DNA of 64,000 bases from Halosimplex rubrum (GTDB taxonomy: Archaea; Halobacteriota; Halobacteria; Halobacteriales; Haloarculaceae): contig NZ_CP058910.1 of the NCBI RefSeq assembly GCF_013415885.1, forward strand, positions 3,472,001 to 3,536,000, read 5' to 3'. How positions within the stretch are numbered: position 1 is the stretch's first letter; each line of letters opens with the position of its first letter. The position numbers and the translations under genes are program-made. The notes beneath the pieces are model-generated. The model was not told where the DNA came from, did not search any database, and saw only the letters and a list, made by a program, of their open reading frames with translations. Below, piece by piece: positions 1 to 64,000 of the stretch.

Positions 1-1743
1 GGCCCGGAACACCTTCGAGACGCGGTCCCCTTCCTTGGGGTCGGCGCCGATGATGCCCTTGCCGCCGCGACCCTGGGGGTCGAAGCGGTCGACGGGCATC
101 CGCTTGATGTAGTCGTCCTCGGTGATGACGACGACCACGTCCTCCTCGGGGATCAGGTCCTCGTTGGTGATCTCGTCGCTCTCGACGAAGTTCGTCCGCC
201 GCTCGTCGTCGTACTCGGCCTTCATCTCCTGGAGCTCCTCCTTGATGACCGCCAGGAGTTCGCTCTCGTCGTCGAGGATCGTCTCCAGGCGCTCGATCTC
301 GGCTTGCAGGTCCTCGTACTCGCTCTCGATCTCCGCGGCCTCCAGCGAGGTGAGCGAGCCCAGTTGCATCCGGACGATGTGGTCGGCCTGGTCGCCCGAG
401 AAGTCGAAGCCCGTCTGGGTGTCGAGGTGCTCGAACTCCGCGTCCAGTTCGTCGAGGTCGACCTCGCCCTGCAGGGCGGCCTTGGCCGCGTCGCGGTCCT
501 CGGAGTTGCGGATGAGATCGACGACGGCGTCGACCTGATTTAAGGCCTTCAGCCGGCCTTCGAGGATGTGCGCGCGGTCTTCGGCCTCGGCGAGCTCGTA
601 CTGCGACCGCCGGCGGACGACCTCCTTTCGGTGGGCGAGGTACTCCTCGAGGGTCTCCTTGAGCGTGAGCACCCGGGGCTGGCCGTCGACCAGAGCGAGG
701 TTGATGACGCCGAAGGTCGACTCGAAGTGATGTTTCTTCAGCTGGTTCTCGACCACGTCGATGTTGGCGCCGCGCTTGAGGTCGACGACGACGCGGACAC
801 CGTTGCGGTCGGACTCGTCGCGCAGGTCGGAGACGCCCTCGATCTTCCCCTCGTTGACGTCCTCGGCGATGCGCTCGACCATCCGCGCCTTGTTCTCCTG
901 GAAGGGGATCTCCGTGAGGACGATCCGGCCCTCGTCGCGTTCGAGTTCGTACTTCGCGCGGACCGTCACACGACCACGCCCCGTCGCGTACGCGGAGTAG
1001 ACGGCCTCTCGGCCGACGATCGTGCCGCCGGTCGGGAAGTCCGGCCCCTTGATCGGGCCGGCGGTGCCGTTGCCGCGGCTGTCGCGCGTGTCGACCAGGT
1101 CGTCCACGTCGCAATCGGGCTCGTCGATGATCTTGACGACGGCGTCGACGACCTCGCCGAAGTTGTGCGGGGGGATGTTCGTCGACATGCCCACCGCGAT
1201 ACCCGACGAGCCGTTGATCAGCAGGTTCGGCACCTTCGCGGGCAGGACCTCCGGTTCGGTCAACCGGTCGTCGTAGTTGGACTGGAAGTCGACGGTGTCC
1301 TTCTCGATGTCCGCGAGCATCTCCTCGGCGATGGGCGCCATCCGCGCCTCGGTGTAGCGCATGGCCGCGGCGGGGTCGCCGTCCATCGACCCGAAGTTGC
1401 CCTGGCCGTCGACCAGGGGGTAGCGCATCGAGAAGTCCTGAGCCATCCGGACCAGGGTGTCGTAGATGGGGCTGTCGCCGTGGGGGTGATAGTCACCCAT
1501 CGTCTCGCCGACGATCGAGGAACACTTCCGGTGGGAGGTGTTGCTCGACACGCCCATCTCGTGCATCGCGTAGAGGATGCGCCGGTGGACGGGCTTGAGC
1601 CCGTCGCGCACGTCCGGCAGCGCCCGGCCCGCGATGACGCTCATCGCGTAGTCGATGTAGCTCTGCTCCATCTCGTTCTCGACGCGGACGCGGTCGACCT
1701 CCGCGGCCGGCGTCGCGTCGGAGTCGGGTACGTCTGAACTCAT
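1..1743 (-). CDS. gyrA: DNA gyrase subunit A (3' end outside window)
   Basis: Subunit A of DNA gyrase carries the DNA-cleaving tyrosine and, with GyrB, introduces negative supercoils using ATP. The visible 581 codons start at the ATG at 1743 and cover the breakage-reunion domain. The motif [10 protein letters not shown] holds the catalytic Tyr at residue 130. The quinolone-resistance region reads [17 protein letters not shown], with the sensitive-type Ser91 and Asp95. The C-terminal beta-pinwheel would lie beyond the window edge, so the gene is cut by the window and not broken. It lies 52 bp downstream of gyrB on the same strand and is almost certainly cotranscribed with it. Confidence 0.97.
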
Positions 1744-1795
1744 CGTGTCACCTCTCGTCGGTCGCTGTCGTCGCTGTCGTCGCTCCCGTCGGCGG

Positions 1796-3712
<1,917 letters not shown>

Positions 3713-3743
3713 AGAATCTGTCTACCGGTAGTACAGCGGCACC

Positions 3744-3750
3744 CTTAAAG
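3744..3750 (-). promoter_or_regulatory. TATA-like box of gyrB-gyrA
   Basis: CTTTAAG read on the minus strand lies about 32 bp before the gyrB ATG, the usual distance for a short-leader or leaderless haloarchaeal transcript. It faces the top6B promoter across a 256-bp gap with no credible gene in it. Confidence 0.5.
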
Positions 3751-3935
3751 CTCTCGCACGCGCGCGAGCGCGAAAATCGACGGGGAAGAGCGCCGCTCGC
3801 CACACAGAACGCAGCGTCGAGCGCTGTCCGTCGTGACCGCTGGTCCGGTCGCCGGCGGAGTGTGTGAAAGCGTGTCGAACAGCCGCGGGCACGCCGGGGC
3901 GGAGCGATTTCACTTTCACCCCGCCGGCGAACGCC

Positions 3936-3941
3936 TTTTAA
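3936..3941 (+). promoter_or_regulatory. TATA-like box of top6B-top6A
   Basis: TTTTAA lies 28-33 bp before the top6B ATG at 3969 in otherwise GC-rich DNA. The spacing fits transcription starting at or just before the start codon. Confidence 0.5.
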
Positions 3942-3968
3942 CCTGCCCGCCAGTAGGGGGTTTCACGG

Positions 3969-6410
3969 ATGACATCGCATCAGTCGCAACTCGGCGAGGG
4001 TGAGGGGATCGCCGAGGAGCTGGCAGAGAGCCAGCGGTCGATCTCCATCGCCGAGTTCTTCGAGAAGAACAAGCACATGCTCGGGTTCGACAGCGGGGCC
4101 CGGGGACTCGTGACCGCCGTGAAAGAGGCGGTCGACAACGCGCTGGACGCCTGCGAGGAGGCGGGCATCGCCCCCGACATCTACGTCGAGATCCAGGAAG
4201 CCGGGGACTACTACCGGCTCATCGTCGAGGACAACGGTCCCGGGATCACCAAAGAACAGATCCCCAAGGTCTTCGGGAAGCTGCTGTACGGGTCGCGCTT
4301 TCACGCCCGCGAGCAGTCCCGCGGCCAGCAGGGGATCGGCATCTCCGCCGCGGTGCTGTACTCCCAGCTCACCTCCGGCAAGCCCGCGAAGATCACCTCC
4401 CGAACGAAGGGCGGGGTCGACGCCGAGTACTTCGAGCTCATCATCGACACCGACACCAACGAGCCGGAGATCGACGTCGAGGAGACGACGACCTGGGAAC
4501 GGCCCCACGGGACGCGCATCGAGATGGAGATGGAGGCGAACATGCGCGCCCGCAACCAGCTCCACGACTACATCAAACACACCGCGGTCGTCAACCCCCA
4601 CGCCCGGATCGAACTCCGCGAGCCGAGCGAGCACATGAAATACGAGCGGGTGACCGACACGCTCCCCGCCGAGACCGAGGAGATCCGCCCCCACCCTCAC
4701 GGGGTCGAACTCGGGACGCTCATCAAGATGCTCGACGCCACCGATTCGTACTCGGTGTCGGGCTTTTTGCAGAACGAGTTCACCCGCGTCGGCGGGAAGA
4801 CCTCGGACTCGGTCATCGACAACTTCCGGGATCGGCACTTCGGCCGGGAGATGTCCTGGACGCCGCCCGAGTCCCACGAACCGGCCGACGTGGCCCGCGC
4901 GCTCGACGCCGCGGTCGCCAACAAGGGCGCCGACGCCACCGCCGAGTTCGCCGACCGCGTCGAAGACGCGCTGGACGGCTACGACCGGGTCGCCCACCAC
5001 GAAGTCGCCGACCTGATCGACGACGTGGCCGACGACATCGAGGACAAATACGACGTGACCTTCGGCTCGACCGTTCGCGAGAACGCCGTCGAAGCCGGCT
5101 GGGCGGCTATCGTCGGGACGGGAGACCACGCCGAACTCGGCGGGGAAGACGCCGACGAGCACGAGCACCTCCGCTCGGATCTGTACGCCGTCGTCGACGA
5201 GGTGACGACCACCCAGAAGGACGACGCGACGATCCAGGGGGTCGCCGACCGGCTCGCCCCGAAGTTCGGCGACGCCGACGATTCGCGTCACCGGTTCACC
5301 CGCGACGAGGTCCGCGAGTTCGTCCGCCGCGCCGCCGACGCCACCGAGGAGTACGACGACGCGACCTTCGGCGAGACGGCCCGCGAGAACGTCGTCGAGG
5401 CACTCTGGGAGCGGGCGCGACGCGTCCCGGACGACCCGCCGAACGTGGCCGAGATCGCCGGCGACCGCGACGCGTCGTCCGAGCTGCTCGACGCCATGCG
5501 GGAGACGGACATCATCGCGCCGCCGACCGACTGCCTCTCGCCCATCGAGTCGGACCTCATCGAGGAGGGCCTGCGCAAGGAGTACGACGCGGACTTCTAC
5601 GCGGCGTCGACCCGCGACGCGTCGGTCCACGGCGGCGACCCGTTCATCGTCGAGGCTGGCCTGGCCTACGGCGGCGACGTGGAGGCCGAAGGCAAGGCCG
5701 AGGTGATGCGTTTCGCCAACCGCGTCCCCCTCGTGTATCAGCGCGGCGCCTGTGCGACCACCGACGTGGTCAAGGACATCAACTGGCGCAACTACAACTT
5801 GGACCAGCCCGGCGGCTCGGGCATCCCGAACGGCCCGGTCGTCGTCATGGTCCACGTCGCCTCGACGAACGTTCCGTTCACCAGCGAGTCGAAAGACGCC
5901 GTCGCGAACGTCCCCGAACTGGAGTCGGAGATCGAACTCGCGATGCGCGAGGCCGCCCGCGAGCTGAAATCCTTCCTGAAGAAGCGCCGGTCGATGCAAC
6001 AGCGCCGGGAGAAACAGGACAAGCTGGCGACGATCCTCCCGGAGATGGCCGAGAAGCTCTCGGCGGTCACCGACAACGACGACCTCGACATCGACGACAC
6101 GCTCGCGCGGATCATGAACAACGTCTTGGTCGAGCGCAAGCGCGACGGCGACACGGTCCAGCTGGTGGTCGAGAACAACTCCGACCGGGCCGCGGACGTA
6201 GAGATCACGGACATCGTCGCCGGCAGCGAGCCCGTCCTCGCCAACGGCGACGCCAGCGTCGTCGAGATGGACGGCGAGTGGTTCGTCAAGTGGTCGACAT
6301 CGGTGTCGGCCGGCGACGAGGCCACCCTGGAGTACGACGCGGGCGCCGACGCGGAGTTCGACATCTCCGTCGACGGCCTCGAAGAGGAGCGGGTCACTAT
6401 CGACGCATAA
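3969..6410 (+). CDS. top6B: DNA topoisomerase VI subunit B
   Basis: ATP-binding subunit of the type IIB topoisomerase that decatenates and relaxes DNA, 813 aa. The GHKL motifs are [17 protein letters not shown] (about residues 48-64), VEDNGPGI (about 85) and [11 protein letters not shown] (about 118). The transducer domain follows the middle region, and the C-terminus is an acidic Ig-like extension. The protein is much longer than crenarchaeal Top6B. Part of the excess is a repeated unit: [18 protein letters not shown] near residue 361 and [19 protein letters not shown] near 462, each preceded by an EV...AD..E helix-like stretch. This looks like a duplicated H2TH-type middle domain (inference). 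It precedes top6A with 2 bp between stop and start. Confidence 0.97.
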
Positions 6411-6412
6411 CA

Positions 6413-7510
6413 ATGAGCGCAGACACAGACACAGACGCGGACGCGAGAGAACAGCTGATCGACCTGGCCGAGGAGTTCTACGAGCAGTTCGAGGGCGGCG
6501 ACGTGCCCACGATGCGGATCCCCACTCGGACCAAGTCCAACATCGAGTACGACGAGGACAAGAACGTCTGGGTGTACGGGGACCGGGAGAGCACCCGCAC
6601 CGCCAAGACCATCTCCGGCGCGGAGAAGCTGCTGAAGGCCACCTACACCATCGACTTCCTGGCCCGCCAGCTCGACCAGGACCGCTCGTCGACCCTGCGT
6701 GAACTGTACTACCTCAGCGAGTCGTGGGACGTCGACGAGGCGCAGTTCAACTCCCAGGACGAGTCGAACAACCTCATCGAGGACCTGGAGATCGTCTCGG
6801 AGGTCAAACGCGAGGACTTCCACATGCGCCCGGAGGAGTCCGGCGCGAAGGTGATGGGACCGCTCCTCCTCCGCGAGCAGACCAACCGCGGGGATCGGGA
6901 GATCCACTGCCAGGACGACGTGGGCCAGGGCGGCTACCAGATCCCCAACAACCCCGACACCATCGAGTTCCTCGACAACGACGCCGAGTTCGTCCTCTGC
7001 GTCGAGACCGGCGGCATGCGCGACCGCCTCGTCGAGAACGGCTTCGACGACGAACACGACGCCCTCGTCGTCCACCTCGGCGGTCAGCCCGCCCGGGCGA
7101 CCCGGCGGCTGACCAAGCGGCTCCACGACGAACTCGACCTGCCGGTCACGGTCTTCACCGACGGCGACCCGTGGTCCTACCGCATCTTCGGGTCGGTCTC
7201 CTACGGCTCGATCAAGAGCGCGCACCTCTCGGAGTACCTCGCGACGCCGGAGGCGCAGTTCATCGGCGTCCAGCCCGAGGACATCGTCGAGTACGACCTC
7301 CCGACCGATCCCCTGAGCGACTCGGACGTGAACGCCCTGGAGAGCGAGCTGGAGGACCCGCGGTTCCAGACCGACTACTGGACCGAACAGATCGAACTCC
7401 AGCTGGAGATCGGCAAGAAGTCCGAACAGCAGAGCCTTGCGTCGTACGGTCTGGACTTCGTGACCGATACCTACCTGCCCGAGCGATTGGACGAGATGGG
7501 CGTGCTGTGA
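6413..7510 (+). CDS. top6A: DNA topoisomerase VI subunit A (Spo11-like)
   Basis: Catalytic DNA-cleaving subunit of topoisomerase VI, homologous to eukaryotic Spo11, 365 aa. The winged-helix (5Y-CAP) domain contains [10 protein letters not shown], where Tyr99 or Tyr100 is the cleaving tyrosine. The TOPRIM part has VETGGM (about residue 200) and TDGDPW (about 245), which hold the acidic metal ligands. The ATG at 6413 follows the top6B stop by 2 bp, so the two are cotranscribed. An in-frame start exists further upstream inside top6B, but this ATG gives the family-typical N-terminus. Confidence 0.97.
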
Positions 7511-7605
7511 CGACGACGAGGGCCACCGGCGGCCCTCGACGACGTTCGGTTCGGGTTGCGGGTTGATCACCGGTATCCGCGCCGAGCGGAGCGAGGCGCG
7601 GTTCA

Positions 7606-7639
7606 CTGAACCCGAACGAAGTGAGGGTTCAGCCTTTTT
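7606..7639 (+). terminator. Hairpin plus T-run downstream of top6A
   Basis: CTGAACCC at 7606-7613 pairs with GGGTTCAG at 7625-7632 around an 11-nt loop. Two C residues and TTTTT (7635-7639) follow. The layout is that of a hairpin-assisted oligo-T terminator for the top6B-top6A transcript. The loop contains GAACGAAGTGAG, close to the loop seen at 18691-18703 on the other strand. Confidence 0.55.
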
Positions 7640-7760
7640 CACCCATGTTTTTCGAGGAGCCCTCCCGCAGCGAGCGCAGCGAGCGAGGAAGGGCGACGAT
7701 GAAAAAGATGGCTGTACTGAACACACCCAGGTACGGGCGTGTCGGGAGTTCCGTGTCGGC

Positions 7761-8336
7761 TCAGAACTTCGCGGCTCGGAGGGCGGTCTCGATGTGGTCG
7801 TAGGGGTCGTCGGAGACGCTGGGGCCGTGGCCGGTGTGCATCTCGGCGAGTTCTGGCGAGACGGTGTCGCGGAGGTACTCGATGCTGTCGATCAGGACCT
7901 CGCGGTCGCCCTCGGGGAGGTCCGTCCGGCCGAAACTCCCGTTGGCGAACACCAGGTCGCCGGCCAACAGGATCTCGGCGCTGGCGGCGTAGAGACAGAG
8001 ATGGTCGTCCTTGTGGCCGGGGGTGTGCAGCGCCTCGTAGCTGTGGTCGCCCAGCTGGACGGCGTCGCCGTCGGCGATAGCGCGGTCGACCAGTTCGTGG
8101 TCGGGGTCGAATCCCCACACGTCGCAGTCGAAGGCGTCGACGAGCGCGGCGGTGTTGCCGACGTGGTCGGGGTGGGTGTGCGTGAGGACGACGGCGTCGA
8201 GGGCGGCGTCGCGGTCGCGGATCTCGCCGGGGGCGTCGAACTCGCTGCCGGCGTCGACGAGGACGGTGCGCTCGCCGGTGACGAGGAAGGCGTTGCTGGT
8301 GAAGACCTGCTGGCCACGGGCGACGTTTTCGATCAC
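7761..8336 (-). CDS. Metallo-beta-lactamase-fold hydrolase
   Basis: A 191-aa single-domain protein of the metallo-beta-lactamase superfamily (glyoxalase II / persulfide dioxygenase-like branch). The zinc motif is THTHPDHVGN near residue 53. A second ligand lies in HTPGHKDDH (about 105), the bridging Asp is in LAGDLVFANGSFGRTD (about 125), and the last His is in HTGHGPSV (about 168). All ligands of a dinuclear site appear present, so an active hydrolase is likely, but the substrate cannot be read from the sequence. It stands alone between the top6A tail and the response-regulator promoter. Confidence 0.85.
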   Translation of the reverse strand: MIENVARGQQVFTSNAFLVTGERTVLVDAGSEFDAPGEIRDRDAALDAVVLTHTHPDHVGNTAALVDAFDCDVWGFDPDHELVDRAIADGDAVQLGDHSYEALHTPGHKDDHLCLYAASAEILLAGDLVFANGSFGRTDLPEGDREVLIDSIEYLRDTVSPELAEMHTGHGPSVSDDPYDHIETALRAAKF

Positions 8337-8554
8337 GGCCGTCGATAGTCGCGCCGGGGCGGTGAGGATATCGGTTCGCGACCGGTCGAAGCGGGTGGGG
8401 GTCCGTGTCGCGACCGCCGCGGTCGGCCCGGTCGAACGGGCGGTCCCGCGGCGTCGACGAGACGGACGAAACCCCGTCGCTTCCTGCTATCACGCGACCG
8501 ACTCGGACCCACAGGGCTATGTGTGATGAACGATAACGACGCCGTAGAGAGCTG

Positions 8555-9136
8555 ATGACAGGATCGCAAACGCCAGTCGTACTCATCGTCGAGGACGAGC
8601 CGGACGTCGCCGAGACGTACAACCTCTGGCTCGCCGACGACTACGAGGTCCGGATGGCCGGGAGCGGCGACGAGGGGCTGGCCGAACTCGACGACGAGGT
8701 CGACGTGGTCCTCCTCGACCGGATGATGCCCGGTCTCTCCGGCGACGAGGTGTTAGCGCGGATCCGCGAGCGTGGGTTGGACTGCCGGGTGGCGATGGTG
8801 ACGGCGGTCGAACCGGACTTCGACATCCTCGAGATGGGGTTCGACGCGTACCTCTGCAAGCCGATTCGGAGCCAGCAGCTCCACGACACCGTCGAGAACC
8901 TGCTGGAGCGGTCGACCTACGACGACATGCTACAGGAGTACTACTCGCTGGTCGAGAAACAGGCGACGCTCGAAGCGACCAAGAGCAGCGCCGAACTCGC
9001 CGACAACGAGGAGTACCTCGACCTCCGCGAACGGGTCGACGATCTGAAGGAGGGCCTGTCGGACACGCTGGGTGGTATCGACGACGACGAGGACTTCATC
9101 GCTACGCTTCGAGGACTCAGCGATGTCGAGGAGTAG
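8555..9136 (+). CDS. Response regulator with HalX domain
   Basis: 193 aa. An N-terminal CheY-type receiver holds the acidic pocket IVEDEPD (residues 11-17), the phospho-acceptor Asp55 in VVLLDRMMPG, a Thr in MVTAV and the conserved Lys in YLCKPI. The remaining 70 residues, from about MLQEYYSLVEKQATLE, form the helical HalX domain found behind receivers in haloarchaea. No DNA-binding domain is visible, so output is probably by protein contact. Its last codons overlap the start of the downstream RecA-fold gene, which suggests joint function. Confidence 0.9.
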   Translation: MTGSQTPVVLIVEDEPDVAETYNLWLADDYEVRMAGSGDEGLAELDDEVDVVLLDRMMPGLSGDEVLARIRERGLDCRVAMVTAVEPDFDILEMGFDAYLCKPIRSQQLHDTVENLLERSTYDDMLQEYYSLVEKQATLEATKSSAELADNEEYLDLRERVDDLKEGLSDTLGGIDDDEDFIATLRGLSDVEE

Positions 9137-9809
9137 TGATTCCGAGACGATGTACGACCTGACCGACGTGCTCGACTTCGAGGCGCTGGAGGACGTTCGA
9201 CCGGGGTCGAACATCCTCGTCTCCGGCCCCGCGATGAGCGGCAAGGAGGACCTGGCGCTGTCGGTGCTGGCCGACGGCGCCGGGCGCGACCAGGGGTCGC
9301 TCGTCGTCACGACCGGCGACCGCGCCGAGAACGTCCTCGAGGACTTCCTCGACCGCGCGCCCGACGCCGACGAGTCGAGGGTCAGCGTCGTCGACTGTCG
9401 CGGCGACGGCAGCCGCCGCGGCGAGGCCACCGCCTCCGGCAGCTACGTCTACCACGTCTCCTCGCCCGGCGACCTGACCGGCATCGGGATCGGGATCACC
9501 GAGTGCCTGGAGTACCTCCACAACAACGGCGCCGAGAACGGCCGCTTCGCGCTCACCTCGCTGTCGACGATGCTCACCTACACGGACCGAAAGACCGTCT
9601 TCAAGTTCTGCCACGTCCTCTCCTCGCGGTTCGACTCCGCCGGCTACCTCGGCCTGTTCACCATCGACTCCTCGGCCCACGACGACCAGACGCTGCAGGT
9701 CATCAAGCAGGCCTTCGACGGCATGATCGAGATCCGTGAGGAAGGCGGCCGCCGCGAGGCCCGCGTCCTCGGCCTCGCCGGCCAGCCGACCGACTGGCGA
9801 GAGTTCTGA
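9123..9809 (+). CDS. RecA-superfamily (KaiC/RAD55-like) ATPase
   Basis: 228 aa. The N-terminus reads DVRPGSNILVSGPAMSGKEDLALSV, a Walker A-like loop of the KaiC/GvpD/RAD55 type, although the loop SGPAMSGKED is not a textbook GxxxxGK[ST]. The Walker B region is probably RFALTSLSTMLTY. The middle has TTGDRAENVLEDFL. The ATG at 9123 overlaps the response-regulator stop by 14 bp; a second ATG at 9150 is possible. Haloarchaea carry many such regulator-plus-ATPase pairs, usually tied to signalling, but no specific role can be assigned. Confidence 0.75.
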   Translation: MSRSSDSETMYDLTDVLDFEALEDVRPGSNILVSGPAMSGKEDLALSVLADGAGRDQGSLVVTTGDRAENVLEDFLDRAPDADESRVSVVDCRGDGSRRGEATASGSYVYHVSSPGDLTGIGIGITECLEYLHNNGAENGRFALTSLSTMLTYTDRKTVFKFCHVLSSRFDSAGYLGLFTIDSSAHDDQTLQVIKQAFDGMIEIREEGGRREARVLGLAGQPTDWREF

Positions 9810-10325
9810 CCCCTTCCGGTCCGCCGGTTCTCAGCCGCACCGCTACCGCTCGAAGTCCGTCGTTCGCCCGTCTCTCGTGAACTCGCGCGACGAGGGGGAG
9901 CCTTCGTACTTCGGTCGGGGCTCGACCGAAACGACACCGATCAATCGATCGGATAGATCGTGTACGAATAATCGATATTAGGTCCCTCCGATCCCATTGT
10001 GGACAAGACTTATGCCCGAAAACGGAAAATGTGCAAGTGCAACGGTCGGAGTGAGAGAGCGTCCGACCGAGCACGTTCGAACCACCGGGGGACGACCCCG
10101 AACCAACGAGTATCGCGCGCAAACTAGCCACTGCCAGCCACTGCAGCCACCGACACCACTGGCCCACCACCGTGGTGCTGTCATCGGAGCGGCTACTCTG
10201 CCCCGAGTAGCGTTTTTCGACATCGCGACGGGGCGGCGGTCACCGCCGCCGTTCTCCCGTCGAGCGAACCGCCACCCGCCAGCGATGGCCGGGCTTTAAT
10301 CCGACGAGTCGCGTAGTCGTCGAGC
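9810..10325 (+). other. Intergenic region, 516 bp, no supported gene
   Basis: The stretch is relatively AT-rich around 9945-10030, with ACTTATGCC at 10007-10015 as a possible TATA element, and holds the palindrome CACCACCGTGGTG near 10170. A 100-codon open frame exists, but its predicted product is basic and proline-rich, unlike the acidic proteome. The promoter of the next gene is at the right end. Confidence 0.5.
10294..10300 (+). promoter_or_regulatory. TATA-like box of the FAD/Fe-S dehydrogenase gene
   Basis: CTTTAAT lies 26-32 bp before the ATG at 10326, at the spacing expected for a leaderless transcript, and supports that start. Confidence 0.5.
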
Positions 10326-13300
10326 ATGGGAACGAGCGACCGGCCGGAGTCCGACCCAGCGGGCGACCCGCGGGCGGACTACGACTACGCGGCCGACGCG
10401 GTGGCGCGACCGGGACTGGTCGCGGACCTCGACGAGCGGGTCTCGGGCGAGGTGCGGTTCGACGACTACTCGCGACAGCTGTACGCGACCGACGCGAGCA
10501 TCTACGAGGTGACGCCCGTCGGCGTCGTCTACCCGGAGTCGACCGCCGACGTGGCGAGCGTCGTCTCCTACTGCGCCGAGCGGTCGATCCCGGTGCTCCC
10601 TCGGGGCGGCGGCACCTCCCTCGCGGGTCAGACCGTCAACGAGGCGGTCGTCCTCGATTTCACCCGCCACACGGACGCCGTCCTCTCGGTCGACCCCGAG
10701 GCGCGACGCGCCCGCGCCGAACCGGGCGCCATCCTCGGCGAGCTGAACGCCGAGCTGGCCGCACACGACCTGAAGTTCGCTCCCGACCCGGCGTGGGGCG
10801 ACAAGTCCGCGCTCGGCGGTGCCATCGGGAACAACTCGACGGGCGCCCACTCGCTGCAGTACGGCAAGACCGACGCCTACGTCGAGGAGTGCGAAGTCGT
10901 CCTCGCCGACGGGACCGTCACCCGATTCGGCGAGGTGACGCTGGACGAACTGCGCGAGCGAGCCGACGCCGAGGGGGACCTGGAAGCCCGGATCTACGCC
11001 GAACTCGCCCGGGTCGTCGACGAGGAGATCGACGCCGTCGAGGCGGCCTTTCCCGAGCTCAAGCGCAACGTCTCCGGCTACAACCTCGACGCGTTCGTCG
11101 CCGAGGCCCGCGCGGCGCTGGACGCCGAGGGTGAGGACGGCGAACCGGGGACCGTCAACGTCGCCCGCCTGCTCGCGGGGAGCGAGGGCACCCTGGCCAT
11201 CGTCACCGAGGCGACCGTCTCGCTGGAGCCGATCCCCGAGACGAAGGGGCTGGCGTTGCTCACCTACGAGAGTCTGTTCGACGCGCTGGAGGACGTCCGA
11301 CCGATCCTCGAACACGACCCCGCCGCCGTCGAGGTGCTGGACGACGTGTTGCTGGACCTGGCCGAGGAGACCGAGGAGTTCGGCGACCTCGTCGACTCGG
11401 TGCTCCCCGAGGGGACGGGCTCGGTGCTGCTCGTGGAGTTCTACGCCGAGAGCGACCACGAGGGGCGCCAGCGGGTCGCCGACCTGATCGCCGACCGGGT
11501 GGGCGGCGACGGGGGCGCGAACGTCGTCGGCGCGTCGACGACCGAAGCCGATCCGGCCGAGGGCGCCGCCGAGGCGACCGACGCGCCGATCCGGGCGTCC
11601 GCGGCCCGCGAGGCCCACGGTGAGGCCGAGCGCGCCCGCTTCTGGAAGCTCCGCAAGAGCGGCCTGCCCATCCTCCTCTCGCGGACGACCGACGCGAAAC
11701 ACGGGAGTTTCATCGAGGACACGGCCGTCCCGCCGGAGAATCTGCCGGAGTTCGTCGCCGACTTCCAGGCGGTCCTCGACGACCACGACACCTACGCGAG
11801 CTTCTACGCCCACGCGGGACCGGGCTGTCTGCACATCCGCCCGCTGATCGACACCAAGACCGTCGACGGCGTGGCCGCCATGGAGTCCATCGCCGACGCG
11901 GTGACCGACCTCGTCGTCGAGTACGGCGGGAGCGTCTCGGGCGAGCACGGCGACGGCCGCGCGCGCACCCAGTGGAGCCGGAAACTGTACGGCGAGGACG
12001 TGTGGAACCTGTTCCGCGACATCAAGGCCTCCTTCGACCCCGACTGGCTGCTCAATCCGGGCCAGGTCGTCGGCGTCGACGGGGCGGCCGTCGAGGCGGG
12101 CGAGGCGCCCGACCGCGCTCGCACGGTCGACATGACCGAGGACCTCCGGTTCGACCCCGACTACACCTTCGACGCGGGGTTCGAGCCGGACCTGAACTGG
12201 GACAACGACAACGGCATGGCCGGGATGGTCGAGCTCTGTCACGGCTGCGGCGGCTGTCGCGGCGGTCAGGACACCACCGGCGGCGTGATGTGCCCGACCT
12301 ACCGCGCCGCCGACGAGGAGGTCACCGCCACGCGGGGCCGGGCGAACATGCTCCGTCAGGCGATGAGCGGCGACCTCCCCGAGGACCCGACCGACGACGA
12401 GTTCGTCAGCGAGGTGATGGACCTCTGTATCGGCTGCAAGGGCTGCGCGAAGGACTGCCCGAGCGAGGTCGACATGGCGAAGCTCAAAGCCGAGGTCGAA
12501 CACGCCCACCACGAGGAACACGGGACCAGCCTCCGCGAGCGCGTCTTCGCCAACGTCGACCGGCTGAGCGCGCTGGGCAGCGCCACCGCTCCCGTCTCGA
12601 ACTGGCTGCAGAAACTCCCCGGGAGCGGTCTCGTCACCGAGCGCGTCCTCGGCATCGCGCGCGAGCGGACGCTCCCGACGTTCGAACGGGAGTCGTTCGT
12701 CGACTGGTTCGCCGGCCGGGACGCGGGCGTTCCCGAGAGCGAGGCCGAGCGGACGGCGCTCGTCTTCCCCGACACCTACACCAACTACAGCCACCCCGAA
12801 GCGGGGAAGGCGGCCGTCCGCGTCCTCGAAGCGGCGGGCGTCCACGTGGACGTGCCCGACGACGTGGCCGCCAGCGGCCGCGCGGCCCACTCGAAGGGCT
12901 TTCTCGACACCGCCCGCGAGCGCGCTGAGCGCAACGTCGACGAACTCGCGCCCCGCGTCGCCGACGGCTGGGATCTCGTCGTCGTCGAGCCCTCGGACGC
13001 GGTGATGTTCCAGCACGACTACCTCGACCTGCTCTCGGGCGCGGCAGCCGAGACGGTCGCGGCCAACGCCTACGGCGTCTGCGAGTATCTCGACCGGTTC
13101 CGCCTCGACGGGGACATCGACTTCGACGCTCCCGCCGAGTCGCTCACCTACCACGGCCACTGCCACCAGAAGGCCACCAAGAAGGACCACCACGCCGTCG
13201 GCGTCCTCCGCCGGGCCGGCTACGAGGTCGACGCGCTCGACTCGGGCTGTTGCGGCATGGCCGGCAGCTTCGGCTACGAGGCCGAACACTACTCGATGAG

Positions 13301-13466
13301 CAAGGCGATCGGGTCGATCCTCTACGACCAGGTGGCGGACAGCGACGGCGACCAGGTCGTCGCGCCCGGCGCCTCCTGCCGGTCGCAACTGGACGACCGC
13401 GACGGCGAGGAATCGCCGCCTCACCCCGTCGAGCGGCTGTCCGACGCGCTCGCCACCGGCCCGTGA
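10326..13466 (+). CDS. FAD-linked 2-hydroxyacid (lactate/glycolate-type) dehydrogenase with Fe-S domain
   Basis: 1046 aa, a GlcD-GlcF type fusion. Residues about 70-290 form a FAD-binding PCMH domain (IPVLPRGGGTSLAGQ, then GNNSTGAHSLQYGKTDAYV). FAD-oxidase C-terminal sequence follows to about 580, with HAGPGCLHIRP and GSVSGEHGDGRARTQW. The Fe-S part has CHGCGGCRGG with a later MCPTYR, and the second cluster CIGCKGCAKDCPSEVDM. At the end are CCG-type motifs (YHGHCHQKA, then SGCCGMAGSFGYE). It probably oxidises D-lactate or another 2-hydroxyacid and passes electrons to the quinone pool; the exact substrate is open. It has its own promoter and no operon partner. Confidence 0.85.
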   Translation: MGTSDRPESDPAGDPRADYDYAADAVARPGLVADLDERVSGEVRFDDYSRQLYATDASIYEVTPVGVVYPESTADVASVVSYCAERSIPVLPRGGGTSLAGQTVNEAVVLDFTRHTDAVLSVDPEARRARAEPGAILGELNAELAAHDLKFAPDPAWGDKSALGGAIGNNSTGAHSLQYGKTDAYVEECEVVLADGTVTRFGEVTLDELRERADAEGDLEARIYAELARVVDEEIDAVEAAFPELKRNVSGYNLDAFVAEARAALDAEGEDGEPGTVNVARLLAGSEGTLAIVTEATVSLEPIPETKGLALLTYESLFDALEDVRPILEHDPAAVEVLDDVLLDLAEETEEFGDLVDSVLPEGTGSVLLVEFYAESDHEGRQRVADLIADRVGGDGGANVVGASTTEADPAEGAAEATDAPIRASAAREAHGEAERARFWKLRKSGLPILLSRTTDAKHGSFIEDTAVPPENLPEFVADFQAVLDDHDTYASFYAHAGPGCLHIRPLIDTKTVDGVAAMESIADAVTDLVVEYGGSVSGEHGDGRARTQWSRKLYGEDVWNLFRDIKASFDPDWLLNPGQVVGVDGAAVEAGEAPDRARTVDMTEDLRFDPDYTFDAGFEPDLNWDNDNGMAGMVELCHGCGGCRGGQDTTGGVMCPTYRAADEEVTATRGRANMLRQAMSGDLPEDPTDDEFVSEVMDLCIGCKGCAKDCPSEVDMAKLKAEVEHAHHEEHGTSLRERVFANVDRLSALGSATAPVSNWLQKLPGSGLVTERVLGIARERTLPTFERESFVDWFAGRDAGVPESEAERTALVFPDTYTNYSHPEAGKAAVRVLEAAGVHVDVPDDVAASGRAAHSKGFLDTARERAERNVDELAPRVADGWDLVVVEPSDAVMFQHDYLDLLSGAAAETVAANAYGVCEYLDRFRLDGDIDFDAPAESLTYHGHCHQKATKKDHHAVGVLRRAGYEVDALDSGCCGMAGSFGYEAEHYSMSKAIGSILYDQVADSDGDQVVAPGASCRSQLDDRDGEESPPHPVERLSDALATGP

Positions 13467-13501
13467 CGCGTGATACCGCCCCTCGTACCCGTCCGCCAGA
13501 C

Positions 13502-13508
13502 TTTAATA
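13502..13508 (+). promoter_or_regulatory. TATA-like box of the cold-shock gene pair
   Basis: TTTAATA lies 26-32 bp before the first cold-shock ATG at 13534. It is the only promoter-like element visible for the pair. Confidence 0.5.
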
Positions 13509-13533
13509 GGGTCATCGCCTGTGGCTAGGTGCA

Positions 13534-13728
13534 ATGGCGACCGGTACGGTTGACTTCTTCAACGACACTGGCGGTTACGGTTTCATCGACACTGACGACG
13601 CCGACGAGGACGTGTTCTTCCACATGGAGGACATCGGCGGTCCCGACCTGGAGGAAGGTCAGGAAGTCGAGTTCGACATCGTTCAGGCAGACAAAGGCCC
13701 GCGCGCCGAGAACCTGGAGCGACTCTAA
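13534..13728 (+). CDS. Cold-shock domain protein (first of a tandem pair)
   Basis: 64-aa cold-shock domain, a five-stranded OB fold that binds single-stranded RNA/DNA. RNP1-like GGYGFIDT and RNP2-like DVFFHMED are visible, with the start MATGTVDFFNDT. The length is that of a stand-alone CspA-type protein but with an acidic halophilic composition. The stop is followed after 2 bp by a near-identical second copy, so both come from one transcript. Likely an RNA chaperone. Confidence 0.95.
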   Translation: MATGTVDFFNDTGGYGFIDTDDADEDVFFHMEDIGGPDLEEGQEVEFDIVQADKGPRAENLERL

Positions 13729-13730
13729 CC

Positions 13731-13925
13731 ATGGCGAAAGGTAAGGTCGACTTCTTCAACGACACCGGCGGCTACGGCTTCATCGACACCGACGACGCGG
13801 ACGAAGACGTCTTCTTCCACATGGAAGACATCGGCGGTCCGGATCTGGAAGAGGGGCAGGAAGTCGAGTTCGACATCGAGCAGGCCGACAAAGGCCCGCG
13901 CGCGACGAACCTCGAGCGCCTGTAA
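13731..13925 (+). CDS. Cold-shock domain protein (second of a tandem pair)
   Basis: 64 aa, differing from the upstream copy at only a handful of residues (AKGK for ATGT at the start, IEQ for IVQ and RATN for RAEN near the end). RNP1 GGYGFIDT and RNP2 DVFFHMED are unchanged. DNA identity is also high, but many third positions differ, so the duplication is not brand new and the proteins are under selection. It has no promoter of its own, being 2 bp behind the first stop, and must rely on readthrough transcription and reinitiation. Confidence 0.95.
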   Translation: MAKGKVDFFNDTGGYGFIDTDDADEDVFFHMEDIGGPDLEEGQEVEFDIEQADKGPRATNLERL

Positions 13926-14130
13926 CCGCGGATTCTGCCGCATTCGCGGCACGTCCGTCTCATCGGCGAGCGACTGCGCCGCTGGCGACGGGCGCGCGTC
14001 GGCGAACCCGCTGTCGGCCCGGCGCGCACCGCTCACCGTCCGAATATCTTCGGCGAGCGGCCGCGCTCGACCCGGTTCCCTCGGGCCGATACCGTGGGAC
14101 ACAAGAGCCAGCGCGTCGGAGTCCCGAGCA

Positions 14131-14544
14131 ATGAGCGACGCAGACGCGGTCGACACCGACCTCTACCAGCGCGCCCAGGCACTCCTCGAACCCGGCGAGA
14201 TCGAGCTCGTCGGCGTCATCGTCCACACCGATCTGTCGGGCGACCAGGAGCCGACGCTCCACGAGGCCACCCTGGAGATCGGCAACCACATCGCCGAGTC
14301 CGCCGGCATCGAGCCGACCGACACATACGTCTACTCCGGCAACGACGACGGCGAGTTCGGCGTCAACCAGCACCAGGGGCTGACGCTGGACGGCGACGAG
14401 TTCATCTGGGAGTGCCAGCAACTGCTCCGCGAGGGCACCTTCGACGTGGTGTTCTACTACGAGGCCGACATCGACCAAGAGGGGCTGGTCGAGGCGCTCC
14501 GCGAGGCGGGCTACGACGCCGTCGGGGTCGAGCCGGACTCCTGA
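14131..14544 (+). CDS. Conserved haloarchaeal protein (DUF5778-like)
   Basis: 137-aa acidic soluble protein beginning MSDADAVDTDLYQRAQ, without signal peptide or membrane segment. It resembles the small haloarchaeal family DUF5778 from memory; no catalytic motif is visible. It has alternating beta/alpha character in the centre (TYVYSGNDDGEF, FDVVFYYEADID). It faces rqcH convergently. Function unknown. Confidence 0.8.
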   Translation: MSDADAVDTDLYQRAQALLEPGEIELVGVIVHTDLSGDQEPTLHEATLEIGNHIAESAGIEPTDTYVYSGNDDGEFGVNQHQGLTLDGDEFIWECQQLLREGTFDVVFYYEADIDQEGLVEALREAGYDAVGVEPDS

Positions 14545-14581
14545 CCGGCGGATCCGGGCTCGGACGCGGGGGCCGCGACGG

Positions 14582-16774
14582 TCAGTCGTCGACCATCCGG
14601 CTGCCGCCCGGCGGGAGGAACTCCTGGATGCGGTCGGCGCTGGCGACCTTCCGGACGAACGAGTCGTCGACGAAGCGGCCCTTGAACTCCCGGTAGAGCC
14701 GCATCGCGATGTCGTTCTGGGCGAACTGTCCCGGCTCGACCTCGATTGTCGTCTCGGTCTTCGGCTCGATGGCCGCCGGCGGCCCGCCGATCACTCGCGT
14801 CTCGGGTTCGCAGGTGATCCCGACGGCGACGCCAACCTCCGTGGACTCGTAGTAGGTGCGGTCGCCGCGGATGGCGAACCCGCCCTTCTCCAGGAACTCG
14901 CCGCTCTCTGGCGTCTTCGACACCTGGTCGGAGCCGACCTCGTACACGTCGCCGGCGAACTTGCCGTCCTTCCAGATCGACGAGTACGAGACCGCGAACT
15001 GCGCGGCCTCGCGCTTGCTCGACTCGGGGATCTCTGCGTCGCCGTCGTACGACTCGCTCGGGCCGGTCGCCTTGAGGATCGTCGCCGGACCGCCGTGGGC
15101 CTGCGCGTGGAAAAAGCGGTCGCCGCGGTCGAGGTACTTCTTGACGAGGTCCTCGTTGTCGTCGGCGTCGCGGCCGCCGATGACGAGGAAGCCGTCGCTG
15201 GTGTGGAACCAGCGGTAGTCCTCGAACCAGTGCTCGGACTGGCGGACCGGGATCGACGGCTCTGCGAGCCAGTCCACGTCCTCGTCGTCGCCGTCCGATT
15301 CGCTATCGCTGCCGCCGCCTCCGCTCCCGCCCGCGTCACCGGCGTCGGCGGCCTCCCACTCTTCTTTCCGTTGCTCGACCGCTTCCAGCTCCGCCCGGGT
15401 CTGCGCGATCGCCTCCTCGGCGCCCTCCTTCTTGCCCTCGATGCGCTTGGCCTCCCGGTAGAGCCGGTCGGCGTTCTTCTCGACGCCCTCGCCCGCGTCG
15501 AGCGTGACCCGCTCGCCGTCGATCTCGATGGTCACGGTCCCCTCGCTGCCGTCGAGCGAGACGACCGCCTCCGCGGCGGGGATGCCCTGGTCGGCTCCCT
15601 CCGCGAAGCGTTCCTCGATGTCGTCCCACGAGCGGTCCTCGGCGCGCGCACCCTGGATCGTCGAGACGATGTCGTCGACCAGATCGTAGTTGGCGTACAG
15701 CGCCTCGGCGTTCGCCCGCTCGCGCTCGGCCTGGACCTCGAAGTCCTCGATGGCTCCCTGTTGCTGTTCGATGATCCGCTCGTGTTTGGCGATCTCCGAC
15801 TCGAAGTCCGGGCGCCCGCGGTCGCCGCCCGTGCCGTCGGCCCCGCTGTCGTCGTCTTCGTCGCTGGCGAACGTGAAGTAGTCGTCCAGCGCCTCGTTGA
15901 ACGAGTCGAACGGCTCGCCGTACCGCTCGTCGTATTCGGCCAGCGGGATGGGCGTCACGTCGACGCGCTGGCCCTCGATCTCCCCGTCGTCGTCGGTCGG
16001 GTCCTCGGCGCCGGGGTCGTCGAGCTCGTAGTACACCCGCGGGTCGAGGTCGCTGTCGGCCAGCCGGTCGTCCAGCCGCCGAACGGCGTCGTACAGCGCC
16101 TGCAACTGGTCGTCGGTCGCCTCCTCGATCGGGACGTTGTAGTCGACGCCCGCCAGCGTACACAGCTCCTCGCCGTAGAGCCCGCCGAAGTTGAGCTGCG
16201 TGGCCAGCGTCCTGACGAGGTCCGAGTCGGAGTCGCGCATCCGCGCCTCGAAGGCGTCGGAGTCGACGCCCAGCGGGTTGAACCGCGCGCTCGGGAACTC
16301 GTACTGGGCGCCCGGCGCGACCGTTCGCGACTTCAGCCGAACGGTCTCCAGACAGTCGATCACCTCGCCGGTCCCGTCGAGGATCGCGACGTTGCCGTCG
16401 CCGAACAGCTCCGCGACGATCGTCGTCGTCTCGTCGTCGCGCTCGAAGGTGAGTTCGAGGATCCGGTCGAACCCGTACTGGGACACGTCGAGTAGCTCGG
16501 CGCCCTGCATGCGATTGCGGAGCATCATCGCGAAGTTGGGCGGCCGCTCGGGCGCCTCCGGCACGTGGTCCGGGTCGGTCACGTTGACCCGCTTGTCCTC
16601 GCCGACCTCGACGAGCAGCTCCGTCCGCCCCAGGTCGTAGTGGCGCATCCGGAACCGCAGCAGGTCGCGGTCGGGGTAGAGGTAGACCTTCCCGACGCCC
16701 GCGCCCTCGTAGACCGATAGCTCGCCGGCGAGCGCCGCGAGGTCGACGCTCGTCAGTTCCCGCTTTCTGTCCAT
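14582..16774 (-). CDS. rqcH: Ribosome rescue / quality-control protein RqcH (NFACT family)
   Basis: 730 aa, archaeal member of the NEMF/Rqc2/RqcH family, which binds stalled large ribosomal subunits carrying peptidyl-tRNA. The N-terminal NFACT-N fold spans about residues 1-290 (RFRMRHYDLGRTELLVEVG, then NLGG-type text QLNFGGLYGEELC near 210). A coiled-coil region lies at about 330-500, and the C-terminal NFACT-R domain has WFHTSDGFLVIGGRDADDNE (about 560-580) and EKGGFAIRGDRTYY (about 665). A serine/glycine/aspartate linker (about 490-510) separates coil and NFACT-R. The ATG at 16774 is preferred over an in-frame upstream start that lacks family sequence. Confidence 0.95.
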   Translation of the reverse strand: MDRKRELTSVDLAALAGELSVYEGAGVGKVYLYPDRDLLRFRMRHYDLGRTELLVEVGEDKRVNVTDPDHVPEAPERPPNFAMMLRNRMQGAELLDVSQYGFDRILELTFERDDETTTIVAELFGDGNVAILDGTGEVIDCLETVRLKSRTVAPGAQYEFPSARFNPLGVDSDAFEARMRDSDSDLVRTLATQLNFGGLYGEELCTLAGVDYNVPIEEATDDQLQALYDAVRRLDDRLADSDLDPRVYYELDDPGAEDPTDDDGEIEGQRVDVTPIPLAEYDERYGEPFDSFNEALDDYFTFASDEDDDSGADGTGGDRGRPDFESEIAKHERIIEQQQGAIEDFEVQAERERANAEALYANYDLVDDIVSTIQGARAEDRSWDDIEERFAEGADQGIPAAEAVVSLDGSEGTVTIEIDGERVTLDAGEGVEKNADRLYREAKRIEGKKEGAEEAIAQTRAELEAVEQRKEEWEAADAGDAGGSGGGGSDSESDGDDEDVDWLAEPSIPVRQSEHWFEDYRWFHTSDGFLVIGGRDADDNEDLVKKYLDRGDRFFHAQAHGGPATILKATGPSESYDGDAEIPESSKREAAQFAVSYSSIWKDGKFAGDVYEVGSDQVSKTPESGEFLEKGGFAIRGDRTYYESTEVGVAVGITCEPETRVIGGPPAAIEPKTETTIEVEPGQFAQNDIAMRLYREFKGRFVDDSFVRKVASADRIQEFLPPGGSRMVDD

Positions 16775-16846
16775 ACAGGTGGGTCCGCCTTCGGGAGCAA
16801 AGGCCTGTCGCACCGCCCTCTTCGCGGACGGGGTCCCGCGCCGCCC

Positions 16847-17536
16847 CTACAGCCGAGCGGCACACTCCAGCAGCGCCCGCCGGCCGTCCCGAACGATCGG
16901 CGTTCCGTGGCCCATCGCGGCGACCTCGAACGGCGGGACGCGCTCGCTCAGGTCCCGGATGCTCTCGGTCAGCGCACGCATATCGTACGAATCGAGCCAG
17001 AACGGCGGCGTGAGCCGGCCGTCGTCCTCCCAGGTGAGGTCGCCGAGAAAGGCCGCCCCGGAGTCGTGGACGAAGACGGTGTGGCCGGGGTTGTGGCCCG
17101 GGGTGTGGTAGGCGGTGAACCGCCCGATCTCGTCGCCGTCCGCGACGCCGCGGATGTCCATGTGATCGGGCAGCGGATAGATCCGTCGGGCGATCCGGTG
17201 GAACAGTCCCTTGTGGTGGAGGATCTTCGGGTCGCTCTCGCCGCTCCCGAGCGCGAGGTCGTCGGCGCCGATGTACACCGCCCCGTCGAACGCGCCGTCG
17301 AGCGCCCGGAGCCCGCCGGTGTGGTCGATGTCGTAGTGGGTGAGGAAGACCCGGTCGATATCGCTCACCTCGTAGCCGATATCGCTCAGCTCCGACCCGA
17401 GCGACGGTCGGTTCCACGGGAGGCCGGGGTCGATCAGGGTGACGGTGCCGTCGTCGACCAGGTAGCCGTTGGTCGCGAACGGCGGCACCAGCCCGATATC
17501 GAGCAACCAGACCCCCTCGGCGAGTCGCTTCGGCAT
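16847..17536 (-). CDS. Metallo-beta-lactamase-fold hydrolase
   Basis: About 229 aa. The zinc motif is the variant THYDIDHTGG (HxxxDH), with HTPGHNPGHTVF, LGDLTWEDDG and MGHGTP supplying further ligands, so the active site looks complete. It is unrelated at sequence level to the hydrolase at 7.8-8.3 kb beyond the fold. The start is the ATG at 17536; a GTG two codons upstream (17542) is possible. Substrate unknown. It lies 72 bp beyond the rqcH start on the same strand, so the two could share a transcript. Confidence 0.8.
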   Translation of the reverse strand: MPKRLAEGVWLLDIGLVPPFATNGYLVDDGTVTLIDPGLPWNRPSLGSELSDIGYEVSDIDRVFLTHYDIDHTGGLRALDGAFDGAVYIGADDLALGSGESDPKILHHKGLFHRIARRIYPLPDHMDIRGVADGDEIGRFTAYHTPGHNPGHTVFVHDSGAAFLGDLTWEDDGRLTPPFWLDSYDMRALTESIRDLSERVPPFEVAAMGHGTPIVRDGRRALLECAARL

Positions 17537-17667
17537 GTACACTCGTCGTTAGCGAGCGAGCGGCAAAACAGTGCTGGCCGCGACCGAGACCGGTTCGCGG
17601 ACGCGGAAGGTCAAATCCCGGTTTGGGTCTGCACAAGACATTCATATCGCGTCCGCGACTACCCGGT

Positions 17668-18564
17668 ATGAGACACCGGACCGCCCTCGCTCTCGCGCTC
17701 GTCGCCCTCCTCGCGGGCCTGAGCGGCTGTTCGGCCGAGGGTTCGCTGTCGCTGACCCCCGTCGACGACCGCGCGCTCGCCGAGGAGGCGAGCCACGCCC
17801 TGCCTACGGACGCGCCGCCGGACGAGGACGAGCGCGTGGTGCGGCGAGCGGTCGAGAACGGCACCGCCACGGCGGTCGGCGCGGACCCGCCGGTCGACGA
17901 GTCGCTCCCCTTCCGCCACGACGGGCGGTTCTACGCGGTCGACTACGCCGAGAACGGGACCGAACCGGGCTACGATGTCGGGATCCGCATCGACTTCAAC
18001 GCCTCCTCGGTCGACGGTGCGGTCGTCGACTACGAGGAACTGCCGGCCGTCGACAGGGACACCCTGGAGTTCGTGCTCACCCAGCGGCCGCCCGACGAGG
18101 ACGCGCTCGAACCGGGCTACGACTTCGGCGTCGGCGCCGTCTACACCGAGAGCGACGCCGAATCGTCGGTGCTGGTCCCGACGCAGGAGTACGACGCGGT
18201 CAGGTACGAAGGCGAGGTCTATCCCGTCGACGTGGAGGCCGAACGGACGGAGCTGACCGTCTACCGCTACGAGGCCGAACTGGTCGCCGAGAGCCACGAG
18301 GACTACGCCGACTCGCTCCGCGAGCGCTACGAGTTCGAACTCTCCGGGCTCTCCCAGGGGGAGCGTGACCTCGTGAACGGCTCTCTCAACGACACCTACT
18401 GGGTGGAGGACAGCGACAACGAAGCGTTCGACGCGCTGGTCGACCGCTTCCGCGCGCAGGAGCCCGTCGAGGAGACCGACTACGGCGGGTCCTACGTCGT
18501 CCGCTACGACGGCGAGCGCTACTGGGCCGAAATCGACTACGGGAGTTACGTCGACGAGGCGTAG
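17668..18564 (+). CDS. Haloarchaeal lipoprotein of unknown function
   Basis: 298 aa. The N-terminus MRHRTALALALVALLAGLSGC is a signal peptide with lipobox LSGC, so the mature protein should be lipid-anchored on the outer face of the membrane. The rest is acidic with repeated short units of the type V/A-x-Y-x-G/E-E-x-Y/F-Y-x-V-D (FYAVDYAENG, VRYEGEVYPVDV, VRYDGERYWAEIDYG), suggesting repeating beta-rich modules. TTCATATCG, 20-27 bp before the ATG, supports this start. No enzyme motif was seen. Confidence 0.75.
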   Translation: MRHRTALALALVALLAGLSGCSAEGSLSLTPVDDRALAEEASHALPTDAPPDEDERVVRRAVENGTATAVGADPPVDESLPFRHDGRFYAVDYAENGTEPGYDVGIRIDFNASSVDGAVVDYEELPAVDRDTLEFVLTQRPPDEDALEPGYDFGVGAVYTESDAESSVLVPTQEYDAVRYEGEVYPVDVEAERTELTVYRYEAELVAESHEDYADSLRERYEFELSGLSQGERDLVNGSLNDTYWVEDSDNEAFDALVDRFRAQEPVEETDYGGSYVVRYDGERYWAEIDYGSYVDEA

Positions 18565-18598
18565 CCGACCCGCGACCGATAGCCCCGCGCCCCTATCG

Positions 18599-18616
18599 CC
18601 GCTTGCTCACGTACGG
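18599..18616. repeat. Displaced copy of the elp3 3' end (18-bp direct repeat, left copy)
   Basis: CCGCTTGCTCACGTACGG here is identical to 18736-18753, which encodes the last residues of Elp3. The two copies bracket the hairpin/oligo-A block between the convergent lipoprotein and elp3 genes. Confidence 0.7.
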
Positions 18617-18677
18617 ACCAGGTCCCACCTTTTTTCCTCGGGGTCGCTTCGCGACCCGCTCGGCAAAAACGTGGGCG

Positions 18678-18711
18678 AAAAAACCGAGCGCTCACTCCGT
18701 TCACGCTCGGT
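18678..18711 (-). terminator. Hairpin plus T-run terminator of elp3
   Basis: On the minus strand ACCGAGCG (18711-18704) pairs with CGCTCGGT (18690-18683) and is followed directly by six T residues (18683-18678). It lies 19 bp beyond the elp3 stop. A second hairpin, GGGTCGC-TTC-GCGACCC at 18641-18657, and a plus-strand T6 at 18630-18635 may serve the facing lipoprotein gene. Confidence 0.6.
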
Positions 18712-18729
18712 TCGACAACCCGGACGCAC

Positions 18730-20412
18730 TCACAACCGCTTGCTCACGTACGGGCCGTCCTGTCGATAGCCGAGTTTCTCGCGGTAGTACTGCCGGACAC
18801 CGATGCCCGAGAGGACGGCCAGCTTGCCGTAGCCCGCGTCGGCGGCCAGCCGCTCGGCCTCGGCCAGCAGGCGCTTGCCGTAGCCGCGGTGCTGGTGGCT
18901 CCCCTCGTCCTCGCCCGCTGACTGTCCCACACCGACTTCGCTCCCGTAGACGTGGAGTTCGCGGACCACGGCGGCCCCCTGCAACTCGCGCCGGACGGGG
19001 TCGTTCGGGAACCGCAAGCGGCAGAATCCGACGAGGACCCCCTTCTCGCGGTCTTCGAAGCTGATGAAGTGCTCTTTCCCGCCAGCGACCTCGTAGGTGT
19101 CGGTGGCGAGCGTGACCTCCTCGGGTTCCTCGTCGTGGTGGCCGACCTCCCGACAGCGGATGCAGTCGCAGGACCAGCCGTGGTCGTCCATGCGCTGACG
19201 AGCGAGCTGCCGGAGGTTGGACTTCCAGACGCCGCCCTCGATGAAGTCGGCGGGGATGTCCCGCTGGACGCGCTGCAGGCGCGTGTACTCGGGGATCATC
19301 GACTTGATCTCGGCGACCAGCTCCGCGGCTTCCTCGTTTTCGAGCGGCTCGAACTCGTCGCGCTGGTACCAGTCGTAGGTGACCGTCCCCTCGACGACGA
19401 GGGTGGGGTAGATCTTCAGGAAGTCCGGGCGCCAGTCGGTGTTGTCGAAGATGCGCCGGAAGTCCTCCAGGCACATCTCCTTGGACATCCCCGGCTGGCC
19501 GGGCATCATGTGGAAGCCGACTTTGAACCCCGAGTCGCGCAGCCGGCGGTTGGCGTCGATGGCGTCCTGCGTGCCGTGGCCGCGGTGCATCTCCCGGTTG
19601 ATGCGCTCGAAGGTGGTCTGCACCCCGACCTCGACCTTCGTCGCGCCCAGGTCGAGCATCCGGTCGATCTGCTCGGGGTCACACCAGTCGGGCTTGGTCT
19701 CGAACGTGGTCGCGATGTTGCGGACGTCGGCGGTCTCGTTCTCGGCGATCACGTCCTCGACGTAGCTGAACTCGCGCTCGTCGGGATCCTGCGCGAAGCT
19801 CTCGTCCTCGGCGGGCTCAGGGTTGCCTTCGGGGTCGTACTCGTTCATCGCCTCTAAGGCGCGCTTGACGAACCACTCCTGGTAGTCGTGGCTCCGGGCG
19901 GTCATCGTCCCGCCCATCAAGATCAGCTCCACTTTGTCGACGGGGTGACCGATCTGCCGGAGCTGTTCGAGCCGCAGGCGGACCTGCCCGTAGGGGTCGT
20001 AGTCGTTCTGCACGCCGCGGGCGGCCGCCGGCTCGTGGCCCGTGTAGGACTGCGCGGAGGAGAACTCCGAGTCCGGGCCGCCGGGGCAGTACAGACACTT
20101 CCCGTGGGGACAGCGCTTGGGCGAGGTCATGATCGCCACCGGCGAGACGCCCGATGCGGTGCGGACGGGCTTGCGCTGGAGTACCTCCTCCAGTTCCTCC
20201 CGGCGCTCGTCGGGGCCGAAGTCGATCAGGTCCGAATTTCGGGGGACCTTCGGCGAGGAGTACTTGCCGCAGACCTCCTTTTTCGCCGTCTCCACGTCCT
20301 CGCTCTCGATCTCGCCCGAGAGGATGCGGTCGACCAGTTCCCGGCAGGCTTTCAGGAACGCCTCGGGCTCGTCGGCGTCGAGGTCGGCCGCGTCCGGTAT
20401 CTCGGTGCTCAT
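18730..20412 (-). CDS. elp3: Archaeal Elp3: tRNA U34 carboxymethyl synthesis radical-SAM/GNAT enzyme
   Basis: 560 aa. Radical-SAM enzyme that attaches a carboxymethyl group to the C5 of wobble uridine in tRNA using acetyl-CoA. The Fe-S cysteines are in CPHGKCLYCPGG (about residue 108). The TIM-barrel core includes LILMGGTMTARSHDYQEWF. The C-terminal acetyltransferase (GNAT) part has LRFPNDP, ELHVYGSEVGVG and HQHRGYGKRLLAEAERLA (about 510-530), with YYREKLGYRQ at the end. The ATG at 20412 (MSTEIPDAADLD) matches the family. Archaea have Elp3 without the other Elongator subunits, and none is seen here. Confidence 0.95.
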   Translation of the reverse strand: MSTEIPDAADLDADEPEAFLKACRELVDRILSGEIESEDVETAKKEVCGKYSSPKVPRNSDLIDFGPDERREELEEVLQRKPVRTASGVSPVAIMTSPKRCPHGKCLYCPGGPDSEFSSAQSYTGHEPAAARGVQNDYDPYGQVRLRLEQLRQIGHPVDKVELILMGGTMTARSHDYQEWFVKRALEAMNEYDPEGNPEPAEDESFAQDPDEREFSYVEDVIAENETADVRNIATTFETKPDWCDPEQIDRMLDLGATKVEVGVQTTFERINREMHRGHGTQDAIDANRRLRDSGFKVGFHMMPGQPGMSKEMCLEDFRRIFDNTDWRPDFLKIYPTLVVEGTVTYDWYQRDEFEPLENEEAAELVAEIKSMIPEYTRLQRVQRDIPADFIEGGVWKSNLRQLARQRMDDHGWSCDCIRCREVGHHDEEPEEVTLATDTYEVAGGKEHFISFEDREKGVLVGFCRLRFPNDPVRRELQGAAVVRELHVYGSEVGVGQSAGEDEGSHQHRGYGKRLLAEAERLAADAGYGKLAVLSGIGVRQYYREKLGYRQDGPYVSKRL

Positions 20413-20537
20413 CGCGTTGTCAGCGATCCGTCCCTGCCGCGAATAAGCGTGTCGCTCGCCCTCGCGGCCGCTGCCCCCGTGCGCCCGGTATGCACACCGC
20501 CGGTACCTTCTTATCCGACGAGTCCTGCGTCCCGAAC

Positions 20538-20672
20538 ATGACCGCGACCGCCGACGCCGGCGAATCGGACGAGGGTCCGGGCAGGCCACAGTTCCGCGGC
20601 TGCGTCTTCTGTTACTCCGCCGAGTGGGCGTACTACGGCGCGAAGAAGGGGATCCGCGCGGTCCGCGACTGA
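20538..20672 (+). CDS. Micro-protein with CxxC motif (44 aa)
   Basis: Short open frame MTATADAGESDEGPG... ending AKKGIRAVRD, with FRGCVFCYSAEW in the middle. TTCTTATCC lies 22-30 bp before the ATG, the spacing of a leaderless start, and nothing else occupies the gap between elp3 and the next cupin gene. A single CxxC could bind zinc only as a dimer or with histidine help; most haloarchaeal zinc micro-proteins have two CPxCG units, so this would be an atypical member. It could also be a chance frame. Confidence 0.45.
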   Translation: MTATADAGESDEGPGRPQFRGCVFCYSAEWAYYGAKKGIRAVRD

Positions 20673-20759
20673 CCTGCGGCCGTCCCGCTCGGCCACCGTC
20701 AACAGCGACCGAACCGGTTCGGCCCAGCGGCCTTTCCCCGCCGCGCCGTGGTCTAGACG

Positions 20760-21152
20760 ATGCCAGCGACGGACTTCGACGCCGAACGGGCGTACAGCGA
20801 CGACCAGTTCTCGGCCCGGGGCGTGTTCAAGAGCGACCACCTGAAAGCGGTCTGTGGCTACTTCGAGCCCGGACAGTTCATCCCGGTCCACGCGCCCGAC
20901 AGCGACGTGGTCGTCCACGTCCGTTCGGGGACGGGCGTCGTCCGCGAGGGCGACACCGACCACGAAGTCGGCCCCGGCGACGTGGTGGTCGTCCCCGCCG
21001 GCGTCGACCGCGGCGTGAAAGCCGACGAGGGCGGCCGTCTGGAGGCGCTGCTGGTCACCGCGCCGCCGCCGACCGACGCCGAACACGATCCTGTCCGGGA
21101 GGGGTTGCGTCGGGGCGTGTTCGACCCGGAGGCGGCGAAAGCGGACGACTGA
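20760..21152 (+). CDS. Cupin-domain protein
   Basis: 130-aa single cupin barrel. Motif 1 is degenerate (GQFIPVHAPDSDVVVHVRSG) and motif 2 reads GPGDVVVVPAGVDRGVK. Only one of the usual metal-binding histidines of motif 1 is obvious, so metal binding is uncertain. The C-terminal tail is short and acidic. Convergent with a second, longer cupin gene whose stop is 3 bp away. Small-molecule or regulatory role unknown. Confidence 0.8.
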   Translation: MPATDFDAERAYSDDQFSARGVFKSDHLKAVCGYFEPGQFIPVHAPDSDVVVHVRSGTGVVREGDTDHEVGPGDVVVVPAGVDRGVKADEGGRLEALLVTAPPPTDAEHDPVREGLRRGVFDPEAAKADD

Positions 21153-21155
21153 CGC

Positions 21156-21686
21156 CTACTCGTCCCAGTAATCCACCTCGGTGTCCAGATCCACCGTTTG
21201 CGAGACGTACCGGTCGTCGTAGTTGCCGGGCGCGCCGCCCGCGAACAGCATCGCCGCGTCGCGCTCGACGAGGACAGACAGATCCGGCTCGTTCATCGTC
21301 GAGATCACCAGAAATCGGGCGGTCTCGTCGCCCCGAGCCTCGACCTCGTGGGCGTGGTCCGGCCCGCTCGGGAGCGCGACGTAGTCGCCGGGTTCGAGGA
21401 CGTGTTCGGTCTCCTCGGCGCCGTCTCCCTCTCCGGTTCCGCCGTTCCCGAGGAACAGCGTCAGTTCGCCGCCGAGGACGTAGATCGCTTCTTCGTTGCC
21501 GGCGTGGTAGTGCCGGGGCCACGTGCGATTGCCCGATTCGAGTTCGTAGAGGCTGGTGCCCAGCTCCTCGCCGCCGGCCGCGACCCCTAATTGCTTCCGG
21601 CGGAACTGTCGCTCGCCGTGGTAGTACTCGTCCCAGTCCAGATCCGATTCGGAGACGACGCGGTCCGGATCACTTCCGTCGGTCAT
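21156..21686 (-). CDS. Cupin-domain protein
   Basis: 176 aa. Cupin motif 1 is RHYHAGNEEAIYVLGGEL (about residues 58-75) with the HxH-x3-4-E-x6-G pattern intact. Motif 2 is EPGDYVALPSGPDHAHEVE (about 100-118). The metal site therefore looks complete, unlike that of the neighbour at 20.76 kb. The start is the ATG at 21686; an upstream frame start adds nine unsupported residues. The role is unknown; sugar isomerase-like or storage cupins of this shape are common. Confidence 0.8.
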   Translation of the reverse strand: MTDGSDPDRVVSESDLDWDEYYHGERQFRRKQLGVAAGGEELGTSLYELESGNRTWPRHYHAGNEEAIYVLGGELTLFLGNGGTGEGDGAEETEHVLEPGDYVALPSGPDHAHEVEARGDETARFLVISTMNEPDLSVLVERDAAMLFAGGAPGNYDDRYVSQTVDLDTEVDYWDE

Positions 21687-21722
21687 GGCTCGATCCACCG
21701 GCGCGACCGACAAAAGTCGTCC

Positions 21723-22115
21723 CTACAGCTCCAGCGCGACGAACTCGATGTCCTCCTCGATCATGTACTCCCGGAACTCGGCGACGATGGCGGGCAAGGT
21801 CGCCAAAATCCCGCGCTCGAAGGCCGCGACGGCGACGGTGTCGTCGATGAACCCCGTGAACAACACCTTGTCGTCGGCGACCTTGACGATCTGGTTGACG
21901 TTCGTCGCGTCCATCGCCTCCTCGTAGGACGCCTTCGCGGTGAGTTCGTGGAGTTCCTCCTCGACCTCTCGTTCGCGCGCGTCGGTCCAGACGAGTCCCT
22001 CGCGCCGGTGGTGGACGGTCACCTCCCGCGAGTCCGGTGGGACTTCCGCGAAGTATCGGAGCGATTCGCCGGCGTGTCGCTCGGTGATCTCCGCCATGTC
22101 GGCGACGACTGACAT
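21723..22115 (-). CDS. Conserved hypothetical protein
   Basis: 130 aa, acidic, with alternating helix/strand character (NQIVKVADDKVLFTGFIDDTVAVAAFERGILATLP). GCTTTTTG on this strand lies about 28-35 bp before the ATG at 22115 and supports that start. No signal peptide, membrane segment or recognised motif. I do not recognise the family. It lies 64 bp beyond the start of the RecJ-like gene's neighbour region, with its own promoter. Confidence 0.7.
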   Translation of the reverse strand: MSVVADMAEITERHAGESLRYFAEVPPDSREVTVHHRREGLVWTDAREREVEEELHELTAKASYEEAMDATNVNQIVKVADDKVLFTGFIDDTVAVAAFERGILATLPAIVAEFREYMIEEDIEFVALEL

Positions 22116-22179
22116 ACCGTCACGAGCGAAATGAGCGGCAAAAAGCTTCGGCCGCGACTGTCGACTGTGATACTCGCGC

Positions 22180-24369
22180 TCAGGCGACTTCGTCGGCGAC
22201 GACGTCGATGACCGTGTCGAGGACCGCCGAACGCTCGCCGGCGATGTACTCCAGCTTGCCGTCGCGGGCGGACGTGGCGGTCAGCCCGGCGTTGGGCACC
22301 CACTCGCGGGCGCGTTCGGCCACGTCGCGCACGTCGATGGCGTGGTCGCTGCGGATGTGGAGCTCGTCGTCGGAGACGCCGATGACCGCGCTCACGTCGT
22401 CGCGGTGGCGGCGGTGGAGTTCGTCCAGCAGGAGCGCGGTCGGCGGGAACTCGTAGCGGTGGGTGAAGGCGTCGGTGTCCAGCACCGCGACCGTCGTGTC
22501 GTCGAGCGTCTGCCTGTCGAGGTTGGCCTCCGCGGTCTCGATCTCGGCGTCGAGCTTCTCGCGGAACTGCTCGCTGACGTGACCGGCGAGCCCGCCGGGC
22601 CCGTCGCCCTCGCCGAACAGCAGGTCGGTGATCAGCTCGCGCTTGTCCTCGTAGGACTGATAGTACGCCTCCAGCGCGACGGCCTCGCGGACCTCGCGGG
22701 TGGCGTCGGCGTCGTAGCCCGCCTCGCTGGCGGCGTCGGCGTACGCCTCGGGGGTGTCCTCCCAGTAGCTCACTGCGGGGAGGTGCTGCAGGTCCTCGCG
22801 CACGTCGTCGTTGACGTGGGCGGCGACGTTGGCGGCCAGTGTCGCAGTCGTGGTCTCCTGAGCGCCGTCGGGCGCGACGGCGGCGTCGACCGCCTCTCCG
22901 ATCTCGGGGTCGACCGCCACGTCGTCGACCAGCGCGCGGCCGGCGCCGTACAGATCGAGCAGTTCGAAGCCGTCGAGCGACTCGCGGGTCGCGCCGGCGG
23001 CGACGAAGACGAACAGCGGCAGCTTCTCGTCGTGGCGCTCGCGGGCCTCCAGCATGCGCGTCGCGTCTTTCGTCGCGTCGTCCATGTCGTAGACGCCCTC
23101 CTCCAGCGGGCGGCGGTCGAAGTAGTGGTACACCGCGTCGTGCTGGTCGTGCTGGTCGCGCACGAGCGGGAGCGTCGCCCGCTCCAGGGCGACGCCGGCG
23201 ACGTAGCCGTCGGCGGTCGCCGCGTGGCGGACCACGACCGGTCGCTCTTCGAGCACCGCGCGGCGGACCGCCGTCGCCACGTCGCGCACGTCCCCGGTGA
23301 GCGCCTCGACCGTCTCGTCGGCGACGATGGGGTCGACCGCGTCGGGCTCGGCCTGCGCGGTGAGCGCGTCGGCCAGCCGGTCCTCGACGGTCGCCCGGTC
23401 GTCGTCCGCGAGCTTCACCAGCGCCTCGGTCTCGACCTGGAGCTCGCCGCGGCGTTCGCGGACCTCGCCGTCCAGGCGGACCACGTCGTCGGTGTCGATC
23501 TCGGGGTAGGCGCGGACGCCCGCCTCCTTGAACGCGGCGCACTCCACGCTGTCGGTCTCGTCGCGGATCTCGAAGACCGTCGGGCCGCTGGTCTGTCGTG
23601 CGCTCTCGACGACGCCTTCGAGCCGGACGGTCTCGCCGACCCGGTCGTCGAGCGTCTCGATGGCGACGTGACTCGGCTCCGACGGTTCGTCCGCTTCCTC
23701 CTCCGTCTCTTCCTCGGCGACCGCGGCGGCGGCGCCACCGCTCGCGGCGGCCGTTCCACCGTCGCTCGACCCGGCGTCGGTCTCGGTCGCAGCGGCGGGC
23801 GCCTCCGTCGCGGCGGCGTCGGCGGTCGAGGTCGGCTCGACCTGCTCGTCGCCCTCGTCCTCGTCGCTCTCGTCGGCGTCTTCGGTGGTCGCCGTCACGT
23901 CCGCGTCGTCGGTTTCCTCGCTGTCGTCGGGCGAGTCGGCAGCCGAACCGTCGTCGGCTGCCGCGTCCTCATTTCCCGACTCGTCCTCTTTGAGATACGG
24001 TGCGCCCTGGTCGGGGTCGTCGACGAGGGTCCCGCGGAACTCGTTTTCGGCCTGGCGGATCGACCAGCCCAGGTCCACGTTCCCGTTGTCTCGAACCTGC
24101 TGAACCTGCACGAAGACGGTGTCACCGGACTCCCAGTCGAGGCTCTCGAGCCGTCGGTCGAGCTCGCTTCGGTGGAGCAGTCCGGTGACGCTGTCGCCGA
24201 TGTCGACGAACACGCCGAACTCGGCGTACCCGTCCACGGTTCCGCGGTAGTAGCGATCGACCGTCAGCTGGTCGGGCTGGTTCCCGCGGAACTCGAAGAC
24301 GACGTCTTCCTCGTGGAGGTCGCAGATGCGACCGTCGACAGACTTCCCGCAGATGATACACGAACCCAT
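22180..24369 (-). CDS. RecJ/Cdc45-like DHH-family protein with zinc, S1 and OB domains
   Basis: 729 aa. The N-terminus has a small zinc-finger-like C4-x2-C7-x8-C16-x2-H19. An S1 RNA-binding domain follows (about 38-105, RGTVDGYAEFGVFVDIGD). Next come an acidic low-complexity linker (about 128-232), an OB fold (about 236-322, GETVRLEGVVESARQTSGPTVF cut by loops) and a DHH-type phosphoesterase region from about 375. The DHH motifs are degenerate: motif I reads HAATADGYVAG with only the last Asp of the usual DxDxDG, and the DHH motif appears as VDDVAVDP. The protein is therefore probably not a normal RecJ nuclease and could be a Cdc45-like structural partner of replication or repair. CGTTTTAGG upstream supports the ATG at 24369. 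Confidence 0.8.
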   Translation of the reverse strand: MGSCIICGKSVDGRICDLHEEDVVFEFRGNQPDQLTVDRYYRGTVDGYAEFGVFVDIGDSVTGLLHRSELDRRLESLDWESGDTVFVQVQQVRDNGNVDLGWSIRQAENEFRGTLVDDPDQGAPYLKEDESGNEDAAADDGSAADSPDDSEETDDADVTATTEDADESDEDEGDEQVEPTSTADAAATEAPAAATETDAGSSDGGTAAASGGAAAAVAEEETEEEADEPSEPSHVAIETLDDRVGETVRLEGVVESARQTSGPTVFEIRDETDSVECAAFKEAGVRAYPEIDTDDVVRLDGEVRERRGELQVETEALVKLADDDRATVEDRLADALTAQAEPDAVDPIVADETVEALTGDVRDVATAVRRAVLEERPVVVRHAATADGYVAGVALERATLPLVRDQHDQHDAVYHYFDRRPLEEGVYDMDDATKDATRMLEARERHDEKLPLFVFVAAGATRESLDGFELLDLYGAGRALVDDVAVDPEIGEAVDAAVAPDGAQETTTATLAANVAAHVNDDVREDLQHLPAVSYWEDTPEAYADAASEAGYDADATREVREAVALEAYYQSYEDKRELITDLLFGEGDGPGGLAGHVSEQFREKLDAEIETAEANLDRQTLDDTTVAVLDTDAFTHRYEFPPTALLLDELHRRHRDDVSAVIGVSDDELHIRSDHAIDVRDVAERAREWVPNAGLTATSARDGKLEYIAGERSAVLDTVIDVVADEVA

Positions 24370-24501
24370 TGGCAGGTAGAAATGCCCCGGGCCTAAAACG
24401 GTTGTCGAAACGCGTCCGTCACCCGTCCGCCCCGCTCTTCGTCCGATTTCGCCACGCAAACGCGTTCAGGAGCCGCTACGAGTCGATTCCGGACGCTCGC
24501 A

Positions 24502-24765
24502 TTACTCGAACACGCGTCCGTCCTCTTCGAGCGCTTCGATCCCGCGGGCGACCTCCGTGGCCGCCTCCGGGAACAGCGCGACCTCCACTTCGTTGCCGTC
24601 CTCGTCCTCGAAGGCGAGCTTGACGCGCTCGTCGCCGAACTCCCGCACCTCCACGCCCTCCACGTCGTACAGTTTCGCCGTCGCGGACTTGTTCGACGGG
24701 CCGACGTGCTTGATCGCTCCGTCCTTCAACTCGAACGTGAACTCCGCCAGGTCAAGCGTGAACAC
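24502..24765 (-). CDS. Small conserved haloarchaeal protein
   Basis: 87 aa, acidic, beginning MFTLDLAEFTFELKDG with a GTG start. CGTTTAAGC on this strand, roughly 26-33 bp upstream, fits a leaderless start there. It contains a beta-rich middle (VEVREFGDERVKLAFEDEDGN) and a helical end (AATEVARGIEALEEDG). Family unknown to me. It may be cotranscribed with no neighbour, since both flanks have their own promoters. Confidence 0.7.
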   Translation of the reverse strand: MFTLDLAEFTFELKDGAIKHVGPSNKSATAKLYDVEGVEVREFGDERVKLAFEDEDGNEVEVALFPEAATEVARGIEALEEDGRVFE

Positions 24766-24851
24766 ACCGGCGATCCGACCGGCGCGCGCTTAAACGACCG
24801 TGGTCGGAAGGGCGGCGCGCCGTCCTCGCTCGGTTCGCGGTCGCGCCCGAC

Positions 24852-25472
24852 TCAGGCGAGACTCGCGGCCACGTCGGCCCACGTCAGCCCGGTCACCTCG
24901 GAGAGCGCGGCGAACCCCCGGAAGCCGTAGCCGAAGGCGAGCGCCGCGGGCACGGCCGTCAGGACGGCGGCTTTCGGCAACGCCACGTCGTGTACGTCGC
25001 TGACACCGACGGCCAGCAGGACGCTGGCGTACGCGGTCGCGGCCACGCGGACGCCCGGATAGGGGAACCCAGCGAACACGCACGGCGCCGCGGCGTAGGC
25101 GATGACTTGCACCGTCTCGCTGACGCCCGCGCGGTCGGGAGCCGCCGCGATGAGGATCACCGTCTGGAGCGCGGCGGTCAGGTGCAACGCCGCGGGCGCG
25201 ACGAGGACGACCGCCAGCGCCAGGAACAGCACCGTCGAGAGGGTCGGTTGGTCACTCAACACCGGGTAGGCGGCCGCGCCGGTCGCGATGCGCGTCAGTT
25301 CCTCGACGAGGACGACCGCCCCGGCGAACACCAGCCCCGGCGCCTGGTCGCCCGGCGCCACGCCCGACCGGAACAGTCGACGGGGCCTGACCAGCACCTC
25401 CATCCACGCGCGTGCGAGCGCCGCGGCCCCGCGGTCGCGCCCGCCCGACGGGTTCTCGACCCACTGTGTCAC
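24852..25472 (-). CDS. Yip1-family membrane protein
   Basis: About 206 aa. The N-terminus VTQWVENPSGGRDRG leads into the soluble WMEVLVRPRRLFRSGVAPGDQ segment typical of haloarchaeal Yip1-domain proteins. About five hydrophobic segments follow (AGAVVLVEELTRI, VLFLALAVVLVAPAALHL, QVIAYAAAPCVF, AATAYASVLLAVGV, AAVLTAVPAALAFGYG). A GTG at 25472 is chosen; an in-frame ATG 30 bp upstream at 25502 sits too close to the possible TATA element. Role unknown. Confidence 0.75.
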   Translation of the reverse strand: MTQWVENPSGGRDRGAAALARAWMEVLVRPRRLFRSGVAPGDQAPGLVFAGAVVLVEELTRIATGAAAYPVLSDQPTLSTVLFLALAVVLVAPAALHLTAALQTVILIAAAPDRAGVSETVQVIAYAAAPCVFAGFPYPGVRVAATAYASVLLAVGVSDVHDVALPKAAVLTAVPAALAFGYGFRGFAALSEVTGLTWADVAASLA

Positions 25473-25612
25473 GTCACGAGCTACGGACCGGGCCGCAATC
25501 ACGCTTACTCATCCGTCTCGCGGCGCGGCTCCCGCGCCCGCGACGGTCGCACGCTCAGTACAGGGGATAGAGTTTGCAGTTGGGGGTAGCGGTGCGGTCG
25601 GCGTGCGCTGGA

Positions 25613-25932
25613 GCGCGCTTTCATGCGCGCGACCGGAGCCGCGCGAGGGATGAGCGAGCCGAAAGCGAGCGAATCGGCTGGGGAGGCTCGTGGCCGGCTG
25701 CGGTCGCTGTGCGGGGCGGTTGCGGTCCTGGCGGATTGAAAGGGCGAGGCGCGCGTGGCGGCTTCTTGGCGCGGCTTCGCCGCGCCAACGGTCTGAGGGA
25801 GCTTCGCTCCCTCGCTATCGCCGCCACGGCTTGCGGCGGTCGGCGTAGCCGACCGCCCTGCTCGCGTTCGTGTAGTCGTCTGAGCGACCCCTATCCGCGC
25901 GGGCCGTGCCGAGAGCGCGGATATGTCGCTCA
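25613..25932. ncRNA. Candidate structured RNA / repeat element
   Basis: The perfect stems, in order, are: GCGCGC 25613-25618/25625-25630; an outer stem GTGGCGGC 25755-25762 with GCCGCCAC 25820-25827, enclosing TTGGCGCGGC-TTC-GCCGCGCCAA (25766-25788) and GAGGGAGC-TTC-GCTCCCTC (25795-25813); GCGGTCGGC-GTA-GCCGACCGC (25836-25856); and a two-part stem TGAGCGAC/GTCGCTCA (25881-25888/25925-25932) enclosing TATCCGCGC/GCGCGGATA (25892-25900/25915-25923). The tri-loops and nested three-way junction are RNA-like. GGATTGAAAG at 25733-25742 resembles the 3' end of some archaeal CRISPR repeats, but it is single. Strand is unknown. Confidence 0.5.
25643..25686. repeat. Haloarchaeal interspersed repeat, copy 1
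   Basis: GCGAGGGATGAG at 25643-25654 and CGAATCGGCTGGGGAGG at 25670-25686 recur in the same order and near-equal spacing at 63949-63998. It forms the left part of the hairpin-rich region. Confidence 0.75.
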
Positions 25933-26106
25933 GCGACCGCGAGCGTGCCGAGGGCTTTCATCGCTTGCCACCGAGTGCCGTCGCTGCCGCTCGGTTTCAT
26001 TTCACAGCACTAACAGCGGAAACAACTACTCCACTCGCAACCCGAACCGACCGTCGTCGATCGGTCGGGCGGAAGGCCTTTTCCGCACCGCCGCGAAGCG
26101 CCGTCT

Positions 26107-26451
26107 ATGTCGCGAACCGTCGACCTCTCGGTCCCTCGATGGATTCGCATCCTGTTCGTGTTCTTCCTGCTCGGTGGCGCGTTCGTCACCGGCACCGCTG
26201 CCTTGCTGGACCTCGCCGTCCAGACGCTCGGGCTCGCCGAGAACGCCTACGTGCCGAGTCTCGCGCTGGCCGCGTTTGCCTACCTCGTCGTCTGCGCGGT
26301 CTGGTTCCGTCGGGCGACCGACGGCAACGGCGACTCCGTCTGGTCGGCGATCCCCGACTCGCAGTACACCGGCCGGCACGCCGAGAGCGGCGGCATCGCT
26401 CGGAAGGAACAGGAGGACGCGATCCGGGAGTTGCGGGACGCCGAGGAGTAG
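26107..26451 (+). CDS. Small two-helix membrane protein
   Basis: 114 aa. Two transmembrane segments are visible (IRILFVFFLLGGAFVTGTAAL and LALAAFAYLVVCAVWF, about residues 13-33 and 52-70). A charged cytoplasmic tail follows, ending KEQEDAIRELRDAEE, which could form a short helix. The family is unknown to me; similar small membrane proteins are common next to metabolic genes in haloarchaea. Convergent with the oxidoreductase gene to its right, 9 bp between stops. Confidence 0.7.
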   Translation: MSRTVDLSVPRWIRILFVFFLLGGAFVTGTAALLDLAVQTLGLAENAYVPSLALAAFAYLVVCAVWFRRATDGNGDSVWSAIPDSQYTGRHAESGGIARKEQEDAIRELRDAEE

Positions 26452-26460
26452 CGGTCGCGC

Positions 26461-27858
26461 TCAGTCGTCGTCGGCGGCGACTCCGGCGGCGCCCTCGGTG
26501 TCGACCGACGGACCGCCGGTGTCGGCGGTCGGGAAGTGCCCGATGGTCTCGGCGCGGAACGCCGCCTCGTCGAACGCGTAGTCGCCGTCGAGGAAGTCGA
26601 CGACCGTCCGCGCGTCCCGCATCGCGTTCTTCAGACAGGTCGAGGCGCCCGGCGAGGGGGTGATGTTGAAGATGATGTCCTTGCCGACGATCTTCGCCTC
26701 GCCCATGTCGAGCGAGCGGTCGCTGGTGTCGACGATCTGCGGGCGGACGCCGCCGTACCCCTCGGCACGCTCGATGTCGTCGAGTTCGACGCTCGGGACG
26801 ACCTTCTGGACGTGCGGGAGGAACTGCCGCGGGCCGACCTCCGGGAGGTCGTAGACGAGGTTTCGGAGGACGTACGGCAACAGCACCCTGTCGGAGAGGA
26901 TGTTCGCGTAGCTGAGAAACGCCGCGGCGTTCAGCCCGAACACGTCGAGGAAGTCCGAGACCGTCGATATCCGGCCCCGTTCGAGCGTCGGGACGAGCTT
27001 GGCCGTCGGGCCGAACCGCGTGATCGACCCGTCGTGTACGTCGGCGTCGCCGTGGACCGCGGCGAACGGCAGCTTCTTCATCTGGAGGGTGTAGACCTTC
27101 CCGTTCAGCAGGTCGTCGGCGAGGAAGAAACTCCCCGCGACCGGCAGCAGCACCTTGTCCTGGCCGTAGCCCAGTTCCTTGGCGATCTGGAGGCTGTGGG
27201 AGCCGGCGGCGACGACGGCCGCCTCGCACTCGAAGTCGCCGTCCGACGTGGAGATCTCGTAGCCTTCCCGGGTCGGTTCGACGCTCGTGACCTCGGTGCC
27301 GGTGTAGACATCGACGCTGGCCTCCTCGGCCGCCCGCTCGACGAACGACTTCGTCGTCTGGCCGTAGTCGACGACGTAGCCGTCCGGCGTCTGGAGCGCG
27401 CGCATCGCCACGTCGGGGTCGCGGCCCTCGACGACCTTCGGTTCGAGGTCGGCGATCTCCTCGCGGTCGATGGGCCGGAGCTTCGGGAACAGCTCGCCGA
27501 AGCCCTCCTCGCCGTAGCGGCGGTCCAGCTGGGCGACCTCCTCCTCGCCCACGCCGAGGACCATCTTGCTCCGCTTGGCGTGCATCTCCCTGTCGGGGTC
27601 GTGGTGTTCGAGGTAACCCGCCAGCAGTTCCGCGCCCTCCTTGACTTCCTCGGCCTTCTCCAGCGTGTAGTTGGTCTCGATGTCGCCGAAGTGCAGCGTC
27701 TGGGAGTTGTTCGTCCGGTGTGAGTTGATCGCCGCGACGTCCGACTCCTTCTCGACCAGCGCGATGGAGTCGATGTCCGTGAACTTCGCCGTCGCGTACA
27801 GGAGCGATGCCCCACTGATACCGCCGCCGACGATGACGAGGTCGTATCTCTCTGACAT
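26461..27858 (-). CDS. FAD-dependent oxidoreductase, malate:quinone oxidoreductase-like
   Basis: 465 aa. The N-terminal Rossmann motif VIVGGGISGASLLY (residues 7-20) binds FAD. NNSQTLHFGDIETNYTLEKA (about 50-70) and HAKRSKMVLGVGEEEV match the malate:quinone oxidoreductase / L-2-hydroxyglutarate oxidase group. VVAAGSHSLQIA and PGASTCLKNAMRDA form the rest of the FAD site. It would oxidise malate (or a related 2-hydroxyacid) to the keto acid and reduce the quinone pool from the inner face of the membrane. The ATG at 27858 (MSERYDLVIVGGG) is typical; longer in-frame starts add unrelated residues. Confidence 0.8.
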   Translation of the reverse strand: MSERYDLVIVGGGISGASLLYATAKFTDIDSIALVEKESDVAAINSHRTNNSQTLHFGDIETNYTLEKAEEVKEGAELLAGYLEHHDPDREMHAKRSKMVLGVGEEEVAQLDRRYGEEGFGELFPKLRPIDREEIADLEPKVVEGRDPDVAMRALQTPDGYVVDYGQTTKSFVERAAEEASVDVYTGTEVTSVEPTREGYEISTSDGDFECEAAVVAAGSHSLQIAKELGYGQDKVLLPVAGSFFLADDLLNGKVYTLQMKKLPFAAVHGDADVHDGSITRFGPTAKLVPTLERGRISTVSDFLDVFGLNAAAFLSYANILSDRVLLPYVLRNLVYDLPEVGPRQFLPHVQKVVPSVELDDIERAEGYGGVRPQIVDTSDRSLDMGEAKIVGKDIIFNITPSPGASTCLKNAMRDARTVVDFLDGDYAFDEAAFRAETIGHFPTADTGGPSVDTEGAAGVAADDD

Positions 27859-28036
27859 TGGTACGTGGTCGCTATCTCCATCGCTGTGCTCCTCCCTGAT
27901 AACTCGTCTTTTTTCCACCGCCGCTTCGTCGATCATCGAACCGGGATTCGACTCCCGAGCGACTCACGCAGTGATCGAGCCGGCCGGGACAAGTTCGGAG
28001 CGGTCGCTCGCCGTCCGGAGAGTACACGGTAGAACA

Positions 28037-28120
28037 CGGTGGGACGGGGATTCGAACCCCGGAGTCCGTGAGGACAACTGCTCTCAAGGCAGTCGCGTTA
28101 GGCCACTTCGCTATCCCACC
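28037..28120 (-). tRNA. tRNA-Ser (anticodon UGA)
   Basis: 84 nt. The acceptor stem is GGTGGGA with TCCCACC and discriminator G. The anticodon stem is ACTGC/GCAGT with loop CTTGAGA, giving anticodon TGA for UCA codons. The variable arm is long, as in class II tRNAs. The T-arm has GGTTCGAATCCC. No intron and no encoded CCA. A TATA-like GTCTTAGG lies about 26-33 bp upstream on the minus strand. Confidence 0.96.
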
Positions 28121-28219
28121 GCGCCCGGAGATTCCGCCCGTCGACCCTAAGACCTGTCGGTCGGTCAGTCCCGCGGGACGCAGGGCGCCCTGCGACCATC
28201 GTGACGGGTCCGTCGCCAC

Positions 28220-28978
28220 CTAGTCCCGCGAGACCGAGAGCCCGTCGCCGTCGGCCGACGCGACCAGCCCGAGGTCCGCGACGACCGCGGCGGTGTGGGG
28301 CGGCACCCACAGGTCCGCCCGCTGGCGCGCTCGAACCTGCGAGACCAGCGTCGCGAATCCTCCCGGCGTCTCGGCCACGGGGAGCATCTCCAGGAAGTCC
28401 ACGTCGAGGCCGGCGTCGCGCCCGCGGTCGGTCAGCGTCTCGACCGCCGGCTGGGCGAAGGCGTTCTCGAAGTCGACCGGTTCGGTGAACGCCGCGTAGG
28501 AGACGCGGCCGTCGGTCGCCGGGCCGAGGACGACCTCGGAACCGCGGAGCTTCATCGCGGCGCTGTCGACGATGCGGCGCTGGAGCATCGCCGCCGCGGG
28601 CCGGGCGACCGCGGCGCTCTGGACGCTCTCGCGGTCGAGCAGGTGCGTGACCGTGTTGCCGACGCGGGCCGACAGCGACGAGCCGACCTGCACCTCGTAT
28701 CGGGGCGCGTCGGGGTCGTCGAGCGCGGGCGCGAGCATCGAGCGCACCGCTTCCAGCGACGCCTCGTCCGCGCCGGGTTCGGTCGGGTCCTCGGCCTCGA
28801 CGGGTCGGTAGTTGACGAGCAGTTCGGCCCCGCTGGCCCGAACGGCGGCCGCCACGTCGCGGGCCATCGCGGCGTACAGATCCGTCGCTTCCGCGGCGGT
28901 CACCGCCCCGCTGTCGACGAGGTGTTCGAGGACGGTGCCGGGCTCGGCCGGCCTGACGAGCAGGGCGACTGTGGTCAT
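28220..28978 (-). CDS. DUF2064-like protein (GT-A nucleotidyl/glycosyltransferase-like fold)
   Basis: 252 aa. The start MTTVALLVRPAEPGTVLEHLV and EATDLYAAMARDVAAAVRASGAELLVNY (split here) match the beginning of DUF2064 / CofC-like proteins, which have a nucleotide-diphospho-sugar transferase fold. The usual DxD-type acid is not clear, so activity is uncertain. The C-terminal half (RADLWVPPHTAAVVADLGL) fits the same fold. The ATG at 28978 is used; an earlier start adds eight residues. It lies upstream of tRNA-Ser on the same strand. Confidence 0.6.
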   Translation of the reverse strand: MTTVALLVRPAEPGTVLEHLVDSGAVTAAEATDLYAAMARDVAAAVRASGAELLVNYRPVEAEDPTEPGADEASLEAVRSMLAPALDDPDAPRYEVQVGSSLSARVGNTVTHLLDRESVQSAAVARPAAAMLQRRIVDSAAMKLRGSEVVLGPATDGRVSYAAFTEPVDFENAFAQPAVETLTDRGRDAGLDVDFLEMLPVAETPGGFATLVSQVRARQRADLWVPPHTAAVVADLGLVASADGDGLSVSRD

Positions 28979-29015
28979 ACTCGAAGGGCGGGCCGACTGC
29001 ACCTTGAAAGCGCCG

Positions 29016-30575
29016 CTACGACGCCGTCCGGTTCGCGCCGTCGGCCGGCGAGTCGGTCGCGTTCCCGACGGCGTCGTCCTCGACGACCGGCGTCGAGTAC
29101 GGGTCGGTCGGGTCGGTCCCGAGGCGGAGTTCGGTGCCGTCGTCGACGCCGTCGGCGTCGGTGTCCGCGGCGAAGGGGTGGGTCCCGTTCGCGCGTTCGG
29201 CCGCGGCGGACAGCCCGTCGTCGTCGGCGTCGAACTCGCCGCCGGGAACGGTGTAGGCGTAGGGCGAGCCGGGCGGCGAGACGGGCGCGTCGCCGCGGAC
29301 GTGGTCGTCCAGCCACTCGCGGTGGGTCTCGCCGCTGACGTTCGCGACGACCGAGGCGAACACGTCGTAGGTGACCAGCCCGTCGTGACGGTTCAGTCGG
29401 CGAAACACCGTCTGCAGCGACCGGTTACCGTCGGTCGCGTTCCGAATGCGCCCGTCGAGCGCGGCGAGGACGCGCCCGCCCTTCGCGTAGGGGACGTACG
29501 TCGTCGACCACGACGAGCGGTCGGTGAGCGTCGCGTTCGCGCCGCGCTCGTTCCCGAACGTCTCCCGGAGTCGCTCGAACTCGTCGGGTCGGTTCGGGGG
29601 GACTCGCACCGAGACGACCGCGGCGTAGTAGCTCGCACTCGCCTCGCGGAACCAGGTCATCTCCGAGCCGAGGACGAACGACTGGCGCGTGTGGACGTAC
29701 TCGTGGATCCAGGTGTTGGGCGGCGTGCCCGCATCGGAGCCGGCCGACACCCAGAAGTCCTGGCGGTCGCCGTCCGCGAGCGCGGCGGTCCCGCCGTGGC
29801 GCAGCGGTCGCGGCCCCGCGAAGGCGTTGACCACCGAGTCGCGGGCGCCGACCCGGAGCTGGTCCGAGGCGACCGACAGCACCCGGAGCACGCGCGCGGA
29901 GTCGTCGGCCAGCTCCGCGCTCGCCGGCCGGACGAGCCGGATCCGCTGGCCGGTCGCGTCGGCCGTCGACGCCTCGAACCCGCCGAGGTAGACGATCGAC
30001 GGGCCGGCGAACCCGCGCTGGTCGGCCCCGACGCGGGTCCGCCGGTCGATCCGCGCGTTCGCCTGCCAGGAGTACACCCACCGGTCGAGGCCCGCGTCGC
30101 GGTAGGCGAAGTCTGTCCGGGGGTTCGCGAGCGCCCAGTCCCCGGTGTCGACCCAGCGGAGCCCGCCGAACTGTCGGCTCGACCGATTGACCGCGAGCCG
30201 GAGGCTCACCGACGGGTCGGTCGTGTTCCCGTCCCAGGTCCAGCGGCCGTTCGGCCGGGCCGCGAACCCCGTCGCGTCGACCACCCGCCCCCGGGAGTAG
30301 TTGTAGACGACCAGCGCCGAGACGTTCTCCCGGACCCGGTAGCGCTGAGTCGCCAGGATCGTTCCCGACGCGTTCGGTGCCTGCCGGTAGGTCACGTTCT
30401 GGACGACCGCCGGCGCGGTCTCGTTGCCCGCCGCCGGGTCCGCGAGCCCCGACCCGACCGCCCACCGCGCGTCGTGACGGTCGGCGCTCGCTCGAACGCC
30501 ACCGACCAGTCCCGGGAGGACGCTCGCGACCGCGAGCACCAGCACGACCCCGACGACCGATCGGGACGATGACAC
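29016..30575 (-). CDS. Secreted HExxH metallopeptidase with calcium-binding repeats
   Basis: About 519 aa. A signal peptide (SSSRSVVGVVLVLAVASVLPG) is followed by a large extracellular region with many N-x-S/T sites. The zinc motif is TWIHEYVHTRQ, with the third ligand probably the Glu in WFREASASYYAA, as in gluzincins (M1/M61-like). The C-terminus carries two thrombospondin-type-3 calcium repeats (DADDDGLSAAAERANGTHP and DTDADGVDDGTELRLGTDP) and an acidic tail. A GTG start at 30575 is chosen because ACTTATGC lies about 30 bp before it. An exported protease is likely; the substrate is unknown. Confidence 0.75.
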   Translation of the reverse strand: MSSSRSVVGVVLVLAVASVLPGLVGGVRASADRHDARWAVGSGLADPAAGNETAPAVVQNVTYRQAPNASGTILATQRYRVRENVSALVVYNYSRGRVVDATGFAARPNGRWTWDGNTTDPSVSLRLAVNRSSRQFGGLRWVDTGDWALANPRTDFAYRDAGLDRWVYSWQANARIDRRTRVGADQRGFAGPSIVYLGGFEASTADATGQRIRLVRPASAELADDSARVLRVLSVASDQLRVGARDSVVNAFAGPRPLRHGGTAALADGDRQDFWVSAGSDAGTPPNTWIHEYVHTRQSFVLGSEMTWFREASASYYAAVVSVRVPPNRPDEFERLRETFGNERGANATLTDRSSWSTTYVPYAKGGRVLAALDGRIRNATDGNRSLQTVFRRLNRHDGLVTYDVFASVVANVSGETHREWLDDHVRGDAPVSPPGSPYAYTVPGGEFDADDDGLSAAAERANGTHPFAADTDADGVDDGTELRLGTDPTDPYSTPVVEDDAVGNATDSPADGANRTAS

Positions 30576-30655
30576 ACTAGCGGTGTGTGACAGGCTGTCG
30601 CATAAGTCTGCTGGCGGCACGGTCCGGCCGCTCGACGCGGCCGACGACGCCCGTC

Positions 30656-31225
30656 TCAGGCGCCGAACTCCGACTCCGTGACGCGTTCGACGACCGTCTC
30701 CTCGACGTCCCGGAGGTCGTAGTCCGGAATGTCGTTCCCGGTCCGCGTGACGTACATCGGCTCGACGAGGCGCTTCGGTCCGGCGGGGTCGGCGCCGACG
30801 CCGCTCCCTGGCCCACCGTCGTGTTCGGCTCCCGTGGCGCCGTCGTTCGCGGAGTCGTCGGATTCACCGTCTGCGTCGGCGTGGGCGTCCGCGGCTTCGA
30901 GGCCGTAGACCTTGCAGAAGCGGGCGGCCTCGTCGGGGCCGACGGCGTCGTCGCGGACCGCGGCCGCGAGGTCGCGGGAGAGCCACTCGGTCTCGCTGAC
31001 GCTCGGTTCGTGTACCATCGCCTCGTCGGCGAACCGGACGAGGTACCAGTTGAGGTCGTTCAGCAGCGCGACCGCGGCGCCGAGGCTGACGGTCTCCAGC
31101 CCCACCGAGTTCTCGAACGGTTCCCGCAGGTCGTAGGTGGCCAGGGCGTCGCGAGCCGTCTCTCGGGAGAGCAGCTCGTAGCGGAGGTTCACGTCGTCGG
31201 ACCCGACCAGGCACACCCGCGTCAT
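30656..31225 (-). CDS. Conserved haloarchaeal protein (DUF5804-like)
   Basis: 189 aa beginning MTRVCLVGSDDVNLRYELLS, followed by helices and a long acidic low-complexity stretch (ADAHADADGESDDSAND, about 112-150). A conserved-looking C-terminus then contains PMYVTRTGNDIPDYDLRDVE. From memory this resembles DUF5804; no function is known. The stop of thiI's neighbour lies 24 bp away on the same strand, so it is probably cotranscribed downstream of thiI. Confidence 0.75.
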   Translation of the reverse strand: MTRVCLVGSDDVNLRYELLSRETARDALATYDLREPFENSVGLETVSLGAAVALLNDLNWYLVRFADEAMVHEPSVSETEWLSRDLAAAVRDDAVGPDEAARFCKVYGLEAADAHADADGESDDSANDGATGAEHDGGPGSGVGADPAGPKRLVEPMYVTRTGNDIPDYDLRDVEETVVERVTESEFGA

Positions 31226-31249
31226 GGTGACCGAGAGACGCGGGCGCCC

Positions 31250-32473
31250 CTAAGCGGTTTCGCCTTCCGCGGGGTCCTCGGCAGCGCCGTCACCGCCGTC
31301 GGCGACTTCGAGGCGGTCGACCACCGCGCTCGCTCGCTCCGCCAGGCCGTCGGGCTCGCGCTCCTCGATCGCGCCGAGGCGCCCCCGAGTCTCGGGGTAG
31401 TCGGGCGCGAGCCGCTCGCAGCCGGCCGGGATCGTCGACTCGTGGAAGGTGCCGATCTCGTCTGCTCGCGCCGTGATGTCCGTCTTGTCGACGGTCAGCA
31501 GCGGCCGGTGGACGGGGAGGTCGACGGCGGCGCTCGTGACCGCGAGGTTGGCCGTCGTCTGGCTGGACTTCTGGCCGACGGCCTCGCCGGTGACGACGCC
31601 CACCGCACCGTGCTCCTCGGCGACGGCCGCGGCGACGCGGAACATGAACCGACGCAGGACGAGCATCCGCCCCACGTCGACCGCGTCGGCGATCGCCGCG
31701 ACGGCGTCGCCGGCCGGCGCGATGCGCAGGCGCATGTCCCGGTCGGGAGCGTACCGGGCGAGCGTCCCCGTCGTCGAGACCGCCCGCGCCCGGTGGTCCA
31801 CCCCGCCGTAGTCCCCCAGATCGACGTACAGCGGGACCACGGGCGCACCGCGTTTCATCAGCTCCCACGCCGCGACCGGCGAGTCGATGCCGCCGCTCAT
31901 CAGCGCGACCACCGGATCCTGGGTCCCGAGCGGCAACCCGCCCGGACCGGCCCGCTTCTCAAGGAAGACCAGCGCGTCGTCCTCGCGGCAGTCGACGAAG
32001 AACTCGGTGTCCGGGTCGTCCAGATCCACCTCGGGGTCGACCCCCGCCGACTCGGCGGCGTCCCAGACGGCGCTGCCGCCCTCCCGTTCGATGTCGGTGC
32101 TGGAGAACGGATGGGCGGACTCCACGCCCGCTCGGCGGGCCGAGACGGCGAAGGTCCCGCCGTCGTAGCCCTCGCGGGCGGCGTCGGTCAGCCCCTCGCA
32201 GATGGCGTCGAGCGTCGGTTCGGCGCGAACGGCCGGGCTCGCCGAGACGACACCGAAGGTGTCGGCGGCCGCGGCGGTCGCGGCCTCGGGGTCGTCGGTG
32301 TGCAGTCGCAGGCGGAAGCGGCGCTGTTCGATCTCGGCGTCGACGCCGCGGTCGTCGAGGACGGCCGCGAGGTTCTCGCGGAGCCGTCGCTCCATCTTCG
32401 TGCCCACGTGTTCGCTCTTGGTCCCGATCTCGCCGTGGCGGACCACGACCACGTCGGCGCCCGGCGGGTGCAT
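31250..32473 (-). CDS. thiI: tRNA 4-thiouridine synthase ThiI
   Basis: 407 aa. It adenylates and thiolates U8 of tRNA. The NFLD-THUMP region covers about residues 1-165 (VRHGEIGTKSEHVGTKMERRL at the very start, cut by loops). The PP-loop ATP site is VALMSGGIDSPVAAWELMKRG (about 188-205 core SGGIDSP). GVVTGEAVGQKSSQTTANL (about 293) is the conserved catalytic block. No C-terminal rhodanese domain is present, as usual in archaea, so sulfur must come from another donor. It is followed on the same strand by the DUF5804-like gene. Confidence 0.95.
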   Translation of the reverse strand: MHPPGADVVVVRHGEIGTKSEHVGTKMERRLRENLAAVLDDRGVDAEIEQRRFRLRLHTDDPEAATAAAADTFGVVSASPAVRAEPTLDAICEGLTDAAREGYDGGTFAVSARRAGVESAHPFSSTDIEREGGSAVWDAAESAGVDPEVDLDDPDTEFFVDCREDDALVFLEKRAGPGGLPLGTQDPVVALMSGGIDSPVAAWELMKRGAPVVPLYVDLGDYGGVDHRARAVSTTGTLARYAPDRDMRLRIAPAGDAVAAIADAVDVGRMLVLRRFMFRVAAAVAEEHGAVGVVTGEAVGQKSSQTTANLAVTSAAVDLPVHRPLLTVDKTDITARADEIGTFHESTIPAGCERLAPDYPETRGRLGAIEEREPDGLAERASAVVDRLEVADGGDGAAEDPAEGETA

Positions 32474-32523
32474 GGCTACCCGTTGACGACCCCGAATATA
32501 GAAAGGCTTCGTACGGCGGCCGC

Positions 32524-33726
32524 TCAGAACGTCGAGAGCTCGCCGTCGATGACCCGCCGGGTGACGTCGGTCACGTTCGCGAGTTCCTCGTCGATGGCGG
32601 CGACGACCTCGCTCTCGATATCGGCAACGGAGACGCCGTCCTCGGTGATCAGCGTCGCGTCGGCGACGTGTGGCTCGTCGATGGGGCTCCCGATCTGGCT
32701 CAGCAGGCGGATCTGGAGCTGGCGGATGCCGTCGACCTCCGCGACGACCGACTGGGCGATCTCCGTCGAGAGGAGGTTGTAGATCTTCCCGATGTGGTTG
32801 ACGGGGTTCTTGCCGCTGGTGGCCTCCATGCTCATCGGCCGGTTGGGGGTGATGAGCCCGTTGGCGCGGTTGCCCCGCCCGACCGAGCCGTCGTCGCCCT
32901 GCTCGGCGGAGGTGCCCGTGGTCGTGAGGTAGATGGCGCCCTCGTCGTAGTCGTCGGCGGTGTTGACGTGGACCGTCACCTCGCGGTCGGTGTACTCGCC
33001 GGCGACCTCGCCGACGAACTCGCGGACGCCCGCGACGACCTCGCGGTACTCGTCCAGGCCGCCGACGTGGGCGTCGACCGCCGCCGCGGCGACGGTCACG
33101 TCGATCCGGTCGCCCTCGCGTTTGCCCATGACCTTGATGTCCTGGCCGACCGCGGGGTTGTCGTCGCTGTACTCGCCGTTGAGCCGGCGCTCGACGTTCA
33201 GGACGATCTGCTCGGTCTCGCTGAGCGGCGCGTGACCGACCCCGTAGCTCGTGTCGTTGGCCATCGGGACCGACCCCTCCTCGCCGAAGACCTCCTGCAG
33301 GTCGCCGCTGCCCTCGCCGAGGCGCACGTCGACGATCACGTCCGTCCCCACGTCCAGATGCGGGAAGTTCGCCTCCAGGTAGTCGCGCGCGGCCTCCAGC
33401 GCGATGGTCTCGGCGGGGATCTTCGTCCCCTCGTACTCCTTGGTCGCGCGGCCGACGATCAGCAGATAGATGGGTTCCTGCACCTCGCCGCCGCCGAACG
33501 CGGGCGCCGCGTTGCCCGCGACCAGCTGGGTCTCGTCGGTGTTGTAGTGCAGCACTTTCCCGACGCGGTCGAGATAGGTCTGCGCGAGCGCCTGGGAGAC
33601 GGTCTCGGCGATCCCGTCGCAGATCGAGTCGGGATGGCCCAGACCCTTCCGCTCGACGATCTCCACTTCCTGGTCCTCGACGGCCCGCCCGGCCGCCGGC
33701 TGGACGCTAACGTTCCTGTTCGTCAT
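32524..33726 (-). CDS. metK: S-adenosylmethionine synthetase, archaeal type
   Basis: 400 aa. Makes SAM from methionine and ATP. It belongs to the archaeal class, which shares few residues with the bacterial enzyme. Visible signatures are [17 protein letters not shown] (about 22-38), [12 protein letters not shown] (about 65), and [18 protein letters not shown] followed by [13 protein letters not shown] (about 285-315). The ATG at 33726 ([10 protein letters not shown]) is chosen because AGTTATACG on this strand lies 31-39 bp upstream; an upstream in-frame start would overlap that element. Confidence 0.96.
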
Positions 33727-33792
33727 TGTCTCCGCGTTGGATACCCCCACTCGTATAACTTGCGGAAACCGGAACGCCCGATCTAATTACTC

Positions 33793-34362
33793 TCATGCAT
33801 CATCGTCGAGCAGCAGGCCGAGGTAGGAGGTGCGGATCTGGGCGTCAGGGTCGAGATTCAGTTCGGAGAGGACGGCACGGGCGCCCTCGCGCGCGGCCTC
33901 GATGTCGTCGTCCTCGGTCTCGGTCTCGACCTCGACGAACTCGCCGAGGCCGTCGACGCTGTCGAGCGTGACGGTGTAGCCGTCGAGGCGGTAGTGCGCC
34001 CGCTCCTTTCGCACCGTAGCGGCCGGCTCGAACCCGAGACCGTCGAAGATTCCCACGACCGCCTCGGCGTCGCCGACGGTCGTCTCGTATTCCTCGCGGG
34101 ACTTCGACTCGGCCTCCAGCAGCGGGCCCTTGTAGGTGATCTTGGTCGTCTCGTCGGCGGACTCGTCGGTTCCGGTGTCCCGGCCGGGCGGGTGTTCTCG
34201 GCGGATTCGGAGCGCCTCGTCGGTCTCGGCGAAGTTCCGGTGGGGCGCGTCGTAGTAGGTGTCCGCCTGGACGACGCTGTCGACGAACTCGGCGTCCGCC
34301 GCCTCCAGGGCCGATTCGACCGCTTCGTGGTCCGCGCGGACCTTCATCTCGACCTCGTACAT
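33793..34362 (-). CDS. cyaB: CYTH-domain protein (class IV adenylate cyclase / thiamine-triphosphatase-like)
   Basis: 189 aa. The CYTH signature ExExK is MYEVEMKVRAD at the N-terminus. Triphosphate-binding basic residues occur in ALRIRRE, KITYKGP, VRKERAHYRLD and, at the end, RTSYLGLLL. These line the eight-stranded tunnel that binds triphosphates with divalent metal. Family members include CyaB cyclases and triphosphatases; which reaction occurs cannot be read from the sequence. The start overlaps by 19 bp a truncated-looking upstream frame. Confidence 0.85.
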   Translation of the reverse strand: MYEVEMKVRADHEAVESALEAADAEFVDSVVQADTYYDAPHRNFAETDEALRIRREHPPGRDTGTDESADETTKITYKGPLLEAESKSREEYETTVGDAEAVVGIFDGLGFEPAATVRKERAHYRLDGYTVTLDSVDGLGEFVEVETETEDDDIEAAREGARAVLSELNLDPDAQIRTSYLGLLLDDDA

Positions 34363-34670
34363 GAACGGCTGGACTCGTCTCGGCGGCAAAAGCGCGCCGC
34401 TCCCGGGTCGGCATCCATGTTCGATATTGAGGAAATACAGTACGCTCCGGTCGGAGGTCTGCGATCGAGTTTGTCTTCGACGACTTTCTCAACCTGTCTC
34501 GGAATCACGTAAACAGCGAGGAACAGAGCAAGGGTCACGACTAGGGGTCCGAGCGCGCCCCGAGTGAGGCTAAATACCGACACGAGATAGAACCCCGCCA
34601 GATGGAAAAAGGGGTACGCGGACCGCCGGGGAACGCCAGTGATGTCGGATCGCGCCGCCATCGATATCAC
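34344..34670 (-). CDS. Possible truncated two-helix membrane protein
   Basis: 108 codons. The middle part looks like real protein: AYPFFHLAGFYLVSVFSL and GPLVVTLALFLAVYVIP form two hydrophobic helices, followed by the charged RQVEKVVEDKLDRR. After that the frame reads low-plausibility sequence with several Cys, Arg and Ser and overlaps the cyaB start. This suggests a gene whose 3' end was lost at the edge of the AT-rich island. It could also be a short genuine two-helix protein with an untidy tail. Confidence 0.35.
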   Translation of the reverse strand: MISMAARSDITGVPRRSAYPFFHLAGFYLVSVFSLTRGALGPLVVTLALFLAVYVIPRQVEKVVEDKLDRRPPTGAYCISSISNMDADPGAARFCRRDESSRSCTRSR

Positions 34671-35575
34671 ACTTCTCTGACGGAGCTACGTATGGGGAAT
34701 GGTCTTACAAAAAGTCTGTTGGACGAACAGTGTCACTTTCAGACACAAGAATATGTAAGATATAATAAAAACGGTATGCACTATCGAACTCTGTCCTCGT
34801 CTAAACACCTCGATCTAGAAACCCAAATCAATCCGAGTTGGTGCATATATATGCGGCACTAGGATAAAATAGTTCAATCACCCCTCCGATCAAGGGTAGA
34901 GTTTCAATTTCAGAGAGAACGGGAGAGACACCGAACATCACCTTGTGGTATCTGTTGTCAAACACGTCCGCTTCTTGTCTCAATTCGTCCTCGTACCGAC
35001 TTTTGTGCTTGAATGTCCAGTATTCTACGAAATCGAAATGACGGTTCAGAAACCATCTAGCTTTTAATGGCGTCAGCATGAATTCACTTTCTCTATAGTA
35101 TTTCGCAGTTTCCTCATCAAGGAGGTCATCTGATAGATAATGCCCTATTCTGTGGGGTAGATACGAATACCACCACGGTGGGAGGTGGGGACTTTTCGGT
35201 GCTAATCTGTTTGGAAAATTAAATATTGCCTCACCTTTCGGCTTGAGAACTCTCGAGATCTCTTTTACTATTCCCTCTGTATCTTTTATATGTTCAAGCA
35301 CCTGGCTACACAGAACGAAATCGAACGAGTTGTCCTTGAAAGATAATAAAGTACCGTCCGCCAGTATGTAGTTCGTATCATAGTTCGTCTCTTGGAATTT
35401 TATATCAATAGATATTGTATCGCAAGAAAGTTTATTCATATCTCCCCCTGTCTTACTACCCACATCAAGAACAGTGTCTGATGCAGAGGCATTCTCAACG
35501 AGATAATGTATGCCGCCCATAGCACGCAGTATGGATTCTATCGTATAACTCTGTCGTCTAAAAGAGAATCTTCAC
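34671..35575. other. AT-rich island (putative horizontally acquired segment)
   Basis: Composition drops abruptly from about 65-70% GC on both flanks to near 40% (for example 23 of 60 bases G/C at 35341-35400). The island holds one intact methyltransferase gene and, on its left, about 150 bp of AT-rich non-coding DNA. Nearby frames look truncated. Confidence 0.75.
34828..35520 (-). CDS. Class I SAM-dependent methyltransferase in AT-rich island
   Basis: 230 aa. Methyltransferase_11-type fold: motif I is a variant, VLDVGSKTGGDM (residues 18-29), the acidic loop is SIDIKF, and the post-motif text DNSFDFVLCSQVLEHIKDTEGIVKEISRVL (split) with LKPKGEAIFNFPN is characteristic. The C-terminal half (PPWWYSYLPHRIGHYLSDD, YWTFKHKSRYEDEL) resembles methyltransferases found in surface-glycan clusters. 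Codon use is A/T-rich and the protein is far less acidic than its neighbours, so it was probably acquired laterally. The target is unknown, possibly a sugar or lipid of the envelope. Confidence 0.8.
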   Translation of the reverse strand: MGGIHYLVENASASDTVLDVGSKTGGDMNKLSCDTISIDIKFQETNYDTNYILADGTLLSFKDNSFDFVLCSQVLEHIKDTEGIVKEISRVLKPKGEAIFNFPNRLAPKSPHLPPWWYSYLPHRIGHYLSDDLLDEETAKYYRESEFMLTPLKARWFLNRHFDFVEYWTFKHKSRYEDELRQEADVFDNRYHKVMFGVSPVLSEIETLPLIGGVIELFYPSAAYICTNSD

Positions 35576-35582
35576 ACCCGTG

Positions 35583-36614
35583 TCATCTCGTGTCCAGCAC
35601 CCCGTCGACCCGCGCCCCGAGCCCGTCGGCGATGGACTCCATCCCGGCGTCGCCCGGGTGGAGCAGGTCGGTGGTCAGTCCGTCGGCGGCCGATAGCGCG
35701 CGGCCGTCGACGACGGAGACGGTGCCCGACTCACACCCCGCCACGACCGATTCGAGCGCCTCGCGGTAGGCCCGCGCCCGTTCCCTGTCCTCGCTCTCGC
35801 GGAGGTCGGCGTGGTAGGGGAACAGCGTCGCGCAGACGACCGGTCGGTCGGGGTTCGCGCCCACCACCGTCTCGACGAGGTACTCGGCGCGCTCGCGGAA
35901 CTGTTCGACGGTGAACCCGCGGTTGGCCATGTTGACCGACAGGGCGAGCGTCGCCACGTCCCAGTCGTCTCGTTCGGCGATGTAGTCGGCGACCGCCGGC
36001 TCGCAGTAGGCCGCCCCCGACATCCCGAGGTTCACCGGGTCGAGGTCGAGCGCGCGGGCCACTCGCGAGACGTAGTTCAGGTGCGTCGCAGAGGCCGCCG
36101 CGCCCTCCGTGATCGAGGTACCGTAGGCCAGGTATCGACGGTCGGGCGTCTCGCCGTCCTCGGGCGGTCGACACTCGCCGGTCACGTCGTGGACGGCGAC
36201 GGGCGCCCAGGGTTCGAACCGGAGTCGGCAGACCCACGGGTCGAACGTGCCGGCGGCTTCGACCGCGGCGTCGGGGCGCAGGTCGGTCAGCGGCTCGGGG
36301 ACCGACAGCTCGAACTCCGCGGGTTCCGGACCGAGTTCCAGCGCGTCCTGACCCTGGAAGCTCCCCCAGAACGGGCGAACGACCGACTCCGCCGCCGCCG
36401 AGAGCGTCAGCCGAACGGTCTCGGTCCCTCGGGGGACGAACCGTATCTCGCTCCCCGCGGGGTGGCGTATCCGCTCGCGCGCGGCCACGTTCACGTTCGC
36501 GGCGACGTCGTTCGGGACGCGCCGGAGTTCGTCGCCGCCCTCAGTCCAGTCGGGGTCGGCCAGTTCGGCCACGTCGTGCAACCGCACCGACGGGTAGTCG
36601 TCTCCCGGAGACAT
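35583..36614 (-). CDS. SGNH/GDSL-family hydrolase
   Basis: 343 aa. The N-terminal half (about 1-165) is a beta-sandwich-like domain (ETVRLTLSAAAESVVRPFWG). The C-terminal half is an SGNH esterase-like fold. Block I reads YLAYGTSITEG, with Ser in place of the usual GDS serine context; block III is NLGMSGAAYCEP, followed by ALSVNMANRG. The catalytic Asp/His pair is in DLLHPGDAGM near the C-terminus. All blocks are recognisable, so a carbohydrate esterase or similar hydrolase is plausible. The ATG at 36614 (MSPGDDYP) is taken; the longer frame has non-conserved residues. It lies at the right edge of the AT-rich island. Confidence 0.8.
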   Translation of the reverse strand: MSPGDDYPSVRLHDVAELADPDWTEGGDELRRVPNDVAANVNVAARERIRHPAGSEIRFVPRGTETVRLTLSAAAESVVRPFWGSFQGQDALELGPEPAEFELSVPEPLTDLRPDAAVEAAGTFDPWVCRLRFEPWAPVAVHDVTGECRPPEDGETPDRRYLAYGTSITEGAAASATHLNYVSRVARALDLDPVNLGMSGAAYCEPAVADYIAERDDWDVATLALSVNMANRGFTVEQFRERAEYLVETVVGANPDRPVVCATLFPYHADLRESEDRERARAYREALESVVAGCESGTVSVVDGRALSAADGLTTDLLHPGDAGMESIADGLGARVDGVLDTR

Positions 36615-36785
36615 CTGTGGATACGCCACCTGTCGCCACCGGCGGGGAAACCGTTCCGGTCGCGGCGCGCCGTGCCGGGAGTCGCTCGGCTCCGCCCCGT
36701 CCTCTCGCGCGCGGACCGTTCGGATCGCCAACGGAAATCGGTTTCAGATTAGCCTCAAGTTGGTTGCGTCCTTGTCCGCTGTTGC

Positions 36786-37388
36786 ATGTCGAACTACGAA
36801 CTCGACCCGCTGCCGTACGACTACGACGCGCTGGAACCGCACGTCAGCGAACAGGTGCTCACGTGGCACCACGACACCCACCACCAGGGCTACGTCGACG
36901 GCTGGAACGCCGCCGAGGACACCCTCGCGGGGAACCGCGAGGACGGCGACACCGACGGGTCGGCCGCCGCCATCCGCTCGGTCACGCACAACTCCTCGGG
37001 TCACATCCTGCACTCGCTGTTCTGGCGGAACATGAGCCCCGAGGGCGGAGCGGAACCGGAGGGCGACCTCCGCGAGCGCATCGAGGCGGACTTCGGCTCC
37101 TACGGGGCCTGGAAGGCCGAGTTCGAGGCCGCCGCCGCCGACGCGTCGGGCTGGGCACTGCTCGTCTACGACAGCTTCAGCGAGCGCCTGCGCAACGTCG
37201 TCGTCGACAAGCACGACCAGGGCGCGATCTGGGGCGGCCACCCAATCCTCGCGCTGGACGTGTGGGAACACTCCTACTACTACGACTACGGCCCCGCCCG
37301 CGGCGACTTCGTCGACAACTTCTTCGAAGTCGTCGACTGGGACGAACCCGCCGACCGCTACGCCGAGGCCGTCGAGCGCTTCGAGTGA
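36786..37388 (+). CDS. sod: Superoxide dismutase (Mn/Fe family)
   Basis: 200 aa. Converts superoxide to peroxide and oxygen. The ligands of the Mn/Fe site are visible: the first His in the LTWHHDTHHQGYV segment, the second in SSGHILHSLFW, and Asp and His in ALDVWEHSYYYDYG near residue 165. Halophilic acidic surface; no signal peptide, so cytoplasmic. Haloarchaeal members of this family normally use manganese. Single gene with its own promoter area between it and the SGNH gene. Confidence 0.97.
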   Translation: MSNYELDPLPYDYDALEPHVSEQVLTWHHDTHHQGYVDGWNAAEDTLAGNREDGDTDGSAAAIRSVTHNSSGHILHSLFWRNMSPEGGAEPEGDLRERIEADFGSYGAWKAEFEAAAADASGWALLVYDSFSERLRNVVVDKHDQGAIWGGHPILALDVWEHSYYYDYGPARGDFVDNFFEVVDWDEPADRYAEAVERFE

Positions 37389-37580
37389 GAGCGTAGCCGC
37401 ACCGACCGCGACCCCGCGAACCATTCCCGACGCCGCAAACTTCCCCGACCCCGGCCGGATCGGTGGGCATCGATCCCCAGACGCTCGGTTTCGGTCGCGT
37501 TCGACAGAGTCGACCCCGGCGATCAGGCGACGGCGTTCGCCGTGCGAGACCAGTCCGCACACGCGTTCGAGAGAGACGAG

Positions 37581-37588
37581 TTTTTATA
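37581..37588 (+). promoter_or_regulatory. TATA box of tRNA-Glu
   Basis: TTTTTATA lies 43-50 bp upstream of the mature tRNA 5' end, the only AT-rich octamer in the region, at a distance that leaves a short 5' leader. Confidence 0.6.
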
Positions 37589-37630
37589 CCCCGAGTCCAA
37601 TCTCCCGAGTACGACGTGGACGCGTCGTGG

Positions 37631-37705
37631 GCTCCGTTGGTGTAGTCCGGCCAATCATTTCGGCCTTTCGAGCCGATGACCTGGGTTCAAATCCCAGACG
37701 GAGCA
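37631..37705 (+). tRNA. tRNA-Glu (anticodon UUC)
   Basis: 75 nt. The acceptor is GCTCCGT/ACGGAGC with discriminator A. The D-arm includes TGGTGTAGTCCGG. The anticodon stem is TCGGC/GCCGA with loop CTTTCGA, anticodon TTC. The T-arm is CTGGGTTCAAATCCCAG. No intron, no encoded CCA. tRNA-like fragments lie immediately downstream. Confidence 0.97.
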
Positions 37706-37745
37706 TCGAGCGACCGAGTTTTTCGAGGGTGCGAGACGCACACCG

Positions 37746-37814
37746 CTGGGATTTGAACTACGGCAGACAGACTGCAGGGAGGTCTGGCATCGAGTTCGAA
37801 TCCCGGACGGCGCA
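37746..37814. repeat. tRNA-derived fragments downstream of tRNA-Glu
   Basis: CTGGGATTTGAAC at 37746-37758 is the exact reverse complement of the tRNA-Glu T-arm segment at 37685-37697. GAGTTCGAATCCCGGACGGC at 37792-37811, continuing GCA to 37814, looks like a T-arm plus acceptor 3' end of a tRNA, without any matching 5' half. These look like debris from recombination at tRNA 3' ends. Confidence 0.65.
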
Positions 37815-37950
37815 TCGAACCGGTACTTCGCTCGCGGAGACGCGTCTTCGGACCGATCCACCGACTGGGGAGCTCACGACGCGAGCGAGAACGTCGCTCG
37901 GAAACGTCCCGACCGTCTCCACTCGAAACTCGTGGACGGGTAACGCGACG

Positions 37951-39036
37951 CTACCGCTGTGAATCGCGGAGGATGAGCGGTCCGATAGCCAGCGTCCGTT
38001 TGGCGACGACGCCGATCCGAGTGATGTAGGCGACCAGCAACAGGAAGGGAACGAGCGAGACGGTGAACCCGGCGCCGACGACCCAGAGGACGTTCTCGAT
38101 GCCCAGCGTCGTGCCGGGGATCGGTCCGCTTCCGGTGAACGCGAGCAGCGAGCCTGTGACGACCAGCGCCGGGACCGACGCGTAAATGATGTACTGCGAG
38201 AGGTCGACGAGCGCCCACTGGAAGTACAGCGTCTTGATGTGCTCGCGCGCGGGACCGAACATCGACAGCGTCGTCCGCAGGTCGGTGAGTCGGTCGTCGA
38301 TCTCGTCGTCGATGGCCGATTCGTGGTCCGAGCCGATGCGTTCGACCTGGAATATCTTCCAGGCGTAGTTGAAGTTCAACGCGGCGAACAGCACCTCGAA
38401 GGTGCCGAAGGTGGCGCCGTCGAGCTGGTCGCGGACCGCGTCGGCGTTGCCGATCACGCTGTCGGTGAACTGGTCGACCTCGGTGCGCAGGTCCTCGTCG
38501 TCGCTGCCAGCGACGGCGTCCCGGAGCGCCTTCGCCCCGCGCTGGACCGCGTTCACGTGCTCGCGCAGGAACGCCGAGGGGTCGACCGGGACCGGCTCGT
38601 CGTACATGTCGCCGACGTACTCCCGGAAGTCCATCGTGTTGCTCATCCGCTGGTGCTGGTCGCCCAGCGGCCCGTTCTCCTGGGAGATGACGACCTGGCT
38701 GATCGTCACGACCAGGGTCGTCCCGGTGATGATGGCACCCAGCATGGTCGAGAACAGCGCTCCCTTCGTGTCGCCGCTCTGGAGCGTCGCGACGAAGCCG
38801 TCGACGCTGCTCCCGACCGCCACGAAGGTACAGAAGACGACGACCGCGAGCACCCCGGTGATGTGGAGGCGGTTCGCCTTCAGCAACAGCCACAGTTTGA
38901 GGGCGCTCTCGTCTGCCCGCTCGCGCATCGTGTCCGCGGTGGAGATCTCGGTGTCGCCCGGCGCGTCGATCTCGGTGTCGGACTCGGCGGGGTCCGCTCC
39001 GGAGTCGTCGCCCGTCGAGTCCGGCTCGACGCTCAT
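37951..39036 (-). CDS. Predicted membrane protein, haloarchaeal
   Basis: 361 aa. An acidic N-terminal tail (about 1-45) precedes two transmembrane helices (HITGVLAVVVFCTFVAVG and STMLGAIITGTTLVVTISQVVI). A cytoplasmic domain of about 150 residues follows, with helices such as FREYVGDMYDEPVPVDPSAF. Two more helices lie near the C-terminus (ALVVTGSLLAFTG, VVGAGFTVSLVPFLLLVAYITRIG). I do not recognise a characterised family. The start overlaps the stop of the upstream DUF4177 gene by 4 bp (ATGA), so they are translationally coupled. Confidence 0.75.
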   Translation of the reverse strand: MSVEPDSTGDDSGADPAESDTEIDAPGDTEISTADTMRERADESALKLWLLLKANRLHITGVLAVVVFCTFVAVGSSVDGFVATLQSGDTKGALFSTMLGAIITGTTLVVTISQVVISQENGPLGDQHQRMSNTMDFREYVGDMYDEPVPVDPSAFLREHVNAVQRGAKALRDAVAGSDDEDLRTEVDQFTDSVIGNADAVRDQLDGATFGTFEVLFAALNFNYAWKIFQVERIGSDHESAIDDEIDDRLTDLRTTLSMFGPAREHIKTLYFQWALVDLSQYIIYASVPALVVTGSLLAFTGSGPIPGTTLGIENVLWVVGAGFTVSLVPFLLLVAYITRIGVVAKRTLAIGPLILRDSQR

Positions 39037-39227
39037 GACCGGTCGACCGGGCGCTTGAAGACGAGGAACTTCGTCCCGCCGCCGACGTAATCGATGGTCT
39101 CGACGAGCTCCCACCCCTCCCCACCGAGGTCGTTCAGCTGGTCTTTCGGGTCGGTGGCTTCTTTCTTCGTCTCACCCCTAGGCGGTTCGAGCGTTTCGTA
39201 CTCCCAGGTGTCCGGATCCGCGGCCAT
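39033..39227 (-). CDS. DUF4177-family small protein
   Basis: 64 aa. The pattern WEYETLEPP...LNDLGGEGWELVETIDYVGGGTKFLVFKRP is that of DUF4177, small proteins in which a beta strand pair surrounds the G-x-x-GWELV signature. Function unknown. Upstream partner of the membrane-protein gene, overlapping it by 4 bp. Confidence 0.85.
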   Translation of the reverse strand: MAADPDTWEYETLEPPRGETKKEATDPKDQLNDLGGEGWELVETIDYVGGGTKFLVFKRPVDRS

Positions 39228-39443
39228 ACCGTATTGTCGAGCGGCCGCGGCAAAAGCCCCGGCCCTGCAACCGCTCGCCGCTCGCGGTCGGGGTCGTCAC
39301 CCCACCGACCCGGCTCAGGTGTCGCGATCGCACTCCACTTCGGCCCCCGGAGGACGAGCGGCCCGATCGGGAAGCGACACTGGACGTCGGGCCCGGATCG
39401 ACGGTCGCGGGCCGGCACGGAGCGGTCGAGTCCGAACCGACGC

Positions 39444-39743
39444 TCAGGCGTGTTCGAGTCGGTACGGCCAGTAGTCGGCCTCGCGCAGGCCCGCGCCGAC
39501 GGCCTTGTGGAAGTCGGGGAAGTCCTCGAACTCCGCCTGGTCGACGTGTTCGAATATCTCCGAGACGCTGACGACCGTCTCGTAGTCGATGCGGATCGGC
39601 TCGTCGCCGAACTCGGAGACGAACTCGGATTGGGAGAGCGGGAAGTCCTCGCCCTCGTCGATCTTCTTGGCGAGCACCGCTTGCCCGTATTTGCGGCGCC
39701 CCTCGCTGCCTTCGTCTCCGTCGGGGTCGTGCGGCCAGTCCAT
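39444..39743 (-). CDS. Conserved haloarchaeal protein (DUF5785-like)
   Basis: 99 aa beginning MDWPHDPDGDEGSEGRRKYGQ, with FPLSQSEFVSEFGDEPIRIDYETVVSV (split) and a C-terminal DYWPYRLEHA. It resembles DUF5785, small acidic proteins restricted to haloarchaea, from memory. It could be nucleic-acid associated given the small helical shape, but no motif proves this. The ATG at 39743 is preferred to a longer frame with basic junk at its start. Confidence 0.75.
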   Translation of the reverse strand: MDWPHDPDGDEGSEGRRKYGQAVLAKKIDEGEDFPLSQSEFVSEFGDEPIRIDYETVVSVSEIFEHVDQAEFEDFPDFHKAVGAGLREADYWPYRLEHA

Positions 39744-39847
39744 ACCCGACACTGTGGCCGAATCGGCCAAAAGGATTTCTCTCTCCGCGCGACTCGCCGT
39801 GGCCGCCCGGGACAAGAGCCTTGTCGCCCGACCGCGACGCTCCGCCC

Positions 39848-40393
39848 ATGCCAGGCGCACGCATCGCCAGCGGCGACCGCGTCACGCTCCGGACCGTCGA
39901 GGCCGAGGACGTGCCCTTCCTCCAACGGGCCGGTGCGAACCCCGAGATCCGCTCCCCACTGGGCAATCCGCTCCGGACTCGCGAGGACTTCGACCTCGGC
40001 GAGGACGACGACACCGACCGCTTCCTCGTCTGCCTCGACGACGACGGCGGTCCCGGCGGCGCCGACGGTGACGACCTGCGACGGATCGGCGTCGTGACCG
40101 CCGATTCGATGAGCTACCGCCGCCCCGAACTCGGCTACTGGCTGATCCCGGAGGTCCACGGCCAGGGCTACGGGAGGGAAGCCGTCGGCCTGGTCGTCGA
40201 GCACCTCTTTCGGTCGTACGACCGGCCCGCCGTGGGCGCGGGCGCGTTCGACCACAACGACGCTTCACAGGGGCTGCTGGAATCGCTCGGATTCACCGAA
40301 GAGGGGCGCCGCCGGCAGTTCATGTTCGTCGACGGCGCCTACCGCGACATGATCCAGTACGGATTGTTGCGCGAGGAGTGGGAAGACGGGTGA
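39848..40393 (+). CDS. GNAT-family N-acetyltransferase
   Basis: 181 aa, similar to RimJ/RimL-type acetyltransferases. Start MPGARIASGDRVTLRTVEAED. Motif A, the acetyl-CoA pyrophosphate loop, is GQGYGREAVGLVV (about 108-120) after ELGYWLIPEVH. Motif B is NDASQGLLESLGFTEEGRRRQ (split at 20). The substrate may be a protein N-terminus or a small amine. The ATG at 39848 is preferred over an upstream in-frame start. Confidence 0.85.
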   Translation: MPGARIASGDRVTLRTVEAEDVPFLQRAGANPEIRSPLGNPLRTREDFDLGEDDDTDRFLVCLDDDGGPGGADGDDLRRIGVVTADSMSYRRPELGYWLIPEVHGQGYGREAVGLVVEHLFRSYDRPAVGAGAFDHNDASQGLLESLGFTEEGRRRQFMFVDGAYRDMIQYGLLREEWEDG

Positions 40394-40443
40394 GCCGCTC
40401 GGTCGGCGACGACGGCTCTCGACCCCGCCGCCGCCACCCGGCG

Positions 40444-40459
40444 GTTGTCCTGCGACAAC
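40444..40459 (+). promoter_or_regulatory. Operator palindrome A, GTTGTC-N4-GACAAC
   Basis: Perfect inverted repeat with 6-bp arms and a 4-bp centre (CTGC), immediately before an AATTTAA TATA element at 40464-40470. Its centre is about 44 bp before the ATG at 40496. Same site type as 44770, 44807 and 48376. Confidence 0.75.
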
Positions 40460-40495
40460 GCGCAATTTAATCGATCGAAGGGGACAGGGGAACAC

Positions 40496-40690
40496 ATGGA
40501 CTCGATCCCGCTCTCGTGGCTCCCGCTGGTGGGGCTGCTCGCGGTCCCGTCGGCGCTGGCGTTCGCCCTCGGTCTCGAACCCGTCGCGGTGCTGGCGATA
40601 CTCAACACCGTCCTCATCGTGGTCGCCGTGCGGATCATGTTCGGCTCGACCGACGAGCAGTACTTGCCGGCTCGCCTGACCGGCGACTGA
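40496..40690 (+). CDS. Small two-helix membrane protein of the oxidase island
   Basis: 64 aa. Two hydrophobic segments (LPLVGLLAVPSALAFALGL and VAVLAILNTVLIVVAVRIMF) and a short polar tail (GSTDEQYLPARLTGD). The ATG at 40496 is 26 bp after a TATA-like element, so the transcript is probably leaderless. It overlaps the next gene by one base (TGATG). Position and size suggest an oxidase assembly factor of the CcoS kind or a tiny oxidase subunit (inference); sequence alone does not decide. Confidence 0.75.
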   Translation: MDSIPLSWLPLVGLLAVPSALAFALGLEPVAVLAILNTVLIVVAVRIMFGSTDEQYLPARLTGD

Positions 40691-41466
40691 TGGCGCCGCT
40701 CCAGGTCGCCGCGTCGGTCGGGGGTGAGGCTGGGCTCGCCGTCTTCGCGCTGGTCGGCCTGCTCGGCGGCGCCCACTGTCTGGGGATGTGCGGACCGCTC
40801 GTGACGCTGTACGCCGACCGACTGGGCGGGGACGGTCCGGCCGACTTCTCGGCGATCCGCCAGCACCTGCTGTTCAACCTCGGTCGGACGGCCAGTTACG
40901 CGCTGATCGGTGCGCTGATGGGTGCGCTGGGGACCGTGCTGTACGACGCCGCCGGAGTCACGGCCGTCGCCGACGACGTGCGTGCGGTCGCCGGCGTGCT
41001 CGTCGGCGGGTTCATCCTGCTGACCGGCGCGACGTACGCGCTCACCGGGTCGACTGCCGGCGCCCTCGGCCACGGCTGGACGCCCTCGGCGTTCGAGCGG
41101 GTGAGCGGTGCGCTGATGGCCCGCGTCGACCGCTGGGTCCACGGGCCGCGCATCGCGGCGCTGGGCGCCGTTCACGGGCTCCTCCCGTGCCCGCTCCTGT
41201 ACCCCGCGTTCCTCTACGCCTTCGCCACTGGGTCGCCCGCGTACGGCGCGCTCTCGCTCGCGACGCTGGGGCTGGCGACCGTCCCGGCGGTGTTCGCCTA
41301 CGGCGTCGCGTTCGGGTCCGTCTCGCCGCGGGTCCAGGGACCGTTGCACCGCGCGCTCGGCGTCGCCTTCCTCCTCATGGGGTATCTGCCGCTCGCGCAC
41401 GGCCTGATGCTACTGGGTATCCACCTGCCCCACCCACCGCTGCCCGCCTACCAGCCGCTGGGATGA
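40690..41466 (+). CDS. TauE/SafE-family membrane protein, cytochrome-oxidase assembly type
   Basis: 258 aa, about six transmembrane helices. The signature [18 protein letters not shown] (about 17-34) and [17 protein letters not shown] near residue 165 are typical of the "sulfite exporter TauE/SafE" proteins found beside copper ATPases and haem-copper oxidases, some of which act in copper import or oxidase maturation. HCxGMC and PCP are possible metal-contact residues. It starts within the stop of the upstream gene (TGATG) and overlaps the next start (ATGA), so the three genes are tightly coupled. Confidence 0.85.
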
Positions 41467-43793
41467 CCGTGACCGAGTGTACCCTCTGCGGGCTCCCGAC
41501 ACCCGACTCTCCCCACGCCGCCGACGACGTCGAGGGCGCGTTCTGCTGTCGCGGCTGTCTGGAGGTCGCGCGCACCCTCGACGGGGCGCCCGCCGAGGCC
41601 GACCCCGATGCGCTCGACGACGGCCCCGCGGTCGAGGAGGCCGACGGCGAGCGGGCCTACCTCGACGTGTCGGGGATGCACTGCGCCACCTGCGAGTCGT
41701 TCCTCGAAGCCACGGCGACCGACGCGACCGGCGTACGCGCGGCGGAAGCGAGCTACACCTCGGGGATGATGTGCGTCGTCTACGACGACGAGGTGACCGA
41801 CGAAGGGGCCGTCGCCGACGATGTCTCCGACTACGGCTACGAGGCGGCGCCGACTGGGAACGAAGCCGACGGCGACGACCAGGAGGCGGTCGGGCGCCTG
41901 CTGGTCGGCGGCTTCTTCGGGATGATGGTCATGGCGTGGTACGTCCTCTTCCTCTACCCCGTCTACCTCGGCGTCGCCCCCGACTCGCTGCTGGTCGACC
42001 TCGACGGGCCGGCCGGCGGGTTCCTCCTCGCGAACGTCTGGGCGATGGCGACGGTCGTCCTCGGGTACACGGGCGCGCCCCTGCTCCGGGGCGCCGCAGT
42101 GAGCCTGCGGGTTCGCGAGCCGAACATGGATCTGCTGGTCGCCGTCGCGGCGGTCACCGCCTACACCTACAGCACGCTCGCGATGACTCTGGGCCACACG
42201 GATCTCTACTTCGACGTGGCCGTCGTCGTCGTGCTGGCAGTGACCGTCGGCGACTACTATCGCGACCGCGTCCGCCGGCGTGCGACCGGACGGCTCTCGG
42301 AGGCCGCCGAGGAGCGGGTCGACACGGCGCGGCGCCGGACGCCCGAGGGGACCGAGTCCGTCTCGCGCGACGCGGTGGCGGGCGGGGACGAACTCGTCGT
42401 CCGCGGGGGCGAGCGCGTCCCCGTCGACGGCACCGTCGCCGAGGGCACCGCCGCCGTCGACGAGTCGCTCGTCACCGGCGAGTCCCTGCCCGTCTCGAAG
42501 GAACCCGGCGACGAGGTGGTCGGCGGGGCCACCGTCACCGACGGCGGTCTGGTGGTCCGCGCCGACCCGGACCCGACGAGCACCGCCGACCGGCTCGTCG
42601 AGACGCTCTGGGCCGTCCAGAGCGGATCGCCGGGCGCCCAGCGACTCGTCGACCGTATCGCCGCCGCGTTCGTCCCGCTGGTCTTCGTCCTTGCGGTCGG
42701 CACGACCGCCGTCCACCTCGCGCTGGGGGCCGCACCGACGGCCGCGCTGCTGACCGGGCTGACCGTCCTCGTCGTCTCCTGTCCCTGCGCGCTCGGGTTG
42801 GCCACGCCGATGGCCGTCGCGGCCGGCATCCGCGACGCTCTCGCGGCGGGCGTCGTCATCACCGACAGCTCGGCGCTGGAGACGGCCCCCGAGGTCGAGA
42901 CGGTCGCGTTCGACAAGACCGGGACGCTGACCACCGGGGCGATGACCGTCCGCGAGGTGGTCGGCGACGAGGAGACGCTCGCGCTCGCGGCCGCGGTCGA
43001 ACAGTTCGCCACCCACCCCGTCGCCGAGGCGATAGTCGCGGCCGGGACGCTCCCCGACGACCCTGTCACCGACTTCGAGACCCACCCCGGACGGGGAGTC
43101 GAGGCGACCGTCGGTGACCGGACGGTCCTCGTCGGCGACGCCGCGCTGTTCGACGAGCGCGACTGGCCGGTCCCGGAGGACGTGGCCCTCGCCTACGAGG
43201 ACGCGCCGGCCGACGCCGTCCCGAGTTACGTCGGCTGGGACGGCCGCGTCCGCGGCGCGGTCGTCGTCGGCGACGAGGTGCGCGACGACTGGGCGGCGGT
43301 CGTCGACGACCTGGCCGCCGACAGACGGGTGGTCGTGATCACCGGCGACGACCGGGCGGCCGCGCGGCGGTTCGAGACCCATTCGAACGTGGACGAGGTG
43401 TTCGCCGGCGTCCCGCCGGAGGCGAAGGCCGCGGTCGTCGACCGCCTCGCGGCCGATGGACCGGTCGCGATGGTCGGCGACGGGAGCAACGACGCGCCGG
43501 CGCTGGCCGCCGCCGACCTGGGGATCGCGATGGAACGCGGGACGCGCCTGGCCGTCGACGCCGCCGACGTGGTCGTCACCCGCGACTCGCTGGCCCCGCT
43601 CCCCGCCGCCTTCGCGACGACCGAGGGGACCCGCCGACGCGTCCGCGAGAACCTCGGCTGGGCGTTCCTGTACAACGCGGTCGCGCTCCCGCTGGCCGTC
43701 CTCGGCGTGCTCAACCCGCTCGTTGCCGCCGTCGCCATGGCGACCAGTAGCCTCCTCGTGGTTCTCAACTCGACGCGTCCGGTCGACGGCTAG
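41463..43793 (+). CDS. Copper-translocating P-type ATPase (CcoI/CopA-like)
   Basis: 776 aa. The N-terminus has a Cys-rich metal site (C6-x2-C9 and CC-x2-C at 28-32). A heavy-metal-associated domain with GMHCATC follows (about 74-80). Eight predicted membrane helices include [11 protein letters not shown], with the transport motif CPC at 440-442. The phosphorylated Asp484 is in DKTGTLT, the nucleotide-domain His in ATHPVAEAI, and the hinge is [12 protein letters not shown]. The extra N-terminal Cys box is characteristic of FixI/CcoI pumps that supply copper to respiratory oxidases. It overlaps the upstream gene and ends 4 bp inside the opposing rhodanese gene. Confidence 0.92.
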
Positions 43794-44683
43794 CCGTCCC
43801 GCTCGCCCGACCCGGGTCGGCCGGTCTCGACGGGGACGCCGACCAGATTGCCCCACTCGGTCCACGAACCGTCGTAGTTGCGGACCGAGGGATAGTCCAG
43901 CAGCTCGGAGAGGACGAACCACGTCAGTGACGAGCGCTCGCCGATGCGGCAGTAGACGACGACGCTCCGGTCGGGGGTGACGCCGCGGTCGCGGTAGAGC
44001 GCCGCGAGTTCGGCTCGCGATTTGAACCGGCCGTCGGGCGCGACGTTCACCGACCAGACGACGTTGACCGCGCCGGGGACGTGCCCGCCGCGCTGGGCGA
44101 ACTCGTCCATCCCGGGCGGTGCGACGACGGTCCCGTCGAACTCCTCGGGCAGTCGCACGTCGATCAGCGCCGTCCGGTCGTCGACCGCCCGCGCCACGTC
44201 GTCGCGGTACGCCCGGACGTGTTCGAAGGGGCCGGTCGGCTCGTACGTGCGGGCCGTGAACGACGGGACCTCGGTCGTTGTCGGTCGGTCCGACTCGACC
44301 CAGTGTTCGCGCCCGCCGTCGAGCAGGTACGCGTCGTCGTGGCCGTAGTAGGTCAACAGCCAGTAGAAGTGCGCGGCGAACCAGTTGGCGTTGTCGCCGT
44401 AGGCGACGACCGTCGTCCCTTCGGTGATACCGTGGTCGCCGAGGAGATCCGCGAACGCCCGCGCCGACGGCACGTCCCGCCGTCGGTCGTGTTGCAGGTC
44501 CGACCGCCAGTCGAGCCCGACCGCCCCCGGGAGGTGTCCCTCGTCGTAGAACCCGGTGTTCAGGTCCACCTCGACGAGTCGCAAGGACGGGTCGTCGGAT
44601 CGCGCCTCCGGCAGTCGCTCGGCGACCCACTCCGGGGAGACGAGCGCGTCCGACCGATCGGTTCGTGTCGTGCGTCCGGTCAT
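43790..44683 (-). CDS. Thiosulfate/3-mercaptopyruvate sulfurtransferase (two-domain rhodanese)
   Basis: 297 aa with two rhodanese domains. The first is inactive-like ([24 protein letters not shown]; Asp in place of the catalytic Cys). The second has the catalytic loop [14 protein letters not shown] (about residue 243), with [11 protein letters not shown] before it. It transfers sulfane sulfur to cyanide or another thiophile. Operator B sits before its TATA element, placing it in the oxidase regulon; a link to sulfide handling or to metal-sulfur site maturation is conceivable but unproven. Confidence 0.9.
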
Positions 44684-44769
44684 TGCTGTCGGGCGACCGC
44701 CGGGTGGTCCGCGCGCCAGCGGTCACGTGGTGTCCACTCCCGATGGACCTGCCGGGGATAAATACCGGC

Positions 44770-44783
44770 TTGTCCCGTGACAA
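44770..44783 (-). promoter_or_regulatory. Operator palindrome B, TTGTC-N4-GACAA
   Basis: TTGTC-CCGT-GACAA lies just upstream (on the minus strand) of the TATA-like GGTATTTATCC at about 44757-44767, in front of the rhodanese gene. The start codon is about 93 bp from the centre, so this gene has a real 5' leader, unlike the other three targets. Confidence 0.7.
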
Positions 44784-44806
44784 CCGCCGCCCGGGCCGCC
44801 CGCGGG

Positions 44807-44820
44807 TTGTCCTGCGACAA
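44807..44820 (+). promoter_or_regulatory. Operator palindrome C, TTGTC-N4-GACAA
   Basis: TTGTC-CTGC-GACAA shares its core with copy A. The centre is about 45 bp before the ATG of the oxidase operon at 44859, with GTTACAAC (TATA-like) between. Copies B and C lie 37 bp apart centre to centre in the divergent rhodanese/oxidase promoter region. Confidence 0.75.
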
Positions 44821-44858
44821 GACAGGTTACAACCGACCCGAGCCGAACGGCACCCAGT

Positions 44859-45239
44859 ATGAAGGGTCTTGAAGTCGGCACCGCGCTCGCGACCGGAACG
44901 GGGGACGGGTCGCTCCTGGCCGCGACAGCCGTGAGCGGGCTCGTCACCGTGCTCGCGGCGGGCGCCGTGTACTTTTACGGGTGGCGGACGCCGCCGGAAC
45001 CGTCGTTCGAGGGAGTGAGACGCGAAGAGCCCGCCGAGCCGGCGGTCGCCGGCGGTCGCGGCGGCCCGATGTACGAGTCCGAGGTGGCCGAGGCCGAGAC
45101 CGAATCGGTCGACCACGACGCGTTCGACCCGGTCGGGACGGCGGCGATTTTGGCCGTCTACTTCCTGGTCATCACGCTAACGTGGCTGTTCATGTACTTC
45201 GTGGAGTTCCTCGGGAACGGACCGACGGTGGTGGGCTGA
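44859..45239 (+). CDS. Small membrane subunit of ba3-type oxidase operon
   Basis: 126 aa. Two transmembrane helices (LLAATAVSGLVTVLAAGAVYFYGW, about 18-41 in part, and ILAVYFLVITLTWLFMYFVEF near the C-terminus) are separated by a charged loop. First gene of the oxidase operon; its stop is 1 bp before the subunit II start. Similar small proteins accompany ba3 oxidase genes in alkaliphilic haloarchaea, where they are called accessory cba subunits, but the sequence gives no catalytic hint. Confidence 0.8.
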   Translation: MKGLEVGTALATGTGDGSLLAATAVSGLVTVLAAGAVYFYGWRTPPEPSFEGVRREEPAEPAVAGGRGGPMYESEVAEAETESVDHDAFDPVGTAAILAVYFLVITLTWLFMYFVEFLGNGPTVVG

Positions 45240-45240
45240 G

Positions 45241-45759
45241 ATGCACGTCCACAGGTTCGAGCGGGTCTGGCTCGTCGCCGCGCTCGGCATGATCGTCCTG
45301 TTCGTCGGGACGGTCACCTACGGCGCCGTCGTCGCGGGCTACGGGATGGTCGACGCCGAGGGCGGCCAGGTCGACACGACGGATCCGGCCGCGAGCGAGG
45401 ACTTCCGCGAGCCGGGCGTCTACGAGGGGAGCGAACCCGGTCACTACGACGTGTACGTCGAGACGCGACGGTTCGCGTTCGTCCCCGGGACCGCCGATCC
45501 GATCCGGGTGCCGGCCAACAGCACCGTGACGTTCCACGTCGCCAGCGTCGACGTGCTCCACGGCTTCGAGGTCGCGGGCACGAACATCAACACGATGGCG
45601 ATCCCCGGCCAGAAGGCCGTCGTCACCGCCGAGTTCGACGAGCCCCGCGAGTACGGGCTCGTCTGTAACGAGTACTGCGGCGAGGGCCACCACGACATGG
45701 CCGGGACGCTCGAAGTGGTCCCCGAGCCGGAGTTCGACGCGAGCACGGAGGTGCAGTGA
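45241..45759 (+). CDS. ba3-type cytochrome oxidase subunit II (CuA)
   Basis: 172 aa. One N-terminal transmembrane helix (WLVAALGMIVLFVGTVTYG) anchors an outside cupredoxin domain. The CuA ligands are all present: His107 in VLHGFEV, then C142-N-E144-Y-C146-G-E-G-H150-H-D-M153. Spacing equals that of the ba3 subunit II of Thermus. It receives electrons from a halocyanin- or cytochrome-type donor and passes them to subunit I. The single-helix anchor is typical of the B-type oxidases. Confidence 0.95.
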   Translation: MHVHRFERVWLVAALGMIVLFVGTVTYGAVVAGYGMVDAEGGQVDTTDPAASEDFREPGVYEGSEPGHYDVYVETRRFAFVPGTADPIRVPANSTVTFHVASVDVLHGFEVAGTNINTMAIPGQKAVVTAEFDEPREYGLVCNEYCGEGHHDMAGTLEVVPEPEFDASTEVQ

Positions 45760-45761
45760 CG

Positions 45762-47546
45762 ATGGCCCACGCACACGACGAACGGACGGGCGAACCGACC
45801 GAACGGAGCGAACTGCCGACCGACGAGCGCCTCGCGTTCGTCGACGAGTACCCGTCGGCCGCACGGATCACCCGCCTCTGTTTCGGCGTCTCCTTCGGCG
45901 CCCTACTCGTCGGCGCACTACTGGGGATCGTCCAAGCGCTCCACCGGACCAACGTCTTCCGCGGCGTGATCGAGTCCAGTGACTACTACTCGGTGCTGAC
46001 CGGCCACGGCGTCCTGCTCGCGCTGTTTTTCACGATCTTCTTCCTCTCGGGCGCGTTCACCTGGGGGACGACTCGGAGCCTCGGCCGGGACCTCCCGAAC
46101 CCGCGGTTCTCGATGGCCTGGTTCGGTCTCCAACTCGGCGGCGCCGTCGCCGTCGCGACGGCCATCTTCGGCGGCTTCGTCGGCGAGATTCCCTTCGAGG
46201 CCGACGTGCTCTACACCTTCTACGCGCCGCTGCAGGCCCACCCGCTATTCTACGCGGGGCTGGCGGCGTGGCTCGTCGGCACCTGGCTCGCCGGCGCCGA
46301 CTGGATCCGCTCGTATCTGCGCTGGCGGAGCGACAACCCCGGCGAGCGCGTCCCGCTGCAGACGTTCATGGTCCTGACGACGATGCTGATGTGGTACGTC
46401 TCGACGGTCGGCGTCGCCGTCGAGGTGCTGGTCTTCCTGCTGCCGCTGTCGCTGGGGCTCATCGACGCCGTCGACCCGCTGCTCACCCGGACGCTGTTCT
46501 GGTACTTCGGCCACCCGGTCGTCTACTTCTGGCTGATGCCGGCCTACTTCGCGTGGTACACCATCCTGCCGAAACTCGCCGGCGGCCGGCTCTTCAGCGA
46601 CCCGCTCGCCAGAGTCGTGTTCGTCCTCTTCCTGATCCTCTCGACGCCCGTGGGCTTTCACCACCAGTACGCCGACCCCGGCATCGCGGAGGGCTTCAAG
46701 TTCGTCGCGATGACGAACACGATGTTCCTGCTGCTCCCGAGCTTCCTCACCGCCTTCACCGTCGTCGCGAGCATGGAGTACGGCGCCCGCCGGCGGGGCG
46801 GCAACGGCTACTTCGGGTGGATGAAGGCGCTCCCCTGGGCGAACCCGGCCTTCGCCGGGATGGCGCTCGCCGGGCTGATGTTCGCGGCGGGCGGCTTCTC
46901 CGGGATCGTCAACGCCGGGATGAACATCAACTCGCTGGTCCACAACACCCTCTGGGTGCCCGGCCACTTCCACCTCACCGTCGGCACCGCGAGCGCGCTG
47001 ACGATGATGGCGGTCAGCTACTGGCTGTACCCGCAGGTCACCGGCAAACGCCTCCAGCTGTACGGCCTCGCGCAGGTCCAGCCGTACGTCTGGTTCATCG
47101 GCATGGCGCTGATGTCCAACGCGATGCACCGCGCCGGCCTCGCGGGCGTCCCGCGGCGCACCGCCGAGCCCCAGTACGACCAGTTCACCTTCGAGGCGGC
47201 GCTGGGGTCGATCCCGGAGATGCGCCTGCAGATCGCCGTCGGCGGGACGCTGCTGACGCTCGGTGCGGTACTGTTCGCCGCGGTGATGCTCGCGACCTGG
47301 TTCGCCGACCGGGGACGCGGGCGCCTCCGGGTCGACAGCCACCTCCCGGAGCCGGTCTCCGGCCCCGAGGACGCCCCGCGCGTGCTCGACAACTTCAAAC
47401 TGTGGACGGCCGTCGCGGTCGTCCTCGTCGCCATCGCCTACGGATTCCCGGTCTTCTCGATGGTCGCCGACGGGCCGTTCGACCCCGCCGCGCCCCCCGT
47501 CCCCGTCGGCGTCGTCGACGCGGCCATCGGACTCCTCCCCGGCTGA
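45762..47546 (+). CDS. ba3-type cytochrome oxidase subunit I
   Basis: 594 aa with about 13 transmembrane helices. Reduces O2 to water and pumps protons. Haem b His82 is in LTGHGVLLALF. CuB ligand His251 is followed four residues on by Tyr255 (GHPVVYFW), the crosslinked pair of the catalytic site. CuB ligands His300 and His301 are in FHHQYADP, and haem ligands His402 and His404 in GHFHLTVG. These spacings match B-type oxidases. The ATG at 45762 starts 2 bp after the subunit II stop; a GTG two codons earlier is possible. Confidence 0.96.
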   Translation: MAHAHDERTGEPTERSELPTDERLAFVDEYPSAARITRLCFGVSFGALLVGALLGIVQALHRTNVFRGVIESSDYYSVLTGHGVLLALFFTIFFLSGAFTWGTTRSLGRDLPNPRFSMAWFGLQLGGAVAVATAIFGGFVGEIPFEADVLYTFYAPLQAHPLFYAGLAAWLVGTWLAGADWIRSYLRWRSDNPGERVPLQTFMVLTTMLMWYVSTVGVAVEVLVFLLPLSLGLIDAVDPLLTRTLFWYFGHPVVYFWLMPAYFAWYTILPKLAGGRLFSDPLARVVFVLFLILSTPVGFHHQYADPGIAEGFKFVAMTNTMFLLLPSFLTAFTVVASMEYGARRRGGNGYFGWMKALPWANPAFAGMALAGLMFAAGGFSGIVNAGMNINSLVHNTLWVPGHFHLTVGTASALTMMAVSYWLYPQVTGKRLQLYGLAQVQPYVWFIGMALMSNAMHRAGLAGVPRRTAEPQYDQFTFEAALGSIPEMRLQIAVGGTLLTLGAVLFAAVMLATWFADRGRGRLRVDSHLPEPVSGPEDAPRVLDNFKLWTAVAVVLVAIAYGFPVFSMVADGPFDPAAPPVPVGVVDAAIGLLPG

Positions 47547-47555
47547 CCCATCGAG

Positions 47556-48272
47556 TCACGTTCCGGAGAGGAAGCTCGCCACGAGCGCCGCTTCGGCGCG
47601 CCTGAGCCGGTAGGAGACGGTCGAGCGCGGGCAGTCCAGTTCGGCAGCGAGGTCGTCGAGCGTCGTTTCCCGCGGCGTCTCGTAGTACCCCCGCTCGGCG
47701 GCCAGTTCGAGCACCCGCCGCTGTTCGGGCCGCAGCGACAGCGACGCGAACGGGTTCGACGGGGGCTCGGTCGCCTCCTCTAGGTGGTCGAACCGGAAGG
47801 CGATCCCCTCCCTGAGCGTCCCGCCGAGCGTGTCGTAGAGCATCCCGACCTTCTCGTCGCTCTCGGTGAGGACTCGCCAACGCTCCTCGGACTCGCGGCG
47901 GGTCACCGACGCGAGGACGCCGCCGGAGAGGTAGCGCCTGGCGATCAGCGAGACGGCGTCGCAGCGGGTCGCGTCGGAGACGCGCGTGTACACCACGGCC
48001 CGCCGCGCCGACGCCGAGAGCACGTCGCTGTGTCGACGCCCGGCGCAGCCGCGGTCGCTGACCGACAGCAGGTCCCGCTCCTCGTCGGCGACCAGCGCCG
48101 CCGCCCGCTCGACCGTCTGCGGGGGGCCGGTGACCGTGTCGAGCCGCCAGACCTCCGACTCGGAGACCGGACAGACCAGCGCCGTCGACCCCGCCTCCGG
48201 CGCCGCCGCGAGGGCGTCCATCAGCGGGTCTACACCCGTCTCGTAGGTCAGCGTGAAGGCGAACTCCCGCAT
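47556..48272 (-). CDS. HTH_10 (Bat/NarO/DmsR-type) transcriptional regulator
   Basis: 238 aa. The C-terminal helix-turn-helix is LRPEQRRVLELAAERGYYET with TTLDDLAAELDCPRSTVSYR and LRRAEAALVASFL, the HTH_10 pattern of haloarchaeal activators. The N-terminal 170 residues form a sensory domain with Cys in ALVCPVSE, RGCAGRRH and TRCDAV that could bind metal, haem or an Fe-S cluster. Relatives NarO and DmsR control anaerobic respiration genes. It lies between oxidase subunit I (convergent) and a divergent operator-bearing gene, and is the prime candidate to bind the TTGTC-N4-GACAA sites (inference). Confidence 0.85.
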   Translation of the reverse strand: MREFAFTLTYETGVDPLMDALAAAPEAGSTALVCPVSESEVWRLDTVTGPPQTVERAAALVADEERDLLSVSDRGCAGRRHSDVLSASARRAVVYTRVSDATRCDAVSLIARRYLSGGVLASVTRRESEERWRVLTESDEKVGMLYDTLGGTLREGIAFRFDHLEEATEPPSNPFASLSLRPEQRRVLELAAERGYYETPRETTLDDLAAELDCPRSTVSYRLRRAEAALVASFLSGT

Positions 48273-48374
48273 CTACCCCGAACTCGTTCGGCCAGTAGCC
48301 AGTCAGTTTCGGTCGCGGCGGCGACCGGCCGACGCTGTCGCGTCCGCGTCGCCGTCGGCCGACTGACCGCTGTC

Positions 48375-48390
48375 GTTGTCGTGTGACAAC
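48375..48390 (+). promoter_or_regulatory. Operator palindrome D, GTTGTC-N4-GACAAC
   Basis: GTTGTC-GTGT-GACAAC, perfect 6-bp arms. The centre is about 43.5 bp before the ATG of the 41-aa membrane protein at 48426 and lies in the divergent region of the HTH_10 regulator, so it could also mediate autoregulation. Confidence 0.75.
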
Positions 48391-48425
48391 GGTGGGTTGA
48401 GGGGACCGCCGAGAGTACTGGGTGT

Positions 48426-48551
48426 ATGAGCGACACGCCCGCAACCGAACAGTCGATGCCGTGGTTCCTGAAGGCGGTCATCCTCGTCGCGGTTCTCGTC
48501 GTCCTCTTCATCGTCGCCGTGGATCTCCTGACCTTCGCGCAGTCGCTCTGA
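48426..48551 (+). CDS. 41-aa single-helix membrane protein under operator D
   Basis: A polar N-terminus (MSDTPATEQSMPWFLK) is followed by one strongly hydrophobic helix (AVILVAVLVVLFIVAVDLL) and a short tail (TFAQSL). Haem-copper oxidases often have such one-helix subunits. The perfect operator at the same distance as before the oxidase operon, and the clean helix, argue that this tiny frame is a gene. It could be a ba3 accessory subunit encoded apart from the main operon. Confidence 0.65.
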   Translation: MSDTPATEQSMPWFLKAVILVAVLVVLFIVAVDLLTFAQSL

Positions 48552-48579
48552 GCGCGGGCGGCACCCGCCCGGGCCCGGC

Positions 48580-49230
48580 TCAGACCACCTCCAGAACGGC
48601 GAGCGACAGGGCGATCTGGCCGAGGCCGGCGACGATCATCAGTACGGCCGCCGCCCGTTCGAGCGCGCCGGCGTACCGGCCGAGCGACCGCCAGGCGTCG
48701 ACGCCCGCGCTCGCGAGCAGCGTCACCCCGACCAGCGGCGCCGTGGCCCCGATCGCGTATGCGGCCAGGACCGCCGCCGCGCCGGGCGCCGGGAACGCGA
48801 GCGCCTGTGCGACCACGCCGAGCAAGACCGGAACCACGCAGCCGGCGGCCGCGAGCGCGTACGCGCCGCCGAACAGACCGAACCCGACGACCGAGCCGGG
48901 ACGGCCCGGCAGCGCGACGGTCGCCGGCCGCCGGTCCAGCAGCGTCGCCCCGCCGAACGCGACCAGCGCGACGCCTACCAGCGGCTCGAACGCCGGCAGG
49001 AGCGAGGTGATCCGTCGGCCGACTGCGTAGGCCGCCCCCGCGAGGACGACGAGCGCGCCGAGCGACCCGGCGGCGGCCGCCGCGGCGGCGGCGCCCGCCG
49101 AGTCGTCGCCGCCGCGTTCGAGGAAGTAGCCGACGTACCCCGGCAGCAACGGGAACGCGCAGGGCGCGAAGAACGTCGCGACGCCGGCGCCGACCGCGAA
49201 CGCCACCGCACCGCTCAGCGGCCCGATCAC
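48580..49230 (-). CDS. ccdA: CcdA/DsbD-like thiol-disulfide membrane transporter
   Basis: 216 aa, about six transmembrane helices. The redox cysteines are in FFAPCAFPLLPGYVGYF (about residue 23) and AAAGCVVPVLLG (about 125), each beside prolines as in CcdA. It carries reducing power across the membrane to a thioredoxin-like partner. The start is a GTG at 49230 overlapping the TlpA-like stop (GTGA), so coupling is tight. It is the last gene of the run beginning with nosL. Confidence 0.9.
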   Translation of the reverse strand: MIGPLSGAVAFAVGAGVATFFAPCAFPLLPGYVGYFLERGGDDSAGAAAAAAAAGSLGALVVLAGAAYAVGRRITSLLPAFEPLVGVALVAFGGATLLDRRPATVALPGRPGSVVGFGLFGGAYALAAAGCVVPVLLGVVAQALAFPAPGAAAVLAAYAIGATAPLVGVTLLASAGVDAWRSLGRYAGALERAAAVLMIVAGLGQIALSLAVLEVV

Positions 49231-49754
49231 CCCTCCAGCACCGCCTCGAACGCCGACCGCAGCCGCTCGCCCGACGCGAGCCCCGAGTGTCGCCACTGAA
49301 CCGCACCGTCCGCGTCTACCAGCGCCAGGTACGGGAGCCCGTCGGCGCCCACGGCCGACATGACCGAGCTCTCGGGGTCGACGGCGACGGGCCAGTCCCC
49401 GTCGCGGCGCGCCCACCAGTCGGCGATGTCCGCCTCGGCGAGGCCGCCGCCGACGCGCTCGCTGGTCACGGACGCGAAGGCGATCGCGCCCTCGAACTCC
49501 GGATACAGCGCCGTCAACACCTCCATCTGCCGGTCACAGGGGGCGCACCACGTCGCGAAGCAGTCGACGAGCGTCGGCCGGTCCGGACGGGGGACCCGGA
49601 GCGGACCGTCCTCGGATCCCGGCGCGTCGATCCCCTCGACGCGGACCGGAAACCCGTCGCTGTCGGCGAACGGGGCGTCGCTCTGCAGGATCAGGGCGCT
49701 CCCGCCGGTGAGTCCCGCGCCCGCGATGGCCGCGAGCGCCCGACGCCGATTCAT
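49227..49754 (-). CDS. TlpA/ResA-like secreted thioredoxin
   Basis: 175 aa. The N-terminus MNRRRALAAIAGAGLTGGSA is a twin-arginine-type signal or anchor. The thioredoxin fold has the active site FATWCAPCDRQ (Cys70 and Cys73) and the cis-Pro loop DGLPYLALVD. It probably keeps the cysteines of the SCO protein or of the CuA site reduced so copper can be inserted, with electrons supplied by the adjacent CcdA. It overlaps both neighbours by 4 bp. Confidence 0.9.
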   Translation of the reverse strand: MNRRRALAAIAGAGLTGGSALILQSDAPFADSDGFPVRVEGIDAPGSEDGPLRVPRPDRPTLVDCFATWCAPCDRQMEVLTALYPEFEGAIAFASVTSERVGGGLAEADIADWWARRDGDWPVAVDPESSVMSAVGADGLPYLALVDADGAVQWRHSGLASGERLRSAFEAVLEG

Positions 49755-50434
49755 GCCTCTCGCACCGCCGCGAGGTCGTCGATCAGCCGGTCGCTATCGG
49801 GAGATTTCGTCCGGTACGCCCGCTCGACGTAGCCGTCGGCGTTGACGAGCGTCGTCATCGGGGTGTGGGTGAACATGTAGCCGTCCATCTCCGGCGCCGC
49901 GGTCCGTTCGAACGCGACGCCGAACGCCTCGGCGACGACCCGCTCGGCCCGCTCGGCGGAGGTCGGACGGAGGAACTGCCAGTTGCCCGCCCCGAGCGCG
50001 ACGTTCCGTTCCCCGGCGTACGTCCGGAGGCGGTCGGCGTCGTCGCGAGCGGGGTCAAACGTCACCGGGTAGAACCGCGCCGCGTCGCCGTAGCCCCGGT
50101 TCAGCGCGTGCGTCTGGACGTTCCGGAGCGTCCCGACGAGCACGGGACAGACCGTCCTGCAGTGACTGTAGAAGAACGTCAGCAGCGCCGGCCGGCCGAC
50201 CCCGCGGAGTCGGACCTCCCCCTCGGCGTGGACGGCCGGGAGGGTCACGTCGGGGACCCGCTCGCCCCACGCGGGGTACGGCAGGTCCGCGCTCTCGAAC
50301 TGGCGGTCCGGTTCGGGCAGGACCACGTCGGGGTTCCCGCCGCCCGCACAGCCCGCGACTCCCCCGACCACCGCGGTCGACAGCCCGGCGAGGTACTCGC
50401 GTCGGTTCACGGATCGACGGGAGGAGCGGGACAC
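49751..50434 (-). CDS. SCO1/SenC-family copper chaperone (Tat lipoprotein)
   Basis: About 227 aa. NRREYLAGLSTAVVGGVAGC is a twin-arginine signal with lipobox Cys29. The copper ligands of SCO proteins are present: CxxxC in FFYSHCRTVCPVLV (Cys92, Cys96) and the distal His in YMFTHTPMTTL. It delivers copper to CuA of oxidase subunit II. A GTG at 50434 is chosen; GTG at 50410 is an alternative. It overlaps the TlpA-like gene by 4 bp and follows nosY after about 70 bp. Confidence 0.92.
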   Translation of the reverse strand: MSRSSRRSVNRREYLAGLSTAVVGGVAGCAGGGNPDVVLPEPDRQFESADLPYPAWGERVPDVTLPAVHAEGEVRLRGVGRPALLTFFYSHCRTVCPVLVGTLRNVQTHALNRGYGDAARFYPVTFDPARDDADRLRTYAGERNVALGAGNWQFLRPTSAERAERVVAEAFGVAFERTAAPEMDGYMFTHTPMTTLVNADGYVERAYRTKSPDSDRLIDDLAAVREA

Positions 50435-50505
50435 CAATCAATGGGATGTTGTAGTCCTCCAACGGCGGCACAATACCGGGCGGAGAGCGACCCCTCCCGA
50501 CCGGG

Positions 50506-51417
50506 TCACCGCCCGCCCGACGACCACGCGCCCAGCGTGGCGACGGCGAGGCCGACCGCGAGCCAGCCGGCGAGACCGACGACGCTGGCGGCGACGTTCG
50601 CGGCGGGCGGGCCGGTCGAGACGACCCCGCCGGTGGCCGTCGACAGGACCAGCCCGCGGAACGCGCCGGTGGGGCTCAACCCGAGCGCGACGCCGAGCGC
50701 GTCGGCGCCGACGAACCCCTCCGCGAGGCCGAGAATCACCAGCGCGTCGACGCCGACGACGGCCGCGAGCGCGACGACGGCGGCGGCCGCGACGGCGGCG
50801 CGCCGCGAGCGGGCGAGCGACGAGACGGCCATCGCGAGCGCGAGCGCGACCAGCGCGTAGGCGGCCGTCAGCGCGACGAACCGCGCGAGGTAGACCGGCG
50901 AGTCGACCGTGGCGTGGGAGACGAACACGGCCGTCGACGGCTCCCGGACGATCGGGACCGAGACGGCGAGCAGCAGGAGCGGCGCGAGAACCGCGGCGAG
51001 CAGCCCCACCGCCCGGCCGAGGAACGTCCCGAGGACGTACGTCGAGCGATCGACCGGGAAGGTCCGGATCGCGTCGAGTTCCCCGCTGGCCGCGTCCGCG
51101 AGGACGCTCCAGGTCCCGAACCCGAAAGCGACCAGCGGGACGAGGACCTCGACCGGCGTCGACAGGTCGAGCACGAGCGGGAGGTAGCCCCCGACTCCGC
51201 CGGCGAGCGGGAGCGCGACGACGACGAGTCCGTAGACGGCGGCCAGCGCGAGGTACGCGCGCGTCCGGACGACGGTGTCGAACGCCCGCTGGGCGACCGC
51301 CCGGAGCGCCCGTAGCCGGTCGCGGACCGTTCGGTCGCCCGCGTCCCCGCCGACGGCCGCCGCCGGCGACGAGCCGTCGGTCGCCGGGCGGTTCCCGACT
51401 TTCGACTCCTCACTCAT
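50506..51417 (-). CDS. nosY: NosY-like ABC transporter permease
   Basis: 303 aa. A soluble N-terminal tail is followed by six transmembrane helices (for example AYLALAAVYGLVVVALPLAG, LAAVLAPLLLLAVSVPIV, ALVILGLAEGFVG). FPVDRSTYVLGTFLGRA is the family's coupling region. NosY with NosF forms a membrane ATPase that works with NosD in maturing copper sites. It overlaps nosF by 8 bp. Confidence 0.88.
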   Translation of the reverse strand: MSEESKVGNRPATDGSSPAAAVGGDAGDRTVRDRLRALRAVAQRAFDTVVRTRAYLALAAVYGLVVVALPLAGGVGGYLPLVLDLSTPVEVLVPLVAFGFGTWSVLADAASGELDAIRTFPVDRSTYVLGTFLGRAVGLLAAVLAPLLLLAVSVPIVREPSTAVFVSHATVDSPVYLARFVALTAAYALVALALAMAVSSLARSRRAAVAAAAVVALAAVVGVDALVILGLAEGFVGADALGVALGLSPTGAFRGLVLSTATGGVVSTGPPAANVAASVVGLAGWLAVGLAVATLGAWSSGGR

Positions 51418-52303
51418 CGGTCCCCTCCCAGGTCCCGGCGCGGACGGTCAGGTCGCCGTCCTCGCCGTGGATGTACTGGTTGACCGCGTGGGTGAGCGTC
51501 TCGGAGCCGGTCTCCCGGCGCAGCTCGTCGGGCGGGGCCGCGACCTGGATCGCCCCGTCGTCGAGGACGAGCACGGTGTCGCCGACGCGGTCGACGGTAC
51601 CCAGCTCGTGGGTCGCGAGCAGGACCGTCCGGCCCTCGTCGGCCAGCCCTCGGACGACCGAGCCCACGTGCTCGGTCATCGTCGGGTCGAGGCCGCTGGA
51701 GGGCTCGTCGAGGACGAGCACCGGCGGGTCGCCGACCGTCGCCACCGCGATGCCGAACAGGCGGGTCATGCCGCCGGACAGCGCCCCGACGCGGCGGTCG
51801 GCGACCGCTTCGAGGCCGACCCGCTCCAGCACCGCCGCCGGCTCCGCGTCGACTCCGGCGAGGTCGCCGTAGAACGCCAGCGTCTCGGCGAGCGTGAACT
51901 GCGGGCGAAAGGCCGGCGTCTGGGCCAGGTACCCGACCGCCCGGTCGCCGCCGGCCGGGAGCGAGACGGACCCGGCGTCCGGCGCGAGCAGACCGGCCAC
52001 CACGCGCAACAGCGTGGTCTTCCCGGAGCCGTTCGGACCGACCAGGCAGGCGACCGTCCCGCGCTGGGCGGCGAACGACACCGACGAGAGGACGCTCACG
52101 TCGCCGAACGACCGGGCGACGCCGTCGACGACGAGCGCCTCGTCGGCCCCGTCGGGGTCGCCCGCTTCCTCGACCGGTTCGTCGCCGTCCGCCTCCCGGT
52201 CGACCGGCGCGTCGGAGTCGCCGTCGTCCTCTCCGGGGGCTCGTTCGGTCGTCCCGTCGCCGCTCGATACCGTCTCCGTCGTCGGCCGGTCTCTGTCAGT
52301 CAT
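51410..52303 (-). CDS. nosF: NosF-like ABC transporter ATPase
   Basis: 297 aa. An acidic halophilic N-terminal extension of about 55 residues precedes the ATPase. Walker A is LVGPNGSGKTTLLRV, the signature GALSGGMTRLFGIA, Walker B PPVLVLDEPSSGLDP, and the switch His is in LLATHELG. Partner of nosY (8-bp overlap) and nosD (8-bp overlap). With NosY it should power a step in copper or sulfur supply to a copper enzyme outside the membrane. Confidence 0.9.
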   Translation of the reverse strand: MTDRDRPTTETVSSGDGTTERAPGEDDGDSDAPVDREADGDEPVEEAGDPDGADEALVVDGVARSFGDVSVLSSVSFAAQRGTVACLVGPNGSGKTTLLRVVAGLLAPDAGSVSLPAGGDRAVGYLAQTPAFRPQFTLAETLAFYGDLAGVDAEPAAVLERVGLEAVADRRVGALSGGMTRLFGIAVATVGDPPVLVLDEPSSGLDPTMTEHVGSVVRGLADEGRTVLLATHELGTVDRVGDTVLVLDDGAIQVAAPPDELRRETGSETLTHAVNQYIHGEDGDLTVRAGTWEGTDE

Positions 52304-54188
52304 GCGTTCCGTTTCGCACCTCCCGCAGTCGGTCCGGGCGGACGGGGTCGGTCCGCGGCGCGGTGTCGACGGCGCCGCCCCCGCGGAGGCCGGGCACGCT
52401 CCCGGCGACCGTCCGGAACAGGCCCAACGCCGGCGCCCGCGAGAGCGTCGGCCCCCCCGGAGCGCGACTGGCGACCACGTCGACGCGCCCCGTCGGGCGG
52501 AAGGGCCTGTCGACGGCCCCGTCGCGGTCGCGGTCGAGCCCCGGGACCGGTCCCCAGTAGTTGCCGCGGCCGTCGACCGTCCAGACGTGGACGGGACCGC
52601 CCGACGCCACCGCCGGCCGCTCGTTGCCGACCACGTCGTTGCCGACCACGTCGTTGGTCGGCAGCAGCGTCACCCCGCGGAACCCGATCCGGTTGTCCGC
52701 GACGGTGTTGTTCGTCACCAGCGAACGCGTGGACCCGAGGTTGAACCCGATCCGGTTGTCCGCCACCACGTTGTCGGCGAACAGCGACGCGTCGCCGACG
52801 GCGAGGATCCCCGCCCGGTTGTCGACCGCGCGGTTGTCCACGACGGCGTTGTTCGCCGGCCGGGTCATGAGGACGACCGCGCCCTCCGTCTCGCGGATCG
52901 TGTTGTTCGCCACGAGCAGGTCCGACGTGTACATCTCGTGGACGCCGTAGCGGCCGCCGACCATGCGGTTGTCACGGATCACGCTGCCGCGGGCGCGGTG
53001 GGTGTAGACGCCGTCGCGGCCGCCGCGGGTCTCCGTGTCCTCGACGACGACGCGCGACGAGATGGGCAACACCCCCATCGACCCCTCGGCGATGGTGTCC
53101 GCCCCCCGGACCGTGAGGTTCCGGACGACCGAGCGGTCGCTGTGGCGGAGAGTGACGCCCGTCGACGCGGTGTCGACGCGCACGTCGGCGACGAGCGACT
53201 CGTTGGACCCGACGAACGCGACCCCCGCGTCGCTCCGGGCGTAGACGAGGGTGGTCGCGAGGGGGCCGGTAGCGTCCTCCGGCGGCGAGCGGGACCCGAC
53301 GGACCCGACGCCGGCGATCGACAGCGACGTGACCGCGACCCGGTCGGCGTCGACCCGCAGGACGGTGCCGTTCCCGCCGCCGTCGAGGACCGTCTCCGGT
53401 CCCGAGCCGCGGATCGTCACCGGCTTCTCGACGGTCAGGTTCGGGTCGTAGCGGCCCGGCGGCAGTCGAACCGTCGTGTTCGGCGGGGCGGCCGCGACGG
53501 CGGCCGACAGGTCGGGGGCGTCCTCACCGACGACGACCGAGACCGGCCGCTGGCGGAGCGCGCGCCGCGCCGCGACGGTGCGGTCGGCCCACGCCGAGCG
53601 GTTCCGGACCGACTCGCGGAACGACGCCTCGGTCGCGCGACCGGCCGAGTCGACGGCCTCGGGGAGCGCGTCCCACGACACCGGCCGACCGCCGTACTCG
53701 TCGGCGAACGCGCGGGCGTCCGAGCGGTCGGAGAACGGGACCGCGGTGGGGCCGGCCGACGTTCGCGCGCCGCTGTCGACGACGTAGACCGCGCCGTCGG
53801 CCCGCACCCAGCCGACGGCGGGGTCGGTGCTCACGTCGAGATGGCCGCCGTCGACGAGCGAGGGACCGGCTCCGGAGAAGTCGGTCACGAAGACGGCGAG
53901 CGGGTCGCCGAACTGGCGGCGGGCCGTCCCGCTCGAAAGCTGCGAGACGAGCGACTCGACGCCGTAGTAGCCGACGACGTACTCGTACTGGCCGTAGAAG
54001 ACCTGCGCCCGCGGGATGTCGTAGCCGCGAGCCTCGGCGGTCCGCACGTCGACGCCGGTCATCCCCATCCGCAGCGTCTCCCCGAAGTCGACCGGTCGCA
54101 CCTCGCCGCCGCCGGTCCCGACCAGGAACCCGGCGGCGCCGACCAGCACGACCGCGAGCACGACAGCCCCGGCGATCCGTGCGTCCAT
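52296..54188 (-). CDS. nosD: NosD-like right-handed beta-helix protein with N-terminal NosL-like domain
   Basis: 630 aa. An N-terminal signal/anchor helix (residues 5-25) is followed by a domain (about 35-175) that aligns with NosL encoded next door: VFVTDFSG against FYVTDYSE, and ARAFADEYGG against AEAFADEHGG. The CxxCGM copper motif of NosL is missing. From about 215 the CASH/NosD repeats form a beta-helix with many N-N and N-x-I/V turns (NNTIRETEGAVVLM, DNRIGFNLGSTRS). NosD is the extracytoplasmic partner of NosFY. The NosL-NosD fusion is unusual. The gene starts 2 bp after the nosL stop. Confidence 0.88.
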   Translation of the reverse strand: MDARIAGAVVLAVVLVGAAGFLVGTGGGEVRPVDFGETLRMGMTGVDVRTAEARGYDIPRAQVFYGQYEYVVGYYGVESLVSQLSSGTARRQFGDPLAVFVTDFSGAGPSLVDGGHLDVSTDPAVGWVRADGAVYVVDSGARTSAGPTAVPFSDRSDARAFADEYGGRPVSWDALPEAVDSAGRATEASFRESVRNRSAWADRTVAARRALRQRPVSVVVGEDAPDLSAAVAAAPPNTTVRLPPGRYDPNLTVEKPVTIRGSGPETVLDGGGNGTVLRVDADRVAVTSLSIAGVGSVGSRSPPEDATGPLATTLVYARSDAGVAFVGSNESLVADVRVDTASTGVTLRHSDRSVVRNLTVRGADTIAEGSMGVLPISSRVVVEDTETRGGRDGVYTHRARGSVIRDNRMVGGRYGVHEMYTSDLLVANNTIRETEGAVVLMTRPANNAVVDNRAVDNRAGILAVGDASLFADNVVADNRIGFNLGSTRSLVTNNTVADNRIGFRGVTLLPTNDVVGNDVVGNERPAVASGGPVHVWTVDGRGNYWGPVPGLDRDRDGAVDRPFRPTGRVDVVASRAPGGPTLSRAPALGLFRTVAGSVPGLRGGGAVDTAPRTDPVRPDRLREVRNGTHD

Positions 54189-54190
54189 CG

Positions 54191-54850
54191 TCAGGCCCGG
54201 CCGAGCTGTGCGATGGTCTCGGGGGTCACGTCACCCAACGCGGCGAGCGATCCGCCGTGCTCGTCGGCGAAGGCCTCGGCGTCGCTCCCCTCCGAGAAGG
54301 CGATCAGGTCTCTGCCCATCGCCCCCTTGACCTCGGATCCGACGACGAAGGTGACCGACTCGGCGTCGGCGAACGCCCCCGCATCCGGGTGGGTGGAGAC
54401 GACCGAGTCCCCGCCCTCCTCGGTGACCGAGTAGTCGACTTCGGAGTAGTCGGTGACGTAGAACGCCTCGCGGTCCCACCCCCGGTCGTTGCGCTCGAAG
54501 TCGTACTGGAACGCCTCCCAGGTGCTGTCGAACCGCGCCGGGTCGTCGTGGCCCGACGGTCGGTTGTCCGCGTAGAATATCTCGGCGCTCGGGCCCGGAT
54601 GGTTCGGGATCACCATCCCGCACACGTCACACCGATCCTCGGTCGTCAGGTCGACGGGTTCGGGCGCGTCGCCCGAGTCGGAACTCCCACAGCCCGCGAG
54701 CGCCGCGAGCGCCGCCGCACCGCTGACGAGCAGCGGCCGGCGGCGGACCGAATCGACCGCGGCCGTCTCACCCCGATCCGTCTCCCGCCCGTCGCGGGCC
54801 TCCGGTCCGCGGGCACGCTCCTCTCCCGTCCGATGAGTGTGTCGGCACAT
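54191..54850 (-). CDS. nosL: NosL-like copper-binding lipoprotein
   Basis: 219 aa. SVRRRPLLVSGAAALAALAGC is a twin-arginine signal with lipobox Cys54; the first 30 residues are hydrophilic. The copper site CDVCGM (74-79) is intact, with FYVTDYS (about 130) and the C-terminal AFADEHGG (about 193-200) typical of NosL. It is the first gene of the seven-gene run leading to CcdA. An AT-rich TATA-like AGATTGATATTTC at 54938-54950 lies about 90 bp upstream, so a leader or a non-ATG start (TTG 54910) is possible. Confidence 0.9.
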   Translation of the reverse strand: MCRHTHRTGEERARGPEARDGRETDRGETAAVDSVRRRPLLVSGAAALAALAGCGSSDSGDAPEPVDLTTEDRCDVCGMVIPNHPGPSAEIFYADNRPSGHDDPARFDSTWEAFQYDFERNDRGWDREAFYVTDYSEVDYSVTEEGGDSVVSTHPDAGAFADAESVTFVVGSEVKGAMGRDLIAFSEGSDAEAFADEHGGSLAALGDVTPETIAQLGRA

Positions 54851-55047
54851 ACGTGGCTTCGACCGGCTTCCGTTCGGACGTTCGTCCCGGCGGCGGTTAA
54901 CACCTCCCAAGTCCGCCCGCGACCGAGAATCGGAGATAGATTGATATTTCTCGAGGATCCCAATACCACGATGTCTCGACGGTCCCGTTGCGGCGGTCGC
55001 CGGCCGGGACCGGGGCGCTTAATCGGTTCAAACGCGTAGGGCGGGCG

Positions 55048-57951
55048 ATGACAGACGCCGGAGCGGCCGGTGACGCGAGCGCCCCGGGCGAGTCGACGGG
55101 CGGGGACCCCGACGGGAGCGGCGCCGGCTCGGGCGACCCGGCGGCGTTCGCCGCCCTGGGGTCGGAGGTCCGGGACGCGCTCTCCGAACGGGGGTTCACG
55201 ACGCCGACGGAGCCACAGCGCGAGGCCGTCCCGCCGCTGGTCGACGGCGAGAACGTCCTCGTCGTGGCCCCGACCGGGACCGGCAAGACCGAGACGGCGA
55301 TGCTCCCCGTCCTCGACGCGCTGGAAGGGGAGGAGCGGTTCGGCATCGGCGCGCTCTACATCACGCCGCTCCGGGCGCTCAATCGCGACATGCGCGAGCG
55401 CCTGGAGTGGTGGGGCGAGCGGCTGGATCTCGACGTGCAGGTCCGCCACGGCGACACCACGGACTACCAGCGTCAGAAACAGGCCGACGACCCGCCGGAC
55501 GTGCTCGTCACGACGCCCGAGACCCTGCAAGCGATGCTGACGGGGTCGAAACTCCGGACCGCGCTGGCCGACGTGGACCACGTCGTCGTCGACGAGGTCC
55601 ACGAACTCGCCGTCTCCAAGCGCGGCGCGCAGATGACCGTCGGGCTCGAACGACTGGTCGAACTCGCCGACGACTTCCAGCGGATCGGTCTGTCGGCGAC
55701 GGTGGGCGACCCCCGGGAAGTCGGCCGTTTCCTCACCGGCGACCGCGGCTGCTCGGTCGTCGAGATCGACGTGGGTAGCCGCCTCGACGTGCGCGTCCGC
55801 TCTCCGGAGATAACCGACGAGGACGAGCGGCTCGCCGGCGAGTTGATGACCGAACCGGAGTTCGCGAGTCACGTCCGACACATCACGGAGCTCGTCGACG
55901 AGTACGAGTCGTCGCTGATCTTCGTCAACACCCGACAGCTCGCGGAGGCGCTCGGTTCGCGGTTCAAGGAGCTCGACGCGAACATCGGCGTCCACCACGG
56001 CTCGCTCGCCAAGGAGTCCCGCATCGAGGTGGAAGACGACTTCAAGGCCGGCGAGCTGGACGGCCTGCTCTGTACCTCCTCGATGGAGCTGGGGATCGAC
56101 GTGGGCCACGTCGACCACGTGATCCAGTACAACAGCCCGCGGCAGGTGACGCGCCTGCTCCAGCGGGTCGGGCGCGCGGGCCACCGCCGCGACCAGGTCT
56201 CGCGAGGGACCGTCGTCACGACCCACCCCGACGACACGCTGGAGGCGCTCGCTATCGCCCGGAAGGCCCGCTCGGGCGAGGTCGAGTCGGCCGACATCCA
56301 CGACGGCAGCCTCGACACCGTCGCCAACCAGATCGCCGGCCTGGTCATGGACTTCGGCGAGATCCGGGCGATGCGCGCCTACGAGATCCTCACGAGAGCG
56401 CACCCGTTCCGGGATCTGGGCGAGCGAGAGTTCAAGTCGGTCGTCCGCGAGCTGGCGGGCAACGAGGTCGTCTGGCTCGAGGAGGACGTCGACGAGATCC
56501 AGAAGCGCCGCGGCACCTGGCAGTACTTCTATCACAACCTCTCGATGATCCCCGACGAGGCGACCTACAGCGTCGAGGACGTGGCCAGCGGCCGCGACGT
56601 GGGCACGCTCGACGAGCGGTTCGTCGTCAACTTCGCGACGCCCGGGGAGATCTTCATCCAGCGCGGCGAGATGTGGCGCATCACCGAGATCGACGAGGAG
56701 GAGGAGACCGTCACCGTCTCGCCCGTCGAGGACCCCGGCGGCGAGGTGCCCTCCTGGACCGGCTCCGAGATCCCGGTCCCCTACGCCGTCGCCCAGGAGG
56801 TCGGCGAGATGCGCGGGATCGCCGGCCGACAGTTCCGGTCGGGCGCGGACACCGACGCCGTCGCCCGGGAGTTCACCGCCCGCTACGACGGCGACGCCGA
56901 CACGATAGCGGTGGGCCTCGAACAGCTCGCCGACCACGACCCCGACCATCCGGTCCCCACCGACGACACCGTCCTGATCGAGTTCCGCGGGCGCGAACTC
57001 GTCGTCAACGCCGCGTTCGGCCACAAGATCAACGAGACGCTCGGGCGACTCCTCTCTGCGCTGCTCGGTCAGGCCACCGGCTCGTCGGTGGGCATGGAGA
57101 TCGACCCCTACCGGATCGAGCTGGAGGTGCCCCGGAACGCCTCGGCGACCGACGCGCTCGACGTGCTCGAAGACACCGACCCCGACCACGTCGCCGACCT
57201 CGTCGAGCTCTCGCTGAAGAACGCCGACTCGCTGAAGTTCAAGGTCGCACAGGTCGCGACGAAGTTCGGCGCGCTCAAGCGCTGGCGCGGCCGCGGGTCG
57301 AGCAATCGCTTCGGGCGCGACCGCCTCATGGACGCCCTCGAGGACACGCCCGTCTACGACGAGGCCGTCCGCGAGATCCTCCACGAGGAACTCGACGTGG
57401 AGGGTGCAGCCGAAGTCCTCGAACGCGTCCAGTCGGGCGACCTCTCGGTCGAGTTGCTCGGCGACCGGACGCCGATCGGTCTCGGCGGGCGCAGCGCCGG
57501 CCAGGAGCTGCTCTCGCCGGACCACGCCGACGCGAGCGTCATCCAGACCGTCAAGGAACGCATCCGGAGCGACCGGGTGATCCTCTTCTGTCTGCACTGC
57601 CGGGAGTACGAGCGCAAGCCCGTCAAGCGCGTGCGCGAGAACCCGGAGTGCCCCGACTGTGGCTCGACGCGAATCGCCGCACTGAACCCCTGGGCAGACG
57701 AGGTCGTCTCGGCCGTGAAGGCGACCGAAAAGGACGACGAGCAGGAGAAGATGACCGAGCGGGCCTACAAGTCCGCGAGTCTGGTGCAGGCCCACGGCAA
57801 GCGGGCGGTGATCGCACTGGCCGCCCGCGGCGTCGGCCCGCGCAACGCCGCCCGGATCATCAACAAGCTCCGGGAGGACGAGGAGGAGTTCTACCGCGAC
57901 ATCCTCCGGCGGGAACGGGAGTACGCCCGCACCCGGAGCTTCTGGGACTGA
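55048..57951 (+). CDS. lhr: Lhr-type ATP-dependent helicase
   Basis: 967 aa, superfamily 2. Walker A is APTGTGKTETAMLP (about 82), the DEVH box is VVVDEVHELAV, motif III GLSATV, motif V/VI SSMELGID and QRVGRAGHRRD. The Lhr-specific winged-helix and core domains follow. Near the C-terminus is a zinc-finger-like CLHCREYE...CPDCG (about 855-885). It probably acts in DNA repair or recombination as a 3'-5' helicase. CTTAATC at 55018-55024 lies 24-30 bp before the ATG at 55048 and supports it. Confidence 0.95.
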   Translation: MTDAGAAGDASAPGESTGGDPDGSGAGSGDPAAFAALGSEVRDALSERGFTTPTEPQREAVPPLVDGENVLVVAPTGTGKTETAMLPVLDALEGEERFGIGALYITPLRALNRDMRERLEWWGERLDLDVQVRHGDTTDYQRQKQADDPPDVLVTTPETLQAMLTGSKLRTALADVDHVVVDEVHELAVSKRGAQMTVGLERLVELADDFQRIGLSATVGDPREVGRFLTGDRGCSVVEIDVGSRLDVRVRSPEITDEDERLAGELMTEPEFASHVRHITELVDEYESSLIFVNTRQLAEALGSRFKELDANIGVHHGSLAKESRIEVEDDFKAGELDGLLCTSSMELGIDVGHVDHVIQYNSPRQVTRLLQRVGRAGHRRDQVSRGTVVTTHPDDTLEALAIARKARSGEVESADIHDGSLDTVANQIAGLVMDFGEIRAMRAYEILTRAHPFRDLGEREFKSVVRELAGNEVVWLEEDVDEIQKRRGTWQYFYHNLSMIPDEATYSVEDVASGRDVGTLDERFVVNFATPGEIFIQRGEMWRITEIDEEEETVTVSPVEDPGGEVPSWTGSEIPVPYAVAQEVGEMRGIAGRQFRSGADTDAVAREFTARYDGDADTIAVGLEQLADHDPDHPVPTDDTVLIEFRGRELVVNAAFGHKINETLGRLLSALLGQATGSSVGMEIDPYRIELEVPRNASATDALDVLEDTDPDHVADLVELSLKNADSLKFKVAQVATKFGALKRWRGRGSSNRFGRDRLMDALEDTPVYDEAVREILHEELDVEGAAEVLERVQSGDLSVELLGDRTPIGLGGRSAGQELLSPDHADASVIQTVKERIRSDRVILFCLHCREYERKPVKRVRENPECPDCGSTRIAALNPWADEVVSAVKATEKDDEQEKMTERAYKSASLVQAHGKRAVIALAARGVGPRNAARIINKLREDEEEFYRDILRREREYARTRSFWD

Positions 57952-58066
57952 GGTGGGGGGTCCGCCGACCGACGACCGGCGGGGACCGTCCGGAACAAGC
58001 GGCGAGTCTGTGGCGGACCGCCCCCTTTTTGCACGGTGATGGCTAACAGGCGCGACAGTCAAACCC

Positions 58067-59998
58067 GTGAGCACAGACCAAGCGATAGATTCGGAGTACA
58101 TCGAGCGACACCGCGAGGAGATAGACCACCCGCTGTGGCAGCTGTTCATGCGGTTCGGCCACGGCAACAGGCGGTGGTTCGTGGTCGGCGTCCTCGCGAG
58201 CATCGGGTCGCGGTTCCTCTCGCTGGTGCCCCCGGTTATCCTCGGGGTCGCCATCGACTCGATCTTCCGCGACACGACACCGTTCTCGCTGCCGTACGTT
58301 CCGGGCGGATGGCTGCCCGACACCACGATGGGACAGCTCTGGTTCTCCATCGGCCTCATGGGCGTCGCGATGGTCGGCCAGGCGCTGCTCATCTTCGTCC
58401 GCGCGTCCTCGCTGAACCTCTTCTCCCACCGCGTGAAACACGAGGCCCGGACCGCGACCTACCAGCAGATGCAACGGTTGGACATGGACTTCTTCAACGA
58501 GGTCCAGACGGGCGAGCTCATCTCGATCCTCTCGAACGACACCAACCGGCTGGAGCAGTTCCTCGACTCGATGATGGGCGAGATGATCCAGCTGATCGTC
58601 CTCATGCTCGGGACGGCCGTCATCCTCGCGGCCCTCAACATCGAGCTCGCCCTGGTGACGCTGACCGTCATCCCGTTCTCGGCGGTGTTCACCTACTGGT
58701 ACATGCAACTCGCCGAGGAGCGCTACGCCGACATCCGCGAGTCGGTCGGCGACCTCAACAGCCGCCTGGAGAACAACCTCAACGGTATTCAGGTCATCAA
58801 GTCCTCCAACACGGAGGAGTACGAGGACGGGCGCGTCGAGGAACACTCCTACAAGTACTTCAGGCTCGACTGGCTCGCGCTCCGACTGGGCTTCGTCTAC
58901 CGCCCGGGCCTGCGCGTGCTGACCTCGCTGGCGTTCATCGCGACGTTCATCGTCGGCGGGATCTGGCTCATCCAGGGACCGCCGGGGCCGTTCTCCAGCG
59001 AACTCACCGCCGGGACGCTCGTCACGTTCCTGCTGATGACCCAGCGGCTGGTCAACCCGCTCGCGCAGATGGGCAACATCATCGAGCGATACGAGGACGC
59101 CAAGGCCTCGACCAAGCGTATCCTCGGCCTCATGAGCCTGCCCGTCCGCATCCAGGACAAGCCCGACGCGACCGATCTGGGCGACGTCGACGGGCACGTC
59201 GAGTACGACGGTGTGACCTTCAGCTACGACGAGGACGAGGTCGTCCTCGACGACATCGACGTCGACGTGGAGCCGGGCGAGACGGTCGGGCTCGTCGGCC
59301 CGACGGGCGCGGGGAAGACGACCATCGTCAAACTGCTGCTACGCCTCTACGACGTGAACGAGGGGGAGGTCCGCGTCGACGGGACGGACGTGCGCGACGC
59401 GACCCTCGCCTCGCTCCGGGGATCGATGGGCTACGTCGGCCAGGACAACTTCCTGTTCGACGGCACCATCGCCGAGAACGTCAAGTACGGCCAGTTCGAC
59501 GCCACCCGGGAGGAGGTCGTCGAGGCCTGCAAGCGCGCCGAGGCCCACGAGTTCATCACGAACCTCCCCGAGGGCTACGACCAGGACATCGGCGAGCGCG
59601 GCGTGAAACTGTCGGGCGGCCAGCGCCAGCGCGTCGCCGTCGCCCGGACGATCCTCCAGCACCCCGCGATCATGATCTTCGACGAGGCGACCTCGGCGGT
59701 CGACACGGAGACGGAGATGCTGATCCAGCGCTCCATCGACGAGCTCGCGGCCGACCGCACGACCTTCATCATCGCCCACCGGCTCTCGACGGTCCGGGAC
59801 GCAGACACCATCCTCGTCCTCGACGAGGGCGAGATCGTCGAGCGGGGCACCCACGAGGACCTGCTGGAGGGCGACGGCCTCTACGCGAACCTCTGGCGCG
59901 TCCAGGCCGGCGAGATCGAGGACCTCCCCGAGGAGTTCGTCGAGCAGGCCAGCGAGCGGGTCGCCCAGCAGGCGCTCGACGCGGCCGAGGACGACTGA
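58067..59998 (+). CDS. ABC transporter, half-transporter with fused membrane and ATPase domains
   Basis: 643 aa. Six transmembrane helices lie in about residues 35-330 (VVGVLASIGSRFLSLVPPVI, TAVILAALNIELALVTLTVI), followed by an ATPase domain: Walker A LVGPTGAGKTTIVKL (about 410), signature KLSGGQRQRVAVAR (about 518), Walker B IMIFDEATSAVD and switch IIAHRLS. The architecture is that of homodimeric exporters (MsbA/multidrug type). The start is a GTG at 58067. Substrate unknown. No partner gene, consistent with a homodimer. Confidence 0.93.
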   Translation: MSTDQAIDSEYIERHREEIDHPLWQLFMRFGHGNRRWFVVGVLASIGSRFLSLVPPVILGVAIDSIFRDTTPFSLPYVPGGWLPDTTMGQLWFSIGLMGVAMVGQALLIFVRASSLNLFSHRVKHEARTATYQQMQRLDMDFFNEVQTGELISILSNDTNRLEQFLDSMMGEMIQLIVLMLGTAVILAALNIELALVTLTVIPFSAVFTYWYMQLAEERYADIRESVGDLNSRLENNLNGIQVIKSSNTEEYEDGRVEEHSYKYFRLDWLALRLGFVYRPGLRVLTSLAFIATFIVGGIWLIQGPPGPFSSELTAGTLVTFLLMTQRLVNPLAQMGNIIERYEDAKASTKRILGLMSLPVRIQDKPDATDLGDVDGHVEYDGVTFSYDEDEVVLDDIDVDVEPGETVGLVGPTGAGKTTIVKLLLRLYDVNEGEVRVDGTDVRDATLASLRGSMGYVGQDNFLFDGTIAENVKYGQFDATREEVVEACKRAEAHEFITNLPEGYDQDIGERGVKLSGGQRQRVAVARTILQHPAIMIFDEATSAVDTETEMLIQRSIDELAADRTTFIIAHRLSTVRDADTILVLDEGEIVERGTHEDLLEGDGLYANLWRVQAGEIEDLPEEFVEQASERVAQQALDAAEDD

Positions 59999-60056
59999 CG
60001 CGATACAACCCGACTCGACCCAACGTTTTACTGACGTGACGCGGTACCTCCAGTTG

Positions 60057-60305
60057 ATGAGCAAGGGCGTCGAACCGACGATCACACTCACCGACGAGGG
60101 CGACTGGTGGGTCGCCAGGGATACCGAGTCGGGCGTCACGTCGCAGGGGCGGACGAAAGAAGCCGCCCTGGAGAACCTCGACGAAGCGCTCGCGGGGTAC
60201 CGCGGCGCGGGATCGGAGCCAACCGACGAGGAGCTTCGAGAGGCGGGGATCGATCCCGAGAACAACGAGTCCGGGTCCCTCGAAGACTCCGATATCTTCG
60301 AATGA
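60057..60305 (+). CDS. hicB: HicB-family antitoxin
   Basis: 82 aa. The partial RNase-H-like fold of HicB is seen in TITLTDEGDWWVARDTESGVTSQGRT (split) with EAALENLDEALAGYRG, and an acidic tail follows. It lacks an obvious DNA-binding domain. The ATG at 60057 lies 28-33 bp after GTTTTA, while a GTG at 60036 is too close to it. It precedes the toxin gene by 25 bp. Confidence 0.88.
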   Translation: MSKGVEPTITLTDEGDWWVARDTESGVTSQGRTKEAALENLDEALAGYRGAGSEPTDEELREAGIDPENNESGSLEDSDIFE

Positions 60306-60330
60306 GCGGTCCCGGCGGCTCGAGTCGTCG

Positions 60331-60585
60331 ATGACGCGCGGTCCGTTCTCCGGGCGAGAGGTCGTGAAGGTGATGGTCAACAGCGGGATCTACGAGTGGG
60401 AGCGGACGAACGGTGACCACGCGATCCTCCGCTGGGAGCCGCCCGACGACCACGACTCGGCCGCACGGACGGTCCCAGTCCCGCTCCACGACGAGGTCGG
60501 GACCGGAACGCTCCGGGACATCGCCGAGCAGGCCGGTGCGCGGGACTTCGGGCGATTCTGCGAGTGGATCGACCGAAACCGATAG
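60331..60585 (+). CDS. hicA: HicA-family mRNA interferase toxin
   Basis: 84 aa. The double-stranded-RNA-binding-like HicA fold is seen, with the catalytic His in the TNGDHAILRWEPP segment (about residue 29) and PVPLHDEVGTGTLRDIAEQAG, the conserved second half. Cleaves mRNA when free of HicB. The usual order is hicA-hicB; here the antitoxin comes first. No sign of inactivation. Confidence 0.9.
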   Translation: MTRGPFSGREVVKVMVNSGIYEWERTNGDHAILRWEPPDDHDSAARTVPVPLHDEVGTGTLRDIAEQAGARDFGRFCEWIDRNR

Positions 60586-60612
60586 ATTCGATGCCGACTC
60601 CGTTTCGGTTCG

Positions 60613-62577
60613 CTACTCCCCTTCGAACTCGGGCTCGCGGTCCTGCTGGAAGGCCGCCAGGCCCTCCCACACGTCGTCGGTGGTGAACAACTGGCCGAAG
60701 GCGGAGGCCTCGTACTCCAGGCCGGCGTCGGTGTCGTCGCGGCCGGCGAGCATCGCGCGCTTGGTGAGCTTCTGGGCGATAGGCGGCCCGCCGGCGAGGT
60801 CGCGAGCGAGCTCCCACTTGCGGTCGTCGTACTCGCCGGGGGTGACGACCTCGTTGACGAAGCCGTAGTCGGCCATCGTCTCCGGGTCGTAGTCGTTTTT
60901 CGCCATGAAGATGATCTCCTTCGCTCGGCCCTCGCCGACGATCTGGGAGAGGCGCTGGGTGCCGCCCCATCCCGGGAGCAGGCCGAGGTTGTGCTCGGGC
61001 TGGCCGAATTGGCCGCTCTCGCTGGCGATGCGCATGTCCGCCGCGGTGGCGAGTTCCATCCCGCCGCCGAGGCAGTAGCCGTCGATGGCCGCGACGACCG
61101 GCATCCCGACCTCTTCCAGGCGGCCGAACACGCGCTGGCCCTTGCGGGACATCTCGCTGGCTTCGAGGCCGCTGCCGGGCGCGGCGCTGGCGGCGTCGAA
61201 CCCGGCGGAGAACGCCCGGTCACCGGCGCCTTCGAGGAGCACGGCGCGGATCTCGTCGTCCGCGTCGAACTGGTCGAGCGCGGCGTCGATCTCGTCGATC
61301 ATGTCGACGGTGATCGTGTTCATCCGCGCGGGACGGTCGAGCCGGATGTGGCCGACCGCGCCGTCGGTCTCGACGACAATCTGCTCGTAGTCGACGGTCT
61401 CGCCGTCGTCGTCGTCGCCGTAGAAGCCGCCCTCGTCGGCGGCCGCGCGGAGGCCGTCCGAGACCTCGTAGCGGGCGGCGCCGGTCTCCTCGTGGGCCGA
61501 TTCGAGCGTCTCGACGAGATCCGGGAGTCCGTAGGCGTCCGCGCGCTTGCCCGGTCCTTCCGGGAAGCCCGCGCCGAGCAGCATCGCCTCGTCGATGTCG
61601 GAGACGGGTGCCACGTCGTTCTCGACGAGCTTGCCGACCTCGTTGGCCATGACGGCCAGCAGACGGGCCTCCACGTCGTCGCGACCCTCGTCGGCCGGGA
61701 TCTCGACGCCGCCGTCCTCGTAGTCGTAGAAGCCCTTGCCGGTCTTCTTGCCGAGTTCCTCCGCGTCGACCTTCTCTTCGAGGAGCGGGCAGGGCTCGTA
61801 GGCGTCGCCGAGCACCTCGTGGAGGTATTCGAGGACGTGCAGCGTCACGTCGTGACCGACCTGGTCGCCGAGTTCGAACGCGCCCATGGGCAGGCCCATG
61901 TCGAACGACGTGGTGGAGTCGACTTCCGCGACCGTCGCCACGTCGTCGTGGACGAGCCAGCAGGCCTCGTTCATCAGCGGGACCAGTACGCGGTTCACGA
62001 TGAAGCCCGGCGAGTCCTTGCGGACGCGGACGGGTGTCTTGTCGAAGGCCTCGGCGAGTTCCTCGACCGCGTCGAGGGTCTCGTCGGCGGTGTGTTCGCC
62101 CGTGATGACCTCGACGAGCGCCATCCGGACGGGCGGATTGAAGAAGTGCATCCCGCAGAACTGCTCGGGGCGCTCGGTCACCTCCGACAGCTCCGTGATC
62201 GAGAGGCTCGAAGTGTTGGTGGCGAAGATGGCCTCGTCGGGCGCGTACGACTCCAGCTCGTCGTACACGTCCTTTTTGATGTCCATGCGCTCGGGGACGG
62301 CTTCGATGACCACGTCCGCCTCGGCGACGGCGGGCTCGAAGTCGACGAGCGGTTCGACCCGACCCAGGGCGGCGTCGGCCTCCTCGTCGCTGATCTGGCC
62401 GCTGTCGGCGAGCTTGCCGAGCGACCACTCGATGTTCTCGTAGCCGTCGTCGACGAACTCCTCCTTTATATCGCGCATCGTCACGTCGTAACCCGCCAGG
62501 GCCGCGACCTCGGCGATCCCGTGGCCCATGTTCCCCGCACCGAGTACCGCGACCTGTTCGATATCCTCGAAGTCCAT
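60613..62577 (-). CDS. 3-hydroxyacyl-CoA dehydrogenase / enoyl-CoA hydratase fusion
   Basis: 654 aa, two beta-oxidation activities in one protein. The NAD-binding domain comes first (VAVLGAGNMGHGIAEVAALAGYDV split, residues 8-24) with the catalytic segment FFNPPVRMALVEVI. Its C-terminal domain contains GLPMGAFELGDQVG. The crotonase domain follows from about 405 (HIRLDRPARMNTI, AGDRAFSAGFDA, IDGYCLGGGMELA for the oxyanion hole, QPEHNLGLLPGWGGTQR). The order dehydrogenase-hydratase is the reverse of bacterial FadB and typical of haloarchaea. The ATG at 62577 is preferred. Confidence 0.93.
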   Translation of the reverse strand: MDFEDIEQVAVLGAGNMGHGIAEVAALAGYDVTMRDIKEEFVDDGYENIEWSLGKLADSGQISDEEADAALGRVEPLVDFEPAVAEADVVIEAVPERMDIKKDVYDELESYAPDEAIFATNTSSLSITELSEVTERPEQFCGMHFFNPPVRMALVEVITGEHTADETLDAVEELAEAFDKTPVRVRKDSPGFIVNRVLVPLMNEACWLVHDDVATVAEVDSTTSFDMGLPMGAFELGDQVGHDVTLHVLEYLHEVLGDAYEPCPLLEEKVDAEELGKKTGKGFYDYEDGGVEIPADEGRDDVEARLLAVMANEVGKLVENDVAPVSDIDEAMLLGAGFPEGPGKRADAYGLPDLVETLESAHEETGAARYEVSDGLRAAADEGGFYGDDDDGETVDYEQIVVETDGAVGHIRLDRPARMNTITVDMIDEIDAALDQFDADDEIRAVLLEGAGDRAFSAGFDAASAAPGSGLEASEMSRKGQRVFGRLEEVGMPVVAAIDGYCLGGGMELATAADMRIASESGQFGQPEHNLGLLPGWGGTQRLSQIVGEGRAKEIIFMAKNDYDPETMADYGFVNEVVTPGEYDDRKWELARDLAGGPPIAQKLTKRAMLAGRDDTDAGLEYEASAFGQLFTTDDVWEGLAAFQQDREPEFEGE

Positions 62578-62691
62578 GACGTGTGCAACCTGGCTCGGCT
62601 CCCGTTTCAAGGTTTCTCTCGGCCGTAAACGCTACGCGAGTTGATCGTTGATTACGAAGCGTTATGTGTGTTAGACGGTGACATTGATCGC

Positions 62692-63849
62692 ATGGACTTC
62701 GCACTCTCAGACGAGCAACGGCAGGTCCGCGACGAAGTCCGTCGCTTCGCCGACAACGAGATCCGGCCGGTCGCCACCGAGTACGACACCGAGGAGACGT
62801 TCCCCCACGACCTCGTCGAGGAGGCCGCAGACCTGGGCCTGGTCGGGGCCAACGTGCCCCTCGAATACGGCGGCGTCGGCTACGACTACCTGACCAACAT
62901 CGTCATCGTCGAGGAGCTGTTCGCCGCCGACCCGGGGATCGGTCTGTCCATCTCCTCGGCCGCGTTCGGCGCCGACGCCCTCGTCGAGTTCGGCACCGAG
63001 GAGCAAAAAGAGGAGTACCTGCGTCCCGTCGCCGAGGGCGAGGCCATCATGGGCTCGGCCATCAGCGAACCCGACGTGGGCTCGGACGTGTCCTCGGTCT
63101 CCACGAGCGCCGAGAAAGAGGGCGACGAGTGGGTGATCGACGGCGACAAGATGTGGATCACCAACGGCTCGGTCGGTGATTTCTTCGTCGTGCTCTGCGA
63201 GACCGACCCCGACGCCGAGGGCCGGTACAACGGCTTCTCGCAGATCATCGTCGAGTCCGACCGGGACGGCTTCGAGGCCGAGAAGATCACCGGAAAGCTC
63301 GGGATCCGGGCCTCCGACACCGCAGAACTGTTGTTCGACGGCGTGCGCGTCCCCGAGGAGAACCTGCTGGGGACCCGCGGCGCTGGCTTCCTGCAACTGA
63401 TGCAGTTCTTCGACGAGACCCGCACGGCGGTGGCCGCCCAGGGCGTCGGCATCGCCAGGGGCGCCGCCGAGCGCGCCCTCGACTACGCCCAGGAGCGCGA
63501 GCAGTTCGACCGCCCCATCAGCGAGTTCCAGGCCATCCAGCACAAGCTCGCCGACATGCACACCGAGACCGAGGCCGCGCGGATGCTGACCTACAAATCC
63601 GCCTGGAGCGTCGACCACGCCGACGACCAGCTCACCCAGCTCGCCTCGATGGCCAAGGAGTACGCCTCGCGGGTCGCCGTCGACGTCGCCGACGAAGCCG
63701 TCCAGATCCACGGCGGCGCCGGCTACGTCAACGACTTCGACGTCGAGCGGTTCTACCGCGACGCCAAGATCACCCAGATCTACGAGGGCACCACCGAGAT
63801 CCAGAAGAACATCGTCGCTCGGGAACTACTCGGCAAGGGGATGGTCTGA
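62692..63849 (+). CDS. Acyl-CoA dehydrogenase
   Basis: 385 aa. FAD enzyme of the first beta-oxidation step. Signature 1 is [18 protein letters not shown] (about 122), with the flavin-stacking [13 protein letters not shown] following. Signature 2 is [20 protein letters not shown] with the catalytic-base Glu in [11 protein letters not shown] near residue 367. The ATG at 62692 is 26-33 bp after GCGTTATG. Divergent from the hydroxyacyl-CoA dehydrogenase/hydratase across 114 bp, so the two may share regulation. Confidence 0.95.
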
Positions 63850-63948
63850 CCCCTCGGACGGTTTCCAGATTCCGGTCGATCCGGACAAACTGAGCGGCGC
63901 GCGCTGTCGAGCGTGCCGAACAACAGTGAGGCCGCGAGGCGTAGCCGT

Positions 63949-64000
63949 GCGAGGGATGAGTGAGCGACCGCAGGGAGCGAACGAATCGGCTGGGGAGGTG
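63949..64000. repeat. Haloarchaeal interspersed repeat, copy 2 (continues past window edge)
   Basis: GCGAGGGATGAG (63949-63960) and CGAATCGGCTGGGGAGG (63982-63998) match 25643-25654 and 25670-25686. The preceding bases differ. The hairpin-rich part that follows copy 1 would lie beyond the window end here. Confidence 0.75.

Follow-up and report, generated by a model that had tools for sequence, protein, structure and literature searches.

A palindromic operator at a fixed position before backup-oxidase and sulfur-detoxification genes suggests an unrecognised haloarchaeal switch for respiration under toxic sulfide

SqrR, BigR, YgaV and other bacterial regulators of the response to sulfide or persulfide resemble the system described here in the palindromic operators in front of SQR, rhodanese and sulfur genes, and possibly in the paired cysteines of the regulator. 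However, SqrR, BigR and YgaV are ArsR-type repressors, whereas the regulator proposed here is an archaeal HVO_2928_N + HTH_10 protein, the operator is located upstream of the TATA element, and the targets are dominated by terminal oxidases. The activation of bop by Bat in Halobacterium also involves an HTH_10 domain and an activating site just upstream of the TATA element, where the palindrome lies here; Bat, however, is not known to contain the HVO_2928_N domain, and its site and probably its signal differ from those of the present system. Another semi-palindrome common to haloarchaeal respiratory promoters is the denitrification motif CGAAYATDKTYG, associated with NarO (PMC10062603), which differs in sequence, in the genes concerned and in its larger distance from the start codon (66–79 bp). 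A NarO-type operator was ruled out by sequence, as the sites in question are TTGTC-N4-GACAA.

Sulfide-insensitive respiration has been described for cytochrome bd of E. coli (PMC4815019) and proposed for a ba3 oxidase of Methylacidiphilum that is induced together with SQR (PMC10205796). SQR is combined with a bd or ba3 oxidase in the haloarchaeal loci as well, but the two papers describe no such common operator or regulator, and the putative regulon analyzed here includes a copper pump dedicated to the ba3 oxidase. The canonical ba3 loci of haloarchaea (cbaDBA with SafE and CopA) encode the same oxidase subunits, with CbaA 61–68% identical, and usually the same copper genes. They differ in that no regulator, operator or rhodanese lies alongside, the match to CbaD is shorter, and the copper genes are divergent. 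A literature search, which included few subscription journals, retrieved no description of the operator or of such a sulfide-responsive regulon in haloarchaea.

The window, that is, the whole analyzed stretch of 64,000 nucleotides from Halosimplex rubrum, contains an island of 16 ORFs from 40496 to 54910. An earlier note on this DNA had counted fourteen genes, and the rhodanese gene was missing from its list. The features are as follows.

40445..40458, no strand: operator copy 1, exact match, promoter of the copper-pump operon
40496..40690, plus strand: CcoS-like membrane protein, 64 aa, ORF in conserved order, named from position and context similarity (no match in a Pfam search)
40690..41466, plus strand: SafE/TauE-like membrane protein (Pfam DsbD_2, PF13386, E 1.4e-48)
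41463..43793, plus strand: copper-type P1B ATPase (TIGR01511 over cut-off, HMA domain)
43790..44683, minus strand: two-domain rhodanese, thiosulfate sulfurtransferase type (PF00581 in two stretches)
44770..44783, no strand: operator copy 2, exact match, facing the rhodanese promoter
44807..44820, no strand: operator copy 3, exact match, cbaDBA promoter
44859..45239, plus strand: small CbaD-like oxidase subunit, extended at the N terminus, adjoining cbaB in all ba3 loci
45241..45759, plus strand: ba3 oxidase subunit II (CuA; PF00116, COX2 domain; TIGR02866 partial)
45756..47546, plus strand: ba3 oxidase subunit I (PF00115; Thermus ba3 structures)
47556..48272, minus strand: regulator, HVO_2928_N + HTH_10 (PF24281, E 6e-53; PF04967, E 1.6e-14; both over cut-off)
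48376..48389, no strand: operator copy 4, exact match
48426..48551, plus strand: 41-aa single-helix membrane ORF, conserved together with the operator
48580..50437, minus strand: CcdA-like protein, TlpA and SCO, copper-site assembly block (PF02630, PF08534), no operator
50506..54910, minus strand: NosY, NosF, NosD and NosL (PF12679, PF00005, PF05048, PF05573), no operator here

The oxidase is of the ba3 type (B-family), as residues 30–566 of subunit I match Thermus ba3 (E about 1e-118) and a CuA subunit II is adjacent; the match of the CbaD-like subunit in canonical loci is limited to the C-terminal helix region. The rhodanese matches PDB 1uar over residues 12–288 (E 9.9e-86), and its two rhodanese domains and the active-site loop CRIGER (CRxGxR type) characterize it as a thiosulfate sulfurtransferase. 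The CcdA-like gene, which was assigned from context and from an annotated relative in locus L105, probably starts at 49230, and the start of NosL is probably internal. Relatives of the 41-aa ORF (47–78% identical) are found downstream of the same operator in L011–L014, L045, L046 and other loci.

In agreement with the earlier note, an exact scan found TTGTC-N4-GACAA in the window only at 40445, 44770, 44807 and 48376. Four copies compare with 0.04 expected and were reached in none of 100 shuffles, and a scan with one mismatch allowed added no further copy. The positional bias for which the earlier note had proposed a genome-wide scan was indeed present: the complete 4.48-Mb genome (a single contig) contains five exact copies (four for the reversed-pattern control), of which four fall within 8 kb, and over the sites near regulator homologues in all genomes examined the spacing to the ATG peaks at 44 bp. 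The fifth copy (L001) is located within an HTH-coding ORF, and the relaxed motif TTGKC-N4-GMCAA yielded only one additional site in this genome, off the island.

The sites serve four promoters, those of the copper-pump operon, the rhodanese, cbaDBA and the 41-aa membrane ORF. Three copies had been placed 43–46 bp before a start codon and on the promoter side of the TATA element, and the measurements bear this out, with a TATA-like element in between: the centres lie 44.5 bp before the ATG at 40496 (copy 1, TTTAAT), 45.5 bp before that at 44859 (copy 3, TTACAA) and 43.5 bp before that at 48426 (copy 4). The position of copy 1 is retained in L011, L012, L105 and other loci. The centre of copy 2 is 93 bp from the rhodanese ATG, and on the minus strand this copy is followed immediately by TATTTAT. 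Among 84 sites near regulator homologues, 62 have an ATG at 36–52 bp, with the mode at 44 bp (background 8.7% at 40–48 bp), and position +17 from the site centre is A or T in 50 of 50 cases, that is, the TATA position is fixed. The operator and its promoter geometry are well supported.

The claim that the island forms one regulon was only partly right: several promoters do share a real operator, but the half comprising SCO, TlpA, CcdA and NosLDFY (48580–54910) is devoid of the site, with no palindrome even at two mismatches in the upstream regions examined.

In the interpretation that we favor with moderate confidence, the adjoining HVO_2928_N + HTH_10 protein uses the palindrome as its operator, and the system is a response to sulfide or sulfane sulfur that switches on sulfide-tolerant respiration. 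Rising sulfide or its persulfide products would shift the state of the regulator by thiol chemistry at Cys76 and Cys104, and a regulator dimer would then occupy TTGTC-N4-GACAA immediately upstream of BRE/TATA and recruit the basal machinery at promoters that would be largely leaderless. This would switch on ccoS-SafE-CopA for copper supply, the rhodanese for handling sulfane sulfur, the 41-aa membrane protein, and cbaDBA, whose accessory ba3 oxidase would be expected to work while the normal heme-copper oxidase is blocked by sulfide. Relatives would use this operator to control SQR or a TusA-SQR operon, cytochrome bd or another heme-copper oxidase, YeiH or NosL. Binding of the palindrome by the HTH_10 domain, the activating role, sulfide or persulfide as ligand and the sulfide tolerance of this ba3 oxidase are all inferred here. 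The cysteines do not single out sulfide and were rejected as proof that it is sensed, because they are family-wide: among 44 homologues, 42 have Cys76 and 40 have Cys104, and paralogues that lack the operator contain them too. A domain search gave no ArsR match for the regulator, only HVO_2928_N + HTH_10, and no informative fold was matched by its AlphaFold model (5 sequences, pLDDT 76), the top hit being 5m86 (E 1.6e-3, TM 0.39).

The regulator could instead be a repressor that blocks the promoters until sulfide releases it, in the manner of SqrR. SqrR and comparable persulfide sensors of bacteria act as repressors, and palindromes frequently serve repressors; however, the site keeps a constant distance from BRE/TATA on the upstream side, the usual place of an archaeal activator, and not over BRE/TATA or the start, so that repression seems unlikely, though worth keeping in mind.

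Related loci were collected by an oxidase-based search, which gave four close loci, and further ones came from genome searches and a plasmid collection. In all 12 ba3 loci with the regulator (the window included), sites are present at the cba promoter, whereas none of the 20 ba3 loci without it has a site at its promoters. The palindrome thus tracks the HVO_2928_N + HTH_10 regulator rather than the ba3 oxidase. The earlier suggestion of an oxygen or copper switch would mean that a regulator responding to scarce oxygen or to copper status induces a high-affinity copper oxidase along with the genes for its copper supply. This suggestion fares poorly here, as nearly all of these 20 ordinary loci have the same copper pump, yet none has the operator at its promoters. 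It is in line with the copper-pump operon being under the operator and with HTH_10 being the DNA-binding domain of Bat-type proteins, and both the ba3 and the bd oxidases belong to the high-affinity type. However, bd oxidase contains no copper, several genomes have the operator and regulator with rhodanese and YeiH but without any oxidase or copper gene, and SQR and TusA-SQR as targets would be left unexplained. We consider this switch improbable.

The target genes and neighbors point to sulfide or sulfane sulfur. In other species, the operator precedes SQR (L065), a TusA-SQR operon (L112), cytochrome bd (L012, L106 and L107, with sites shared by a divergent small ORF), another heme-copper oxidase (oxidase I), NosL and YeiH. 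Sulfide-oxidizing and sulfane-sulfur genes, including the rhodanese of the window, thus have the operator in common. Of the 29 operator-regulator loci, 23 have sulfur-detoxification genes alongside; the corresponding values are 1 of 20 for canonical ba3 loci, 1 of 9 for paralogue-regulator loci and 0 of 12 for isolated palindromes. The latter, all from other genomes, have neither the regulator nor sulfur genes nearby and look like background. The usual companion of regulator and operator is rhodanese, elsewhere SQR, TusA, DsrE, a persulfide-dioxygenase-like protein or cytochrome bd, and MBL-rhodanese and SBP56 are also among the neighbors. In the Halomicrobium loci, operator and regulator are present, but the retrieved stretch contains no sulfur gene. 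In the genome of the window, the rhodanese is the only sulfur gene under the operator, and no site accompanies an SQR-like gene at 942 kb.

A response to cyanide or nitric oxide, with rhodanese converting cyanide and bd or ba3 respiring when the main oxidase is blocked, would account for rhodanese and bd oxidase as a cyanide-tolerance pair and for NosLDFY in some loci, and cyanide mimics sulfide in its effect on E. coli respiration (PMC4815019). Nevertheless, SQR, TusA, DsrE, MBL-rhodanese and SBP56 handle sulfur, neither cyanide nor nitric oxide, which makes this response quite improbable.

The link between the palindrome and the adjacent HTH_10 protein, which the earlier note had implied, is supported, and the sites track the clade of this protein. 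Ten genomes that encode a homologue of the regulator contain 28 palindromes, of which 21 are close to the homologue (0.18 expected), and operator-linked regulators group together on the tree. That an unlinked regulator uses the palindrome and the HTH_10 gene is a mere neighbor is very improbable: three regulator-rhodanese loci (L068–L070) lack a recognizable site, and the nearest site in the window, copy 4, is 110 bp from the regulator ATG (48272), which lies on the side away from the 41-aa ORF, but sites accompany the clade across several haloarchaeal families, even without ba3, and exact palindromes are present in 7 of 8 further plasmid loci selected by the regulator alone.

Taken together, the palindrome at a fixed spot before backup-oxidase and sulfur-detoxification genes suggests a hitherto unrecognized switch that keeps respiration going under toxic sulfide. 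For a broader proposal we consider the case evenly balanced: HVO_2928_N + HTH_10 proteins may form an undescribed archaeal family of sulfide or persulfide sensors, in which one portable operator joins interchangeable sulfide-tolerant oxidases (ba3, bd or another heme-copper oxidase) and enzymes that clear sulfide into a single regulon, chromosomal or plasmid-borne, in haloarchaea. The operator and its constant promoter geometry lend themselves to direct tests in culturable strains. If the interpretation is true, the system would be the archaeal equivalent of the bacterial sulfide-tolerance circuits, with components unrelated to theirs. It would also explain why some haloarchaea have, in addition to the ordinary ba3 oxidase, a second one that is often encoded on a plasmid, and it would assign a role to those regulators of this clade that are annotated merely as ‘helix-turn-helix domain-containing protein’.

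An exact pattern search located exactly four copies of the palindrome TTGTC-N4-GACAA in the window, at 40445, 44770, 44807, and 48376 (mean of 0.04 copies in shuffles). These are the positions given in the earlier note, and a window search permitting one mismatch added no copies. The centers of three copies lie 44.5 bp (ATG 40496), 45.5 bp (ATG 44859), and 43.5 bp (ATG 48426) upstream of a start codon, in agreement with the 43–46 bp that had been estimated. The copy at 44770 is oriented toward the minus-strand rhodanese gene and is immediately followed by TATTTAT on that strand. The genome-wide scan that had been recommended bore out this clustering: the complete 4.48-Mb genome contains five exact copies, four of them in the window, with the fifth inside an ORF for an HTH protein (...SEVAEQLDCHRTTAHNRLSKLE...). 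Across 146 genomes of the order, the palindrome is rare (0 to 5 copies), mostly not exceeding the reversed-pattern control.

For 62 of 84 distinct sites of the relaxed form TTGKC-N4-GMCAA, taken from operator loci, an ATG-ORF starts 36–52 bp downstream, with a mode of 44 bp (30 sites); an ATG-ORF is found at 40–48 bp for 8.7% of random positions. Among the 50 sites with the ATG at 43–46 bp, position +17 from the center is A or T in all (A in 44), mostly preceded by T, +10/+11 are A-rich (BRE-like), and an A occurs at +34. Judged from the sequence, the arrangement resembles that of leaderless promoters in haloarchaea, the operator being placed directly upstream of BRE/TATA, which is the usual position of archaeal activators, for example, Bat at bop.

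Genes of the island (window positions, where given)
First gene of the set with the SafE-like protein and copper ATPase: CcoS-like protein, 64 aa
Second in that set: DsbD_2/SafE-like protein
Third: copper P1B-ATPase
Minus strand: two-domain rhodanese, thiosulfate-sulfurtransferase type, CRIGER loop (1uar, E 9.9e-86)
44859–45239: CbaD-like protein, 126 aa
Between the CbaD-like protein and CbaA: CbaB
After CbaB: CbaA (Thermus ba3 match, E about 1e-118)
47556–48272, minus strand: regulator, PF24281 HVO_2928_N plus PF04967 HTH_10
48426–48551: 41-aa membrane ORF, downstream of the 48376 copy
Seven genes after this ORF: CcdA-like, TlpA, SCO, NosY, NosF, NosD, NosL (NosLDFY, 50506–54910)

The rhodanese was missing from the original gene list. 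The proposal of one regulon for the whole island is supported in part: four promoters (copper-pump operon, rhodanese, cbaDBA, and 41-aa ORF) carry sites, but in the window no operator was found before the seven genes from the CcdA-like gene to NosL. In relatives, CbaD reaches about 170 aa; canonical ba3 loci match its C-terminal part only, the additional N-terminal part being specific to the operator-linked oxidases. Of all genes that follow the operator in Haloarculaceae loci, a single-helix membrane ORF of 40–41 aa, possibly a small oxidase subunit, recurs most constantly; it also occurs without ba3 (L049). Elsewhere in the window, G+C drops to 0.557 at 34001–36000, compared with 0.65–0.75 across the remainder, perhaps reflecting a recent insertion.

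Among close relatives, sites at the same places are present in Halomicrobium katesii, Haloarcula rara, Haloarcula sp. LUM.49, and H. salina (L011–L014), in genomes G059, G103, G125, and G091 (L045–L048), and on plasmids of Haloarcula sp. GH36, H. halophila, H. sinaiiensis, and H. mukohataei (L105–L107, L109), and each of these relatives encodes the regulator. Because L109 and L046 represent a single replicon, these amount to 12 site-bearing ba3 loci, including the window. Among 20 other haloarchaeal ba3 loci lacking the regulator (L050–L054, L056–L064, L087, L100–L104), none has promoter sites; one (L087) contains a single exact copy 3.5 kb outside the oxidase genes. Regulator homologs (41–44%) in other haloarchaeal families, mostly accompanied by rhodanese, have TTGTC/TTGGC-N4-GACAA where ba3 genes are absent. 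Halobaculum marinum (L110) has a 45% regulator some 8 kb away from its ba3 genes; there, the sites belong to NosL and a small ORF and not to the oxidase. Across ten genomes that encode such homologs, 21 of the 28 exact copies lie no more than about 12 kb from the regulator gene, against an expectation of 0.18; this count is descriptive, because both the genomes and the size of the interval were picked with the data already known. In a tree of 44 homologs, operator-linked regulators group together (2 label changes vs. 14.2 in shuffles). Among plasmid records selected by regulator sequence alone, a hold-out set excluding L109, which was known beforehand as G103, 7 of 8 contain an exact site, and the eighth (L108) has one-mismatch sites only. 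These comparisons show the palindrome to be linked to the adjacent HTH_10 protein, its putative binder. A separate clade of the family adjoins cydAB where this palindrome is absent (L083:6997–10389, L040, L042, L044) and may control cytochrome bd via another site.

The targets in other haloarchaea include sulfide:quinone oxidoreductase-type (SQR) genes, in L065, where a site precedes the first ATG by 40 bp and the second by 112 bp (human SQR in PDB, E 5e-55), and in Halobaculum halobium (L112) as a TusA-SQR-DUF1641 operon with a near-consensus site at 4244, 58 bp before TusA (SQR, E 1.5e-43). For cytochrome bd, the sites are exact in L012, L106, and L107, where they separate cydA from a divergently oriented 60-aa ORF, and carry one mismatch in L065, L108, and L112. 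Other genes that follow a site encode heme-copper oxidase subunit I at 44–45 bp (L071, one mismatch; L112, exact), NosL at 44 bp (L110, exact; L112, one mismatch), SBP56 (L111 and L113, 51 bp), a ferritin-like protein (L106, 45 bp), and YeiH-family (PF03601) proteins after tandem sites 16–17 bp apart (L066:11245–11275, L072:11571–11600, L085:3944–3974); in L067 and L075, the arms of the sites are variant. The three YeiH genes with coordinates adjoin regulator and rhodanese genes. On the Natronorubrum plasmids, a regulator homolog is divergent from SBP56 (methanethiol-oxidase type) with the exact palindrome in between (L111:12441–14719, L113:8441–10720); the N. bangense annotation gives this regulator gene as a fragment only. 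The ba3/bd plasmid island of Haloarcula halophila also encodes a pyridine-nucleotide disulfide reductase-rhodanese fusion (L106:6618–8285). Within the sequence retrieved for each locus, sulfur-detoxification genes were found in 23 of 29 operator-regulator loci and in 3 of 3 regulator-rhodanese loci that lack a site, compared with 1 of 9 paralog, 1 of 20 canonical ba3, and 0 of 12 isolated-palindrome control loci, a count biased toward the first group, from which the queries were drawn.

A search of the genome with a single NosZ model gave nothing above the cut-off, and NosLDFY may therefore help to assemble the CuA site of the oxidase instead of acting for nitrous oxide reductase. NosLDFY clusters, some of them preceded by the palindrome, adjoin genes for ba3 or bd oxidases in L014, L101, L105, L110, and L112.

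The shared denominator of the operator targets is sulfane sulfur together with a terminal oxidase predicted to withstand sulfide. The bd oxidases of E. coli are sulfide-insensitive (PMC4815019), and the ba3 oxidase of Methylacidiphilum, induced along with SQR, was proposed to be so, in a study that also cites an Aquifex supercomplex of SQR and a related ba3 oxidase (PMC10205796). Because the targets join these two functions, we propose that the regulator would bind the operator, sense sulfide or persulfide, probably via Cys76/Cys104, and then activate a backup respiratory chain, its copper supply, and the rhodanese. Of this scheme, the analysis shows the operator, its spacing, and its links to the regulator and to sulfur and oxidase genes; regulator binding, activation, the signal, and the sulfide tolerance of this ba3 oxidase are inferred. 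Both cysteines are lost in the L031 and L039 regulators (Cys76 to Arg, Cys104 to Ala), which retain a rhodanese neighbor and a near-consensus site nevertheless. Bacteria are already known to have sulfide-responsive regulons under ArsR-type repressors, SqrR among them, and the haloarchaeal denitrification motif differs from TTGTC-N4-GACAA; in the paper library searched, no earlier report of this operator or regulon was found. An SQR-like gene of H. rubrum is located elsewhere in the genome and lacks the operator. As a genome search found cytochrome bd to be absent from H. rubrum, the ba3 oxidase, if sulfide-tolerant, would fill this role alone.
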